From Heliocidaris erythrogramma (Eukaryota; Echinodermata; Echinoidea; Camarodonta; Echinometridae), in NCBI GenBank assembly GCA_025617745.1, contig CM046858.1, positions 35,086,228 to 35,150,227 on the forward strand: a stretch of 64,000 bases of DNA. Direction: 5' to 3'. Made by a program: the position numbers and the translations under genes. How positions within the stretch are numbered: the stretch's first letter is position 1; each line of letters begins with the position of its first letter. Shown here piece after piece: positions 1 through 64,000 of the stretch. The notes beneath the pieces were generated by a model. That model searched no databases, was not told the DNA's origin, and saw nothing but the letters and a program-made list of their open reading frames with translations.

Positions 1-1255
1 TCAAAAGTTTGCTTGATACTTAAGGGTATCGAGTATAAAGAGAATTAACAAAATGAGTAAATGGCGATCGTTATATTTATGAAGGAAATTTCTTTTTTGG
101 TTAATTCCAGCTAACAGACATGACATTCAGAATCGTTGTTGGTTATTTAAGAATGTTTTAAGTATATCAAGAGTCCTAAAATATACTTCAGTAAGTGAAT
201 CAGACATATTTCACTATCAGGGGCATACTGAGCATATTTTACAGTATTTTGCTGAATAGTTCACGAGAAAATGGACTATTTTTAATCGTAACGAACATGA
301 AACAAAATGGACGATAATTTTTCACTCCTGTGAATAATTTGAAAACTCTTTGAGTTTGGAGGTTCAGTGAGAGTAAATTAGGTATAATAGAAGCTTATAA
401 TTCTAATCTAAGCATATATAGCTTGACAGTGTTTATACTACACATTTCCTTCTTAGAGCTAAACGTGGCGTAACGGACATGACCTTTTGTCCGCTTTTTT
501 TAAACCCCTATAATTTTGTTTTAAAATATGCAATAGCTTATACTAACCTCAAATCAGTAATCTTTATTCCATTCATCACAATTTCCAACCAAAAAATCAA
601 ATCTACAATGATTGTGGTGCAAAAAAGTGAAACCCAAAGATAAGACGCTTTGACCGGAATTGTGGCCTTATTTTCCCCAAAAGTGAGTCTTTAGAATATA
701 CCTAAATTTATTTGAATCTTATTTATATAATGTGTCATGGTAGCAAAAATAATTCTTGAGTTATCGCCAATTTTATGATTTTTGGGCAAGTGAACATTTC
801 CGTAGAAATGTCCCTTTTTATGACTGTGCCTGCAAAAACTCTGGAGAAACTTTATAGATCAAAATGCTCCAAATCTCTTTTCAATCTTTATATTTTTCAC
901 TTTCGATAGGATTAATCATTTTGCCTAACCGACGCAATGTTGTTTTTATAATGACTGTTACTATTACAGATTCGAATTTAAACTGCTTGATACTCATCAT
1001 ATTGATTTAAATGCATTATACGCATGAACTCATTTTGTAATGACATCATGTAGGTGATAGAATATAATAAATTGTTTAACAAATATCTGATAGGATTAAA
1101 AGTCAAATTTCCTCGATCAAACCATGAATTATTAGTTCATTGATAATTTGTAATATAATCAGAATATGAAGAGAGAAAAGAGTAAATGGAATTACGCTCA
1201 TTTAAACGTCAACATTCCAAAGAGTGTATAATTATATTAAATGCGCTATAAAAGC
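1..1255. other. no recognisable gene or repeat
   Basis: AT-rich sequence without a convincing open reading frame, RNA motif or clear repeat. The end of a flanking locus or unrecognised diverged mobile DNA is possible. Confidence 0.4.
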
Positions 1256-1271
1256 ATATTTTTATCATTTA

Positions 1272-1277
<6 letters not shown>

Positions 1278-1311
<34 letters not shown>
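1278..1311. repeat. (AT)n microsatellite
   Basis: Uninterrupted alternating AT, about 34 bp. Confidence 0.95.
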
Positions 1312-1315
<4 letters not shown>

Positions 1316-1499
1316 CGTTCGTTATAATATGTGTGTGTTGACGGATTTTTCTGTCAAAAAAGAGGAGAAATGAAATACATGAAAAGGTTCATTTTAAATG
1401 GAATTTTTTTAAACTATCAAAATAGGTGTTTTACAGAGTAAAGGAATGATTTTTGGATAAAGAGATTAGAATAAGAAAGACATTCGAAGGAAGGGGAAC

Positions 1500-1554
1500 G
1501 GAAATGAGAGAGAGGGTGAGAGACAGAGACAGACAGAGACAGACAGAAAATAGA

Positions 1555-1586
<32 letters not shown>

Positions 1587-2261
1587 AGGAGAATAGAATT
1601 GCTCACACGTGTTGTAGCGACGGACACAAAGCCACTCACACGTCGTACAAGACGCCGTTGTAAACGTTCCCACGCGCTGGACGCGAGCCGCACACGACCA
1701 CTTCACAGCTCCATCCTTTTTGGTGTTCCTTTTCTTCTTTGTTTTCATTTCAATTTAAATCATGGCACACACATTCCTTTGTAGTCGGTGAAGTTCAACG
1801 AAGGGAAAGGTGGGACGAATCTAAAAGAAAGTGAGCGAGAGATTTTGGCAAGGATTATTTGATTCCCGCCTTCTCTCTCTGTCTCTCTCTCTCTCTGTCT
1901 CTTTCTTTACATTTTTTCACCTCTTATTTTTTAGAGTCATGTTCTGCCGTTCATTATCCGCCACAAGTTATCAATCTTTAAAAAAAATAATGTTTCGAGT
2001 CATAATTAAATATTTCTACTCCCGTATTTATCTTATTTCCCTCTCTCTCTCTCTCTCTCTTCATCTCTATCTATCTCCTTCTTTCTTCCTCTCTCTCTTT
2101 CTCTCTCTCCCTCTTTCTCCCTTTCACTCTCATCTCCTCTCTTTTTCTCTTTCTCTCTGTTTTCTTTGTTTTCATTTTTGGTCAACTCCATGCATATTTT
2201 TATATATTAATACCTTTAGAATTTTATCATTATCATTTTCATTATAACTGTTATCTTTGCC

Positions 2262-2299
<38 letters not shown>

Positions 2300-2514
2300 G
2301 GGCGGAAATAGGTAGGAAAATCTTGTCATCAGGGGGGGGGGCATAACAATAGGTCGTCCTCCCTGATGAATAGAATTGCATAACACACCTCCGCCACTAA
2401 TCCATCATCATCTTCTTCTTCTTCATCATCGTCATTATTATTTTCATTATTAGCACGCTTTCTCCTTCTTTTCACTTGCCTTCCCCCTTGACTTCTCTTT
2501 AACCACGTCCCGTC

Positions 2515-2565
<51 letters not shown>

Positions 2566-2570
2566 ACTCC
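1500..2570. repeat. cluster of (GA)n/(CT)n and (CAT)n microsatellites
   Basis: GA runs lie at 1500-1581, CT runs at 1873-1905, 2040-2160 and 2519-2564, and (CAT)n at 2264-2298. The open frames through this stretch are low-complexity products of these repeats, not genes. Confidence 0.9.
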
Positions 2571-3400
2571 CTATACACCCAATACGTTTGATGTAATCAT
2601 TTCGTACCCACCTCCCGATCCACCATATGTTTCCAAACTTTTCGAAGAGATACTTGTATAACCTTGAAAACTGTTGCGAGATGCGCAGGGTTTTTTTTCA
2701 TGAATGGGCAATCGCTTTGCAGGCTGTCTCGATTAGTATTTTCAAATATGCAATATTTTTCTGTATGAAGTAAAACAAAACAAAAATAACGGTCTCTTGG
2801 ATAAAACCGTGGGAAAATAACTTTGATCGAGTTTTTGGCTGAAGATAACTTATTTATTCAGCTTCATACAGTGGCTTCTTCGTTTTGTCTTTTTGTCATT
2901 TTTTTACCAATTGTATAGGCAATGACTTGCGTGTCATCTAAACAGTGGGTACATGAATGTCATTTGGTTTTAGCTATAATGCAAAAATGTACATATTCAT
3001 AATTATCTCGAATCTTATACAGTTTGGGAATGGTTCATGTATAACCCCAACCCTAACCCTATGTACAAACAAATAGATATCGCTCTTTGTCTAGACTATG
3101 TTGTTTGGCATGTTTGGTCTTATTTATTTTCGTTATCAAGTCACAAATTATTGATAGAGTTAACATAGTAGGATAATAATCATTATAATAATCATTCGGC
3201 AGAATATTTCATTGAGCTAGACTGCAAATGAACGAAGGGCATTAACATTCAAAACAGGGATGGGGTAGTTGAATACCCATTTAAAGAAAAATAATAATTA
3301 CTATTAAATCACTCAAAAGCTCTTCTTGATTTGGGGAAAACATTCGTAAAACGCTGTAACTGTGAATTCGGACCACGATGTAAGATAAAAAGGGAATAAA

Positions 3401-3685
3401 GAGAGAGAGAGAGAGAGATGGGGGATACATCAGCTGGCAGAAATATTCATCTGTGATGGTGTCAACTCGAGTTTTCAGTTCAGTCGTCGGACTATTTTTC
3501 AAAATCCTTTCAATCAACATAATTAAGCCCTTTATCTCAAAATTTTTACTTTTTTCATTTTACTCTAGAAAAGATATTGTTGCTTGAACCTTTTTGCAAT
3601 GTGCTAAGTTCATATTTCTAGGGAAATTATGGATTTATTTTCAAAAACATATTAATAAGAACAATAAAGCTTCTTTTATTCTCTC

Positions 3686-3734
<49 letters not shown>

Positions 3735-4300
3735 TTACTTTTTTATTTTTCTACTGTGGAAAATATATTGTTAAATGAACCTATCTGAAAAAGTTCAGTT
3801 TGTTACAAAAAGTTATAAGACATATATTATGAAGAAGTAAAAAGAAGAACCAGCATGAAGTGACCTCTTGTATAAAACGTGGCTTCGATAATTTTGAACA
3901 CATGTTTATATTTCTATATATTTCGGCCATAAACGAGTAAATACATCACAAATGCAGCCTTACAAATGCATGTCTAACAAGTTCTTGTGAATTGAATCCG
4001 TTTATGCGCTCAACTGCGAATATTCTGCCTAATTTCACAACTGAATCTCAACCCAGTCAAAAATTCCCATGCTTTATAGAAACTTTTTTCGGCAGGTCTT
4101 GCATTTCCTTTTGTAGGGAGATCTTGAAGGGTTTCGTAGCTCACAGTTTCATGACAAAAATGACAACTTTACACGATTGTGATATTGTTACGGATTTGTG
4201 TCGCATTACTGACGCGTTATTGATCTTAAGTTGCAAGGGTCGGTCTATTACTACCTGACTATTCTCTCTCTCCTTCTCTCTGCTTCTCTCTCTCTCTCTC
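3401..4300. repeat. (GA)n and (CT)n microsatellites
   Basis: GA at 3401-3418, CT at 3680-3730 and 4261-4300. Between them I see no gene. A similar GATATTGTT..GAACCT phrase occurs on both sides of the 3680 tract (near 3573 and 3763), so it may flank a small duplication. Confidence 0.8.
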
Positions 4301-4837
4301 CCACATTTTTTTTGTTTTTTGTCTTTTCTCTCCCCTCTCATCTTTATTTATTACGTCTCTTCTTTTATATTTGACTTTCTTCTCCAAAAAGAATATACAC
4401 GTAGATGTAGCACGGGCTGCCATACACCAACGAAATATAAATTTCAAAGGTCGATAAAGCTTTGTAAAAACTTGAACATTCCGTGCAATAGCCTCCCCCA
4501 AAGTAATTGTGTTACATTTCAAAGTTCGTTATTTAGATATGTTCCGTGGTATCAAAGACATATTCGGGATTGGTTAAGAGTACAATACTTAAGCCTCTGA
4601 GATAAATATATTTTTGATTTGTTGTTGTTGTTGTTGTATTTGTCAATTTAATATATGTTGAGTTTTGTACAGGGCCCCAGGATGAACTGTATTTTGATTA
4701 CTGATGGGACTACCCTATTAAAATAAAACTTAATCAAAGCAAATCAATTTCTTCTTTTTTTTCTTCGGGACATGGAAGAATATCGAAGTGATCAAGTAAT
4801 GATCCAATCGAATTTCGTCTACTCTCTAATCGAATGG

Positions 4838-5024
4838 CTGTGTGTGTGTGTGTAATTGGGTTTTTACAGACGTGTATCAATCAGATATGATTATTTACGT
4901 CTGGGACCGACCTTTAACGTCACCATCCGAAAGACGTGACTCAGTCTCGAACCTGGGTCCGCTGAATCAGTTTATAACTTCCACTGGTAGCTGGATTACA
5001 GGCGCACGCCACAACGCCCAGTTA
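4838..5024 (-). mobile_element. SINE with 7SL RNA (Alu-domain)-like head
   Basis: Read on the minus strand from 5024, the first 85 bp run GGGCGTTGTGGCG, GCGCCTGTAATCCAGCTAC, GGACCCAGGTTCGAGACTGA. This follows the 5' Alu domain of SRP (7SL) RNA in order and spacing (human GGGCGCGGTGGCG, GCCTGTAGTCCCAGCTAC, GAGTCCAGGAGTTC). An unrelated tail follows (TTTCGGATGGTGACGTTAAA), then a CA-repeat end. The 10-bp word AATCGAATGG flanks the unit at 4828-4837 and 5025-5034 as a perfect target-site duplication, typical of LINE-driven insertion. The internal GGTTCGAGAC also resembles a Pol III B box. Confidence 0.7.
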
Positions 5025-5595
5025 AATCGAATGGTTCATTTTTACGAACCTTTTAAAGATGAATAAATCTGAATAAGGATCTTGAGCCGATACATCGATA
5101 ATGTTTTAGAAATGCAGGTTTGTGGTGCAATAACTGAGCGAATATTATTTTGTGTAATCACTTTTAGCGTAAATTACATAATTTTGATATTCCAGATTCG
5201 ACTGACAAACAAATCACTGTGTTTTTTTAAACAAAAGATGATTGCTGTAGAAATAAAAATAAAGGAACAAATGTTTTTGCTCTGTGCAATTGTTCTGGTA
5301 GTTTATTGTTAGTATTTTAGTAACTCAGTCAATAAAGTTTTGACGACACCATGATATATTGTTTCCTTTAAAAGTTTTCAAATTAGAAACTGTACACGGC
5401 AACAGCAACAAAATACAAGCACAAAGCAAAAATCAAATAAAAAGAAAAGTGAACAAAAATCAATGTTAAAAAGCGTCTGAAAAGCTAAAATTCTATCTTT
5501 TATATGAAAAAAGAAAATCACTTGTCCAAATTTTTCATCGATATACTAACCAAAGTACACTGGTATTCTGCAATCTCTGTTGATATGACACGATG

Positions 5596-6016
5596 TCTAC
5601 GGGCAACGCATATTTTTTTACACAACTGTTAGCCATTTTCGCGAAAAAAAATGTATAAGTGCTCTGGTGAAAAAGTCTATATAGTCCTAAGCGCACGCAT
5701 GCACACCCATGATCACCTGCAACGCTATGTGCATGAACAATATAACCAAGGAAAGGAAGATGATAGACAAGGGATATCAAAGAAATACATAAGGAAAGAG
5801 AAAAGGATATATAGAAAAGGAAAAACAAGGGAAGACAAGAGGACAAATTAAAGTAAAAACAAATAAATCCATTAGGAAAGAGAAGACGATAGAAACATGA
5901 CTTTGAATGAGCGCTGACGACTTAGACCTTTTTTACCAGAGCACTTTTAGGATTTTTTTTCTTCGCGAAAATGGCTAAACATTTGCGTTAAAAACATATG
6001 CGCCTCCGGGCAAGTA
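5596..6016. mobile_element. foldback MITE-like element
   Basis: Arms 5596-5690 and about 5915-6016 are inverted copies. TTAGCCATTTTCGCGAA and AAGTGCTCTGGT on the left recur as reverse complement on the right. Outer ends are GGGCAACGCAT and ATGCGCCTCCGGGC. The middle is a lysine-rich low-complexity frame without a protein match. Confidence 0.7.
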
Positions 6017-6506
6017 CCCCGGTGAATGAGACAGTATCACTCTGATAAGTTTTACAGCAACAAAGGAGTCTCCAACGCCGTATCACCTTTTCTTTGTTGC
6101 CTGGATCCACCCTAAAATGTTTTGATAACCTGTTTAGATGGACAACCAAATTGTGAAAAGAAGATAATAAAACCAATTGACAATTAAACCTCATGTTTGT
6201 GCAACTGCATGGTCTTGAGGGACTGATCGACGTGTTCAATTCTTGAAAAAAAGTCTTGTGGCAACTTTTCTAATAAACTTGTCGCAATGGTGATTTGATT
6301 CTTGAACTTTGTTTTAGTCCAATGTGGTGCAGGTGCCAATACTGTAGACCCTCCCCCTTTTTGTTCTTCCATCAGCCCGCAACTTAAATGATGTTTTCTG
6401 ACTGAGACACTATAAATCACTAATCGTTTAGTTGCCAATCAGAAAGTGACTTGTTTGAGTGACATTAAAAACATAATTTTTATTTTGATTCCATCTGTAT
6501 ACATTT

Positions 6507-6510
<4 letters not shown>

Positions 6511-6540
<30 letters not shown>

Positions 6541-6857
6541 TGATGATAATATGTTGCTTGTTTCAAAGATGTTTTTCTATTTGTTCAAGCTGCGAAACAA
6601 AAAAAAAATCATCATATGAATTATATATTGTATCATTGTTGCTTTTAAAAACTACATCATGAATTGGTATTTATGACACTACTTTTGTAATAGTGAATAT
6701 GTAAAAGGACAGCATGTTTAAATAGGAGAACTTATATGGCAATGATAATGTCGTTTGAAGTTCTTTCTTTTGTTGAGTCATCAGCAGAGACATGACAGAT
6801 GGCTTTATCAAAACACAACATTAAGTTCTGGGCCTTCTTTGTAAGTTTTAGAACAAT

Positions 6858-6903
<46 letters not shown>

Positions 6904-7090
6904 CTCTTTCCCTTTCTCCCTTCCTTTCTTTATACCTGTATCCTTCTTACTCATTATATGTTTTTTCTGCCGCTCTACGCCTCTCTCTTCTTCTCTCCTT
7001 CTTACTCCTCACTCTCTTTCTCTTTCTCTCGCTCTCCCTCTCTCTCTCTTTGTCTTCTCTCTCTCTCTCTTTCTCTCTCTCATGTCCTTC
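6511..7090. repeat. (AAT)n and long (CT)n tracts
   Basis: AAT/GAT triplets at 6511-6550, CT at 6860-6901 and CT-rich sequence at 6985-7081. Open frames here are repeat-derived. Confidence 0.9.
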
Positions 7091-7279
7091 GAAGTTTATT
7101 GAAAGTCAATAACTATAGGTTACATAATTATGCACTCTTCAACCCTTCCACACACACTGATATGGACATCCTCAAAAAGTGTCTTGGCACCAGACATATA
7201 TTTTGTTAACAATTGGATGTGACAAGTGTATTTGTAGCAGGCTGTTTTCCGGGACACTTCGCCATTGTCTCGGTTGTTT

Positions 7280-7400
7280 GCCGAACAAACTCGAGTCGTG
7301 CGCTCGGCTCGCGAACGACTCGCGAATCGCTCGCGAACCACTCGTGACCCCAACCTGTACTCGATTCTGATTGGTCGACGCTTCTCACCACTCCCCGTTG
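7280..7400. repeat. short CTCGCGAA-type tandem/inverted repeat
   Basis: CTCGCGAAC/T occurs three times within 35 bp (7307-7342) with CGAGTCGTGCGCTCG just before. The patch is locally GC-rich and palindromic. Its function is unknown; it may be a small transposon terminus. Confidence 0.4.
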
Positions 7401-7724
7401 TGTGCCAAGAACTTTTGTGAAAAGATTCTAAAATAACAAATCAAGTTTTGATATGTCTCCTGGGTTGTTACTTTTCATTGTCATTTGTTAAGGGAATAAG
7501 GATCCTTTGTTTGCCTCAAATATATTTAAGGCGGGGACATTTCGGTCAAGTTCTCAGATTGGACAAACAAGTTCTAGATGAGGAGAGAGGCATAGATTTC
7601 ATTGAAGTATTCCAGATAAGTACGTCGTAACCATTTCATCGGTTGTAACTGTCATCGTCTCGTTGAAGCAAATACTTTTCGGAGAGTTTTTCAGGCGTCT
7701 CAGTCTTGTACAAGTTAACTTAAC

Positions 7725-7749
7725 ATGAGGGATCCTTGTTTTATTAGAG
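7725..7749 (+). CDS. tll: candidate first coding exon of tailless (MRDPCFIR + split Gly)
   Basis: TLX proteins begin with a very short exon ending one base into a codon. Here ATG AGG GAT CCT TGT TTT ATT AGA G is followed by a GTATGA donor. It joins in the correct phase to the 8327 acceptor (GGT, then Asp-Arg-Leu-Leu-Asp-Ile-Pro). An alternative is an open stretch ending at 7619 (reading ...EVFQI + split Ser) before a GTACGT donor, which also has the right phase but no ATG. The true exon could also lie further upstream. This is inference from splice phase only. Confidence 0.25.
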
Positions 7750-8099
7750 GTATGACAATATCATAGTCGTTTTTCGTTTAACCGCTGGAAGTATTTTAAA
7801 TACACGTATCTTTTTACTTATTACTTGTGGCCATGCAGTTTTTTTTATAGACCTCTGTAACTCATAACTATATGATTTGATTTGCAAGATTTTGAATACG
7901 TCTGAAGGTATCTTTATTTGTCGTTATGAATTTTTATAGTAATTCACTCTTTATTTATGCATACAATTTATCCATTTATACACTTTAAGATTTTCCTACA
8001 TGAATAGACTGTTGGCTTTACACTTGTCACTTTTCTTTAGGTGTGAAACAGCTGAAGCTTATTTGTCTTCAATAACGTTTTTAAGTACTATAAATGAAA

Positions 8100-8320
8100 T
8101 TTATCATCATCATTATTTTCATTATCACTATTATTATTATCGTCATTTTTATCATTGTCATTATTATTATTATTATCAACATTGTTATCATTGTTTTAGT
8201 TAAGTATAAGTTGTTATTTCAAGCTATGTAAAGCAATATGTATATCAAGCACTATAAATGTAAACTATTATTATTAATTTTATAATTAACATTATTATTA
8301 TCATTATCATTATCATTATT
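8100..8320. repeat. (ATT/ATC)n-rich intron end
   Basis: Imperfect ATT, ATC and CATTATTATT triplets run up to the polypyrimidine-poor acceptor of tailless exon 2. Confidence 0.8.
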
Positions 8321-8326
8321 CTTTAG

Positions 8327-8569
8327 GTGATCGTCTGCTAGATATCCCGTGTAAAGTCTGCGGAGATCGTAGCTCGGGGAAGCACTATGGTGTCTACGCC
8401 TGTGATGGATGCAGCGGCTTCTTCAAGCGCAGTATCCATAGAAACCGGGTCTATGTCTGCAAGCAGCAAGGCAAAGGAGGAGGAGACTGCCCCATTGACA
8501 AGACCCACCGCAATCAATGCCGGGCCTGCAGGCTCAGGAAATGCTTCGAAGCCCAGATGAATAAAGATG
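8327..8569 (+). CDS. tll: tailless exon 2: two-zinc-finger DNA-binding domain
   Basis: Acceptor TTCTTTAG precedes 8327; donor GTAAGG follows 8569. It encodes about 81 residues with all eight zinc cysteines. The second finger has nine residues between its first two cysteines (KQQGKGGGD). Human TLX and fly Tailless have seven there, as I recall their sequences, so the D-box loop is longer than usual. It ends in NKD plus one base of the Ala codon. Confidence 0.93.
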
Positions 8570-11500
8570 GTAAGGGCTTTTTCCAATTCTTTTTTTTTTT
8601 TTTTTTTTTTTGGTGCTGTGATTGTGGTGGTGAGAGTGATGGTGCTGGTGCTGACGGTGCTGTTGTTGGTGCTGTGATGATGTTGCAATGGTGCTTGTGT
8701 TGGTGATGGTGTTGATGGATGAAATGTTGGTGGTGATGATGGTGGTGGTCGTGATGGTGATGTTGCTGGCTCTGTGATGGTGCTGTGATGGTACTGGTGT
8801 TGGTGCTTTAATGGTACTGTGATGGTGCTGGTGCCAGTTGGTGTTGGTTTTTTGTATTGCTGTTGACGTGTTTATATTGGTTCTGATATCTGTCGGTATT
8901 AGTAGGCTTATAGTATCGATGATAGTACGATGGAGGACAGAAGTCAATGTTAAGATCATTTACACAATTTGATGGGATTTTCGAGCCGTTCGGTTTTAAA
9001 GTGAACACATAATTTCGATAAGTTTCATAATATACTGACTTTGGCTCAATGAATGGCGTTCAGTATCTGTTTTGTGCCATTTCGGCAACACAGTCATATG
9101 AAGTTATTGACATTTGAAATGTCTAAGCTGAATGTTAGATCATATTGGTTTCCCATGACACATGTTGTAAATTTGTGTTTATACATACCTCAGTGTGAGA
9201 TATAATGTTCAGTTCAAATAATTTTGTGTATTATGATCCCTGATGCATTTCGATTCCGTACGGTAATCGCTTGTCACCTTAAAGTAGGCTACAAAAATGA
9301 AGCGATAATGCGCTTAAACTCCTAATCCAGTCAATCAACACTAATTGCTCTCCATTATGTCACGAATAATCTGTAACACGATTGATTTGGAGAGAAAAAA
9401 TATCGATAAATGGGCGTACGGACAGACGGACTTGTCTACCACAAGCACGCGTGCGCTCAATTCGGCTACGTTTGTTTTGACAATATTACAAGTCTTAAGC
9501 ATTCCCGCAGTATTTACCACAATCAGCAAGTGCATATCATATCCCACCAAAACCATAAGCAGTTTCTTTTGATTTTCCCACAAATAAAAGATCCTTTCAT
9601 GGAACGGAAAACCGCACGCTCATACACAGTTGCACAAATACAATCGAGGATGTTTTTTCTCTTGTAGTTAGCCGGAGAGTAGTCTGAAAAGAAGTAGTTA
9701 TATCCAATGAAGGGCGGTGCAGTGATTTATAGCGCTATGTCACCTATCTAATAAGGATTTGTGTGTATGTTATATTTGCAAAATGATATCGTGTAAGGTT
9801 AAAATCTATTTATTCGTGAATTTGCATACCCTCATGAAATTACATAGAGTTTGACCATTGATACTTGTTTGTACTAAAGCGAAATACAATACTTGAAACT
9901 CAGTACTTTATGATATTCAATACTTTAAATAATGCTTTAAGGATGAACTCGTAGAATCCCTCTGTACATCATGTTTTTTTTAATGTTTCTCTTTGTCTCT
10001 CGCTCTCTCTCTCTCTGTTATTTTTCTACATGTTTGTGTAATAAGGAGGAGACGTGGATGTTTAATCCTATAAAAGAAAATTTCATTGCGCAATCTTGTT
10101 TCATAAATATGACTGTTTCTAAAGACATTTTGCAGTGAAACATACTGCTTTCCAATTGATTGTCTCTCTTTTTGTTTTAACCATTATGCAAAGTTTCTGT
10201 GACAGGATTTTTCCTTCATACGCCATACAATGTACTCTTGTCCATATTTTGACCATGCATACTTTGTGGAAACTCCAACTTTAGCCCCTGGCTGGCCTTC
10301 GGCACTATACTTCGGTTCAAAAAGACATCTTTTTTGGCGAGGGAGACGTTAAATGCTTTGACATTTCATTCCTCAAGAAGTCGATGACAGATGTATGTCT
10401 GTTATAACATCTTCAAGCGGATGCCCTTCGCATCCCATCTTCTTATTGCGCGCCAAACACAAATAAGTCAATACCATGCGATCGTCTGCAAACGAAATGC
10501 ACGAGATGGCTCAGATCTTTGGCCGCTTTTCGGCTGGAGCTTTGCTTTCATTTCACAAAGTTTCCCCCAAATAAGATAGGAATGGAATAAAAGGAATATT
10601 TTTAGATAATAGGAGTATCCTCGAGATTGAGCGAGGCTTGTTGATATGCCCTCGGGCTAAAAAGGCGAAACCGTGGGCTTCATCAGTGGATGGCTTTATT
10701 GGAGTCTTATTGAAAGGATGCGCAGTTTATCTTCTAGCCGCTGTGTTATCTCATGGCATTGAAATTGAGTCTTTAAGATTCTTTTCATTTGTCTTCTGCG
10801 CTAAAAACCTAAGTTTGCAGTACTTCTTCCCCTCGAGTTATTTGTACTTTAAACTTGTCCTGCACTGTTATCTTCGTGTCCTGTTTTTCATATTTGCTAT
10901 TAAATTAAGTATACGACGTCGTATGTTATCTTGCTAGACAAGTACGACGTGAAGCCTTTAATACACCGGCTCTTCCTAAATAATGTATTGAACGTACTTT
11001 TAAATTTCAAAGAACTTTTCCCCCCATTTTAATGAAACCTTTAGATATCTTAGTAAAAGGGTGTTTTCTTTAAAAGCAGCCCCCCTCTCTCTCTCTCTTT
11101 CTATATATTTGTCTATTTATCTATCTTTCTATCTATTTATCTATCTGTCTATCTGTCTATCTTTCAATCTATTTTATCTATCTGTCGCACTGCATTTTTA
11201 ATGTGCTCGTTACTTTTGTGCATATTTTTAGCGTTACTTCTGTATAGATTGGTGTTAGTAGTGATTCTGTTGTTTGACTGGAATCATTAGAAGCTTGGAG
11301 AATCATATACAGTGCGTCTCAGCAAAAATATTAACGGTTGGAAAAAGTCTCCCCAAAAAAATGTTTCAAAATATTTTTAGGAAATTTTCATATCTGTGGA
11401 TAGCTTACGGACTCTTCTATCAGATGACACCAAATTATCTACCAATATTTTACGCTTTAGTGAGCAAAAGCCAATTTTGTGAAAGGGTGCACAATCCAGA

Positions 11501-12587
11501 CTTGACAAGAATTTATATTGGTTCTGACTGCTATCAGCCAAGCTTAGAGTTATGAAAAGGCTTAGAAATATCCATATTCTGATCAATAAAAAACCAATTT
11601 ATGAAATAGCAGGCTTTAATCTCTTTATATCCTTACATATCCCATCAACATCTTATGCTTGAGTGAGCAATTAACTATTAACTTTGCTGAGTGTTTCAAA
11701 ATGTTACTTTTGGTGATACCAGCCAGAACAAATACCAATTCTTGTCAAGTCTGAATTTTGCACCCTTTCATAAAAGTGGTTTTTGATCACTCAAGAGTAA
11801 TAGCTAGTCAGATTTGTTGGTGTTATGGCATAGGAGAGACACTGAGCTATCGACAAGAATTGAAATTTATTGAAAATGTTCTGAAATATGTATTTGGGGA
11901 GACATTTTCCAACTGTTAACTTTGGGGGACGCACTGTATACAAATTGCATTTTGTTAATGGAATGACGTATCTAAAATCAAACAAACTAGGATGACCTCA
12001 TTAAAAATAATACATATAGAAGGTATAGAGAGAGAGAGAGAGAGAGAGAATAAAAATATAAATCAACGTTCTTAAATACTCCCCGCCCAGCCTCTATTTT
12101 CTACATTATTGCTGTATGAAATGGGAACAGGCCATGGGTGGTGATGGTTGTGTCGGGGGGGGGGGGGGGGGGGGGGGTGCCTTCTGATAAATATGAATCA
12201 ATGTGCTGCTTTTAGTTTGTTTTTGAAATATGGTGTTAATAATCGCCTTGAAAGCCACAACGGGAAAATGACCGAGAGAAATTCGTCGACTTGACGATGA
12301 TCCTTCACGCATGATCGAAGCCACCTTGCAAAGACTGAATGTCAACGCTCTACATAAGACATCTCTAGACACCAACACATTATGTCCACGTCAAGGAACA
12401 TAACTGCTTTAAAATCATTAGATCCGCTAAGAGATAAAAATCACAATTACCAAATAATAAAGAGATAAATAAGGCGCTAGAAAGAAAATAAAACCTGTCA
12501 TAATAAAGCAAAAATGAAGCAAGATATATATATAAAGCAAGATATGAAGCAAGATATGAAGCAAGATATGAAGCAAGATATGAAGCA

Positions 12588-12640
<53 letters not shown>

Positions 12641-15600
12641 TAAATTGATAATGATGATTATGGAGTAAAAGAGGAGGAAGAGAAGAAATGTATGACAACA
12701 GAACGGGGAGGGAGACAAAATTATATAGAAACGGGTGACTTTATAGAGATGGTGAACCGTGTACGGTAGCACGTGACATTAATATTATCATATAATTTTA
12801 TTCAAGTAAAAACAAGTTTCCACTGCAGATTATTATAACATGATGTTTGCCAAGTCGGCACAAATGCACTAGAAATATACAATAAACAATACAGAATAAA
12901 ATGACTAGGTTTAAACGGCAGAAACTATACATACCCTTTTACAAAGTTTTAGAATCAAACTTCGTTGAATAAAGTGGGATGGAATGAGCTGCATCACCTT
13001 CTAGCGGTTAATAGAGTGTGACTTTGTACTTTTCCAAACTGCCCCTAAAACTCCGTCACGAAGTAAGGGCACACCATTCCCAAGGGTTCTCCCTAGCGGA
13101 TGGGTGTCGGGCTGGCAGCTAGCAAAGTGACGAAGCGTTTGTGATTGGTAATGTGAACAAGATCTTGCTCACGCCTGTGCTTATGTTGATTTCATCTGTA
13201 ATTATCAGGAGATCAATTTGAGGACTTGGTCGATTGAAGGGGGAGGGGTGGGGAACTAGAATAAGCTTGAATTGACATGTATTTTAAAAAAACAGATCAA
13301 TTTGAAGGGGAAAAAGAATCAAACACATTACCTAAACTTGGATCAACTCCAGTAATGTGAATATTGTTGTTCTGTATTTGAATGATTGATGATAGAGAAT
13401 CGTAAATTAAAAAAGAAAATGTGTTCCTTTGTGCATCCCAGATGCAATTTTAGGTCTATTCAATTGTTCATCGAGCCCAACATCAATTATATGAGTATCA
13501 TCAAACAGTTTTTTAAAGGTATAATTGTACAATACAAAACAAAAGAAAATAGAAAAAGGGTTGCACGTTAGTCGAAGGTCAAGGTATGAGGGTATAGGAA
13601 TTAAAAAAAAAATCAACAAAATTGTTGTGATGGGGAAAAAAGGAATAGCCTGCATGCTTTCACACCCTATCACAAGTTTTACACTTTAAATTTATGATCT
13701 TCCGGTATTGATATCACATTCTTTTTCTGATAGACAAAAAACAAGAACTAAGACTACCTAAATCAAGGGAGAACTCCATAATTGATTTTTACAACAAAAA
13801 TGAAAAAGGGTTAAGTTCATAAATCTTCAGTATTTTTAAGCTTTCGGTTTCTTGAATGGACGTGTATGCAATTAAGAGCAAAATGTTATATATCTTTCAT
13901 AATAATAGCACAGCCATCAAAAATATGTTTATTTGGGGGTTTCAATGTAAGGGAAATCGCGAGTGACGAATCACCACTTCAGTTTGCAGTGGTGCTTGAA
14001 ATTCATGAAGATCCTTCTCGATCATACCTCTCTCTGGGAGGTGGCGGATAGAAGGGAAACCATTCCGTTCAAATTCGAGAGGGCATCAAGATATTAAAAT
14101 GTCACCCTGATGACAGGGTGGTTGCCATGCGACGCTGACAATTGATTTTCCATCATGAAGATGTATAACTAGGAGATGAACTCGTCAAAAATTACAGGTT
14201 CGATAAATCTCTGGCTATGAGAATCTTCAATATTTTTGAAGCCTTTTGTTGAACGTGTCTGCAATTAAGATGGAATATGTCAACATTAATTTAATTTTGT
14301 AGCTTATCCTTGAAAAATATATTATCCATGGGTTTTACTGTAAAGGAAATATTGGGTGACATATTGATACTTAAGATAGAGTAGAAGTAAGACCATTCCT
14401 TTATAATTACTCTTTGATGACTGGCTGGTTGTCAGGTGACGCCGTAAATTGATTTCAAATATAATAATGTACATAGCCGATTATAATATATAATATAATA
14501 CTATATGGGCCCGTGTGAAGGAAGGAGGAAAGAAGGAGGAAATTAGGATTACACTGAATGGCTAAGAGTCGGCCGGTTTGAAATCAATGTGGAGTCGATT
14601 GGTGGTGTGACTTGGATGAGGTACAATGGTACACGAGCTACTTACGGAAACAATAACTTCTAGAGATCAGGAGATGAATTTTATTAAACGTTTTAACGAC
14701 AATAATCCCCGTTGTCTGTCATAAAGACGGAAATAAATCATTGATATAGACGCTTTGGGTGAGACCTTTTTTTTAGTATGTTGAAATCCCATTATATGTG
14801 TTGAGGCCGTTTCAGTTTCTACGAGGATGATTTGTTTCATCTATTTTATTTATATTTTACTTAAATCGGGCAAAGAGTAGAAGTAGAAATGAACAAATGA
14901 TAATACCATCATGAAGCGCACGATATTCATTTTTATTTAAGTCGTTGACAACTGAATTCTCCTATTCCCCATAAACTAACACGGTTCAAATAGGCAATGG
15001 GTTAAAGGAAAATGATGTCAGATTAATAGTACTCTCTTTATGCATGTTATAATGAAAAGGACTTTTAAAGTTCTTCTCGACAAGAATTTATATAAAGTTT
15101 TATGCAAGCATAATCATTAGGAGTATTTCCTCTTCTTTTTGTCTTTTTGCTTTCCATATCCACCGCTGTAAGACTTTACATTATAGCTTATTACTTTATT
15201 ACTCTGTGCTGTATGGAAAACGTTCTACTGCTCGTCATGCATGAATGTATCACAATTTGGCCTTTGACAGCTGTACTTCTTTTGTCAGAATCATAATACT
15301 CCCTAATAATATCACACCTTTCATAAACGCTCCTCCTTTCATAATGCATTTTCATTGTGCAGAATGATTTGTTTTCCCACGTTCCACCTTTAGCCATATA
15401 AAGCTGAAATTAGCCCGTTACGTGTCGTTTTTCCGAAGGTTCGTTTACTTCAAAGATTCATAATTCCAAAGGTTCGTAATTTCGAAAATGTAATAGAACC
15501 CTACATCAATTTTCAGAATTATGAACCCTTTTTCTTTCATTTTCGTAAACAGAAACCCTATTTCAATTTTGGAAATACGAACCCTATTTTATTTTCGGAA

Positions 15601-15787
15601 TTATGAACCCCCTGACATGGGAGTTACGAACCTTCGGAATTATGAACCTTCGAAGTAGAGCAACAAATGTTCAGAATTATGAAACCTATTTCATTTTCGG
15701 AACTATGAACCCCCTTATATTATGGATATGGGAATTACGAAGCTTCAGAATTACGCACCTTCAGAAAATCTAGTGCCCCCCCCCCCC

Positions 15788-15826
<39 letters not shown>

Positions 15827-18800
15827 AAATCAGCCAACTAAGCACCTGCTATAGGCCGGTGTTATTTTTTCTAGTTCTGTGATCTCTGTTATTGTAAAGG
15901 ATAGATTTTTTTAGTAGAATAACAAGGTTATACTCCTCTTCCTGTTGTGTTTGAGTTGTCAATCAAGATGGACAAAATATATGCAATGGCTTTGATAGTA
16001 GCTTATACAAATCACGATGAGGGGAAGCTTTCTATAATCCTTCCTTTGTAAAGTCTTTTAAGTCTCTTAAATATATATATATATATATATATTTGTTTGC
16101 TGTTCGTTATGCAATTACAATCTTTATTACAATACTAGTAAACATTAATACAAACACCAACACCGAGCGTGAAATCACCCGTTGCATATTTTATGGTATA
16201 AATTATTTATTGACTAAATGATTATGCTGAGAGAGTGCAATCTTGGTAAAGACTTTTAAAGAGCTATATCTTTTTCAGTAATAGTTTGTTGTTAAAAAAT
16301 GTAAATTAATAACTCATAACAGCAAAGTGAACAGCAAAATATTAACAAAAGACATTAATTTTGTTAAACACACATCAATATGAAATGGAAAAAAATTGCT
16401 CCAAACACCAACGCGGTAACACCATACACCAACACCGAGCGTGAAATCACCCAATCATTGTATATGCATTTCTTTCCTTTCATATTGATATTTGTTTATC
16501 AAAATGAAAGTTTGAACTCGTTCAAATTCGTATTTATTTCATTTCCAACAGAAGGAAAAGACAATGACATTATAGATATTATTACAGAAAATATGAAAAA
16601 TTTATGTTCAAATTCATTTTTTCTTGATAAATTATGATAATGAATTATTAAAAGAAATTCTTAGTTTCTGAGGAAATGTGGGGGATCCACTAAAAAGCAG
16701 TACTTGTAATCTGTGGGTCCCCAAATCGTTGAATCGTTGAATCGTTGAATATAATATTAAATTAGGAATGTGTAATATGAGTATGACACATAATAAAGCT
16801 CTCGATGTTTAGGTATACTCTTCCAAATATGCGCATCTTGATAAATCTATTTTCTCTATTCCTCTTTGTTTATCAGCTGTTCAACATGAACGTGGTCCAC
16901 GCAAGCCAAAGAATAAGCCACTGGGTTCTCCAGATGCACGATCAACAGGAACACCAGGTACACTTCGATCTCTGACCCCTAACAGCACCACATCAATAAG
17001 CCCCTTGCCCCGCCACCCCAGCCACTCGATCTTACCACTGACCGTACCACACCGCCCACTGCCCGGAGACAAGTCACCGCTGACCGGTGCCTCAGCCCCG
17101 CTGCCTCCCCCGTCCAGTAGTTTCATATCTTCGTCAGTTTACTACGGTACGTTTTATCACAGCCTTCTCACCGCAGAGCACTACAACATCAACCCGCTCG
17201 CACTGGACGCGTTACGGGAAGATGACGGGGGAGAGATGGGTCGAGTAAAGGGTCTTGGAACGTCCATTGCTACATCGCCAGATAACTTACCGGAAGTAAC
17301 GGCGAGACTTCTATTTACGTCAGTGAAGTGGGCAAAAAACATCACGTGTTTTAGATTGCTGCCATTCAGAGACCAGGTTCGTGGCGTATCCAGAATTTTT
17401 CCACCGAATAATTATATATCTATTCCTTTATAGCCATCTCTTCAATCGTTTTCAAAACAACATTTTTGATGTAGTTATTCATAAAACAATTAGCTATTAC
17501 AGATACTGTATAGGTCTATAAATGTAATTCAGATATTAATGTTCATCATTTTTTACATTGGCATGCTGGTAACCAACGGAAATATTATCTTACACGTATA
17601 ATAAACAAACACGATATTTGACAAAATCTTATCGAGTTAACATTGGATAATTATAATTTAGATACCCCCCCCCCCCCCCCCCCCCCCCGAAACTAGGCAA
17701 TATTGAAAAGGCATGAAGAAGATTTTTCAATTTTGGAAAACGATTATCCCATCATATTTTCAAACTCAAGTATCAGTCCATAAAAGTTGATTTGTGTTCC
17801 CATTTTTTAAGTCCACATTTTTGCAGTTGGAATGACTGTACGGAGAAGTTCAACAAACCACTTTGCTTCCAGAAATTCATCCCATAAACCTCATTGGCGG
17901 GTACAGGTACCCAATCTGACATTATTAAGTACCCTAGACAACAGGAATGAAATGTGCGCGAATCTACCATCATAGACTATAATTATTGTTGTTATTCAAC
18001 CACAATTAGATGATTTAGATAATTAGTAATTTTTTAATATTTATTTTCCACTCGTGCAGCTTATCCTTCTTGAGGAGACATGGAGAGATTTGTTCCTGAT
18101 GGGAATGTGCCAGTGGGCGGTGCCACTCGAAACAGATGCCCTCCTCAAATCACTGGAAAGGAGTATGAGCGTGAAAGGAGACAAGACCTCAGCCGAAACT
18201 ACGGCAGAGCTCGCATCACAGGTCCGCTTCATGAAGGACACGGTTGCTAAGCTACGGGCGATGAAAGTGGACTTTACAGAGTTTGCGTGTCTGAAGGCTG
18301 TAGCATTGTTCAAATCAGGTACGTATATTCTCATAACGTATAGGCATTCGATCTAATGACAGAGAGAGAGAGAGAGAGAGAGGAGGAGGGAAGAGAAAAA
18401 AGGGGGAGGGTGGAAAGGGTATTAACATGAAATGAAGATTACATACGACCCCCTCCCACGGCCAAAATCAACCCATTTCATCAAAGGAGTTAGACCGGTG
18501 ACCCTCCCATGTTCTCGGTGCCCCTCAATGTCCGGATAAACACTATTTGATTTTCCCTATTAATATTAAAAGAAAAAGTAAAATATCTATATATAGTTCG
18601 TATAGATTCACGGAAAATGTGACCTCAAATCGAACTTTTTATGTGAAAAGGTAGGTAGGAAAGTATAATGAAAGATCGAATGGGTGGCCTGTGGTGGCTG
18701 GGGTAGAGGAGTTGCTCAGTTAGATTAAATAGTCATTTTTGCTACTTATTAACTAATTTTGTGTTACAGATGTCTGTTTTATCCACCCACGTGTTGACAA

Positions 18801-19208
18801 TAATGTATTCAACCTCTTCATATTAAAACACGCATTGCCACCACGTGTGCTTAGATTATAGCAGTCGCGTCTAAATCAAAATGTGTTCACTCATCTATTT
18901 CTATTTGATATTTATTTTCTGTGTGTTATTAGGCATTTATAACTTTATTAATTTATCATCAAACAGAAACCCCTGGTCTAAGTGAGCCCCATCGCGTTGA
19001 GTCGCTTCAAGACCAAGCCCAAGTGATGCTCGGGGACTATGTACGGTACGCTCACCTCTCCCAACCGACAAGGTTCGGCCGACTCCTCCTCATGCTCTCC
19101 GCTCTCCGGGCCGTCAGCAGCAAGTTCTTAGAGAAGCTCTTTTTCCAACAAACCATTGGAGAAATCCCGATCGAGAGATTGCTCAGTGACATGTTCCAGA
19201 CTTGTTAA
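8327..19208 (+). CDS. tll: tailless/TLX orphan nuclear receptor (NR2E1), exons 2-5; first exon unsure
   Basis: Joined exons 8327-8569, 16877-17376, 18060-18318 and 18967-19208 give about 413 residues. Every junction keeps phase and has GT/AG. The DNA-binding domain reads [17 protein letters not shown], with P-box [11 protein letters not shown] and second-finger [14 protein letters not shown]. The [15 protein letters not shown] junction is typical of TLX. A Pro/Ser-rich hinge follows, then the ligand-binding-domain signature [33 protein letters not shown], and a C-terminal [10 protein letters not shown] helix like the TLX end. Family knowledge: tailless/TLX proteins are nuclear, bind AAGTCA-type half sites, mostly repress, and control neural and eye progenitors. 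The intron after the zinc-finger exon is 8.3 kb. Family identity is very secure; the N-terminal residues are not resolved. The gene converges with the minus-strand gene ending at 22705. Confidence 0.93.
8585..8835. repeat. poly-T and TGGTGATG/TGCTGGTG-rich tract
   Basis: An 18-20 bp T run is followed by about 220 bp of imperfect GGTGATG and GGTGCTG units just inside the large tailless intron. Confidence 0.85.
8836..11300. other. tailless intron, first part: nothing recognised
   Basis: AT-rich intron sequence. A short CT run lies at about 10000 and imperfect (CTAT)n at 11105-11180. No exon-like homology or RNA motif is seen. Confidence 0.5.
11310..11936. mobile_element. TA-flanked foldback MITE (mariner-type ends)
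   Basis: It starts CAGTGCGTCTC and ends as its inverse (GGGGACGCACTG), with TA on both sides (11308-11309 and 11937-11938). The arms match over roughly 250 bp: GGTTGGAAAAAGTCTCCCC on the left is inverted at 11896-11925, and TGCACAATCCAGACTTGAC on the left has an inverted partner near 11750. No transposase reading frame. Confidence 0.8.
12028..12180. repeat. (GA)n and poly-G tract
   Basis: GA at 12028-12049 and an uninterrupted G run of about 22 bp near 12156-12178. Confidence 0.9.
12515..12636. repeat. 12-bp minisatellite fused to (TA)n
   Basis: AAGCAAGATATG repeats five to six times from 12515 to 12590 and runs directly into about 44 bp of TA. The TA run probably grew from the ATAT in the unit. 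Confidence 0.9.
13805..14490 (+). repeat. diverged tandem duplication in tailless intron
   Basis: Blocks at about 13825-14175 and 14222-14480 share, in the same order, ATCTTCARTATTTTT, GTGTNTGCAATTAAGA, GGGTTTYAMTGTAARGGAAAT, GATGACNGG and TGACGC..TTGATTT. The copies are about 390 bp apart and clearly diverged. Neither is coding. Confidence 0.6.
15430..15775. repeat. GAACCTTCGGAATTATGAA-type inverted and tandem repeat
   Basis: Units built on AATTATGAACC and CGAACCTTCGGAATTAC occur about ten times. They read outward from the left (CGAAGGTTCGT..) and inward on the right (..ACGAACCTTCGG), so the whole folds back on itself. A poly-C tract and a (CT)n run follow at 15776-15825. Confidence 0.7.
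16146..16456 (+). repeat. two 26-bp direct repeats, about 284 bp apart
   Basis: CACCAACACCGAGCGTGAAA plus TCACCC is found at about 16146-16171 and again near 16429-16454, in the tailless intron. CACCAAC also recurs alone nearby. This may be a duplicated site or the ends of a small insertion. Confidence 0.6.
16877..17376 (+). CDS. tll: tailless exon 3: T/A-box, hinge and start of ligand-binding domain
   Basis: The acceptor follows TTTATCAG; the donor is GTTCGT after ...PFRDQ. The 166 complete codons start [17 protein letters not shown], the TLX C-terminal extension of the zinc fingers. Next is a Ser/Pro/Thr-rich hinge with a second SPLPRHPS-type proline cluster, then helix-3 region [21 protein letters not shown]. 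Reading runs open past the donor but leaves the family alignment there. Confidence 0.93.
17377..18059. other. tailless intron 3
   Basis: AT-rich, with a C tract of about 24 bp at 17666-17689. Nothing else is recognised. Confidence 0.7.
18060..18318 (+). CDS. tll: tailless exon 4: ligand-binding domain core
   Basis: The acceptor is CTCGTGCAG and the donor GTACGT. It encodes [20 protein letters not shown], which continues the FRDQ of exon 3 as in TLX. A variable loop follows, then [15 protein letters not shown]. The phase (one base of a Glu codon left over) matches exon 5 exactly. Confidence 0.93.
18319..18966. other. tailless intron 4
   Basis: (GA)n at 18360-18382 followed by purine-rich sequence to about 18420. 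Nothing else is recognised. Confidence 0.7.
18967..19208 (+). CDS. tll: tailless exon 5: C-terminal ligand-binding domain and AF-2-like helix
   Basis: The acceptor follows ATCAAACAG. It encodes [35 protein letters not shown], and the end [12 protein letters not shown] followed by TAA at 19206-19208. The final helix corresponds to the short TLX AF-2 region. The 3' UTR continues downstream; the first AATAAA-type signal I see is near 19622. Confidence 0.93.
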
Positions 19209-22200
19209 AAGCATTGTCATCAAAATCTTTGATCTTAGTAAACATTTACACCTAAAAGGATGTTCGACAACTTTTACAGCCCCAGATTTATTTGAGGTCG
19301 AATACACATAACAAATTTTGCGGCTGTTTCTTCCATTTGTGCTTGAAGTGGCGCCTCTCGGGGGATAGCTCTTTGTTGTCAACTTTTAGGTGCTTGTGCA
19401 AACAAGGCTCATAAATCCATAAATATTTTCAATCAATCACATATTTCATCTATTTTTCTCCTTAGACACTACTATAATCGTATATGTATATTATTATGGA
19501 GCAAAAACCTACGAGTTATGCATTTACCCCATATGCAAAATACGAATCGACGCCCCGTATATAGCACAGCATGTGAATGACTATGTTGATAAACATTCCA
19601 ATGATATTCAGAGCAGTATTAAATAAATATTATTCTTTTTGAATTTTCTTCACTATAAATAATCATGATAATCGTCTAAAGCAACTCCATGCTAAATCCA
19701 GATCGGTCTACGCATGTACAGAAATGGCTTCAGGCATGTTTTGATATTTACGTCAGTATAGTTCTACGTTTGTAGCAGAACGTTGCTCTTCTTTGCTCAT
19801 ATTTCCTGTGCAGACGGCGAATTATTGTATTGCTGGAGTGGATGCGTGTACAAAAATATGAATATAAATATGTACAGTAATCTTAACTTATTCTTTCTAA
19901 CATTCCAGTTCTACAGGTATTTCACTTGTAAATTATTTATTTGTATATAAAGAAGTTCAAACTTAAGGGAAGATCTTAGAGGACTGTATCTACTATTGTA
20001 AATATTAGACGCGAAAGTGGGTGCAAAAAGTATAAAATAATACAATCGTATTTCAGCATTGTGTAAAAAAAAATGTAAAAGTTTAGGATTAGTAGCTACT
20101 TTATTTAATAAAAATCTTGATTACGTTTTTAAAAATAACATTTATACCCGAAGTCCGATTATATTCAATGGGACAAGATTATGATCATCACCAATGTATT
20201 ATTTATAGTAGATTAGAAAACACACACGTAAATAGCCAGTTTATTCCTTTAATAGTGATTAAGCATTAGTATCCAATACCAGGATGAGAAAATATATACA
20301 TAATTATAGTCAGTGCCGGCTATGTATATACAAGGTCTTGTTATCCCAAAGAAGCAGTACAGCTCTTTCGTTTTGGCTCAAGGCTTCCATGTTGTTTTGT
20401 TGTTTTTTCATATAGGCCCATAGTTAAACATTATTCATTTAATTCTAGCTCATAAGATAAAATACTCAGTATTTAATCAATATATAATAAATATAATAAA
20501 TTATTCATAATTTGAGCCATCTGTGAGACTTTGCTCATTCAATATCATTATAGCAGTGTTGTTAGTTTAATTCGTAGTTATATATTTCTATCTCTGTAGT
20601 AGAAGATATTAGACTAACCAAAAATGTAACATTATTTTCTAAAAGATGATTCATATTTGGAGATTATCTCTGCTTTAATTTGGAGGTAATGCTGTCACGC
20701 AAAAATACAGTTTACGTTTATATTTAACGTTACACTAATTTTTACATTCCAATATTTTTATTACCATTAATTCGCCATTCCATACATATCACCCATTATG
20801 TATTTTCTGTGCACATGTTTTACATTATGAATAAATGCTCATAAATTGTTTATCTCTTCATAGACTCGTCCGCCTGTACATACAGATTTCCTTTTCCTGG
20901 ACAATTATTATGCTGTATGGTAGCATTTTTTTAATCTGGCATAAATCGAAAATGGGAAGAGAGAGAGAGAGATGAAGAGAAAAAGAGAGACGAGAGGAGG
21001 GAGAGCGGGGAGAAATAGAACGAGGGCCGGAGAGAAGAGTGGAGAGGAAAGGAAAGATATGGAAAGAGAGAGAGAGAAGTAATACAGATATAGAAGGGAG
21101 AAAAAATGATGTAGGATGAAAGAGAAAGCTGACAATATTCAAAAATTCAACCACAAAAAACAAGAATGAAGAATAGGGTCGAGTGTTGGCCAGATACTGG
21201 AGAAATAGGGTGAATTGAGTGATAAAGAAGAGAAGAGATGAGATAAGGAAATGAAAGAGAATAAAGATGAATGGAGAACGTTAGACACAACTGAGTAAAT
21301 ATTTACCCATCATTAAGTAAAAATGGAACACGCATGCATGGTTGGGTAAAACTTTACCTAATGCTGGATAATATCTACCCGTAATTTGAGTAAATTTTTG
21401 CCCAACAAACATGCATCTTCCCTTTTTAAGCAATACTGGGTCAATTTTACCCAACTGTTTAGAGTGAGGGAGAGGGAAGGGGAAGAAGGGTGACAGGGAG
21501 AGAGAAAGAGGGAGAGAGAGTAAATGAGAGGAAATGAGAGAGGGGTGAATCCGGATGGAAAGACGGAAGGAAAAGAAAAAGAAAGGAGAACGAGAGAGGC
21601 GAAGAAATGGATATAATTCTAAACAAGATAAAGGAGTAGATATACGTATGAAAAGGGCGAAGGGGCAAGACGGAGTGGCATAGAGACAATGAGAGAAAGA
21701 GAGAGAAAAAAAAAAGAAAGAGAGAGAGAGAGTAAGAGAGAGTACTAGAGAGATTGTATGAGAAGGAGAGAGATGTGGGATGTTTTACGTAGAGGAAGGC
21801 AAGCAGAGAAAAGCATAGAATGGATCCTCATTGATATCAAGCAAAGCAGCCCAGTAATGAAAGACAAATTTAGTCTGAACAAATATTTATTTACACAATT
21901 ACTTGAGAAATCCGTCAGTTACAATAAAATACAATAAAACATTACAATAATGCACCTCTTTAACCTCTTCCATGTAGATTATATTTTAATTCATATAACA
22001 TGCAGAACTGTTGTTTATACTACCACGTCACTCACTCCACTAAATCTAATGTTACCTAACCGAATCCTCACTCTTTTCAGATTCCTGATGTAATACTAAA
22101 CCATAAATGAACAATGATTCTATAAAGTAATGGCTCCTCCTAAATATGCCACTGTAAGTAAGAATCAATAAAATTAATGTCTAATTTTGGGCCCCATACA

Positions 22201-22600
22201 ACGCAACGATGTACACCACTGTCTTAATTTCTGTCTTTAATATCGCCTTGACATAATTATGTATAGATAAAGAATGTGTATGTTTGTTGTTATAATTTAG
22301 ATACCATGCTTGGAATATCATTATTCATAGACTACGTGAGATTGAAGGCTGCTTGAAAGTATTTATTTTCCCATATTTTATAGTTACTTATGCTTTCGGG
22401 CTTTTTGATAAATTTCATTTGTATTACAAAATCTTTAAAATCAAAATACAAGAATCATATTTATGCAAAATAAATCAATATCCACTACTCAAAGTAATCG
22501 AAAACATGATAAACAACTTCGTGTAATGATAAAGACGATTATTATGTTTCGGTCAAGTGTTTTATCGGTTACACTTTGTATTTTGATTTCTATTTTCTCA
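19209..22600. other. 3' UTR of tailless and intergenic space
   Basis: AT-rich. Purine-rich GA tracts fill 20955-21080 and 21469-21745. Between them (about 21300-21455) GGGTAAA/TTTACCC words recur in both orientations, probably a small foldback repeat. No gene is seen. Confidence 0.5.
19622..19628 (+). promoter_or_regulatory. candidate polyadenylation signal of tailless
   Basis: An AAATAAAT word lies about 415 bp after the stop codon. Other AATAAA words follow further downstream, for example near 20107, so the used site is not fixed by sequence alone. Confidence 0.3.
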
Positions 22601-22602
22601 TC

Positions 22603-22608
22603 TTTATT
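22603..22608 (-). promoter_or_regulatory. AATAAA polyadenylation signal of the solute-binding-like gene
   Basis: TTTATT on the + strand reads AATAAA on the - strand, about 97 bp after the stop codon at 22705. Spacing is normal for a short 3' UTR. Confidence 0.5.
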
Positions 22609-22619
22609 ATATTTTAAAA

Positions 22620-23040
22620 AGTTTATCTCATAGAAGATGAATCATGTAGCATTGTAATGCAAGGCGATCCTCTAGAAAGTACCTGAGGCCATTGCTTAGT
22701 GTGCTCAATAACCAATGCAGATATCTGAAGCAGTGGAACCAGGAATATCACCTGCAGTCGAAAAAAGAAAAGGACGAATAAATATTACTTTTTTATTTAA
22801 AAATCAAATAAAAATATATTGGTCTAGATAACGGGCTTTTTATTTCTTCTTCTTTTTTTCTCCTTATTTTTCTCCTCTTCTTTCCTTCTTCTTCTCCTCC
22901 TTCTTCTTCTCCTTCGTCTTCTTCGTCTTCTATTTCTTTAAATCTGTAATCCATAGAAGATGATTTAGCATTTCAATGCAAGGAGTTCCTCTGAAAAGTA
23001 CCTGACGTCACTGCTCAGTGTATTGTTGAAAGGTTAGACA
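22620..23040 (-). repeat. duplicated 3'-UTR segment
   Basis: The roughly 80 bp just after the stop codon (22628-22712) recurs, diverged by about a fifth to a quarter, at 22948-23033, inside the last intron of the same gene. Shared words include CATAGAAGATGA, AATGCAAGG and AAAGTACCTGA. The similarity starts at about the stop codon and does not cover the coding part. A CTT/TCC-rich tract (22840-22932) separates the two copies. Confidence 0.65.
22705..22751 (-). CDS. solute-binding-like protein, terminal coding exon
   Basis: 47 bp after a CTGCAG acceptor. It completes a Gly codon and reads DIPGSTASDICIGY followed by TGA at 22707-22705. The tail is short and not conserved in any family I know, but phase and stop fit. 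A poly(A) word lies about 100 bp beyond. Confidence 0.7.
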
Positions 23041-26000
23041 ACATTTACGAATACTCCACAGGGCCCCTGACATTCGCGACAAATATATTTCAATTTAATG
23101 TAGACTTAATAAGTACAGGGACCGCAGAACCGGGGGATGGGGGGGGGGGGGGGGCTACAGCCCCCCCCCCCCCCCCAACTGTTTCAGTAAACACGTGCAA
23201 ACGTATGGTAGTGCAAAAATGTGGTATACACGCAGCCCCCCCCCCCCCCCCCCCCCATTTAGGCCCTTCCACTTTCCAAGACGTTCCGCGGCGCCTGAAG
23301 TATATAGTCATACCGTGCTCGTTGACGATATTTTGACATATGGTCTCGTAACGACTGGTCCCGACGAGTCTACTGAATGCATCGTCCCACCAACGAACGA
23401 ATTCTTTGTTGGCCTTTGAAGTCATCATACTTCCACCGGCCGCTTCACACTTATTCGGAAAGTCTGCGGGAGAAATAGTTTCCAGCGCAGCGTCGAGTTG
23501 GGGTCGTATAACACTGAAAGCGACATCGACCTTTTTGAGAATAAAACAAATAAATATCAATTAACAGATGTCTGATTTTACTTACGTGTTGATAAAGCAT
23601 GGTATAACCATGAGACTACAGTGACTGATAAATTTTCAGTGGATAATGTTTGTGATGGTGTAGGTCTAAACGAATGAAATTGTTTTTGCGTGTTTGACAC
23701 TTCAACATCTACTTCTGATATACAATAAGTAATATTTAACGCCCCGATTGGTCACAATCATCACCATCACCAGTCACCATAAGTCACCTACTACCAGCAG
23801 TCAACAACCACCAACATTCACCACCACTACCACCCATTACCACCACCACCAGTCAAAACCACCTCCACTAAAGGTCGCCACCATCATCACCACTACTACA
23901 ACAACTAGTCACCATGACAAACACCACCAATAGTCAACATCATCACCACCACCACTAGTCACCACCACCACCACTACCACCACCACCACCACCAGTCACA
24001 ATCATCACCACCACCAACATTATCACCATCACCATAACTACCACTACTAGTCACCACCACCACCATCACCATTAATTCACAATCATCACCACCAGTCACC
24101 CACGGTTCTAGGACAACTACCCTCTGGACAATTACCCCCGGACAACTACACCCTGGACAACTATCCCCCAGGACAATTACCCCCCGGGCGATTACCCCCC
24201 CCCCCCCCCGGAAAAGTACCCCCATGTAATGATGATTACCCCCAAGGATAATACCCCCGACATTCTGATCCCCAGGACAACTACCCGCAGATTCAGGGGA
24301 GTAGTTGTCCGGGGGTACTTGTCCAGGGGGTGGCTGTTCGGGGGTAGTTGTCCGGGGGTAGTTGTCCTGGGGGTAATTGTCCTGGGGGTAGTTGCCCTGG
24401 GGGTATAGTTGTCCTGGGGGTAATTGTCCTAGGGGTAGTTGTCCAGGGGGTAATTGTCCAGGGGATGGTTGTCCGGATACGGTTACAAACACCAGTTATG
24501 ATTTCCACCATTCACCATCATCACCACCACCAAATCACTAATTAAAAGCACCTTTAATGATTTAACATGAGGCCAACCTCTGAAATATGTGTCGGGCCGA
24601 CAGGAAAACCGCAAGCCTATGATACCGTGAACACCTTCAGTAAATAAAACAAAAAATATATATATATACACTAAAGGAAAAAAGAAACTTATAAAAGTTC
24701 AAGAGATCACCAAATTAAATTCTCTGCATGGAAATGTACCAAATTTGGATATAATGTTGATTCAATGCATGGCTTTAAATGACAGTCAATAACAAAAAGT
24801 TTTCTTCAATGCCACAAAAGAAATGTGCACTGAAACAAAGGACTCTCTAATCCCAAAGTCACAAAGATAAACTGCAGTCTTGTACACCATATGCATGTCA
24901 ATGAATGAAACAAAAGAATTTCAAAAGGGATTTGCACCCCTCGAGCAAGAGGATATTGATGTTCTGCCATGGTTCGCCCGTTCACCAGACCTTTCCCCAA
25001 TTGAACATCTCTGGGAAGAGCTTGGTCGACGTGTGTCAAGGCGTGACAATCAACCCATCAATAGGGAGACGCTCATTGCAGCACTGCAAGAGGAATGGAA
25101 CAATGTTCCCCAGGCTACCATCGCGAATCTGATCGGAAGCATGCGAAGACGGTGTACAGCTTGCCAGCAAGCTAGAGGTGGACATACTGGCTATTAATCT
25201 GTTTGGATATGAACTTGCAAATCCCTTTTGAAATTCTTTTGTTTCATTCATTGACATGCATATGGTGTACAAGGCTGCAGTTTATCTTTGTGACTTTGGG
25301 ATTAGAGAGTCCTTTGTTTCAGTGCACATTTCTTTTGTGGCATTGAAGAAAACTTTTTGTTATTGACTGTCATTTAAAGCCATGCATTGAATCAACATTA
25401 TATCCAAATTTGGTACATTTCCATGCAGAGAATTTAATTTGGTGATCTCTTGAACTTTTATAAGTTTCTTTTTTCCTTTAGTGTATATATCACAAAGATG
25501 AAACTTACATGTCCGTTCTGCACGGCGGCGATCAGCTCTTCAGCTGTATCGTAAGTGATCTTCTGACTATTACATGGCAGATCGGCTCCCTGGTAGCAAG
25601 ATAAGGTCGTAAAAGTAGAGGCTTTTAAAATTTACAGTAAAACCCAAATAAAAGATGTTTTAAATCCATTGATTTCCTCGTACATATTTTGTCTGACACG
25701 TTAGGGATTTACTGACTCATCTCCGTTGAAGAATCAGTTGTAAAAGACTGCTAAGTCTAATAATTTGTTTCAATCGTGTCAATAATTATAATGTAACATG
25801 CCAATAGCAAGGAACAGGACAAGGGAAAGACGGTGGTAATATTCATGTAGGGGGGAACAAAAAAGGAAAATTAGCAAAGAAAAGGGGAGGGAGGGAAGGA
25901 GGGAGGGAGGGAGGAAGGGAGTGAAGAATAGGGAGGGGAGAGGAGGATCGGGAAGAGATGAAACATGGAAAGTTGGTGAGGGGGTGAGGAGAAAGGGGTG

Positions 26001-28316
26001 GGAGGGGGAGCATGATATGGAGGAGGAGGAGGAAATGAGAGTGGAAATCACTGAAGGAAAAAGGAGTGGAGGTAAGAAATCATGCAGATATACAGAAGCA
26101 AAAATAAGCATCATAGTATTTATCCATACCACTATGGGGTGGCATGGATCGGTGGCGTAACGAGCCAGACATGCCTCATCAGAGAACCATGTTGCTAGGA
26201 AACCAACTCTGAGCCCTGAAAGATCGGAGTAATCCTGACTGCTTCCACTGAGGGCGTAGAGGGCGACCTTGCCCTTTTGAAAGAAGGGTCGTGTGAAGTC
26301 GAAGGTGAGGAGACGATCATAGGTTTGGATCCATCCTAATTTATACAGAAAGAATAATGAAGGATTTAATATTCATTGTTTATGGATAAAGCCTAGCCTC
26401 CCTCAAACCATCCTCCAAAGTTGAAAAATCATACCTAATTTCCGATGAGCAGAAAAATTTGATTATTACAAACTGTATCTCAAATTCGTGAAGTCTAAAT
26501 TTTGTAATAGTTTGTTGCTTGAAGTAACAATTAACTAAACTTTTCATAGCAGTGCCGATAGCGAGTTATCTCTGGAAACAAATGCCCACAAATCATTTAT
26601 AAAGCAGGAAGATATTTCTGTTACCAATTACACTCTTGAGAATTAAGTGATTGCTTAGGCCACAATTCCTTATGTTAATAGTTAGGAATCTTTTATGTAA
26701 GTTTGCCAATAGGACAAGAAATAGTAAGACAAGCAACAGAGTTGAGGTCATCACTTCAAAAAGGGGTATAATCTTGGAGTGGGTGTACTTAATGTATGCC
26801 ATGAGTTCAGATATTTATTCTTACCTGTACAGGCGGAGTACCATTTAGCCATCAAACCGACACCTCCCCGGGCTCTCTCGTTAGCTGGGCTGTCCCAGCA
26901 GTTACTGTACAAATCCCACACCAACTCACAGTCTTTGTTAGCTATATCACATACTGAAATAAAAACAAAAATATTCATATCAATAACATATTTCATATTA
27001 TGACTTTTATAATACATCTATTCGCATATTATGAGAGACGGACTGCCAATAAACAAAATACATGGAACATATAGGTCTATGATGTATAATAGGATAAGCT
27101 CATTCATATAAACCCCATTATAATTCTACCTTGCTTATTTTGAATGTTATGAATTCGGTGTTTTGGGGCTGCAAGCATATCAAGCTTTGGCTGCATAGGT
27201 CGTATCATCAACCTTTTTACATTCGTATGTACACGTTCTATGTTAACACTGAAATGTGATGTATTGTCTGATGTTACAGTAACAAATAAATATTTCACCT
27301 ATTCCACCTACTATTGAGTAATGATATTTAGTAATGACTCGCAGTTATTCATCTCGACCACACTCAGGAGACCACAAGAGCAGAAACGAGAAACAAGACA
27401 TATAAGAACAAATATCTAAAAATGCACTAAGAGATTAGAAGAAGTATTGCAGATTTCTCTTAGTACTTGTTTTTTGTATACCTCTTTGACTCTATACACT
27501 TTATCATGTTTATATAGTGTTTTATGGTTTGTAAATTTGGATGAAATGAAGTTCAAATATCGCCAGAATCATAAAAACATAACAATTCTATGGTTACCTG
27601 CATCGATAATATCGACATTATATCCCTTGATCTGATATGATACAGGGTCCCTGAAAGAAAAAAAATAAAAGAGTGTTTCCGTTAAGAGTGGTTCCGTTAA
27701 TCAAGAATTGGGAATTTTCAATAAAAGTCAATAAATGTTAATATTTAGTACATAATAAAAAAAATAAAAATAAAATATCTAGAATATATGTTACTTCGAA
27801 GTTCCACGAAATGGGTCATTGACAAAAAAAAAAAAAGTCTGCTTATGAATCGCTGCATTACGTTAGCCCGCTGACTACTGAATTTTCTCATTCCTATATA
27901 GTTCAAGTTCAAGTTCAAGTTTAGCTTCCACATTTCATTAAAAATCATAGCAAATATCATACAAAATACATACAGTATATATTGCATTTTTTAATAAAAT
28001 CAATAACGGTGAATCATATAAGTAGAACGCGAAGGGGAACAACAACACGCCATTGACCTTTCGAGGCTGCACCCCAGAAAAGGTTATGGCACAGGGACAA
28101 CCCGGTTTCCGTGTGCAACGGGTTAAGGTAACTTTTACCGGATAGCAGGACAAAGAGAGGGTTGAAATATACCATAAGCATGCATGATACAACAGGACTC
28201 AGGACAGATGGTTTAGATTTTTTTTGTTTAAATATGTTTTGATTGCTAACAAAATCGTCTTGATCCTGACGAAAATTATTCTTGATGGTCTTTCGTATAT
28301 GTTTCACATAGGAAAG

Positions 28317-28374
<58 letters not shown>

Positions 28375-31300
28375 CCTCTCCCTCTCTCTTCCGGCCCTCC
28401 CCAAGTCTCGAACATATTCCAGACATTATAGTACTCTCTTCCGAAACCCATCTTTTCATATCCTTCTTATCAACTGAGCATAATAATAATTGACGTCTCA
28501 TTAATATTCTTCACCCCATTTTTTGTCTCTGTGCATTTGTATTCATAACAGTTAATGTGTCATGGAATTAAAGTTGTGTACATCTCGGTCACATCTCAGT
28601 CAGTCCTGCATATATTTGGTACAAACACACGGAAATATGAAGAGGTTTTACTCACAGATACTCCAATCGGTTGTCATAGTCACCAATCGCGAAGAGCCAA
28701 ACTTTATCATCAGATCTAGAAGCTGTTATAGATTACAGGAATAATGAAATAATGGCAAACAGGTAAAACTCTTTAAAAAATAATACTACTTGGTAAAAAT
28801 AACAATCCCAACTTGAGGGTAGTTTCATTTCATTTATTTCCACTTCCAACAAAATAAAATGCATAGGTTTACATCGTACATAGCAAATCAATAAAACTTA
28901 AATTATTAGTTGACTTGTTGTGTCCAACAAACCTTGGGCGATGTTGTGCACAATCTAGGTTATTTTGTCCAATTATTTCGTTTAATCACCAATTGGAAAA
29001 AAGAAACCCGAGTAAGGCATAAATAATCGTTTGTATAGTGGGGTGGGCACAATTTTTTTGTACCTATGATACATATTTTTGACGGGGCTATATGGTCCAA
29101 GAGACGGCACGGAACGGACAATGTCGATCAGACGGGCCTTCTGAAAAGCATTGTGGGGGTTCACAAGGCCAACAGCCCTCATGACTGACAGCCCACGATA
29201 CCGACATGTCGGTCTCAAGAGCCCCGACAGCTTGTCCGAGGGTTCATGAGACCGACATTATTAGATTTCATTTCGTTTATTTTTTTTTCCACTTCCAACA
29301 AAATATGGGTTTGCAGTGTACATAGCAAAACAATGAAACACTGAAAATAATACATGTAATTGGTTTACAACGTACAATAGACATACAAAACATTATAAAC
29401 TATGGTCGTGGAGGGGACTGCTAAAAAGGTGGGCTTGTAGATTGCAGCCCCCTATAATAACTTACAGTTGCAAAAATGTGTATCTGTAAAAAGGGAACGT
29501 ACATACATAGTAAAAAGACTGACGGACAGTCAGCCTGTCCGAAACGTCGAATCTTCTCCACACTCAGCTTTCTATCTGGTTTACAGTCCTTTTCAGGACT
29601 TCACACTTTCAAGAAAGATTACTTCTACACTCTCTGAATTTTTAGTTCGCCTATAAACTAGGCACTATAAACTATGTTTTTCTGACTTTCTCAATAATGT
29701 TTGATATTCAGTTTACAGATCGCAAAATACTGGGATACTTTATATTAAGGAAGCTACTAACATATGCAATGGGAATAGGAGAGGAGAGAGAAATATAGAG
29801 AAAGAGGGAAGAGATAAAAAGAAAATACATGTATACATCAGGAAATTTAAAATCTGAGAGCAGGGGACAGGGGGCTCCCCCCCCCCCATGATTTGCCAAA
29901 CGTAGCCAAATTGTAGATTTTGTTGTGTTTTGTTTTTGTTTTTTGCTTGTCAGACATTTTTTTTAGACCTGTGTCCCCATCCCATAGAAATACGCTGGAG
30001 CCGCCCCTGTGTGGGAGAACAAAACGACTAAGGAACAAATGGGGAGACCACTCTATAAAAATAAATTAATAGAAAGTGAAAATTTCTACTCGGATGTCTA
30101 CTAAGATTTTATCCCCCTAAAGTCCCTGATCCCAGAGCTTTTCAGGTAACTATTTTTGTGTTTAATGAGTAAAATCTCTTGGAAACCGACTTCCTGCCCA
30201 ACAGGGCATATAGCAAATCGAACAAGCCTGCAGTTCTTCGTGTGTTTCTCTCTTTACAAATTCTTTTACTTTTTACTCCTTTCATTTCTTATCGTTTCCG
30301 CTATCACGTCATTAGTTGCGTTGCCATTGTATTTCTCTTGTGCTACTGCTATCCGAAGAGAAATGTTAGTTTCTGTATTATTTTGGCATTCATTCATACA
30401 TTCCATCATTCATGAACTTTTTCTTTCCCTTCTTTCGTTTGAGCCAGCATTTTTTTTTTTATGAATTAAGCTATTCCGTCGATATGTCTTAAAGCCATGT
30501 TTTACTTTACAAATTTTACAAACCTGAGATGGTGCATGTTCTATTACTTTCAACAGTTACATATCACAGATGAGAGAAATCAAATGAAGAAAGATATCTT
30601 ACGTATGGATGATACGAATGTAAAAACTACATAAGAAATTAACTATAGCAGGAAAGTAAAGATATCAATTACAGGCGCGGATCCAGAGGGGGCGTAAGGG
30701 GCGTGCGCCCCCTTTTGTCTGACAAAGTATGCCCCCGGACCCCATAGATGGCCGTTTGGCTTCGTCAAACGGAGGGTTCCTCAGTGTGCGCGCCCCTTTC
30801 TGAAATGCCCTCCCCTTCTGAAAATCCTGTATCCGCCCCTGAATTATAACTTTTTATTGCAATGCAGGATATACAGAAAGAACGAGGTGTTGTTACATTT
30901 TAAATGAGCGTTATGGTCGGGGGCGATTGGTCGAAAGCTCACATCTCCTTTATGATATAGCATATAGTCTTGAGCTAAAATGCCCTGTAAATATTTCGAT
31001 GGGGCAACTACCGATGGCCCTAATACTTTAGATGATCAACGCCCCTGGATTCAAATTATATGGCGCCAAGCTATAAGAAATCATACGAAATGTACTCGGT
31101 GGAAGATGTATAGGGGGATAACCGGATCGTGCCGTCCCCCTGGAAACTCAATTTTATACCAACAAAATACCCCTTGTGTAACTTTTCAGAATTGTGCCCC
31201 CCCCCCCCCCCCACACACAGTCCTATACAAATTCTTGGATACGCATATGTATGTACTTACAAGATGATGATGAGGAACTGGAGCTGCTACCGGAGCTGCT

Positions 31301-31492
31301 AGCGCTAGCGATGCTGCTATCCCCAGTAGTAGTCCCGCTTTTACATGCATAGATGTTGTAATCGGCCCTGCCTGCTAACCCCACCTGGGCCAAACTTAGG
31401 GCCCCTAGGACCACGCCCACTGTGGCTAGCATGAAGGCACAACACATCAGAAAAACCACCAGACATAACTTGTTATCATTATCGGACGACAT
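22705..31492 (-). CDS. membrane-anchored solute-binding protein family 3-like protein (nine exons, 343 aa)
   Basis: Minus-strand exons 31261-31492, 28656-28722, 27598-27650, 26825-26953, 26130-26335, 25509-25589, 23314-23530 and 22705-22751 join in phase with GT/AG at every junction and no stop. (With the uncertain first UTR exon this is about nine exons; eight are coding.) Residues 1-8 are polar, 9-40 form one hydrophobic segment, then a Ser-rich linker lies near 58-80. From about residue 82 the protein follows the bacterial SBP family-3 order: KVWLFAIGDYDN strand, KGYNVDIIDA, IQTYDRLLTFDFTRPFFQKGKVALYAL, DLSGLRVGFLATW, ITYDTAEELIAAVQNGHVDVAFS, then a C-terminal WWDDAFSRLVGTSRYETI helix. About ten cysteines suggest a disulfide-bonded extracellular domain. 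A type II topology and binding of an amino-acid-like solute are inferred. No vertebrate name is recognised. An ionotropic glutamate receptor is unlikely because no channel segment splits the two lobes. Confidence 0.85.
23138..23257. repeat. poly-G / poly-C tracts next to exon 7
   Basis: A G run (about 23140-23153), a C run (23161-23176) and a second C run (23237-23256) follow the donor of the 23314-23530 exon. They can form a G/C hairpin and are prone to length error. Confidence 0.9.
23314..23530 (-). CDS. solute-binding-like protein, exon 7: end of domain
   Basis: 217 bp, acceptor CTCAAAAAG, donor GTATGA. It begins VDVAFSVIRPQ, the V-D-A-x-x strand. The Asp that usually follows this strand and binds the ligand amino group is not obvious, so specificity may differ. 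MTSKANKEFVRWWDDAFSRL then YETICQNIVNEH matches the closing helices of the family. Confidence 0.87.
23748..24080. repeat. (CAC/CAT)n-rich microsatellite
   Basis: About 330 bp of imperfect CAC, CAT and AGTCACCA units in the intron after 23530. AGTCACCAC acts as a higher-order unit. Confidence 0.9.
24111..24474. repeat. inverted minisatellite of a 14-bp GGGGGTARTTGTCC unit
   Basis: The left arm (24111-24280) carries the unit as GGACAAYTACCCCC; the right arm (24298-24474) carries the reverse complement GGGGGTARTTGTCC, at least twelve times. The whole is a large imperfect palindrome. Frames through it give repetitive GQLPP peptides that are not proteins. Confidence 0.9.
24669..25483. mobile_element. 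Tc1/mariner-derived element with 268-bp inverted repeats
   Basis: Ends CACTAAAGG and CCTTTAGTG sit between TA dinucleotides. The terminal inverted repeats, 24669-24936 and 25215-25483, are almost identical (one clear C/T difference seen). The 278-bp centre encodes, on the + strand, the C-terminal end of a Tc1 transposase: WFARSPDLSPIEHLWEELGR, then LIAALQEEWNNVPQ. Catalytic N-terminal parts are absent, so it is non-autonomous. It lies in the intron between the 23314 and 25509 exons. Confidence 0.92.
24937..25197 (+). pseudogene. Tc1-family transposase C-terminal remnant
   Basis: Open frame reading EQEDIDVLPWFARSPDLSPI, then EHLWEELGRRV, then NVPQATIANLIGSMRRR, ending TAA at 25195-25197. The SPDLSPIEHLWE motif holds the last part of the DDE/D catalytic domain of Tc1 transposases. 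Everything N-terminal of it is missing. It is internal to the 24669-25483 element. Confidence 0.9.
25509..25589 (-). CDS. solute-binding-like protein, exon 6
   Basis: 81 bp, phase 0 at both ends (acceptor CTACCAG, donor GTAAGT). It reads GADLPCNSQKITYDTAEELI, then AAVQNGH, equivalent to the helix before the lobe-2 strand (bacterial Y-D/x-T-x-x-E-x-x-x-A-L-x-x-G). Confidence 0.87.
25860..26060. repeat. purine-rich (GGGA/GGA)n tract
   Basis: About 200 bp of GGGAGG and GGAGGA units in the intron between the 25509 and 26130 exons. Reading frames in it are low complexity. Confidence 0.85.
26130..26335 (-). CDS. solute-binding-like protein, exon 5: lobe 1 to lobe 2 crossover
   Basis: 206 bp, acceptor TAAATTAG, donor GTATGG. 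IQTYDRLLTFDFTRPFFQKG corresponds to the bacterial I-T-x-x-R-x-x-x-V-D-F-T-x-P-Y stretch. The Arg in that stretch usually contacts the ligand carboxylate. YSDLSGLRVGFLATW corresponds to the D-L-x-G-x-x-V-G-V strand that starts lobe 2. Confidence 0.88.
26825..26953 (-). CDS. solute-binding-like protein, exon 4
   Basis: 129 bp, acceptor TTATTTCAG, donor GTAAGA. It reads VCDIANKDCELVWDLYSNCW, then ANERARGGVGLMAKWYSACT. Position and content fit the segment that links the first strands of lobe 1 to the ligand-contact loop. It has four cysteines, more than bacterial relatives carry. Confidence 0.85.
27598..27650 (-). CDS. solute-binding-like protein, exon 3
   Basis: 53 bp, acceptor TTTCTTTCAG, donor GTAACC. 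It reads DPVSYQIKGYNVDIIDA, equivalent to the G-(F/Y)-D/N-V-D-(I/L) motif that follows strand 1 in family-3 solute-binding proteins. Confidence 0.85.
28319..28395. repeat. (CT)n microsatellite
   Basis: Over 50 bp of uninterrupted CT, then CCCTCTC variants, within the intron between the 27598 and 28656 exons. Confidence 0.95.
28656..28722 (-). CDS. solute-binding-like protein, exon 2
   Basis: 67 bp between a CAG acceptor and a GTGAGT donor. It completes the split Ser codon and reads SRSDDKVWLFAIGDYDNRLEY plus two bases of Leu. It matches the first beta strand of the SBP fold. Confidence 0.82.
28820..29460 (-). repeat. two copies of a probable LINE 3' end
   Basis: TTTCATTTCATTTATTTCC, then ACTTCCAACAAAAT, then TACATAGCAAA, occurs at 28826-28890 and again at 29268-29330. 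Read on the minus strand both end in (AAATGAAAT)n, like the tails of CR1/L2-type LINEs. The second copy extends to about 29455 (GCAGCCCCCTATAA). No reverse transcriptase is seen, so family assignment is tentative. Confidence 0.45.
29519..29550 (+). ncRNA. hammerhead-ribozyme-like motif (decayed)
   Basis: CTGAC, then stem GGACAG-TCAGC-CTGTCC, then GAAAC-GTC. The stem II hairpin and the GAAA box are intact, but the CTGANGA box is incomplete. The downstream text TTTCAGGACTTCACAC resembles what I recall of Penelope-like elements, which are known to carry hammerheads. Activity is unlikely. Confidence 0.35.
30672..30841. mobile_element. MITE with GGCGCGGATCCAG / TATCCGCCCCTG ends
   Basis: 170-bp unit with imperfect terminal inverted repeats (CAGGCGCGGATCC and GTATCCGCCCCTG). 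The centre has GCCGTTTGGCTTCGTCAAACGG, a strong hairpin (GCCGTTTG, then CAAACGG). It is in intron 1 of the solute-binding-like gene. A related TGGAGCCGCCCCTG end lies at 29997-30010. Confidence 0.65.
31261..31492 (-). CDS. solute-binding-like protein, exon 1: start, transmembrane anchor, Ser linker
   Basis: The ATG is at 31492-31490 and the donor GTAAGT after 31261. It reads MSSDNDNKLC, then a hydrophobic run of about 30 residues (LVVFLMCCAFMLATVGVV...), then YNIYACKSG, then a serine tract encoded by imperfect agc/tcn repeats. There is no cleavable signal motif I would trust, so a signal anchor is the simplest reading. Confidence 0.8.
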
Positions 31493-31856
31493 TTTTAAAC
31501 CTCCTCAAACCTCAGCTCCACCTGGTTAATTTTAACGCATTGAGAACAATCTAATAGTATCGATACTTTTAACAGCACAGAACGTCTGTCACAAAAATGC
31601 AACGTTGACTATATACTAAGCGCAACTCCCAAAGAAAGAGTGATGGTGATAAACTCGCGCCCTTCACTGGTCTTCAACTTCAAGCACAAATGCTTTGGCC
31701 CAGGGGTAAAAGAAGGCACCTATTGTCTGTCTCGGAACTTGTAGGGGTGCAAGCGATGGTTCAAGTGAAAAGGTGAGATACACAGTATTGTATTAAGGAA
31801 GATTATGGTTAGGAAGAGATTCATCGTGGTGAAAGATGAAGACGAAAAGTTAATCA

Positions 31857-31995
31857 GGGGGGGCATTTCACCAAGCGTTTTGTCAGTGATTTTTACCGAC
31901 AAATTTGCTCTCAGCCAATCAGATGCAAGGATTTTAGTAGTTTATAACAGTTGTCGGTAAAAATCACCGACAGAACACTTGATGAAATGCTTCCC
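31857..31995. mobile_element. MITE family 1, copy 1
   Basis: GGGGGCATTTCACCAAGCG on the left, and its inverse near TGATGAAATGCTTCCC on the right, with inner inverted GTCRGTGATTTTTACCGACA. The core reads TCTCAGCCAATCAGATGCAA, then TTATAACAGT. Five copies occur in this window. Confidence 0.85.
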
Positions 31996-32027
31996 AGTTG
32001 TCTCACGATGTGCAAACGAGGAAAGCT

Positions 32028-32062
32028 ACGACGTTTCGACCGCTACTGCTAGTCTTCGTCAG
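32028..32062 (-). ncRNA. hammerhead-ribozyme-like motif
   Basis: On the minus strand: CTGACGA box, an AGAC..GGTC stem with a GC-AGTA-GC inner helix, then GAAAC and GTC. The order of boxes fits a small hammerhead of the Penelope-like type; stem III would be minimal and the base before stem II is A rather than G. It is a companion to the 29519 motif. Confidence 0.4.
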
Positions 32063-32837
32063 GCTTATATAACTCAACTTACTGTACAGAATTTGAGGCA
32101 TCACTGTATTGAATTTGATCAGGTAAACTGATTTCGCAAATCCTGTTATCGCATTAATAATTTATTTCCCCGATTTTTTAGTAGCATGGTAGAAATTTGA
32201 TCTAAATAAATTAATTAGGGTCTTACTTTGAATCTATGTTTCAAGAGAAGGATATGAAGAAAACATGAGGGGTGTGGCGGGGTGTCGCAATCTTTTTTTT
32301 TTTTTTTTAATTATTCCACATTTTTTCTCTCTATCTCTCTCTTTCGAAAATGTAGGGGGAGGGGTGGGACTTGACTAGCCTTTAACATTAGTTGTTATAT
32401 AGTCTTCAAATTTTCCGGGGGCCCCCCCCCCCCCCCCCCCCCCCGGTCGCCGCGAACGATTCGGGCAACAATCCCCTCTATATTCTAGGGGACGACAATA
32501 TGTTCCCCCGACTATTCGTAACGAGTTATTATTCTCAATGACGAAAATTTTATTCTGGTGCCATGGATCTAATACCAGCGGTTGTCACCATAAAAGAAAA
32601 GTCTAAAAACCGTAGTTGTATTTTAGATATATTCAGATATGAAAATTATATTCGTGATGACGGATTGATGCCCACGCATGAAATCACGCACCAATGGGCA
32701 CCCCACTGCCAAAAATCGTTCCGCGGGGCCTGATGGGAACCAATTCCGATGCATGGGTCTGGTGAAATAGAATGGATGAAATACACATCATTGTATAAAG
32801 GAAGATTATACAACTCAACTTACTGTATAACTTACTC

Positions 32838-32952
32838 CAGAGGTGGCGGAACGTCGGGCTCGGACAATGGAAGTGGAGGGGCACCTTTTGTCCGCCAAAC
32901 AAAAGGTGCACCCCCACTTTCATTGTCCAAACCCAACGTTCCGCCTCCCCTG
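32838..32952. mobile_element. near-perfect palindromic MITE
   Basis: 115 bp: AGAGGTGGCGGAACGT at the left pairs with ACGTTCCGCCTCCCCT at the right, and the pairing continues through GGACAATG/CATTGTCC to CACCTTTTGT/ACAAAAGGTG. The loop is only about 8 bp. The host repeat around it (ACTCAACTTACTGTA) also occurs at 32070 without this insertion. Confidence 0.85.
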
Positions 32953-33229
32953 ACTTACTCTACTTCTCAGAAGATCAGGAGATCAATGGATATGATCGAT
33001 CACTACCCAATACTAAAAGAAACGCAAAAAAGTACACCTGGAGAAAGAAAGGCAAACAAATGTCGACGTAGGAGAAATCAATGACTTGCATCTCCCAAGC
33101 AAACATGATGAAGAGCTTGAAGGAATTTTTCAAGAGATTATGTACCTTTTGTTCCTATAGAATTTTACCACTTTCACCGGTCAATATTGAACGTATTACA
33201 ATTCTTCGCTTTGTGAAAGTTTAGGTTAA

Positions 33230-33675
33230 AGACCTCAGCCTGACCGAATTTTGAAATATACCCTTTATTTATCCACGGGGAGCTATATATTTTCTGAACA
33301 AATTGAAACCAACTTCATGAGATTCCGTTTCCTGTGGAATGAGTAACAGCGTCCCGAATGTTGAGCCCCGGTGGTTTTTCTGACGAGGGCCCCGTCTCTG
33401 AGGAACGCTACTTTGCGGGGGGTGAAAATTTGATGACGACATATCGTGTAGACGCACTCGGAGCTTGTATACATGACATGTCGTCACACGTCTAGCGACC
33501 CCCTGCAGTTTCCTCTGTTGTTACGCCATAGGGAGGGGGCGGACCAAAAAAAATTATCTTTTTTATTTTTTATGGATAAACGGAGACGAAAATTTATGAA
33601 TACCCAGGGTAATTATATTCTTTGTTTACTAAGCTTTACGTCAATATATGGTTGTTTTGGGTCAGGCTGAGGTCT
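33230..33675. mobile_element. MITE with TTAA target duplication
   Basis: It starts AGACCTCAGCCTGACC and ends with the exact inverse, GGTCAGGCTGAGGTCT. TTAA lies on both sides (33226-33229 and 33676-33679). TTAA duplication is typical of piggyBac-type cut and paste. The 446-bp interior has no transposase. Confidence 0.75.
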
Positions 33676-34536
33676 TTAATTATAAATGAGCTCAATATTC
33701 AAATCCATCATTTTCATCCTATATTTTTAGTTACGGCACCCTTTTAATAAATAAAGATTTTCGTGTCACCCCAACTAGTGGCGTATCTGGACCTTGGTGT
33801 CGAGTGGGGAGGGGGGGGGGGGCGGGGACATCTGAGCTTAGTGGTGATAGTCTGATAGATGTATTTCACCAATCACCAATGTTATTAGCCCTAGGACGAC
33901 GGACGGTTATTTTACCCATCTCATCTTAATTGGACAGTTTCATCATTTTGATTTGGATACGATATAGTTTGCAAAATTAGTAACAGTGCTGTCCAGAATT
34001 ATGAATTTATAATTAATTGCCAGCGAGCAATTTTTTCCCTCCAAATTTTCTTTTGAATTACAGTTTTTGGACAGATGCATTATTTATTATAAATGAATAT
34101 TCTACTGATTTGTATTTTTGAATATTTTTCAGACTGATTTCAATTCTTAACATAAGAATTACAAACAGCTTTCAAGTTGGGGGCTTTACATATGAGGAGA
34201 TACGTGAAACCAGTTTCCTTTTCTCTTCATTTTTAAAGTTTGGCTTCATATCCTATACTTAAATAAATTACCATTTTGTGAGGTCGCATGAGGGCCTAGC
34301 AGATTTTTTTATAGGAAATGTTTATGATTTGATTTATGAGGTTTTAACTGCTGTTTGATGACTTTCCGATAATTTCCTCACCTAGATTAAAGTTCAGGTA
34401 TTATCACATTTTTTTTTCGGTTGAAATTTATTCAAGAATCATTATTTTTAAGTTTTTCATTTCATTTCATTTATTTTATCACGGTAAAAACTCACTTCAC
34501 TTCACTCACGTTCTGTGAGAGAGCGAAAATAGATAG

Positions 34537-34550
34537 AGAAAGAAAGAGAA

Positions 34551-34588
<38 letters not shown>
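34537..34588. repeat. (GA)n microsatellite
   Basis: About 50 bp of GA with two interruptions, preceded by (AGAAA)n-like sequence. Confidence 0.95.
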
Positions 34589-34589
<1 letters not shown>

Positions 34590-35120
34590 TTTAATATGTT
34601 GTTTTAATGAAAATTAGCAGACATATCAAAAGAACAAAAATGTATGACGGAATCATACTTTTTCAGTAGAATTCAACGTAAGCACCACCGTGAATCGTTA
34701 TCTCTGCCTGATATGTTTGCCTAATATGAAATTAATATCATACATGTATCTGTTTATCAGTATTTCTATCCATCGTTCTACTTCATTCATTCACTTATTC
34801 AGTAGTCTTGTGGATATAAATTACAAGACATACATTTCACCAAAGGAAAGTCAGGCAAGACGGGGCCATGATCAACAGTTCAACGTAAATCAAGTCAGGA
34901 CTGATGCACATGCATACTCATTTTTCCCCAAGGACCATAAAAGACTGGCATAGCCTGCCCCCTTCAGTAGTTAGCCAGCCATCTATAAATACCCTCAAAG
35001 CATCACGTAAAGTTATTTCAAAACCAACAACTTAATTAAGTGACCGTTCATGACACACCTCCAGTTTAAACACCTTTACGGCGTCTTTTGGAGGATATCA
35101 ACCAAGTACTAAGTACCAAG

Positions 35121-35445
35121 GTGGATGTTTCATAAAGCTGTTCGTAAAGTTACGTATGACTTCACGAATGACTTAAATATGACAAGCCAAATGGGATGTT
35201 CAATCATTTTTAACTGCATCAACTAAAGTTGAACTGTGCAGATGTAGATTAACATTCTTTTTTTTATAACAAACAGCTTTAATGCAAAGTATATTTCTGC
35301 CATAATTTAACTGAGAGTACGGGAAACACAGACACACTTTGTCAAAACATCAGGAAAACCTTTGGGCATCCTATCTGGCACATCATATTCAAATCGTTCG
35401 TAAAGTCATGCGTAGCTTTACGAACAGCTTTATGAAACACCCCCT
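35121..35445. mobile_element. MITE family 2, copy 1
   Basis: TGTTTCATAAAGCTGTTCGTAAAG on the left is inverted on the right, where CTTTACGAACAGCTTTATGA leads to ACACCCCC. It ends directly against MITE family 1 copy 2. A second copy in opposite orientation lies at 36182-36491. Confidence 0.85.
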
Positions 35446-35582
35446 GGGGAGCGTTTCATCAAGGTTTTGTCAGTGATTTTTACCGACAACTGTTATAAGC
35501 TACTGAAATCCTAGCATCTGATTGGCCGAGAGCAAATTTGTTGGTAAAAATCACTGACAAAACGCTTGATGAAACGCTCCCC
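35446..35582. mobile_element. MITE family 1, copy 2
   Basis: GGGGAGCGTTTCATCAAG and CTTGATGAAACGCTCCCC are perfect inverted ends; inner arms are GTCAGTGATTTTTACC and GGTAAAAATCACTGAC. Core orientation is the reverse of copy 1 (TGTTATAAGCTACTGAAATC). This is the best-preserved copy. Confidence 0.9.
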
Positions 35583-36181
35583 AGGTGTGATGATAATTAT
35601 AATCTCCTTACATCATCCATTCAGAAGGCATTCCAATTGCAACTGCTCCCTCAACGACAAAGAATGCGACTAAATCATGTTCCTCTTTCCTGCGGAAATA
35701 TCGTTTTCCATTTTGTTGTGGGTTTTTTTGTGTGTGGGTAATGTTTTTGTCCTTTTACCAGCATCATAGGAATAATAATAAAATTTCAGATACTCTGTTG
35801 TAAATTAAAGAATTGTAATTTGATGAATTTAGATACAGTGTTTAATGTGGGGTTTTTAATGACACATTGGTAATGATTTTCTCTCTTTTTTCTGGGATGA
35901 AATGAAATCTGCAGATCTCCTTAACTATAAAGCCATTTGAAGTATTCTACGCATACACTTGATCACTCCAAGAACTCGGTAAAACAATAAAAATATCACT
36001 AAATCTTTGATGCCTTTGTTCATAATTTATTAACTAGACAATGCAATAAAAAAATTTCAGCGCCAAATTGAAATATTCACTGCACAAACATCATAAAATA
36101 AACTATATTCAGCACATAGATTTTCCCACAAATTGAATGTGGACATAGAATTCATTGTTAAGGACAATAAAACATACTGCT

Positions 36182-36491
36182 GGGGGTGTTTCATAAAGCT
36201 GTTCGTAAAATTACTCATGACTTTACGAACGACTTGAATATGAAGTGCCAGATAGGATGCCCAAAGTTTTAACAAAGTGTGACTGTATTTCCCATAACCT
36301 CAATTAAATTATGGCAAAAAATATACTTTGCATTAAAACTGTTTGTTATAATAACAATGTTAATCTACATCTGCACAGTTCAACTTTAGTTGATGCAGTT
36401 AAAAATTATTGAGCATCTCATCTGGCTTGTCATATTTCAGCCATTTGTAGAGTCATTCGTAACTTTACGAACAGCTTTATGAAACATCCCC
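36182..36491. mobile_element. MITE family 2, copy 2 (inverted)
   Basis: Ends GTGTTTCATAAAGCTGTTCG and CGAACAGCTTTATGAAACAT. Interior words (GCACAGTTCAACTTTAGTTG, CTATCTGGCA family) match copy 1 read on the other strand. Confidence 0.85.
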
Positions 36492-36610
36492 TTTACACGG
36501 AAGTATATATTTAGGATAATTTTTTTAAGGCATGAAATGTCATAATTAGAATGCTTCCCATGATAAACTTTTAGTTGGAATGCAAAACAATATCAAATTT
36601 TAATGTATCA

Positions 36611-36751
36611 GGGGAGCATTTCATCAAGTGTTTTGTCAGGGATTTTTACCAACAAATTTGCTCTCAGCCAGTCAGATACAAGGATTTCAGTAGCTTATAA
36701 CAGTTGTCGGTAAAAAAAATCACTGACAAAACAATTGATGAAACGCTCCCC
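36611..36751. mobile_element. MITE family 1, copy 3
   Basis: GGGGAGCATTTCATCAAGTG and TTGATGAAACGCTCCCC ends; core in the orientation of copy 1 (CTCTCAGCCAGTCAGATACA). Confidence 0.88.
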
Positions 36752-37984
36752 AGGTGTCTGGGTGAGACTCCCTAAGGATTAAAACAGCTTATCCATTTTC
36801 CCCCTTTGCTTTGTAAGAGAAAACACCGTAAGCTGCAAGCTAGAAGGGCATTAACTTGTATCATTTAACATAGAGTTTAATAATGACCTTACTGCTCTAA
36901 GCCGACGCTGTCATGAAGGAAACTGTACATGCAAGTGGCAACAAAAAGCAACAAAACACTAATGAACTTGATTAGAAACACTCTGTCCTACTTCTAATCA
37001 TAATGAACATAATCAAGGTATCATAAATTTCAGATTATCAGATGTGACATGAAAGTAGGGCATTAAACACAGAGCTATAAACAATAAATGGATCAATTCA
37101 ATAAAGAAATTACCAGGTATTCTAATATGTATCACTGATTTTCTAGCTTTGTAATATGAGTAGTTTTTAAAAGTATATTGCTGTTCTTGTCCTAACCGCT
37201 CTGTAGTAATGATACTGTCACTATGCTCCATACGTACATGTAGCAAGCTGTACACAGTGCTTATTTTCATACCCTACAATAATAAAATTAGTCCACATGG
37301 GTTGAGAGAGAAAACTGCAGACAAAATACCTTGTGTTAGGGTAGAGAAGCCAGGTTGATATTGAAAAACAGTACTAGTCAGCATTCACTGACTACACTAT
37401 TACACTAGTACATTACTGTCCGCTGAGAGGCATAATTTATGTAGCTTAATTAATATTAAAGACTTAATGTCCTTCTGGCTGTAAAGAGACAAATGAATCT
37501 TTGGCGTTGAACCTGCATGATGGCTGATGATCCACCGACTTTAATCCGTCTTATTTTAATCAATGCAATTTTAGTATTTCCCTTGAAAAGGTAATTTCCT
37601 GAAAAGTCGGCAGGACTCCAATAAATCAGCAAGCAATGATAATCTATGAGTAACTGTATGCAAGATTCCAAGAGAAATTATTACTGCTTTACAGCTGGAC
37701 AGGAATACACCATTTTGGAATGTTGAATACATATTTCAAACATTTGGTTTTTTTTCCTTTAATATATATATATATATATAAGACTTACTGGTACAAACAC
37801 TCAAAAAACTTAGGATAATGTATATTTTACAAGATACAGTACTTTGAAGTTAAATTCATTTTTGGTATATTGGTGTGAATCTGTGTATTTTCCCAATGAA
37901 TCCAAGTCAAATACCAATTTGGACCTAAGCATTTTTATCAAACTGTATTTTTAAAGTTGAATTTAAAGGAAACACAACCTACAT

Positions 37985-38055
37985 GTACATTTTTAATTTG
38001 TAAACAAATCTTTAGGCATTTCTTTAGGCTTCAGTCAAGCTTCTTCGTTTACATG
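37985..38055. repeat. fragment related to the end of the 50.7-kb palindrome
   Basis: TTTTTAATTTGTAAACAAATC, then CAGTCAAGCTTCTTCRTTTAC, also found (inverted) at 51080-51132 beside the 403-bp palindrome. This suggests a common dispersed element. Confidence 0.6.
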
Positions 38056-39002
38056 TACATTGTTTATACATTATATGCAAATACTGTGAAGTGAAATCAC
38101 ATTTCTATTTGATGATGTTCCAAAGCACTTTTTCCCCCTATCATTCTACCAATTTGACATGAAAGAATAACACAATGTTCATTGTACGTATACACTGCTA
38201 CATTATACATCTTTGGATTTCTTCTAAATTCAAGAAGTATACATGGCATTACTGTGATCATCATCATCATAGTAACTGGAAAAATATAAAGAAAGAAACT
38301 GGACATATTCAAGTCTAAATTGAATTTAAGAGAACTATCATATGCCCAGAGTAAAGTCATCTATGACTCAAGAAAAATATAAATCTGACCTCTTTTTCTA
38401 CACTTTATACTTCAGCAAGAATATAATGTACATACATGTAAGTTTGCGAAGTATATGAATACAGGCAGAAACATTAACAAAACACTAGCAGAAATACATG
38501 TTTCACATTAAAAGCATCTCGTGAATATGAAAAAAACTATCAGTAATAAAATGCACAAACCCAAGTGGACGGATCTAAGGACTAGGAGATGCTACTCTTT
38601 GAAAACAACATTAAAGTTACTACAGTACCTTCAGAAACTGACATTATTTTAATACTCTTCGAAGAAAAAACATATGTGGCACCAATATCACTAATTACTG
38701 TAACTGATAAAGACACACAAAGAACACTTGTATACATACTGATGATCTTCTTTTTGTTTTTTAAATCACGGATCCCTAATAACAGTACTTCGTAAAGGGG
38801 ACAAATGAGCTTATTTTATTTGTCCTCTTAGATACATATACATATGTTAAAACACTTTGGAGTGCCTGCATAAAATCACATGTCAAACCTTTTTTTTTAA
38901 ACCTAAGTAACATCGCCAAACCGGATCCACACTGATTCCATACCAACCAAATCTTGGCCACTCAGTGAAATGTATTTATTTGTTCAGGCTGTTGTGGATC
39001 CG

Positions 39003-39110
39003 GGCCCTGTTCCATAAAACCTGTTATCAATAACAAGTTGCAATAACTGTTATAAGCTACTGAAATCCTTGCATCTGATTGGCTGAGAGCAAATTTGTCA
39101 TAGAAATGTG
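39003..39110. mobile_element. MITE family 1, copy 4 (variant, partial)
   Basis: It shares the core TGTTATAAGCTACTGAAATC, then TGATTGGCTGAGAGCAAATT. The ends differ (GGGCCCTGTTCCATAAAAC), like one end of the 46991-47128 copy (GTTTCATGAAACAGGGCCCC). Confidence 0.75.
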
Positions 39111-39162
39111 TCAGTCTGGTTGGTGTGACTGGGGTCTTAGGATATGTCTGTCGAGGTTCCAT

Positions 39163-39350
39163 GACATTTGCTCCTGCGACAATTGCTCTGGTCTAACTTT
39201 GCCATGTTAATCCTAAACCTAAACCTACATGTAAACCTAACCCTAATCTTCACATTGTTCTTAACAAAAAAACAAATCATGACCTTGACCTTAACCTTTG
39301 ACCTTTCGAGATATGAACGGAGGAGCAAATGTCGCAGGAGCAAATGTCGC
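39163..39350. mobile_element. MITE with CAAATGTCGCAGGAGC ends and telomere-like centre
   Basis: The left end ACATTTGCTCCTGCGACAAT is inverted on the right, where GCAAATGTCGCAGGAGCAAATG duplicates the motif. The centre holds CCTAAACCTAAACC, then AAACCTAACCCTAA, and CTTGACCTTAACCTTTGACC. Confidence 0.75.
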
Positions 39351-40313
39351 GTCACCGTCTGTCGACAATGCTTTGTGGTTGGACTGATTTCCTCTGTTAT
39401 GGATATCTCACAGAAGATACAGGCCCATATTTTTGATAGGTGCCCAACTTTAAGCTCCCGCCTAAGTGTGTAGATATACATGTAGGCCACTGAATTGTGG
39501 AGAGCCAAATGTCATCCACTTTTAATCCTACAAAATCACCATAGACTCCCTCTAGTTCTGAAACTAAATGTAAATACAAAGTCCTCACGATAGAGTTGAT
39601 TTCTTACGCTTATTTCATGCTAGAAAATAATTTTGTTTCTTTATTTTGTTACATGAATATAGTAATTTAAATGGAAGTTAGGGGTGGATAAATGGCCTTC
39701 CATTAAATAAGTGGCCTAAATTGAGCCTGGCTTAACCTTCAGGCAACTTTGGAGAATACGGGCCAATGGTTTCCTAAATCATAAGTCAAATACAAGACTG
39801 CACAATCATCAGCCTATATTTAAGAATAATAGGAATTTTCAAAGGAGAACACATACATGTAGGGGGAAAATGGATTTGTCCAGCTGAAAAGATATCTTCC
39901 TCTCACAGCTTTCAAGGCAATTTGAAAGAAATTGATGTTTTTCATCAACAACAATGATAATAACTGTTGATTTGGAACCTCCTTACAAGCTACAAGTTAC
40001 TGACCAAAGTACTAACAGTATTATATTATTATCACGGTCACAGAATTCGGTTACGATTCTATGACCTACATACAGTGCACACTCTCCACTCCACTGAGGA
40101 GCATTCCAGTCAGTCCACTTTTTACAAGCGCTCAAATGCTATCCAATCACATTAACAATGACATCCCACCAGGTACCCAATTAACCCCTGGGTGGAGAGG
40201 AGCAATGTACATACATATATCATGGCTTGCTCAAGGACAGTTTAGTCTTTGGCCATCTAGATGCACCATGAAAAAAAAAAAAAAGATGAATGCGACTGCG
40301 TCTCCTACATGTA

Positions 40314-42017
40314 TATGCCTCCGCCTAAATTCAGTTGATGGCTCAAACTCTTCTAGAAATATTTGATAATGAGGCTAAAAACCAGTAATTTCATGTAATT
40401 TTATGTAAATTGACCTCTGTGACCTCTGACCTTTGACCTACTTACCCCAAAATCTAAACAGTTCATCTTTCTATGGGTATGCATACTGGTACCAAGTTTG
40501 AAGTTCTCACCTCAGATAGTTCTTGAGATATCGCGGTAACGGTGCTAAAAACCAGTAATTCCATGTAATTCCATGTAATTTCATGTAAATTGACCTCTGT
40601 GACCTCTGAACTTTGACCTACCTACCCCAAAATCTAATCAGTTCATCTTTCTATGGGGATACATACTGGTACCAAGTTTGAAGTTCTCACCTCAAACAGT
40701 TCTTGAGATATCGCGGTAACGGTGCTAAAAACCAAGAATTTCATGAAATTTCATGTAAATTGACCTCTGACCTTTGACCTCCTTACCCCAAAATCTAATC
40801 AGTTCATCTTTCTATGGGGATACATACTGGTACCAAGTTTGAAGTTCTCACCTCAAACAGTTCTTGAGATATCGCGGTAACGGTGCTAAAAACCAAGAAT
40901 TTCATGTAATTTCATGTAAATTGACCTCTGTGACCTCTGACCTTTGACCTCCTTACCCCAAAATCTAATCAGTTCATCTTCGTATAGGGAAACATACTAG
41001 TACCAAGTTTGAAGTTCTTACCTCAAACTCTTCTAGAAATATTTGATAATGAGGCTAAAAACCAGTAATTTCATGTAATTTTATGTAAATTGACCTCTGT
41101 GACCTCTGACCTTTGACCTACTTACCCCAAAATCTAATCAGTTCATCTTTCTATGGGTATGCATACTGGTACCAAGTTTGAAGTTCTCACCTCAGATAGT
41201 TCTTGAGATATCGCGGTAACGGTGCTAAAAACCAAGAATTTTTATGTAATTTCATGTAAATTGACCTCTGTGACCTCTGACCTTTGACCTACTTACCCCA
41301 AAATCTAATCAGTTCCTCTTTCTATGGGGATACATACTGGTACCAAGTTTGAAGTTCTCACCTCAAACAGTTCTTGAGATATCGCGGTAACGGTGCTAAA
41401 AACCAAGAATTTCATGTAATTTCATGTAAATTGACCTCTGTGACCTCTGACCTTTGACCTCCTTACCCCAAAATCTAATCAGTTCATCTTTCTATGGGGA
41501 TACATACTGGTACCAAGTTTGAAATTCTCACCTCAAACAGTTCTTGAGATATCGCGGTAACGGTGCTAAAAACCAAGAATTTCATGTAATTTCATGTAAA
41601 TTGACCTCTGTGACCTCTGACCTTTGACCTCCTTACCCCAAAATCTAATCAGTTCATCTTCGTATAGGGAAACATACTAGTACCAAGTTTGAAGTTCTTA
41701 CCTCAAACAGTTCTTGAGATATCATGGTAACGGTGCTAAAAACCAAGAATTTTTATGTAATTTCATGTAAATTGACCTCTGTGACCTCTGACCTTTGACC
41801 TACTTACCCCAAAATCTAATCAGTTCATCTTCGTATGGGGATTCATACTAGTACCAAGTTTGAGGTTCCTACCTCAAATGATTCTTCAGATATCGCGGTA
41901 ACGAGAAGTGGGACGGACGGACGCACGCACGCACGCACGCACGGACGGACGGACGGACGGACGGACAACCCGAAAACATAATGCCTCCGGCACCCACCTT
42001 CGGTGGGCGAAGGCATA
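40314..42017 (+). mobile_element. tandem-repeat transposable element A (pearl/HINE-like)
   Basis: Sub-terminal inverted repeat TATGCCTCCGCC at the left matches TATGCCTTCGCC (reverse complement) at the right, where it closes a hairpin (CCCACC-TTC-GGTGGG). Between are about nine units of about 165-170 bp. Each carries GTGACCTCTGACCTTTGACC, ACCAAGTTTGAAGTTCT and GAGATATCGCGGTAACGG. An (ACGC)n(ACGG)n microsatellite follows at 41920-41966. This order (repeat core, tetranucleotide tract, hairpin end) is that of bivalve pearl and DINE-1/HINE elements; no protein is encoded. Confidence 0.85.
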
Positions 42018-42190
42018 AAAACCCAAACCCAATAAAATCATATTCATGACCTTGACCTACACTTTGTATTTTCCTCTATTATAAATGAAAATACTCTCAA
42101 ATAAAAACTTATCTGATTTTACATTTTGAACATCAAACATTACTCTTACTTTTAATTTCATCTACATATAAGTACATGTAAGCAAAACAG

Positions 42191-42322
42191 GGGCCTGTAA
42201 CATAAAGAGATACAATCAATCCCACGCTCATTGATATCAATTGTAAGTCCTATGGCAAACCATGTACTGAAGAGTTACGTTGATCGTAAGATTGATTTTA
42301 TCTTTATGTTACATACCCCAGG
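42191..42322. mobile_element. MITE with TGTAACATAAAGA ends
   Basis: GGGGCCTGTAACATAAAG and its imperfect inverse (CTTTATGTTACATACCCC) bracket 132 bp; the inner part ATACAATCAATC pairs with GATTGATTTTAT. Confidence 0.75.
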
Positions 42323-43122
42323 TTGCAATAGTGATACAATTTTCAGATACTTTATTAGCAGTAATGCAGCTACGATAAAGTGCTAGTACTGTGTTTTAAA
42401 CGTGACATTAGATATTTTCTTTTATAAAATGTGCCACTACCACACTTACATGTACATATACATTTACGCGTAATTGACATGGTTCCCCATATGCAACACA
42501 ACATGAAATTTATTTCATTAACCAAGAAATGTATACAATTTCCATTCAAGATATGTCATTGACATGTAAATGACATATATATATTTATATAATATATATG
42601 TTTTCATAACAGCAAAGAATTCTCAAGACAAAATGATGCCTTTTGTCAAGACCCAAATCGGAGAGGGGGTATCAGATCTTCATAAATTGAGATGAGACAA
42701 CTTGAGATAAAGTGGAATAAATTTGGGGGATGATCAAATACTTGCAGATACAAGCTTAAGTTCAACACCCTATTTTGTGCAATACACTTTTATGTGAGAC
42801 ACCAATTTACTACCTTAAAATTCAACTACATGTGCTGGAACAGTGAGAAAATATTGGCAATGCCATTCAATACAGCGTCAACATACGGGTACATGTACAC
42901 ATACAGGTCTTCCACAAGTGGCCCATCGTAAAACCTGTAGGACAGGCACTGAACACTTAACATCTTGGAGCCTTTGCGAAGAATGAATACAAGTTTTGAG
43001 CATGAAACTCTTCCGTGCAGTGCAAACATCAAGAACAGTTTCATAGAGTACCATACATCATGGCACATACAAGATTGTATACATCAAGATATGATATTAA
43101 AAAACTAATGTGACCTTTGACC

Positions 43123-43236
43123 TCATGATGCGCTGTCCATCAGTTCTAGAAGGTCATCGCCCTTATTGGTTGGCCCAGAGGCATCTGGTATGGCCATATC
43201 TCCCATTATTCTACTCAGCTCTTCGCTCGTCTGAAT
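43123..43236 (-). CDS. oscp1: OSCP1 terminal coding exon
   Basis: 114 bp, acceptor ACTTCCAG. It reads IQTSEELSRIMGDMAIPDAS, then GPTNKGDDLLELMDSAS and TGA at 43125-43123. Vertebrate OSCP1 ends in SEELARIMGEF, then KGDDLLAMMDEL. Confidence 0.95.
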   Translation of the reverse strand: MQTSEELSRIMGDMAIPDASGPTNKGDDLLELMDSAS

Positions 43237-46200
43237 CTGGAAGTGATACAATAAGACAAAATTTCCATAATTTTCAGTAGCGTTTTAAAGGTGCACATAA
43301 ATCATGCATGTAGGGTTGGAAAAGAAAATTAAACAAAATTAGATTTATTTGATTTAAATCTAAGTTATTTGATTAAAATTGTTAGTTATTTGATTTAAAT
43401 TGATTTATTTGATTCATCGCCCTAAATTTTGCTCCTATAGAAAAGGAACAGATTTGTTTGAAAGATCTAATATCACACATTATTTGGAATACAAAAACTC
43501 TAACCTGGATGTAAAAAAAAAATCAAAGATCTTTGAGTGAGTTTTTTTTGATGCATCAAAAAAATCAACAACAAAATTTCTAATGTATTTCTTTGTTTTT
43601 TATTTAAATTAGTGATTTTTATAAATAAGGCAATTTAAACTGGACCAACCCTGCACATATGTGCTAAATCACTGGCAGATCCTAAGAGATTACAAGAGGA
43701 AAGCCCCCCTTTATTTCAGGGGCAACTTCCATTATTTATTTGTAACTGTATCAGGTTTTGCGCATGCCCCCTGTATTTCAAAGTCTTGGATAAGCAAGTG
43801 ATAATGATGGTAAAACAAGTTTCTATGATCTATCACTTATAAACATAAATCAAAGTCAGCATCTTTTACTTCCTTGTCATATGTAATAATACGTTTAAAA
43901 CCCAGAAGTTAACTTTTAATAAAGGAATGCTCAAGGTAAAATTAAACTTTTGTCTATTTTCATATAAGGAAAATACAGTCAAACCTGCTTTAGCGACCAC
44001 CTGTATAGAAAGACCACCTGTCTATAAAGACCACCATTTTCATTACCCTCAAAAAAGTGTTTCCCACTGGAAACATGTATTAAAGCAACCTGTATATAAA
44101 GACCACCTGCTTTATAAAGACCACATTTCATGTCTCCCTTGAGTGGTCTTTATAGACAGGTTTCACTGTACATGTAGGAAGTAAATGAAAAAAATATAGG
44201 AGTAATACCGTAAATTAAAGCGAAAGAGGAAAGCTATTTTTGTTTAATCCACAGTATTTTTCATTTCTGAACATACACTACACAGGTGTATTGACAATTC
44301 TCCTTGAATATCAACAATTTTAGTGTGAGGGTATGTACCAACCTTTGATGCATCTATGTTAATGACCTTGACATCATACATGTCTGGTGGGGGTCGGGTA
44401 GCTGCAAACTTTCTGGAAATGGGGGGAACAAAAGAATATAGAATTTTAACAATTTTAACCAATAAACGTACAAGGAGAGTATCATAGTCCTACACTCACA
44501 TTATTACTATTGTCAATAATCAAAGTGAGATGCAGAAAAAAAAAGGACATCAAAAATTACACAGCCATAGGCCTGTAGGAAATTAATAAATAAGCAAATT
44601 CTTCACATATGTCATTAACAAATGGTTTTGTGTAAATAGCAAGTCCCTAAAATAAGCCACAGTTGAACCTCGTTATAACAAACTCCTTGGGACCAAGGAA
44701 ATTACCTCTTTATATAGAAACCTTGTTATATCAGGGCTGAAAAACAACAGAATACAAAGAAGTGGGACCGGCAAAATTACGTTGTTATAACGAGAGTTTG
44801 TTATAACAGTGTTCTTTATCACACGGTCCCACTGTACATCAGTCCTTCCATTAACTATCTGAAACAGTGTGCACAGAAAATATATTTCTATTGTATTTAA
44901 GATTTTATTCATTTGCTTTAAAGGAATTATTCATGGGTGTATAAAAGGTGTTATTTAACATTTTGACCAACAAAAAAAAATAGGAATTTGAATCAATGCT
45001 GACAGTGAAACCAGAAATTTCTGCATGAATTTAATGGTCCCGAATTTCCGGAGTGGTTTAGACTAGCAAAAAACTTTCATGCCGCAAAATTATTGAATTA
45101 CATTTGAAACAACGCTGAATTTTTGCGATTAGTGAAGTTTTGCTAACGTTTCTGGTTTTCCACCCACTTTTATACCTTAAAATGTTGATTGCTATGGGGG
45201 TACATTCACTTGATTCCAAATCAATTGGACGAGGGTTCAAATCTCTGCCTAATACATGCATGTATGTCCTTAGACAAGGCATTTTAAATACAGTTGTCTC
45301 CCTCTCTCTCCACCTAGGTACCTGGCAGGATTTATTCCTCGAAATGCTCTGTGTGCTGATGAGCTAAAGCTACATGTAGGATAATAATATCTACACCCTT
45401 TGGAAGTGCATAGGGACCTACAGGTGTATATATGATAATGTGATATGAACGGTTTATTATTGAAAATGATGAAAATGACTTACTCTTCTTCTTCATCTGT
45501 GTTGAACATGCTGATCCTGAAATCATTTTCTTTCCCTGGACCTGCAGATTTCTTCTCTACTGCTCCCATGAGATGAGCTAGGAGATTAAGCTCTGCTTTC
45601 ACCATGGGATTAGGATTAGCTGATGCCTATACATGAAAATAATAAATGAAAACATTAAATCCATTTCTTCACCTAGTCCAAACTTTTTTCTTCCAGTGCC
45701 ATACGTGATTCAAACCAGCAAACTTTTATGGGTAGTATTGTAAATATTCAATATTTTTGACCCCAGGTGACTGGTCTTTAATTCAAAATGGGTTGATGAA
45801 AGGGTTTTTATAAACTTAGAAACATAAAAGCTGTACAGAGCACTATGAGTGAAAACATGTCTCACAAAATTTTGTTTACGTTGACTTTTTTGTAAACTTG
45901 GTCATACAGCTGTTTTCCTTTTTTTTTTTTTTTTGCGATTAATAATTATTTTGAAAATCAAATAAATTATAAGTATAAATTTGATTTGTACATCAAGGAC
46001 ACGATCATCAAATCCTGATACATAACTCACTTTTATGGCAATTCTGTTTTGGTACGAGTCAAGCAGACTAAAAAGAGTTTGATATTCTGTTCTTGGGGTA
46101 CACATTGTGAGGATAGAAGATGATCCCTAAATGTCTGAATTATGTGAAAGTACAACAGGAAGCAATCTGAACCTCCGGTACAAAAAAGCAACATCAATTA

Positions 46201-49200
46201 CAAGACCAAAAACAAACTCAATAATGAATTTGGGTTTATATTTTATCACGTGTGAATTGCCATCTACTGGTGTCGTATCAATACAATGTATATAATTGTA
46301 TTTGTAATTTACATACATGTATTGTGATCAAAATTTGGGAATGCGGTTCTTTCTTTCAATCATTCTTTCTTGATTATACACCTTATTGCTAGACGTATAC
46401 ATCTGATCGTTTCATGAACAAGAAAAGACATGATCAATAAAATAAAAGAAAATGAACAGAAAGAGAACAAAGCAAAACGAATAGACGACTGATTGTCCTA
46501 ATGCTTTAACTCTCAGGTTTCCCCTTTTCAAACACTCGTGATGCGGTATCATACTTACATGTTCTGCTGATGCTTTTGATTTGCTCCTGCTGCCAGAGTC
46601 CCCCATGACCGTTGCGTCTCCCGTCTTAGCCGAACAGTACATATTCCTACCCAGTTTGATGACCCTGTCCCCTTCCATTTCAAATGACCCCTCCTTGAAT
46701 GAAGCCACATATTTCCCTTGGAATGAGAACTCTTCCGTCTCTACCTGCTTACCATCACGGTTGAAATATCTGTCAAAAGAGGAAAAAAAATGTAAGCAAA
46801 ATGTAGAATATAATAGTGTCAATATGAATGAGTTTAATAGGATCCATGACTCACTGACTTTGTACATATTTATTGGAACAATTAAAAGAAGAAGAATAAT
46901 AGCACAAGTAACTGTTATAGATATAACAGCACGTATGTACTTTTCAAGTTAATACAATCAACTGATCTAGAGCACTTTACATATTATCCTGGGGGCATTT
47001 CATCAAGTGTCTTGTCTGTGATATTTACCGACAAATTTGCTCTCAGCCAATCAGATGCAAGGATTTCAGTAGCTTATAACAGTGATTGTAAATTGTCAGT
47101 GAAAGCAAGTTTCATGAAACAGGGCCCCGGTCATTAACCTTTTCCCAGCTTTGGTCAACTAGTGGAACAAACACTGGCCTGCCTCATTTAACTTTTGGCA
47201 CACGCAGAGTTTACCATGTATATTCCTACTACTTACAGCAGTCTTTGGGTTTGATCCATAGCACAAAAAAAAAAAAAAAAAGGAGTTAATTGGATCAAAG
47301 TGATTTCTAGAATATAATGCGCACTGGCCTATCAAATTACACATCACTAATGTTAGCTTCATGTACATGTATTCTACAGGAAAAAAAAATCATCTACATG
47401 TACATGTACACTTAATATGCATAGCAGAGATACAGGTACATGTACGTACATGTATTACATGGTTTGTCATAATCATTTGCTCTCAAATGGAAATCTTCAT
47501 TGCTTTCATTTAAAGATTGATATGAATCACATTTTAATACACTGTGAGATCAATCTTGGACTGCTACACGTGTGAAATGCATTGTGTGACACCTGACATT
47601 GTATGGACAGCAGAATGTAGAGGTGTTGTGGTCTAGTGAATAAGTCACTGGACTGCAGATCACAAGGTACGGGGTTCGAATCCCACCACAGCACAAACAT
47701 CATTTTGCAATACACTAATCTACATTTGCCACTCTCCACCCAGGTGTAAATGGGTACCTAATATGCTTGAGCGCTAGTTACTTTGGCAGCTCGGCTATAA
47801 CCAGGGTAATAATGTCTAAGCGCCATGAGCGTCACTGCGTGACGGATATGAGCGCTATATAAGTGGCCATTATTATTATTATTATTAATGTGGTCTCATG
47901 CATCTTCACCCTTCATACTGTGTCTACACATGAACAGATACAAACATGAGCAGAGCCGATGTTGGAACAATCTGATAATTCAGCAGTCTATAGTGTGGGT
48001 CACATGTCCGTTAATGATAACGATGACGAGATTTATCACTAAAGATACACCCTAAAGCTACCGTACTATGAACAGACACAAGCATACTCACTCATACACA
48101 CCTATTAGTAGGGTGTACCCGTAATTACAGATAAAGTAGAGTTCTGGTGATGCAATTATATTGTGAAAGGAACTGTCTCAAAAGAATCAGGCAAGGTTGA
48201 CCATGTCTACATAAGAATTATTTTATACTGTGTTGTTTTGGAATCATCAAAATAATAATAATAAATGTAACTTATAGCGCCAAATCCACTCTGTGGAGTG
48301 CTCAAGATAAAAAATTGACCCAATCTCGCTGAAAGGCACATGTACTGCACACAGAAATGAGTATATGGGACTACACACACACACACACACACACACAAGT
48401 GGCATGAATGTTTGGCCGGAACATTTCAACTATTTCAGCGTTTGAAGAGTAATCCTTATCAGGGGATGTTTCTACTACATGTATCATGTTCTTCCAAACT
48501 GACATATAAAAAGGAATGAGAAAGCTCACAAATTATTTTTCACCTTTCCCAGAACTCAAGATTCCCTTCAAAAAACTTGCGATCGTTATCGGTCAAATGT
48601 CAACCAGGCTTTACAGTTCCACATACACAACATATACAAACCTGATTGTTCCTGGGATCTCTGTGCCATAGGGGACAGTGCCACCCAAAGAATGAACAAA
48701 CCTTCCATTAGAACTCTGCACCTTCTCTTTCAAGAAAATGGACACCTGGAAAGAACAAACCAAAGACTGTTTTATAGGGTATGAATCTTTGTAATATCAT
48801 TTAAGCAGGCTCAGGATTTCTCACACATGTACATGTACAATTGAGGTATGATAAAAATAAAAATGTATAATTTAATTGCCCAAACATTAACTTCTTTTCA
48901 AGTAGAGGTTGTTTTTTTTTTATATTCCATCGTATTATACAGGTATGAGAGAGCAAAAATTGTTGGTATCTGGTAGGTTTTGGATGAATTTACTGCACTA
49001 CATGTACAGGTGTATCCTCACTAATTTGTAATTTGTTCATCATTAAACCTATCATAAAGAGAAAAAAATCCATACAGGACTGCATGTATGCACATGAACA
49101 TAGATTTTGTTCAATTTAGTTAGATGTAAAATCTCTTTTTCTAAAATCGCTTGTCAATACATCATTTGACAACGGATACACACAAAACCAATGCATTTTT

Positions 49201-52200
49201 CCTATTTATATCCATTTTAGGGTGATAAAATGCTACATGAATAAGCAGCAAAGTGGCAAACCTCACACAACTGCTGATACAAGGTTGCTAAGCAATGCTA
49301 TATACTGTACCTCATCTACAACCCTATTAAACAGAACTAATAATATCCACAAATTTAATTTGCATGCATTTTCATTACAGGTCTCCTTTGTACACAAGAC
49401 ATGCAATTAACCCATCTGAAGCCATTGATGAAACCTGCCTGACACAAACATAAAGTCAACCCCTAATTAGCTGATGCCTAACAGTCCATTTAGGATTGTT
49501 TGTCCTGGAAGTTAATGATGATGATTAACACTGTGAAGAGCCACTGGAAAGCCCATTCTATTACGGATGAATGCTCTGTAATACAACTGACTGTAAGAAT
49601 TATAGAGTACAAATATATATTTCCCACAATTGACAGTACAGGCTGTAATGCTGTTCAATTCAATTCAATTCATTTCGATTCAAACAATGCCTTGCAGCCG
49701 AAGGCTTAATTGTGCATGTTTTACATTGTTGTGAATACATTTATACATGTACATTGTAAATACATTTTTTTCACATTTGGTGTTGCAAGTCCACGTCATT
49801 TTGTTTTCTACAATTTGTTTGGCACACTCACTCAAACAATATCAAATTCCCAACCTTTTCTCTTCTTTCTCACATATTCCATGACTCTCCTTTTACTCTT
49901 ACACTTTTCGATCTATATCTTCATTTTTATATTTTGTCTATTCCTTTTCTTCCTCTCCCAAAAACTTATTTTTAAAATTTCTCCTGTGTACAATTTTATG
50001 CTCCTCATTGGAAGACGATGAAAGTGTTGTACTGTATGTATGGCAACTACATTGTACATGAAAGGATCCAGTACTCAATTAAATATCACATGTTCAATTT
50101 ATGTGATAATAAATTACTGAAGTGAAATCTACACAGTGCAAGCACTATGAATTGCAATCATTATTAGTCATCATATACAAGTTTTAGCATTACACATACA
50201 TGTACTTCATAATGAATATTATATCCATATACTCTATAAAGAAAAAAACTAGTCATTGATGCATTACTGTAAACTCCAATTCAGACTTTAGCCCTGAGTA
50301 CTTATTAATTAGAGAAATGTCATGATCGACTGAGGCTCGACAAAAAACCAGCTCATCTCATTTGGCTGGAAACTGAATGGATTCTGTTACCATGGTAACA
50401 ACCTACATAATCGATACGGTGTGCAGTGAAGGAAAAAACAATAACCTTTATTGCAGTTTGTTGATCACTGGGTTTCCTGGCTCTAACTGAAATGTCATTG
50501 TAATTCATTTCAGCCCCTGCATTCAAGCATACATGGGATTAGCCATTTTACGTTTTACCATTTATGAAATATTAATTAGATTCTACATTTAGTATCTAAA
50601 AATTAAATATCAAGATGCATGTGAATACGCGAGGATATACACAATTCAGCAAGAATTATTGATAATTCTGATTGATAAACAATATTTTAGTATGTAAACA
50701 AATCTTTCGGCATATTACTCCCAGTGTTAAAGATCGTATGCTCGATCTGTAATGAAAAACACAAGTCAGAAAAAATTGGAACCAGCGAGATTCGAACCTG
50801 TCATCTACTGCTTGCCGGGCAGCGACTTAACCACCAGGCTATTCTGGTTCACGGCCAAGTCACGACGAACTAGAATCAAATACCCAAGAACCTCTTCTTT
50901 CTGACTATTTGATTCTAGTTCGTCGTGACTTGGCCGTGAACCAGAATAGCCTGGTGGTTAAGTCGCTGCCCGGCAAGCAGTAGATGACAGGTTCGAATCC
51001 CGCTGGTTCCAATTTTTTCTGACTTGTGTTTTTCATTACAGATCGAGCATACGATCTTTAACACTGGCAGTAATATGCCGAAAGATTTGTTTACAAATTA
51101 AAAATTCCTCCCCAGTCAAGCTTCTTCATTTACTAATATTTTAGTATGATCACATAGGATGCAATGTGACATCTCAAAACATGGAATGAAACGCACTTCA
51201 CTTAAATCTCAATAACTTACAACAATAACAACAACAAAGTGCACTTTAAAGTGGAAATTAATAGAATATGCACAATGCAGGTAATGTTGAAGATTATTTT
51301 AATGCATACATTCATACACGTATTAAATACATTGAAGACTGATAAGAAGAGTAAAATGTAAAACACAACAATATGAAAATGAAGTGTTTCATATGTATAA
51401 ATGCATGCAATAAAAACGATTCATCTATTTCATCTTTCACATTACCACGAACTGGTTTATAATCTCAGCATGAAAATATACATTTAACGTCCAGTGAAAT
51501 ATGTTTGATCTTCCTCTTACCCTGATATGCATGTCTTGAAAGAAGCCTAGAAGAGTTTGTCGTATTAGCTGGAACTCTCCCAATGTTACAAAAGTAAATG
51601 TCTGATGAAATCAATGAAAGGAAGAAAAACAAAATTAACAATATTTTACAGGTAAAAACAATTTGATAGAATGCATGTCAACCCCTAGTATTGTAAGTCA
51701 GAAAGATATATTATATAGGTTGACAAAAGTAATTAGAAATAATTTGAGCGACCAAATAAAGATATTGTACACTGTATCTATCTGCAATGGCATCTTCATC
51801 AAATTTTGTTAAGATGGAATTTAGAGAAATTCAGACCTTCTGGATCTTATTCTAGTGAGAATATAGGTTAGATGCTCTGCTTTTAATGCTCAAAAACCAG
51901 GCTAGATACGAATAAACCGTCAGCTGAAAAAAAGTAACACTGAATAAAATGTTTGGTCAACTGCCATATGCTAGTATCTGTTTCCTTGTAAATGAGGAGA
52001 GATGTGATTAATTACATGTATTAAAATGCAATACCCAAAAGGAAAGGTTGTTTTACTAAATTTCCCATTTTCACATGACTCGAGAATCCCTTGAAAAATT
52101 TGATGATGATGATGGTGGTGGTGATAATGAAGATGATGGTGGTGATGATAATGGAGATGATGGTGGTGATGATGACGTTGATGATGATGATGATGATGAT

Positions 52201-55200
52201 GATGACGATGATGATGATCACGTTGAAAATGATGATGATGGAGATGATGACATTGTTGATGATGTTGTTAATGATGATGATGGTCATGATGATGATATAT
52301 TGATGACAATGATGATCATCATAATGATGGTGATAATCATGATCATGATCATAATGATGACCACGGTGATTATGATGATGGTGATGATGATGATGATGAT
52401 GATGATGGTGGTGGTGATAATGATCATCATGTTAATGATAATGGTGATAATGACGATGGTGATGATTATGATGACGGTGATGATTTTGATGATGATGATG
52501 ATGATGATGATGGTGGTGATGATAATGATGATTATGTTTATGATGTTGATTATGATGATCAACTAGAAATATCACTGAAGATGATGATTAATACCCCCGC
52601 CCCGTGACAACAGCCTTTCTTGACTTTTGGTCGAAAAACTGAGGAAGTAGTTCGATCCGCAAGATTTTTCCCTGATTTACTGCCATAGATATGCCGTTTC
52701 CATGGCAACGCAGATTCCGACTCATCCGAAAAATATGTCTTGCACATCTTCCCACCAAGACCAATGTGTGTACCAAATTTCATGACTTTCGGTCAAAAAC
52801 TGAGGAAGTAGTTCGATCCGCAAGGCGTTTCCTTGATTTTCTGCCATAAATATGCCGTTACCATGGCAACGCAGATTCCGACTCATCCGAAAAATATGTC
52901 TTGCACATCTTCCCACCAAGACCAATGTGTGTACCAAATTTCATGACTTTCGGTCAAAAACTGAGGAAGTAGTTCGATCCGCAAGGTGTTTCCTTGATTT
53001 TCTGCCATAAATATGCCGTTACCATGGCAACGCAGATTCCGACTCATCCGAAAAAAATGTGTCTTGCACATCTTCCCACCAAGACCAATGTGTGTACCAA
53101 ATTTCATGACTTTCGGTCAAAAACTGAGGAAGTAGTTCGATCCGCAAGCTGTTTTCCTTGATTTTCTGCCATAAATACGCCGTTACCATGGCAACGCAGA
53201 TTCCGACTCATCCGAAAAATATGTCTTGCACATCTTCCCACCAAGACCAATGTGTGTACCAAATTTCATGACTTTCGGTCAAAAACTGAGGAAGTAGTTC
53301 GATCCGCAAGATTTGCAACGGACCGACCGACCGCCCGCCCGACCGCCCGCCCGCCCGCCCGCCCGCCCGCCCACCCGCCCAACCATCGACTGATTCCTAT
53401 ATGATGACATAAATGGTACCCTGGGGTACCAAATAAAAATCGGTCATTTTTTTTAATTTTTTCAACATTCAATTGTGTCCCATGTTCTTGTAAAACATCC
53501 TATAAGTCATGTATTTTTCTCAAATTCATTGTTGTTGTGAGTAATTATTCTATTATTGATTTCTATTGGGGATTGGGCCAGCCTGCTCCTTGTCTCCCCC
53601 GTTACTCGCCTTCCTAAAAACCGCTACCATGTACACAGATCAGCGGCCTGCTCGTCCCCCAACTTCTGTATTGCACGATATCGTGCTCTTTCAACTTTGT
53701 CGGTCCTTGGAATCTTTCACGTCCTTTCCCTTACAGTAAATTTCCGTATTCACCATTACCTTCCACCATTGTCTAAGTTTGAAAGTTTGACAGCTAAAAT
53801 ACAGTAACGATGAAGTGATGTTTTTTAGGAAGAAGTGAAATAAAATCAAGTTCTAAAGCCGCGGGAGCTAACGCCTATAGCCACTGCGCTTGTAATTGTG
53901 AGGGCTGCAAGATCGCAGCTAGCGCGCGGTATACAGTGCATGCACACGATGCATATAACACTGCACTGTTAACATGCATTGTGACTACGTACACGCACTG
54001 CACTAGCACTGCATTCTGGGGTTGTACTCGAGTGGACGTGAGATGGCGCTACACAACGTGGTACCCCGGGGTACAACGCTACACCGGGGTACCGCGTGGT
54101 GCATCATATACCCCCTTCAAACTTCGTTTGGCGGGGTATAATGATGATGGTGATGATCAAGATCATGATCACAATGATGATGATGATGAATGTTGATTAA
54201 TATGGCTCCATACATGTACATGTGTATTTCTGTCAAAATATTAAACGACGCAGGCTCAGTATAATTTGTACATTGGTTGAAATTCACAAAATATTGTACA
54301 CATACCTTTAGGAGTAGACGACAGACGCCCTCTACACCAGCCTTAAGGGTGGGGTTATCACAGACAAAGCTTCGGATAGCATCCATGTGGTTTAGGGTGA
54401 CAAGTAGAATATCCTTAGGCCTCAAACATAATGAGATCTGGTATTTCACAGCCATGGTCATCAGGTCATACAGCTAGAAATACAAAACAATTTGATATTG
54501 AATAGAGTTAATTTGATAAAGTAAATATATTACATAAAGAATGAAATTACAAATATTGTATGTAAAAAATACTTTCCACAGTTTTAAAGGGGAAAAATCT
54601 ACCCTGGTATTAACTTCATTTAGATAAAAGCAGAAAAGTGAGAGAAACAGATAAGTGAAAGTTTGAACAAAATCCGATAAGAAACAAGAAAGTTATGAAT
54701 TTTTGAAGTTGTACACTGTAATCAATCAAACACAAATTGGCAACTCTGAGATGTATCTTGTGGGCTCCTCTCTCTCCCATTTGCTCTGCACATAAAACTT
54801 GAGAAATTTTGATATTTTTAGTTGTTGATGAAGGAAGGTTGTGTGTAAAAACATACAACCTTCCTTCATTTTAGGATATCCAAGGATTATATCCAGAGTG
54901 CATGTATGATTTCTTTACAAGAAAATGGAAATTTATGATTTTGGGGGTACAGGGCGAATGGGAGAGGACCTCACAAGATACGTAATGGAGTTGCCAATTG
55001 TGTTTGATTGATTACAATTTCAAGAAATCATAAATTATATGTACTTACACAATGTATTTCTTATCAGATTCTGCTCAAAATTTCATTGATCTGTTTCTTT
55101 AATTTTCTGCTTCTTTTAAAACTAACATACATGTACCAGGGTGGACTTCCCTTGAAATTTTACATGTACATGTACATGTACAGCTAAATGTAGTGCAATA

Positions 55201-58200
55201 CATGTACGTATTTCAAAAGTATGTACATGTATAAACATTCGTGTACAAAAGAAATACAACAGCAAACAAAAAATATAGGGGATCAGAGCATGATTTTAAT
55301 AGCTCTCCGGAAAACTCAAAAAGAGCTCAAGTAATTAAAAATACATAAGTTTTGCAGGGAAATCCCATATTTACTAGTCTAGTAAATCCCATATTTACTA
55401 GTCTAGTAAATCCCATATTTACTACAGTAAATCCCATATCTATTAGAGTAAATCAGAAAAGAGCTCACGTAATTAAAAAATACATAAGTTTTGCAAGGAA
55501 ATCCCATATTTACTAGAGTAAATCCCATATCTATTAGAGTAAATCAGAAAAGAGCTCAAGTAATTAAAAAATACATAAGTTTTGCAAGGAAATTCCATAT
55601 TTACTAGTCAAGGAAATTCCATATTTACTAGTCTAGTAAATCCCATATTTACTAGAGTAAATCCCATATCTATTAGAGTAAATCATAAAAGAGCTCAAGT
55701 AATTAAAAATACATAAGTTTTGCAAGGAAATCCCATATTTACTAGAGTAAATCCCATACATGTATCTATTAGTGTAAATCAGAAAAGAGCTCAAGTAATT
55801 AAAAAATACATAAGTTTTGCAAGGAAATCCCATATTTACTAGAGTAAATCAGAAAAGAGTTCAAGTGAATGCCTGTACATGTACATGTACATGTACATAT
55901 GTATGTACCATTTTATGTAAATATAAACTTCTCAAAAAACTTAAATGTATCATTTGTACTTGAATAGTTGGATATTTAGGCGTAAGCAAGATGCAAATTT
56001 ACCCGGACTGAAATTGATAGATACTGCAGTATTGTGTATAAATGTACGTGTTTCCATTAGCGACTATTGAAATCAAAAGAAAAGTGAAGAAATTAGAATA
56101 TATTGAAAAGCAATAAAAGAAAAGAAAAGAGAATAGGCACAAATAAAATATAACGGTTGCTGATATATCTGTATACCTCCAAGCACACAGTCTTTGAAAT
56201 TTCACTGCCTCATCCCCTCACAGACATGTAGTGTACCTCTCATTAATAATAAAATAACAACCCACGCAACAAACAAAAAGGGTGCTGATACAGTGTATGC
56301 ATGATGGTGAACCGACTAAGAAATCAAATTAGACAAGCGTATCATTTGATATAAATTTCATAATAAAAAAGCAATCAAACTTCTTTTGCCTTGCCAGCTC
56401 AGGTTTTGAGCCCGCTTAACTTCTATACTGTACATTTTAATTGTATGACACCTGCTCCAGCAACAATTGCCCAGTGGTCAATATCCTCTTTAATATAACT
56501 CTTTAAACTCTTTCAGTGCCGATGTCACGTATATGTGTGACAGATACATGTAGACTTGTCATTTTCATTCACCAATTGCTCGACCACAGGAAAAGGTATG
56601 TGGTGGTCAGTGTATATCAAAATTTTGAGCATAAATTTATCAAGCATTCTGATTATGCTACCATAGAAATATCAGAGAAAATTGCAGATTTAAAAAAAGA
56701 TATTACCTTATTTCAGCATTAAACAATTTAGTAAACAAATGAGAAACCAACAAATAATGGACAAAAAAAGAAACTCAAATGTAATTTTCAATAATTCTTA
56801 TGCATAAACTTGGGTAAAATAATAATGTTTGGTATAAGAAATGGTAATAAATTTCCTACAAGTTTTGTACACAATATTTTGTGAAATAATAGATGGTTAA
56901 TGAAGTGCAGACATTTGAAAAGCATTGATCACATTTTGGTAAAATTTTGAAGAGAGCTTAACCCCTTGGCACAGTAGAGAGTTTATCTGACCAAAAAGCA
57001 AACTAGAAATGTCCATTGCCGCGCAATGCGAATGTATCCCCCGGCACTGGCAGCGATTCGAAGGAGGGACAAAGAACCTCCCCCCTCCCATTGTAAAAAA
57101 GTACTGCAAAGTAATGCAGTAGTACTGCAGTACTTGGTCCAATTTACTACAGTACTCGCAATATTTTTGAGGTACTTGCAGTACTCATAGTACTTTTGCA
57201 GTATTACTGCAGTAAGTACTGCAGTACATTGCAGTACATTGCAGTACTTGTGGTACTTTTGCAGTATTACTGCAGTAAGTACTGCAGTACATTGCAGTAC
57301 TTGGGTCCAATTTACTACGAGTACTGCAGTAGTAATGTATTTCTTGTAATGCAGTAGTACTGCAGTACTTTTTCACAAGGGTCCCCTCCCTCAAACAAAA
57401 GGATGGCGCCAGTGGCGTGGACTATTGTCAACACTAGGAGCTGCATCACCGAAACAATGTGTGTAGATTAGAGTATAATACATCTCTGTAGAAACTTCAA
57501 AAGAAATCTGTCAAGAAATGTGACCTCAGAGCGCACACAAGATATCCACTAAAATATGACCTTTGACCCTATGAAAGACCGGAACACTGAGTGCAGCATC
57601 ACCAAAAACTGTAGAGATCTAGAGTAATCTATGATGGACCTCCATACAAAACCTGAAAGAAATCAGTCAACAAATGTGTCCTCCAGAATGCATGCAACCA
57701 AAAGATGTGTATTAAGTTACATCTCCATGGAAAATTTGAAAGCAATCCATCAAGAAATGTGGCCTACATAGTGCACTCTCAGCATTCTCCAAAGTATGAA
57801 CTTTGACCCTATAAAAGACGGGACACTGGTGGCAGCATCACCAAAAACTAGGTTTTTAGATTACACCAAGAGACACCTTCATGCAAAATTTGAATGAAGT
57901 CTGTCAAGAAATGCAGCTGAGTGCAAGAAATGGACAAATGACCTTTGACCCTATATTAAAGAACGGGACACTGGTGGCAGCATCACCAAAAAGTAAAGCT
58001 ACATGTACATGTACGTAGATTATACCAAGATACATCCCAATACAAAATTTGAAAGAAATCCATCCAGAAATGTGGCCTGCAGAGTGCACTCACACCATGC
58101 CCTGAAGTATGAACTTTGACCCTATAAAAGACGGGACACTGGTGGCAGCATCACCAAAAACTATAGCTTTTTAGATTAATACACCAAGAGACACCTTCAT

Positions 58201-61200
58201 GCAAAATTTGAACAAAATCCGTTGAGAAATGTGACAGCCAGAACACACACAAGAGTGCACACAAGACATCTATCAAGACATGACCTTTGACCCTATAAAA
58301 GACGGAACACTGAGGGCAGCATCACCAAAATCTATAGGTTTCTAGATTTTACCAAGATACATGTACAACTACAAACTACAAAGTTTGAAAGAAATCCGTC
58401 AAGAAATGTGACCACTAGTATGTACACAAGAATGTGACGGCGGCGGAACAAGTTGCTGAATCCAAAGTATCTTCCAGGATACTGCGGGGGGGGGGAGGGT
58501 GGGGGGGAATACAAGCATGAAATATTTACTGTACCACTTTTTGTGGTTCATATAATCTCATGCTGTGATCAACTTTCAGAGTGGATTGTTGCTAGGCAAT
58601 AAAAATGAGTCACAGTGAAAGGATACATTATGTCTCTTCATGTACATGTAGCTATTATCAATACCTGTAATGCGAAGTATTTACATGTCCTATAAAAAAT
58701 TAAAAGTCACAGCTACATGTACATGAGCAAGAAAGACAAGACAATACAAAACAAAACAAACAAAGAACAAACGATAATTGTACACAAAAGATTGCTGCTA
58801 CATGTAACTCAAAAGTTGAAAAAAAACCAAAGACAACAAAGACAACAAAAAGGAACAAAAAACAAAGATCAAACATTGGATACCAAACATTGATACTAAC
58901 TCAAAAGTTGAAGATAAAAAAAATCTTTTGTGCATAGCACCTACCATTCTGTATTAAACACCTCTTGCAAATACATGCACATGTATTTGCCTCAGAGAGA
59001 GAATCTACAGTGGCCAAATCATTAGACCTATTTACTGCTTACTTCTTCAGCCATAATTTTTCTTCCATCTAATTAAATCTACAATCTACATATTTTGTAG
59101 GTGCATTTCGCAACCACTCAAAAATAATTTGGAAACTCAAGTCTGATCTATTATCTCTCTCTTGTCATGGCATAATCATCACTATTTTGAACAATTTTCC
59201 TCATGATTATCAGCTATAAATGTTTGTTGAGTTTCATTCTCCTTTATAAAGTATCATTAAAAAGTGTGTTAATTGCACTTTTAAACAAGAGCCCCAGGGG
59301 GCACGACGCTCACCTGAGGTGGATCAATTCACATCTGGTGCATGTTCTCTCTAGCACATGAACAACTTTCATTCTTCATCTATAGAGGTACATGTATCTC
59401 TATACAAAATACCAAGTCTGAGCTTCCTACCAAGTTCGGTTAAATTCCAATCATGGGTTTTGGAGAAGAAGCTGAAAATGTAAAAAGTTTATGGATGGCG
59501 GACAACTTGCCCCCCCCCCCCCCCCCCCTTTCGTATAAACGGGGAACCAGTATGTTACCCCCACAGACCCCCTATAGGGCCACCCAGAAAAAAATCTCCA
59601 TACACAATACCAAGTCTGAGCTATTCCTGGTTCTAGAGAAGATGTTTGAAATTTACATAGCTTTTACACTTGGGGGCCCTCCCCCTGGGCCCCCCTGGGG
59701 GCCACATGTACCATTTTAGCACCTTTGGATCCCCTACCCCTAAGGATGATTCCTACCAAGTTTGGTTGAATTCCGATCATGTGTTTTGGAGAAGATCAGA
59801 ATGTACATTTTGCCTAGCAGCGCCCCCCCCCCCTCCAGTATGTTACCCCCACAGGGCCCTACAGGGCCACTCAGAGAAATTTCATGAACAACATTCATTC
59901 TTCATCTATAGAGGTATCTCCATACACAATACCAAGTCTGAGCTATGCCTGGTTCTGGAGAAGAAGAGGTTTGAAATTTACATAGCTTTTACAATTGGGG
60001 GCCCTCCTCCTGGGCCCCCTAGGGGCCACATGTACCATTTTAGCACCTTTGGATCCCCTACCCCTAAGGATGATTCCTACCAAGTTTGGTTGAATTCCGA
60101 TCATGTGTTTTGGAGAAGATCAGAATGTACATTTTGCCTGGCAGCGCCCCCCCCCCCCCCTCCAGTATGTTACCCCCACAGGGCCCCTACAGGGCCACTC
60201 AGAGAAATTTCATGAACAACATTCATTCTTCATCTATAGAGGTATCTCCATACACAATACCAAGTATGAGCTATGCCTGGTTCTGGAGAAGAAGATGTTT
60301 GAAATTTACATAGCTTTTACGATTGGGGGCCTTCCCCCTGGGCCCCCCTGGGGGCCACATGTACCATTTTAGCAACTTTGGGTCCCCTACCCCTAAGGAT
60401 GATTCCTACCAAGTTTGGTTGAATTCCGATCGTGGGTTTTGGAGAAGAAGATGAAAATGTAAAAAGTTAACGGACGACGGACAAATTTCCATCGCAATAG
60501 CTCACTCGAGCCATAGGCTCAGGTGAGCTAAAAATGCCATGATATCTGTTACATGTATGATTTTGCAGTCATGGAATGATTACACCAGAATTAGGGGCGG
60601 GGTCAAGAGTGGAAAGTTGTGAAATGCACTGGTGAGCACTTGTATTGTTATGCAGAACACTCTTCTTTCTTTGACATTTAATAGAGAGTGTGATTTTTGA
60701 AAATGGCTGTGGGGGTATTATTCCTAACTGGCCATCCATTCACGCCAAATTCTAAACAACCCTGAAAATGAAATTCATTCATTGTCTAAATTTCAAACGT
60801 GAAAAAAAATTGAATTTAAGCCTTGAAGTTTTTTTGTGTGTTCTTTTTTTTACAGAGATAAATTCATGTGAAACTAGAAAGGCCGTCAAAGGCGGCAGAC
60901 CCACGCCTTAGCGGTGCTACAGATCGAGTAGTTGCATTCTTTCCTGTCACTATATTTTATATTTTATATTTTTCTCTTTTTTTATCGCAATAAAGACTTC
61001 CAGATTTGGCATAATCTACTATTTAATACATGCATGTAAAAAATTATGGTTACTTATTGTTATTATTATGTAATTTGGCACAATGATACTGCATGTGAAT
61101 ATATTTGTTTGTGTATTTTACCTTGATTATTGTGAAAAATGTTATTTTTAAAAAGGAAGTAATAAAATATTCTTAAAAACAAAAAAAAACTATCCGAAAT

Positions 61201-64000
61201 GAAGTTCATATAACCGATCATCACAAAAATCTAATCGATTCTTTCCTGTCACTATCCGAACTGAAGTTTGGGTCAAAACTTCAAGGTCACACAGAATTTG
61301 CAGGGGTCAACCGATCATCACCAAAATCTAATCGATTCTTTCCTGTCACTATCTGAACATTCCCTGAAAATTTGGTGCAAATCCGTTCACCCGTTCTCTA
61401 GTTATCTTGTACACAAACAAACAAACACACAAACAAACAAAAAACAAAAAACAAACAAACAAACAAACATACAAAGCCCTTTACATAACCCTGCCGATTT
61501 TATCGGCGTGGGTAATGAATTGTAGGTATTGCTTTTTATTTAAAGGCTTGTGCATGTTTGAGTGATAACGCATGATTCTTTTAAAGTTTTAGTGCTTGCA
61601 TGTTTGTTTGACTTCATCAGGTTCATGCATGTTTGTTTTTAATACTATAGTGTGTATTTTGCTCATGGAAGATCATCTGAAAACACAGCAGCCCTGCAAC
61701 TCTTCCATTCAAAGAACTAATGCACAGCCGAACAAGAACAGTGCATTTTACAACGTTTCACTTTTGGCCTTGACCTTTTGATGTACTGCACATTCTGTGA
61801 CTGCAAAATCATAACAAATGGGGTATCATTTTAAAGAGGAATAAATATACTTTCTAATGATACTAAACATAGCGATGATTATGCCATGACAAAGGAGATA
61901 TTAAATCTATCATACTAGAGTTTCAAAAAAAAATTTTGAGGGGTTTATAAATCTTATCCCATCAAATATTGCTCCGTATACCGGTATTTCATGCTATTCA
62001 TAAAGAAGACGACATTTAATATTCGTTCACTGATATTCATCTTCACCATGTACAAGGATAAAATAAGTCACCTTTGCCCAGATTTTCAAAAAAAAATGTT
62101 GTGCCTATTACATGTAGTTGTTAAATATCACATCTTGATGACCCTACACTTTAAATTGTAAGCAGAAGCTTCTAATACAGAAAACTTTCATCTCAAATAA
62201 TTTTGATTTTCCCTTATTCTATGATTTAATGCTAATTAGGGACAGTATACATGTATACAAGCCCCTACACTAACTTTTGGGGAGGGGGTCCAGATTTAAA
62301 TTTTTAGGTTCTGCATGCATGTGCAATATGTTACAAGTTTGGAATGGGGGGGATACAAAATAAACACATATTTTGGGTGCCCATGTGTGCAGGGCACCTG
62401 TTAGCTTCCACAAACAAATATTCAATACTACCATTTTATTTTATTTTATATCTTTAGAAATATGTAGAACTTGGTGAAAGATGCAGACACATGTACATGT
62501 ATAGTAAGCATTTGTATAATAATCAATCAAGAGAGCAAAGTAATATGTCATACCTTATCCATACTTGCTGTGTTAAGTCTCATGATGGAGGCATGGGCCA
62601 GGCGATCAAACACTGTCCTCATCGCTTTCTTAGAGTAGATATCCTGAGGTTTGAAGAGCTCCCCCACAAAGCGTTGGTTGAACATGGTCTTCACTATGTC
62701 ATGCATCACTAAAAATATAAAACAAAATTTTATATTTGGATTAATAAAGAAACGCCTCCAATATCTGAATTCACACAGTGAGGGAAAGGATTGTCAATAT
62801 ACATGTGCATGTTTTACCATATAAATGTAGACCTTTGCAATGAGTGTGGATGTATAAACTACAGTTGTAGATAAATGTAAATGTGTCTCCTACATGTACA
62901 TGTACGTTGTACATGCTTCTGACTACATGTATGTTCAATATTAAGACAATGGTGCTGTGACCTTTAGCATGTGACCTCATCATCATCAACCCAAATTTAT
63001 TTCAGTTACCAGGTAGTTTTTTCATACATGTACATGTACTTACAGTGTATACATGTACTTGAAGGCCAAGTTTGCTTAAACTACTGTACTTGAATATAAA
63101 ATTTCTCAAGTTTTTATGATAACAAGCTGTATTTCTTTATTACTGATGAATCTTGTAAAACAGTTATGACCAAGTGACCTTTGATCTTTTACACCATAAT
63201 CTACTCATGCTTAGAGCTTTAAAAACCTTTTCAAGGGGGAAAATCTAACACCCTCCCCCCTGCTTTTCCAAATGAATACGAATACCGATAGACACATTTT
63301 GTCAATCATGAACACCAGGCAATCAAAGAGTTTGGACGGAGGTGGGGGTGGAACCATCGCTTTGTGGGGCTGCGTCAATTTTGGCGGTGGTCACAACCTC
63401 TAAGTTGAAGAGGTAAAAACAACAATATAATGGGCAAAACCCTGAAAAATACTTCCTTCTACGTTTTAGCATGATAGAATATATCTGATTTCATGCCAAA
63501 ATTCTTCAATAAGATCGTCTTGGTCAAGTGAAATACAGGCGGCTTTTGGCCAGTGATTTTACTCCTTTAAAACACATAACTACCGGTATGCTCTAGAGAT
63601 CAAACACTTGCTATGGCAGGCAATTCTCTGCAGTAAAAAGGTATGGAGTGTGAGGTTATCTATTAAATAATCTCGCAAAATTGTGGGTGGGAGGTACATG
63701 TATGTGCCTATTTTGCCTTTCCTTTTTTAGAAAAAAAAAGATACTTAATTTATCCAAGTCTTTTGAGGAAAACAAAGTTAAAGGCTGAAGTTAATAATTT
63801 CTATTCAATTACAATGTTCATTTTATTACTGATCTCTTTAACATCTAGAAACTTGATGCCAGAGGCAAGGTTTTGTATGCAATCTAACTGCTAGTGTTAT
63901 GATTGTGGTCTAGATTCTACAATATTCTTCTTCTCCAGGCATTTACATGTAAATATATCTCTAGATCTATAGTATAGCACTCTCAAAAAGTCTGAAAACT
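43123..64000 (-). CDS. oscp1: OSCP1 / NOR1 (organic solute carrier partner 1), 5' end outside window
   Basis: Exons 62554-62708, 54306-54473, 51521-51601, 48642-48745, 46559-46769, 45484-45626, 44343-44412 and 43123-43236 (minus strand) join in phase and give 347 residues. They align over their full length with vertebrate OSCP1: FNQRFVGELFKPQDIYSKKA, LYDLMTMAVKYQISLCLRPK, GEFQLIRQTLLGFFQDMHIR, YGTEIPGTIRYFN, NPMVKAELNLLAHLMG, FNTDEEEE, and the end KGDDLLELMDSAS. Vertebrate proteins are about 380 residues, so roughly 50 N-terminal residues lie beyond 64000. Family knowledge: OSCP1 was described as a partner that modulates organic-solute uptake and, as NOR1, as a stress- and cilium-linked protein; its molecular activity is poorly defined. 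All visible introns contain repeats. Confidence 0.95.
43305..43655. mobile_element. probable MITE in the last OSCP1 intron
   Basis: GTAGGGTTGG at the left and CCAACCCTGC at the right are short inverted ends around AT-rich sequence with repeated TTATTTGATTTAAAT words. Weak evidence. Confidence 0.4.
43976..44168. mobile_element. TA-flanked MITE with CAGTSAAACCTG ends
   Basis: CAGTCAAACCTG at the left and CAGGTTTCACTG at the right, with TA on both sides. TATAAAGACCACCTG recurs four times inside. It lies in OSCP1 between the last two exons; mariner-type ends. Confidence 0.85.
44343..44412 (-). CDS. oscp1: OSCP1 exon
   Basis: 70 bp, acceptor ATTTCCAG, donor GTTGGT. It completes Glu and reads KFAATRPPPDMYDVKVINID, then ASK, matching AALTRPEELSYEVINIQAT. 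Confidence 0.9.
44660..44834. mobile_element. MITE with CAGTTGAACCTCG ends
   Basis: CAGTTGAACCTCGTTATAAC at the left; GGTCCCACTG followed by TA at the right. GTTATAAC recurs inside in both orientations. It is a TA-inserting type, like many invertebrate mariner-type MITEs. Confidence 0.75.
45185..45455 (+). mobile_element. degenerate tRNA-type SINE
   Basis: A B-box-like GAGGGTTCAAATCTC near 45231-45245 is followed by a GACAAGGCATTTTAAATACA block and the module CACCTAGGTACCTGGCAGGA. It ends near TTTATTATTG. It shares the CACCYAGGT..GGTACCT module with the SINE at 47617. Confidence 0.6.
45484..45626 (-). CDS. oscp1: OSCP1 exon
   Basis: 143 bp, acceptor ATGTATAG, donor GTAAGT. It reads NPMVKAELNLLAHLMGAVEK, then FRISMFNTDEEE, with the acidic run that is conserved in OSCP1. 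Confidence 0.95.
46559..46769 (-). CDS. oscp1: OSCP1 exon
   Basis: 211 bp, acceptor TTTTGACAG, donor GTAAGT. It reads YFNRDGKQVETEEFSFQGKY, then KEGSFEMEGDRVIKLGRNMY, as in the vertebrate KEGSFELYGDRVLKLGTNMY. It ends in a Ser/Lys-rich low-complexity part. Confidence 0.95.
46991..47128. mobile_element. MITE family 1, copy 5
   Basis: GGGGGCATTTCATCAAGTG at the left; TTTCATGAAACAGGGCCCC at the right; core TCTCAGCCAATCAGATGCAA, then TTATAACAGT. In an OSCP1 intron. The right end is the variant also seen at 39003. Confidence 0.85.
47617..47886 (+). mobile_element. tRNA-derived SINE with (ATT)n tail
   Basis: The head folds like a tRNA: GTTGTGG pairs with CCACAGC, A-box region GTCTAGTGAATAAG, B box GGTTCGAATCC (47673-47683). 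Middle module CACCCAGGTGTAAATGGGTA. The 3' part has GAGCGCTATATAAGTGGCC and ends in (ATT)5. It is full length. Confidence 0.85.
48250..48310 (-). mobile_element. 3' end of a second (ATT)n-tailed SINE
   Basis: On the minus strand: GAGCACTCCACAGAGTGG, GCGCTATAAGTTACATT, (ATT)n. It resembles the 3' part of the 47617 SINE (GAGCGCTATATAAGTGGCC-ATT), 5'-truncated. Confidence 0.55.
48375..48397. repeat. (CA)n microsatellite
   Basis: About 22 bp of CA. Confidence 0.95.
48642..48745 (-). CDS. oscp1: OSCP1 exon
   Basis: 104 bp, acceptor CTTTCCAG, donor GTTTGT. It reads VSIFLKEKVQSSNGRFVHSL, then GGTVPYGTEIPGTI, and carries two bases of the following Arg codon. Confidence 0.95.
48746..50690. other. 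OSCP1 intron: no recognised element
   Basis: AT-rich with frequent ACATGTA words and (CAATT)n near 49649-49675. Two hydrophobic or short open frames (49710-50021) show no family resemblance. Confidence 0.5.
50693..51095. repeat. 403-bp near-perfect palindrome with a tRNA-like sequence in each arm
   Basis: Arms 50693-50882 and 50906-51095 are inverted copies with only a few differences (e.g. AGCGAGATTC against AGCGGGATTC) around a 23-bp spacer. Each arm contains GAACCAG, then TAGCCTGGTGGTTAAG (A-box-like), an arm GCTGC-CCGGCAA-GCAGT, GGTTCGAATCC (B box) and CTGGTTCC, which pairs with the start. The right arm carries it on the + strand, the left arm on the - strand. It is outside the OSCP1 exons, in the intron left of 51521. 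Confidence 0.9.
50941..51012 (+). pseudogene. tRNA-like sequence (right arm; mirror copy at 50777-50849 on -)
   Basis: Acceptor GAACCA pairs with TGGTTC; the anticodon-like loop CCGGCAA would place GGC (Ala-type) but has C instead of T before it. Three extra bases sit between acceptor and D arm. The B box is perfect. It is best read as a SINE-type tRNA relic or a pseudo-tRNA, not a working gene. Confidence 0.5.
51521..51601 (-). CDS. oscp1: OSCP1 exon
   Basis: 81 bp, acceptor TTTCATCAG, donor GTAAGA. It reads TFTFVTLGEFQLIRQTLLGF, then FQDMHIR. The GEFQLIRQTLL-FFQD core is nearly invariant in the family. Confidence 0.95.
52091..52590. repeat. long (GAT)n microsatellite
   Basis: About 480 bp of GAT/GGT/AAT/CAT triplets. 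It resumes at 54140-54195 on the far side of element B. Open frames on both strands are low complexity. Confidence 0.95.
52591..54139 (+). mobile_element. tandem-repeat transposable element B, inserted in the (GAT)n array
   Basis: It begins ATACCCCCGCC and ends as the inverse GGCGGGGTAT, which closes a hairpin (ACCCCCTTCAAAC-TTC-GTTTGGCGGGGT). The core has five units of about 162 bp starting at 52621, 52783, 52944, 53107 and 53269. Each holds CAACGCAGATTCCGACTCAT and TACCAAATTTCATGACTTTC. A (CCGC)n tract follows at 53325-53380, then about 700 bp of unique sequence whose last 270 bp are GC-rich. GAT repeats lie on both sides. Confidence 0.8.
54306..54473 (-). CDS. oscp1: OSCP1 exon
   Basis: 168 bp, phase 0 at both ends, donor GTATGT. 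It reads LYDLMTMAVKYQISLCLRPK, then DILLVTLNHMDAIRSFV, then GVEGVCRLLLK, matching the LCPRPKDVLLVTFNHLD segment of vertebrate OSCP1. Confidence 0.95.
54586..55153. mobile_element. large foldback MITE
   Basis: Left arm 54586-54855 and right arm 54856-55153 are inverted copies: AATCAATCAAACACAAATTG on the left has its inverse near 54990, and ACATACAACCTTCCTTCATT sits at the centre next to its own inverse (GAAGGAAGGTTGTGTGT). Ends are AAGGGGAAAAATCTACCCTGG and CCAGGGTGGACTTCCCTTG. It is in the 54473-62554 OSCP1 intron side left of the exon region's 8-kb intron. Confidence 0.85.
55350..55870 (+). repeat. nested tandem repeat (about 95-130 bp with internal 21-bp units)
   Basis: Higher unit: AAATACATAAGTTTTGCAAG, GAAATCCCATATTTACTAG, AGTAAATCCCATATCTATTA, AGAAAAGAGCTCAAGTAATT; five partial to full copies. 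Within it TAAATCCCATATYTAYTAG repeats a variable number of times. Confidence 0.88.
55871..57000. other. OSCP1 intron: no recognised element
   Basis: AT-rich intron sequence with (ACATGT)n at about 55876-55896. Nothing further is recognised. Confidence 0.5.
57000..58445. mobile_element. degenerate tandem-repeat element D
   Basis: From about 57430 to 58440 units of about 170-180 bp recur at least six times with CCTATAAAAGACGGGACACT, GGCAGCATCACCAAAAACTA, CAAAATTTGAAAGAAATCC and GTCAAGAAATGTGACC. The left flank at 57000-57060 (CCATTGCCGCGCAATG) and right flank (GACGGCGGCGGAAC) may be its ends. The GTACTGCAG repeat and poly-G tracts interrupt it. Confidence 0.7.
57099..57378. repeat. GTACTGCAGTAC palindromic repeat
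   Basis: AGTACTGCAGTA, TGCAGTAC and ATTGCAGTACTT words fill 280 bp in both orientations. A roughly 95-bp unit (GTACTTTTGCAGTATTACTG, CAGTAAGTACTGCAGTACAT) occurs twice, at 57190 and 57254. Confidence 0.85.
59290..60530 (+). mobile_element. tandem-repeat transposable element C
   Basis: The left end has GCTCACCTGAGG. The right end is a hairpin, AGCTCACTCGAGCC-ATA-GGCTCAGGTGAGCT, the inverse of the left. About four units of 313-339 bp lie between. Each carries ACACAATACCAAGTCTGAGC, TACATAGCTTTTAC, GGGCCCCCTGGGGGCCACAT, CCTACCAAGTTTGGTTGAAT, GTTTTGGAGAAGA and a poly-C run. Frames in it look protein-like but vary between copies and are repeat artefacts. Confidence 0.85.
60875..61525 (+). mobile_element. 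tandem-repeat transposable element E
   Basis: The left part has AGACCCACGCCTT. ATCTAATCGATTCTTTCCTG and TCACTATCCGAA repeat three times. Then comes GAAAATTTGGTGCAAATCCG, TTCTCTAGTTATCTTGTACA, an (ACAAAC)n tract (61415-61470) and a terminal hairpin CCCTGCCGAT-TTT-ATCGGCGTGGG. The sub-terminal ACCCACGCC is inverted in the hairpin. Confidence 0.8.
61526..62553. other. OSCP1 intron next to the first visible exon
   Basis: AT-rich with scattered ACATGTA words; no repeat family or coding signal recognised. Confidence 0.5.
62554..62708 (-). CDS. oscp1: OSCP1 exon (first visible)
   Basis: 155 bp, acceptor ATTTTTAG, donor GTATGA. It reads MHDIVKTMFNQRFVGELFKP, then RTVFDRLAHASIMRLNTASMDK. Vertebrate OSCP1 has IISTMFNRKFMEELFKPQELYSKKALRTVYERLAHASIMKLNQASMDK here. 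Confidence 0.95.
62709..64000. other. OSCP1 intron upstream of the first visible exon
   Basis: I searched the minus strand for the N-terminal OSCP1 motifs (LPLLFLNLGGEMLYILDQRL, DEWTEVD) and did not find them, so the first coding exons lie beyond 64000. ACATGTACATGTAC words occur at 62895 and 63025. Confidence 0.6.

Follow-up and report, generated by a model that had tools for sequence, protein, structure and literature searches.

Does a sea urchin encode a solute-binding domain of the bacterial type as a protein in its own right, free of a glutamate-receptor channel and of a transporter? The question is raised by a locus within a 64,000-nucleotide stretch of Heliocidaris erythrogramma DNA (the window), for which a preliminary description had proposed eight exons and one 343-residue protein. 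We rebuilt the gene from the sequence and obtained the same structure in the same place: eight coding exons on the minus strand, from 31492 to 22705, join in frame to give 343 residues followed by a TGA stop. Introns had previously been counted as eight. Splicing is supported, with GT-AG boundaries at 7/7 coding introns, but eight coding exons leave only seven introns.

Exon 1 (31261..31492, residues 1-78) carries the ATG, an N-terminal tail, a hydrophobic anchor at about residues 9-30 and a Ser-rich linker, and it ends at a GTAAGT donor. Lobe 1 begins in exon 2 (28656..28722, residues 78-100) with VWLFAIGDYDNRLEY; a like exon is found at most paralogue loci. Exon 3 (27598..27650, residues 100-118) encodes YQIKGYNVDIIDA, and exon 4 (26825..26953, residues 118-161) a CX6C motif and a Cys-Trp pair (C136, W137). 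The TYDR motif with Arg168, FDFTRPFF and the start of lobe 2 follow in exon 5 (26130..26335, residues 161-229), and GADLPCNSQKITYDTAEELIAAVQNGH in exon 6 (25509..25589, residues 230-256). Exon 7 (23314..23530, residues 257-329) supplies VDVAFSVIRPQ, in which V263 occupies the place of a bacterial Asp, and the closing helix WWDDAFSRL. A form of this exon ending 41 nt further on was dropped; the donor there is weaker. Exon 8 (22705..22751, residues 329-343) consists of GDIPGSTASDICIGY and the TGA stop, an ending similar to that of paralogues. All eight exons lie on the minus strand, as does a possible polyadenylation signal, AATAAA, at 22603..22608, 97 nt past the stop and recognized from sequence only.

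In the predicted protein, one hydrophobic anchor is followed by a Ser linker and then by a domain of two lobes. Its anchor reaches a peak 19-residue hydropathy of 2.79, and the maximum after residue 60 is 0.88. There are 14 cysteines and no N-glycosylation sequon in the sequence. The Pfam model PF00497, named beforehand as the match to look for, is present with 29.1 bits (E 9e-07), above the curated cut-off of 26.4. A profile built from 12 bacterial binding proteins gave the domain 34.1 bits; among 2000 shuffled versions of it, the highest score was 12.4. Since the shuffles fall far below the domain and PF00497 lies above its cut-off, the match is not due to chance, and by profile the window protein is a member of the PF00497 domain family. 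Identity to the 12 bacterial proteins is 16-25%. A single-sequence search of the PDB with the whole protein returned ArtJ as the best match (E 0.0028), in an alignment that takes in the Ser-rich linker against a Ser-rich stretch; with the domain alone, ArtJ was found at E 0.04 and another amino-acid-binding chain led at E 0.018. Four matches came from NCBIfam, all weak and well short of its cut-offs; the strongest was to ArtJ (E 0.0096, obtained with the first gene model).

The genome fits an echinoderm: its contig C24 carries a COX1 gene that is read well under the echinoderm mitochondrial code, AAA standing for Asn at conserved positions within RMNNMSFW and PPLSSN, and whose sequence resembles that of a sea urchin. 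We searched this genome (1,064,227,859 bases in 26 contigs, the window lying on contig C6) with the window protein and obtained 58 tblastn matches at E<=10. We grouped these into 13 family loci, spread over three contigs 49-79 Mb long: C6 (14.16, 23.73, 34.85, 35.11 and 37.70 Mb, the window gene being that at 35.11), C1 (8.52, 8.73, 13.45, 13.48 and 14.16 Mb) and C21 (28.03, 28.06 and 28.11 Mb). Another seven rows, all weak (E 0.002 to 0.85), fall at other places and were taken as chance; nearly all of them cover the hydrophobic and Ser-rich first exon. When the most divergent copy served as query, 41 matches were returned, every one within the same 13 loci. Because this query added no locus, the number is probably close to complete for searches of this sensitivity. 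A near twin of the window gene lies at C6 34.85: over 210 codons (exons 4-7) the proteins are identical, with a pS of 0.007, and the aligned pieces around it are 93-99% identical to the window. The transposon in intron 6 of the window gene is absent from the twin. A recent duplication and an assembly duplicate would both fit.

Joined exons 4-7 were stop-free in 10/11 modelled loci. A stop interrupts exon 4 of C21 28.11, and at C21 28.03 the exon 7 matches fall in two frames. Some models are partial: C1 13.45 lacks exon 3, C6 37.70 lacks exons 2-3, C6 23.73 lacks exon 2 because the examined stretch starts too late, and the models of C1 14.16, C1 8.73, C1 8.52 and C21 28.11 are without exon 8. 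Seven cysteine positions are invariant in the 8/8 aligned members and an eighth, C340, in the six that cover exon 8. Of the many cysteines noted at the outset, those at 225 and 235 are peculiar to the window protein.

The spliced exon layout recurs in the paralogues elsewhere in the genome, with acceptors at the same codon and in the same phase. Counting the window gene and its twin, and only hits that reached the first or second residue of the exon, an acceptor AG was found at the shared position in 8/8 hits for exon 3, at 13/13 loci for exon 4, at 12/13 for exon 5 (the exception being C21 28.11), in 10/10 hits for exon 7 and in 8/8 hits from 7 loci for exon 8. Exons 3 and 8 are short, and their counts include some weak hits, with E as high as 1.5. 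The background frequency of AG is about 5% of positions. The exon 7 donor is GT in 11/11 modelled loci. Equivalents of exon 6 were taken at 12/13 loci. The search behind this count favoured a peptide pattern, which makes the count partly fitted; at C1 14.16 the equivalent taken was not the top-ranked candidate, and the twins at C1 8.52 and 8.73 have a GC instead of a GT at the donor of this exon. C1 13.48 is the thirteenth locus; there, the search with the divergent copy matched the exon 6 region.

Synonymous divergence bears on the age of these genes. Among 10 models representing 8 distinct proteins, pS was 0.72-0.90, which is saturated, versus a pN of 0.29-0.49 in 43/43 pairs other than twins. 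Saturated synonymous sites together with a conserved protein indicate that the genes are old and have been kept as proteins; by this measure, the family is old and under purifying selection. The family tree, with one starred branch of five, resolves little. Contamination by bacterial DNA or a very recent transfer, to which the bacterial kinship of the domain and nothing more would lead, is extremely improbable in view of the seven introns, the 13 loci on three large contigs and the saturated synonymous sites; in addition, one single-protein scan of prokaryote genomes by short peptide patterns found no relative. The preliminary description had likewise argued against contamination, and its view of a settled animal gene agrees with the introns and with paralogues of the same exon layout. 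What did not hold is the idea of a single gene, as the genome has about 13 such loci. The original observation is thus confirmed and its interpretation supported, and both now cover an old family of echinoderm genes where one gene had been described.

If the domain is of bacterial type, it should be separable from that of the ionotropic glutamate receptors (iGluRs), whose ligand-binding domain has the same fold class as SBP family 3 and a carboxylate-binding arginine. A channel-less offshoot of the iGluR domain would account for the similar R...DFTxPF motif, real iGluRs occur in this genome, and a plant glutamate receptor appeared at E 1.2 in the single-sequence search. Profile searches argue for a different origin. 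PF00497 matches 8/8 family members at E<=10 (best 1.2e-11; the cut-off comparison is that given above for the window protein), but neither PF10613 nor PF00060 matches any of the eight within the limit of E<=10, at which the HMMER filters drop most matches above 0.1. Against the chain sequences of the PDB, the family profile found 57 at E<=10. The first was 6h30 (GlnP), at 1.1e-11 over two tandem domains and 9.7e-6 for the better domain alone, followed by 3tql, 1hpb and 2m8c (4e-7 to 7e-7), which are arginine-, histidine- and cationic-amino-acid-binding proteins of bacteria. The PDB contains many animal glutamate receptors; none is named among the 57 chains. With hhalign, the family aligned to the 12 bacterial proteins with a probability of 99.4 and an E of 5.7e-21 over 213 columns spanning both lobes. 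From its sequence, the domain of the family is therefore predicted to have two lobes over its full length.

Two further features point in the same direction. The CX6C motif, a disulfide in HisJ and LAO, is found in 8/8 family members and at the same alignment place in 8/12 bacterial proteins. It is absent from the 4/4 stop-free iGluR pieces of this genome and from a fifth whose beginning contains stops (of seven pieces, two were without a clean frame). Furthermore, exon 5 passes from lobe 1 to lobe 2 without a break at the site where iGluRs carry their channel. Matches to PF10613 and PF00060 in the genome are confined to C6 47 Mb, C8, C9 and C15; all 12 PF00060 matches fall at these iGluR loci, and the family loci have no channel exons. 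Run exon by exon on the genome, the PF00497 profile catches two iGluR exons and misses the family, a limitation of searching in this way. The absence of channel segments, as claimed for the window gene, hence extends to the family, and an origin as an iGluR offshoot appears very unlikely. The family, as far as profiles and alignments can tell, is homologous over both lobes to bacterial amino-acid-binding proteins and has no channel; from the iGluR ligand-binding domain (PF10613/PF00060) it differs in the missing channel insertion, the missing profile match and its separate loci.

Likeness to bacterial SBP family 3 (PF00497, including the GlnP domains, ArtJ, HisJ and LAO) extends over both lobes, the TxxR motif, DFS/T-P-Y/F in many proteins and the CX6C motif. 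The window gene differs in being an animal gene with seven introns, an N-terminal anchor and a Ser linker, and the family in lobe 1 insertions of 4 and 7 residues. The family also differs in the ligand pocket. In the hhalign register, R168 corresponds to the ligand-carboxylate Arg, W137 to the aromatic stacking position and V263 to the alpha-amino Asp; in GlnH and its kin, the Arg binds the ligand carboxylate, the aromatic residue stacks and the Asp holds the alpha-amino group. The TxxR arginine is retained at 13/13 loci and in 12/12 bacterial proteins sampled, and the Cys-Trp at 13/13 loci. The Asp, present in 9/12 bacterial proteins, is found at none of the 12/13 loci read at this position, where the residues are V, V, I, T, Y, N, N, N, T, E, E and E. 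A second polar contact is Thr or Ser in 10/12 bacterial proteins; it is I163 in the window protein, with Ser at 1/13 loci and Thr at 0/13.

From this pattern, we infer a trap that would hold small carboxylates while its further contacts are changed and varied. As the amino-group site is both altered and variable, the paralogues may differ in ligand; the residues in one or two pocket columns of 8 distinct genes give a weak hint that they bind different ligands, mostly other than plain alpha-amino acids. A pocket without the amino-group Asp would also suit an enzyme on the binding-protein fold, like bacterial cyclohexadienyl dehydratase, which the family profile search did retrieve at E 0.12. 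Amino-acid-binding proteins score far better in that search, and we regard an enzyme as improbable.

Is the binding domain linked to a transporter? The ABC importer permease model PF00528 had 0 matches in the genome at E<=0.01, with 14/14 control genomes positive; the search reads exon by exon, so that a permease finely split by introns could be missed. With the Asp absent and no permease found, the family evidently stands outside the amino-acid-binding, transporter-linked subgroup. Relatives were also sought among prokaryotes and viruses. Scanning prokaryote genomes by short peptide patterns, we obtained 32 pattern matches for the window protein and no relative, and a scan for the family turned up, among 88 pattern matches, one 24% match in Serratia plymuthica. 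Scans of viral contigs found no relative. A tblastn search of plasmids gave 83 records at E<=10, the 20 listed of which show 22-27% identity at E 0.1 to 9; among those listed, the ones with a named feature are substrate-binding proteins. Three phage records were matched at E 0.003 to 0.09. Our survey of open-licence PMC papers found no paper on such an echinoderm or Branchiostoma family, and single members may already sit in sequence databases under a generic domain name.

The protein had also been described as membrane-tethered. The window protein does have a hydrophobic anchor, but an anchor was recovered in only part of the family. A hydrophobic first exon, picked by hydropathy, was found at 5/10 loci searched (the window gene, its twin, C6 14.16, C1 8.73 and C1 8.52), two of which are near twins of others; the remaining 5/10 had no candidate, or none that was alike or convincing. 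Charges beside three of the anchors are -1, 0 and -1 on the N side and 0, +1 and 0 on the C side, and do not clearly favour either orientation. On account of its cysteines and its kin, the domain would lie outside; for the window protein, a cleaved signal peptide or the reverse orientation is possible. Small residues follow the hydrophobic stretch, and the eight residues before it are too few for a cytoplasmic signalling part, both of which would agree with a secreted, untethered binding protein whose N-terminus is cleaved and whose domain is shed to scavenge or carry its ligand. Given the length of the hydrophobic stretch and a Ser linker that would fit a tether, we consider this secreted form rather unlikely, although it is the most probable of the alternatives weighed here.

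Taken together, our results are best explained by a gene that is one of about 13 echinoderm loci and whose product would be a single SBP family 3 Venus-flytrap domain on an N-terminal anchor, acting by capture, shedding or a partner; on the sequence evidence alone, we put the probability of this reading at roughly 0.6. The anchored flytrap domain would face outside, held by disulfides, and would close on a small carboxylate ligand through the invariant Arg168 and Trp137. As only eight residues precede the anchor and no transporter came to light, the tethered domain would act at the surface by capturing its ligand, by being shed or released, or through a partner receptor. More tentatively, and with the odds rather against it, the genes may form a chemosensory or ligand-capture family that arose from the polar-amino-acid group of bacteria separately from glutamate receptors, the copies keeping Arg and Trp and recognizing different small acids such as microbial or food-derived metabolites.

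Known systems offer partial parallels. Venus kinase receptors of invertebrates are reported to combine a tyrosine kinase with a flytrap that is likened to that of class C GPCRs (PMC4026697, PMC2680970). With the predicted window protein they would share an extracellular animal Venus-flytrap and one membrane segment; the window protein, by contrast, has no intracellular domain. Bacterial-type domain genes in a eukaryote are also known from anaerobic gut fungi, where SBP_bac_3 genes are described as independent transfers to single fungi (PMC11291939), unlike the old, intron-rich and multi-copy echinoderm family.

Beyond the single gene first noted, new here is an old echinoderm family of 13 loci with shared splice sites. 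In animals, this bacterial domain is known mainly as part of glutamate-receptor channels and of their relatives. If our reading is true, an old, expanded version free of channel and transporter would give animals a second way of using this ligand trap, and the family would provide a defined set of proteins with which to test whether echinoderms sense or capture dissolved small molecules.

Intron 6 of the gene for the solute-binding protein harbours a foldback element (24662-25490), whose 275-nt arms show 100% complementarity. Between the arms lies a transposase tail resembling that of Tc1/mariner elements (Pfam DDE_3, E 0.0074, under the family cut-off). The element was found neither at the locus of the near-identical twin gene nor at the remaining fetched family loci, and it is therefore probably young. 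The same intron carries a minisatellite (24110-24475) of 15-nt units that resemble GGGGGTAGTTGTCCT and are present in both orientations.

Runs of G or C, 16 to 23 long, occur inside and adjoining the gene (23139-23154, 23161-23176, 23236-23256, 31197-31212 and 32422-32444). A satellite array at 40374-41903 comprises nine copies of a 170-nt unit. Further along, a 161-nt array spans 52616-53310 and a 328-nt array spans 59594-60448.

Other coding signals were detected in the window. Two nuclear receptor-like exons lie on the plus strand, one with a zf-C4 match (8290-8706, E 9e-28) and one with a weak Hormone_recep match under the family cut-off (16813-17433, E 0.025); the P-box of this receptor presumably assigns it to the NR2E group. 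On the minus strand, an open frame of 178 codons with hydrophobic stretches (46412-46948) matched zero Pfam families over their own cut-offs.

In Pseudomonas phage Cygsa01 (record L066, 3115-5048), a gene annotated as hisJ adjoins one annotated as doeB; by annotation, this hisJ is a phage-borne amino-acid-binding protein.

Within the sea urchin family, a second near-identical pair of copies (L043 and L042) was found on contig C1 at 8.52 and 8.73 Mb. Its members are separated by ~212 kb, a spacing similar to the ~255 kb between the window gene and its twin. These two widely spaced pairs represent either distant segmental copies or assembly duplicates.
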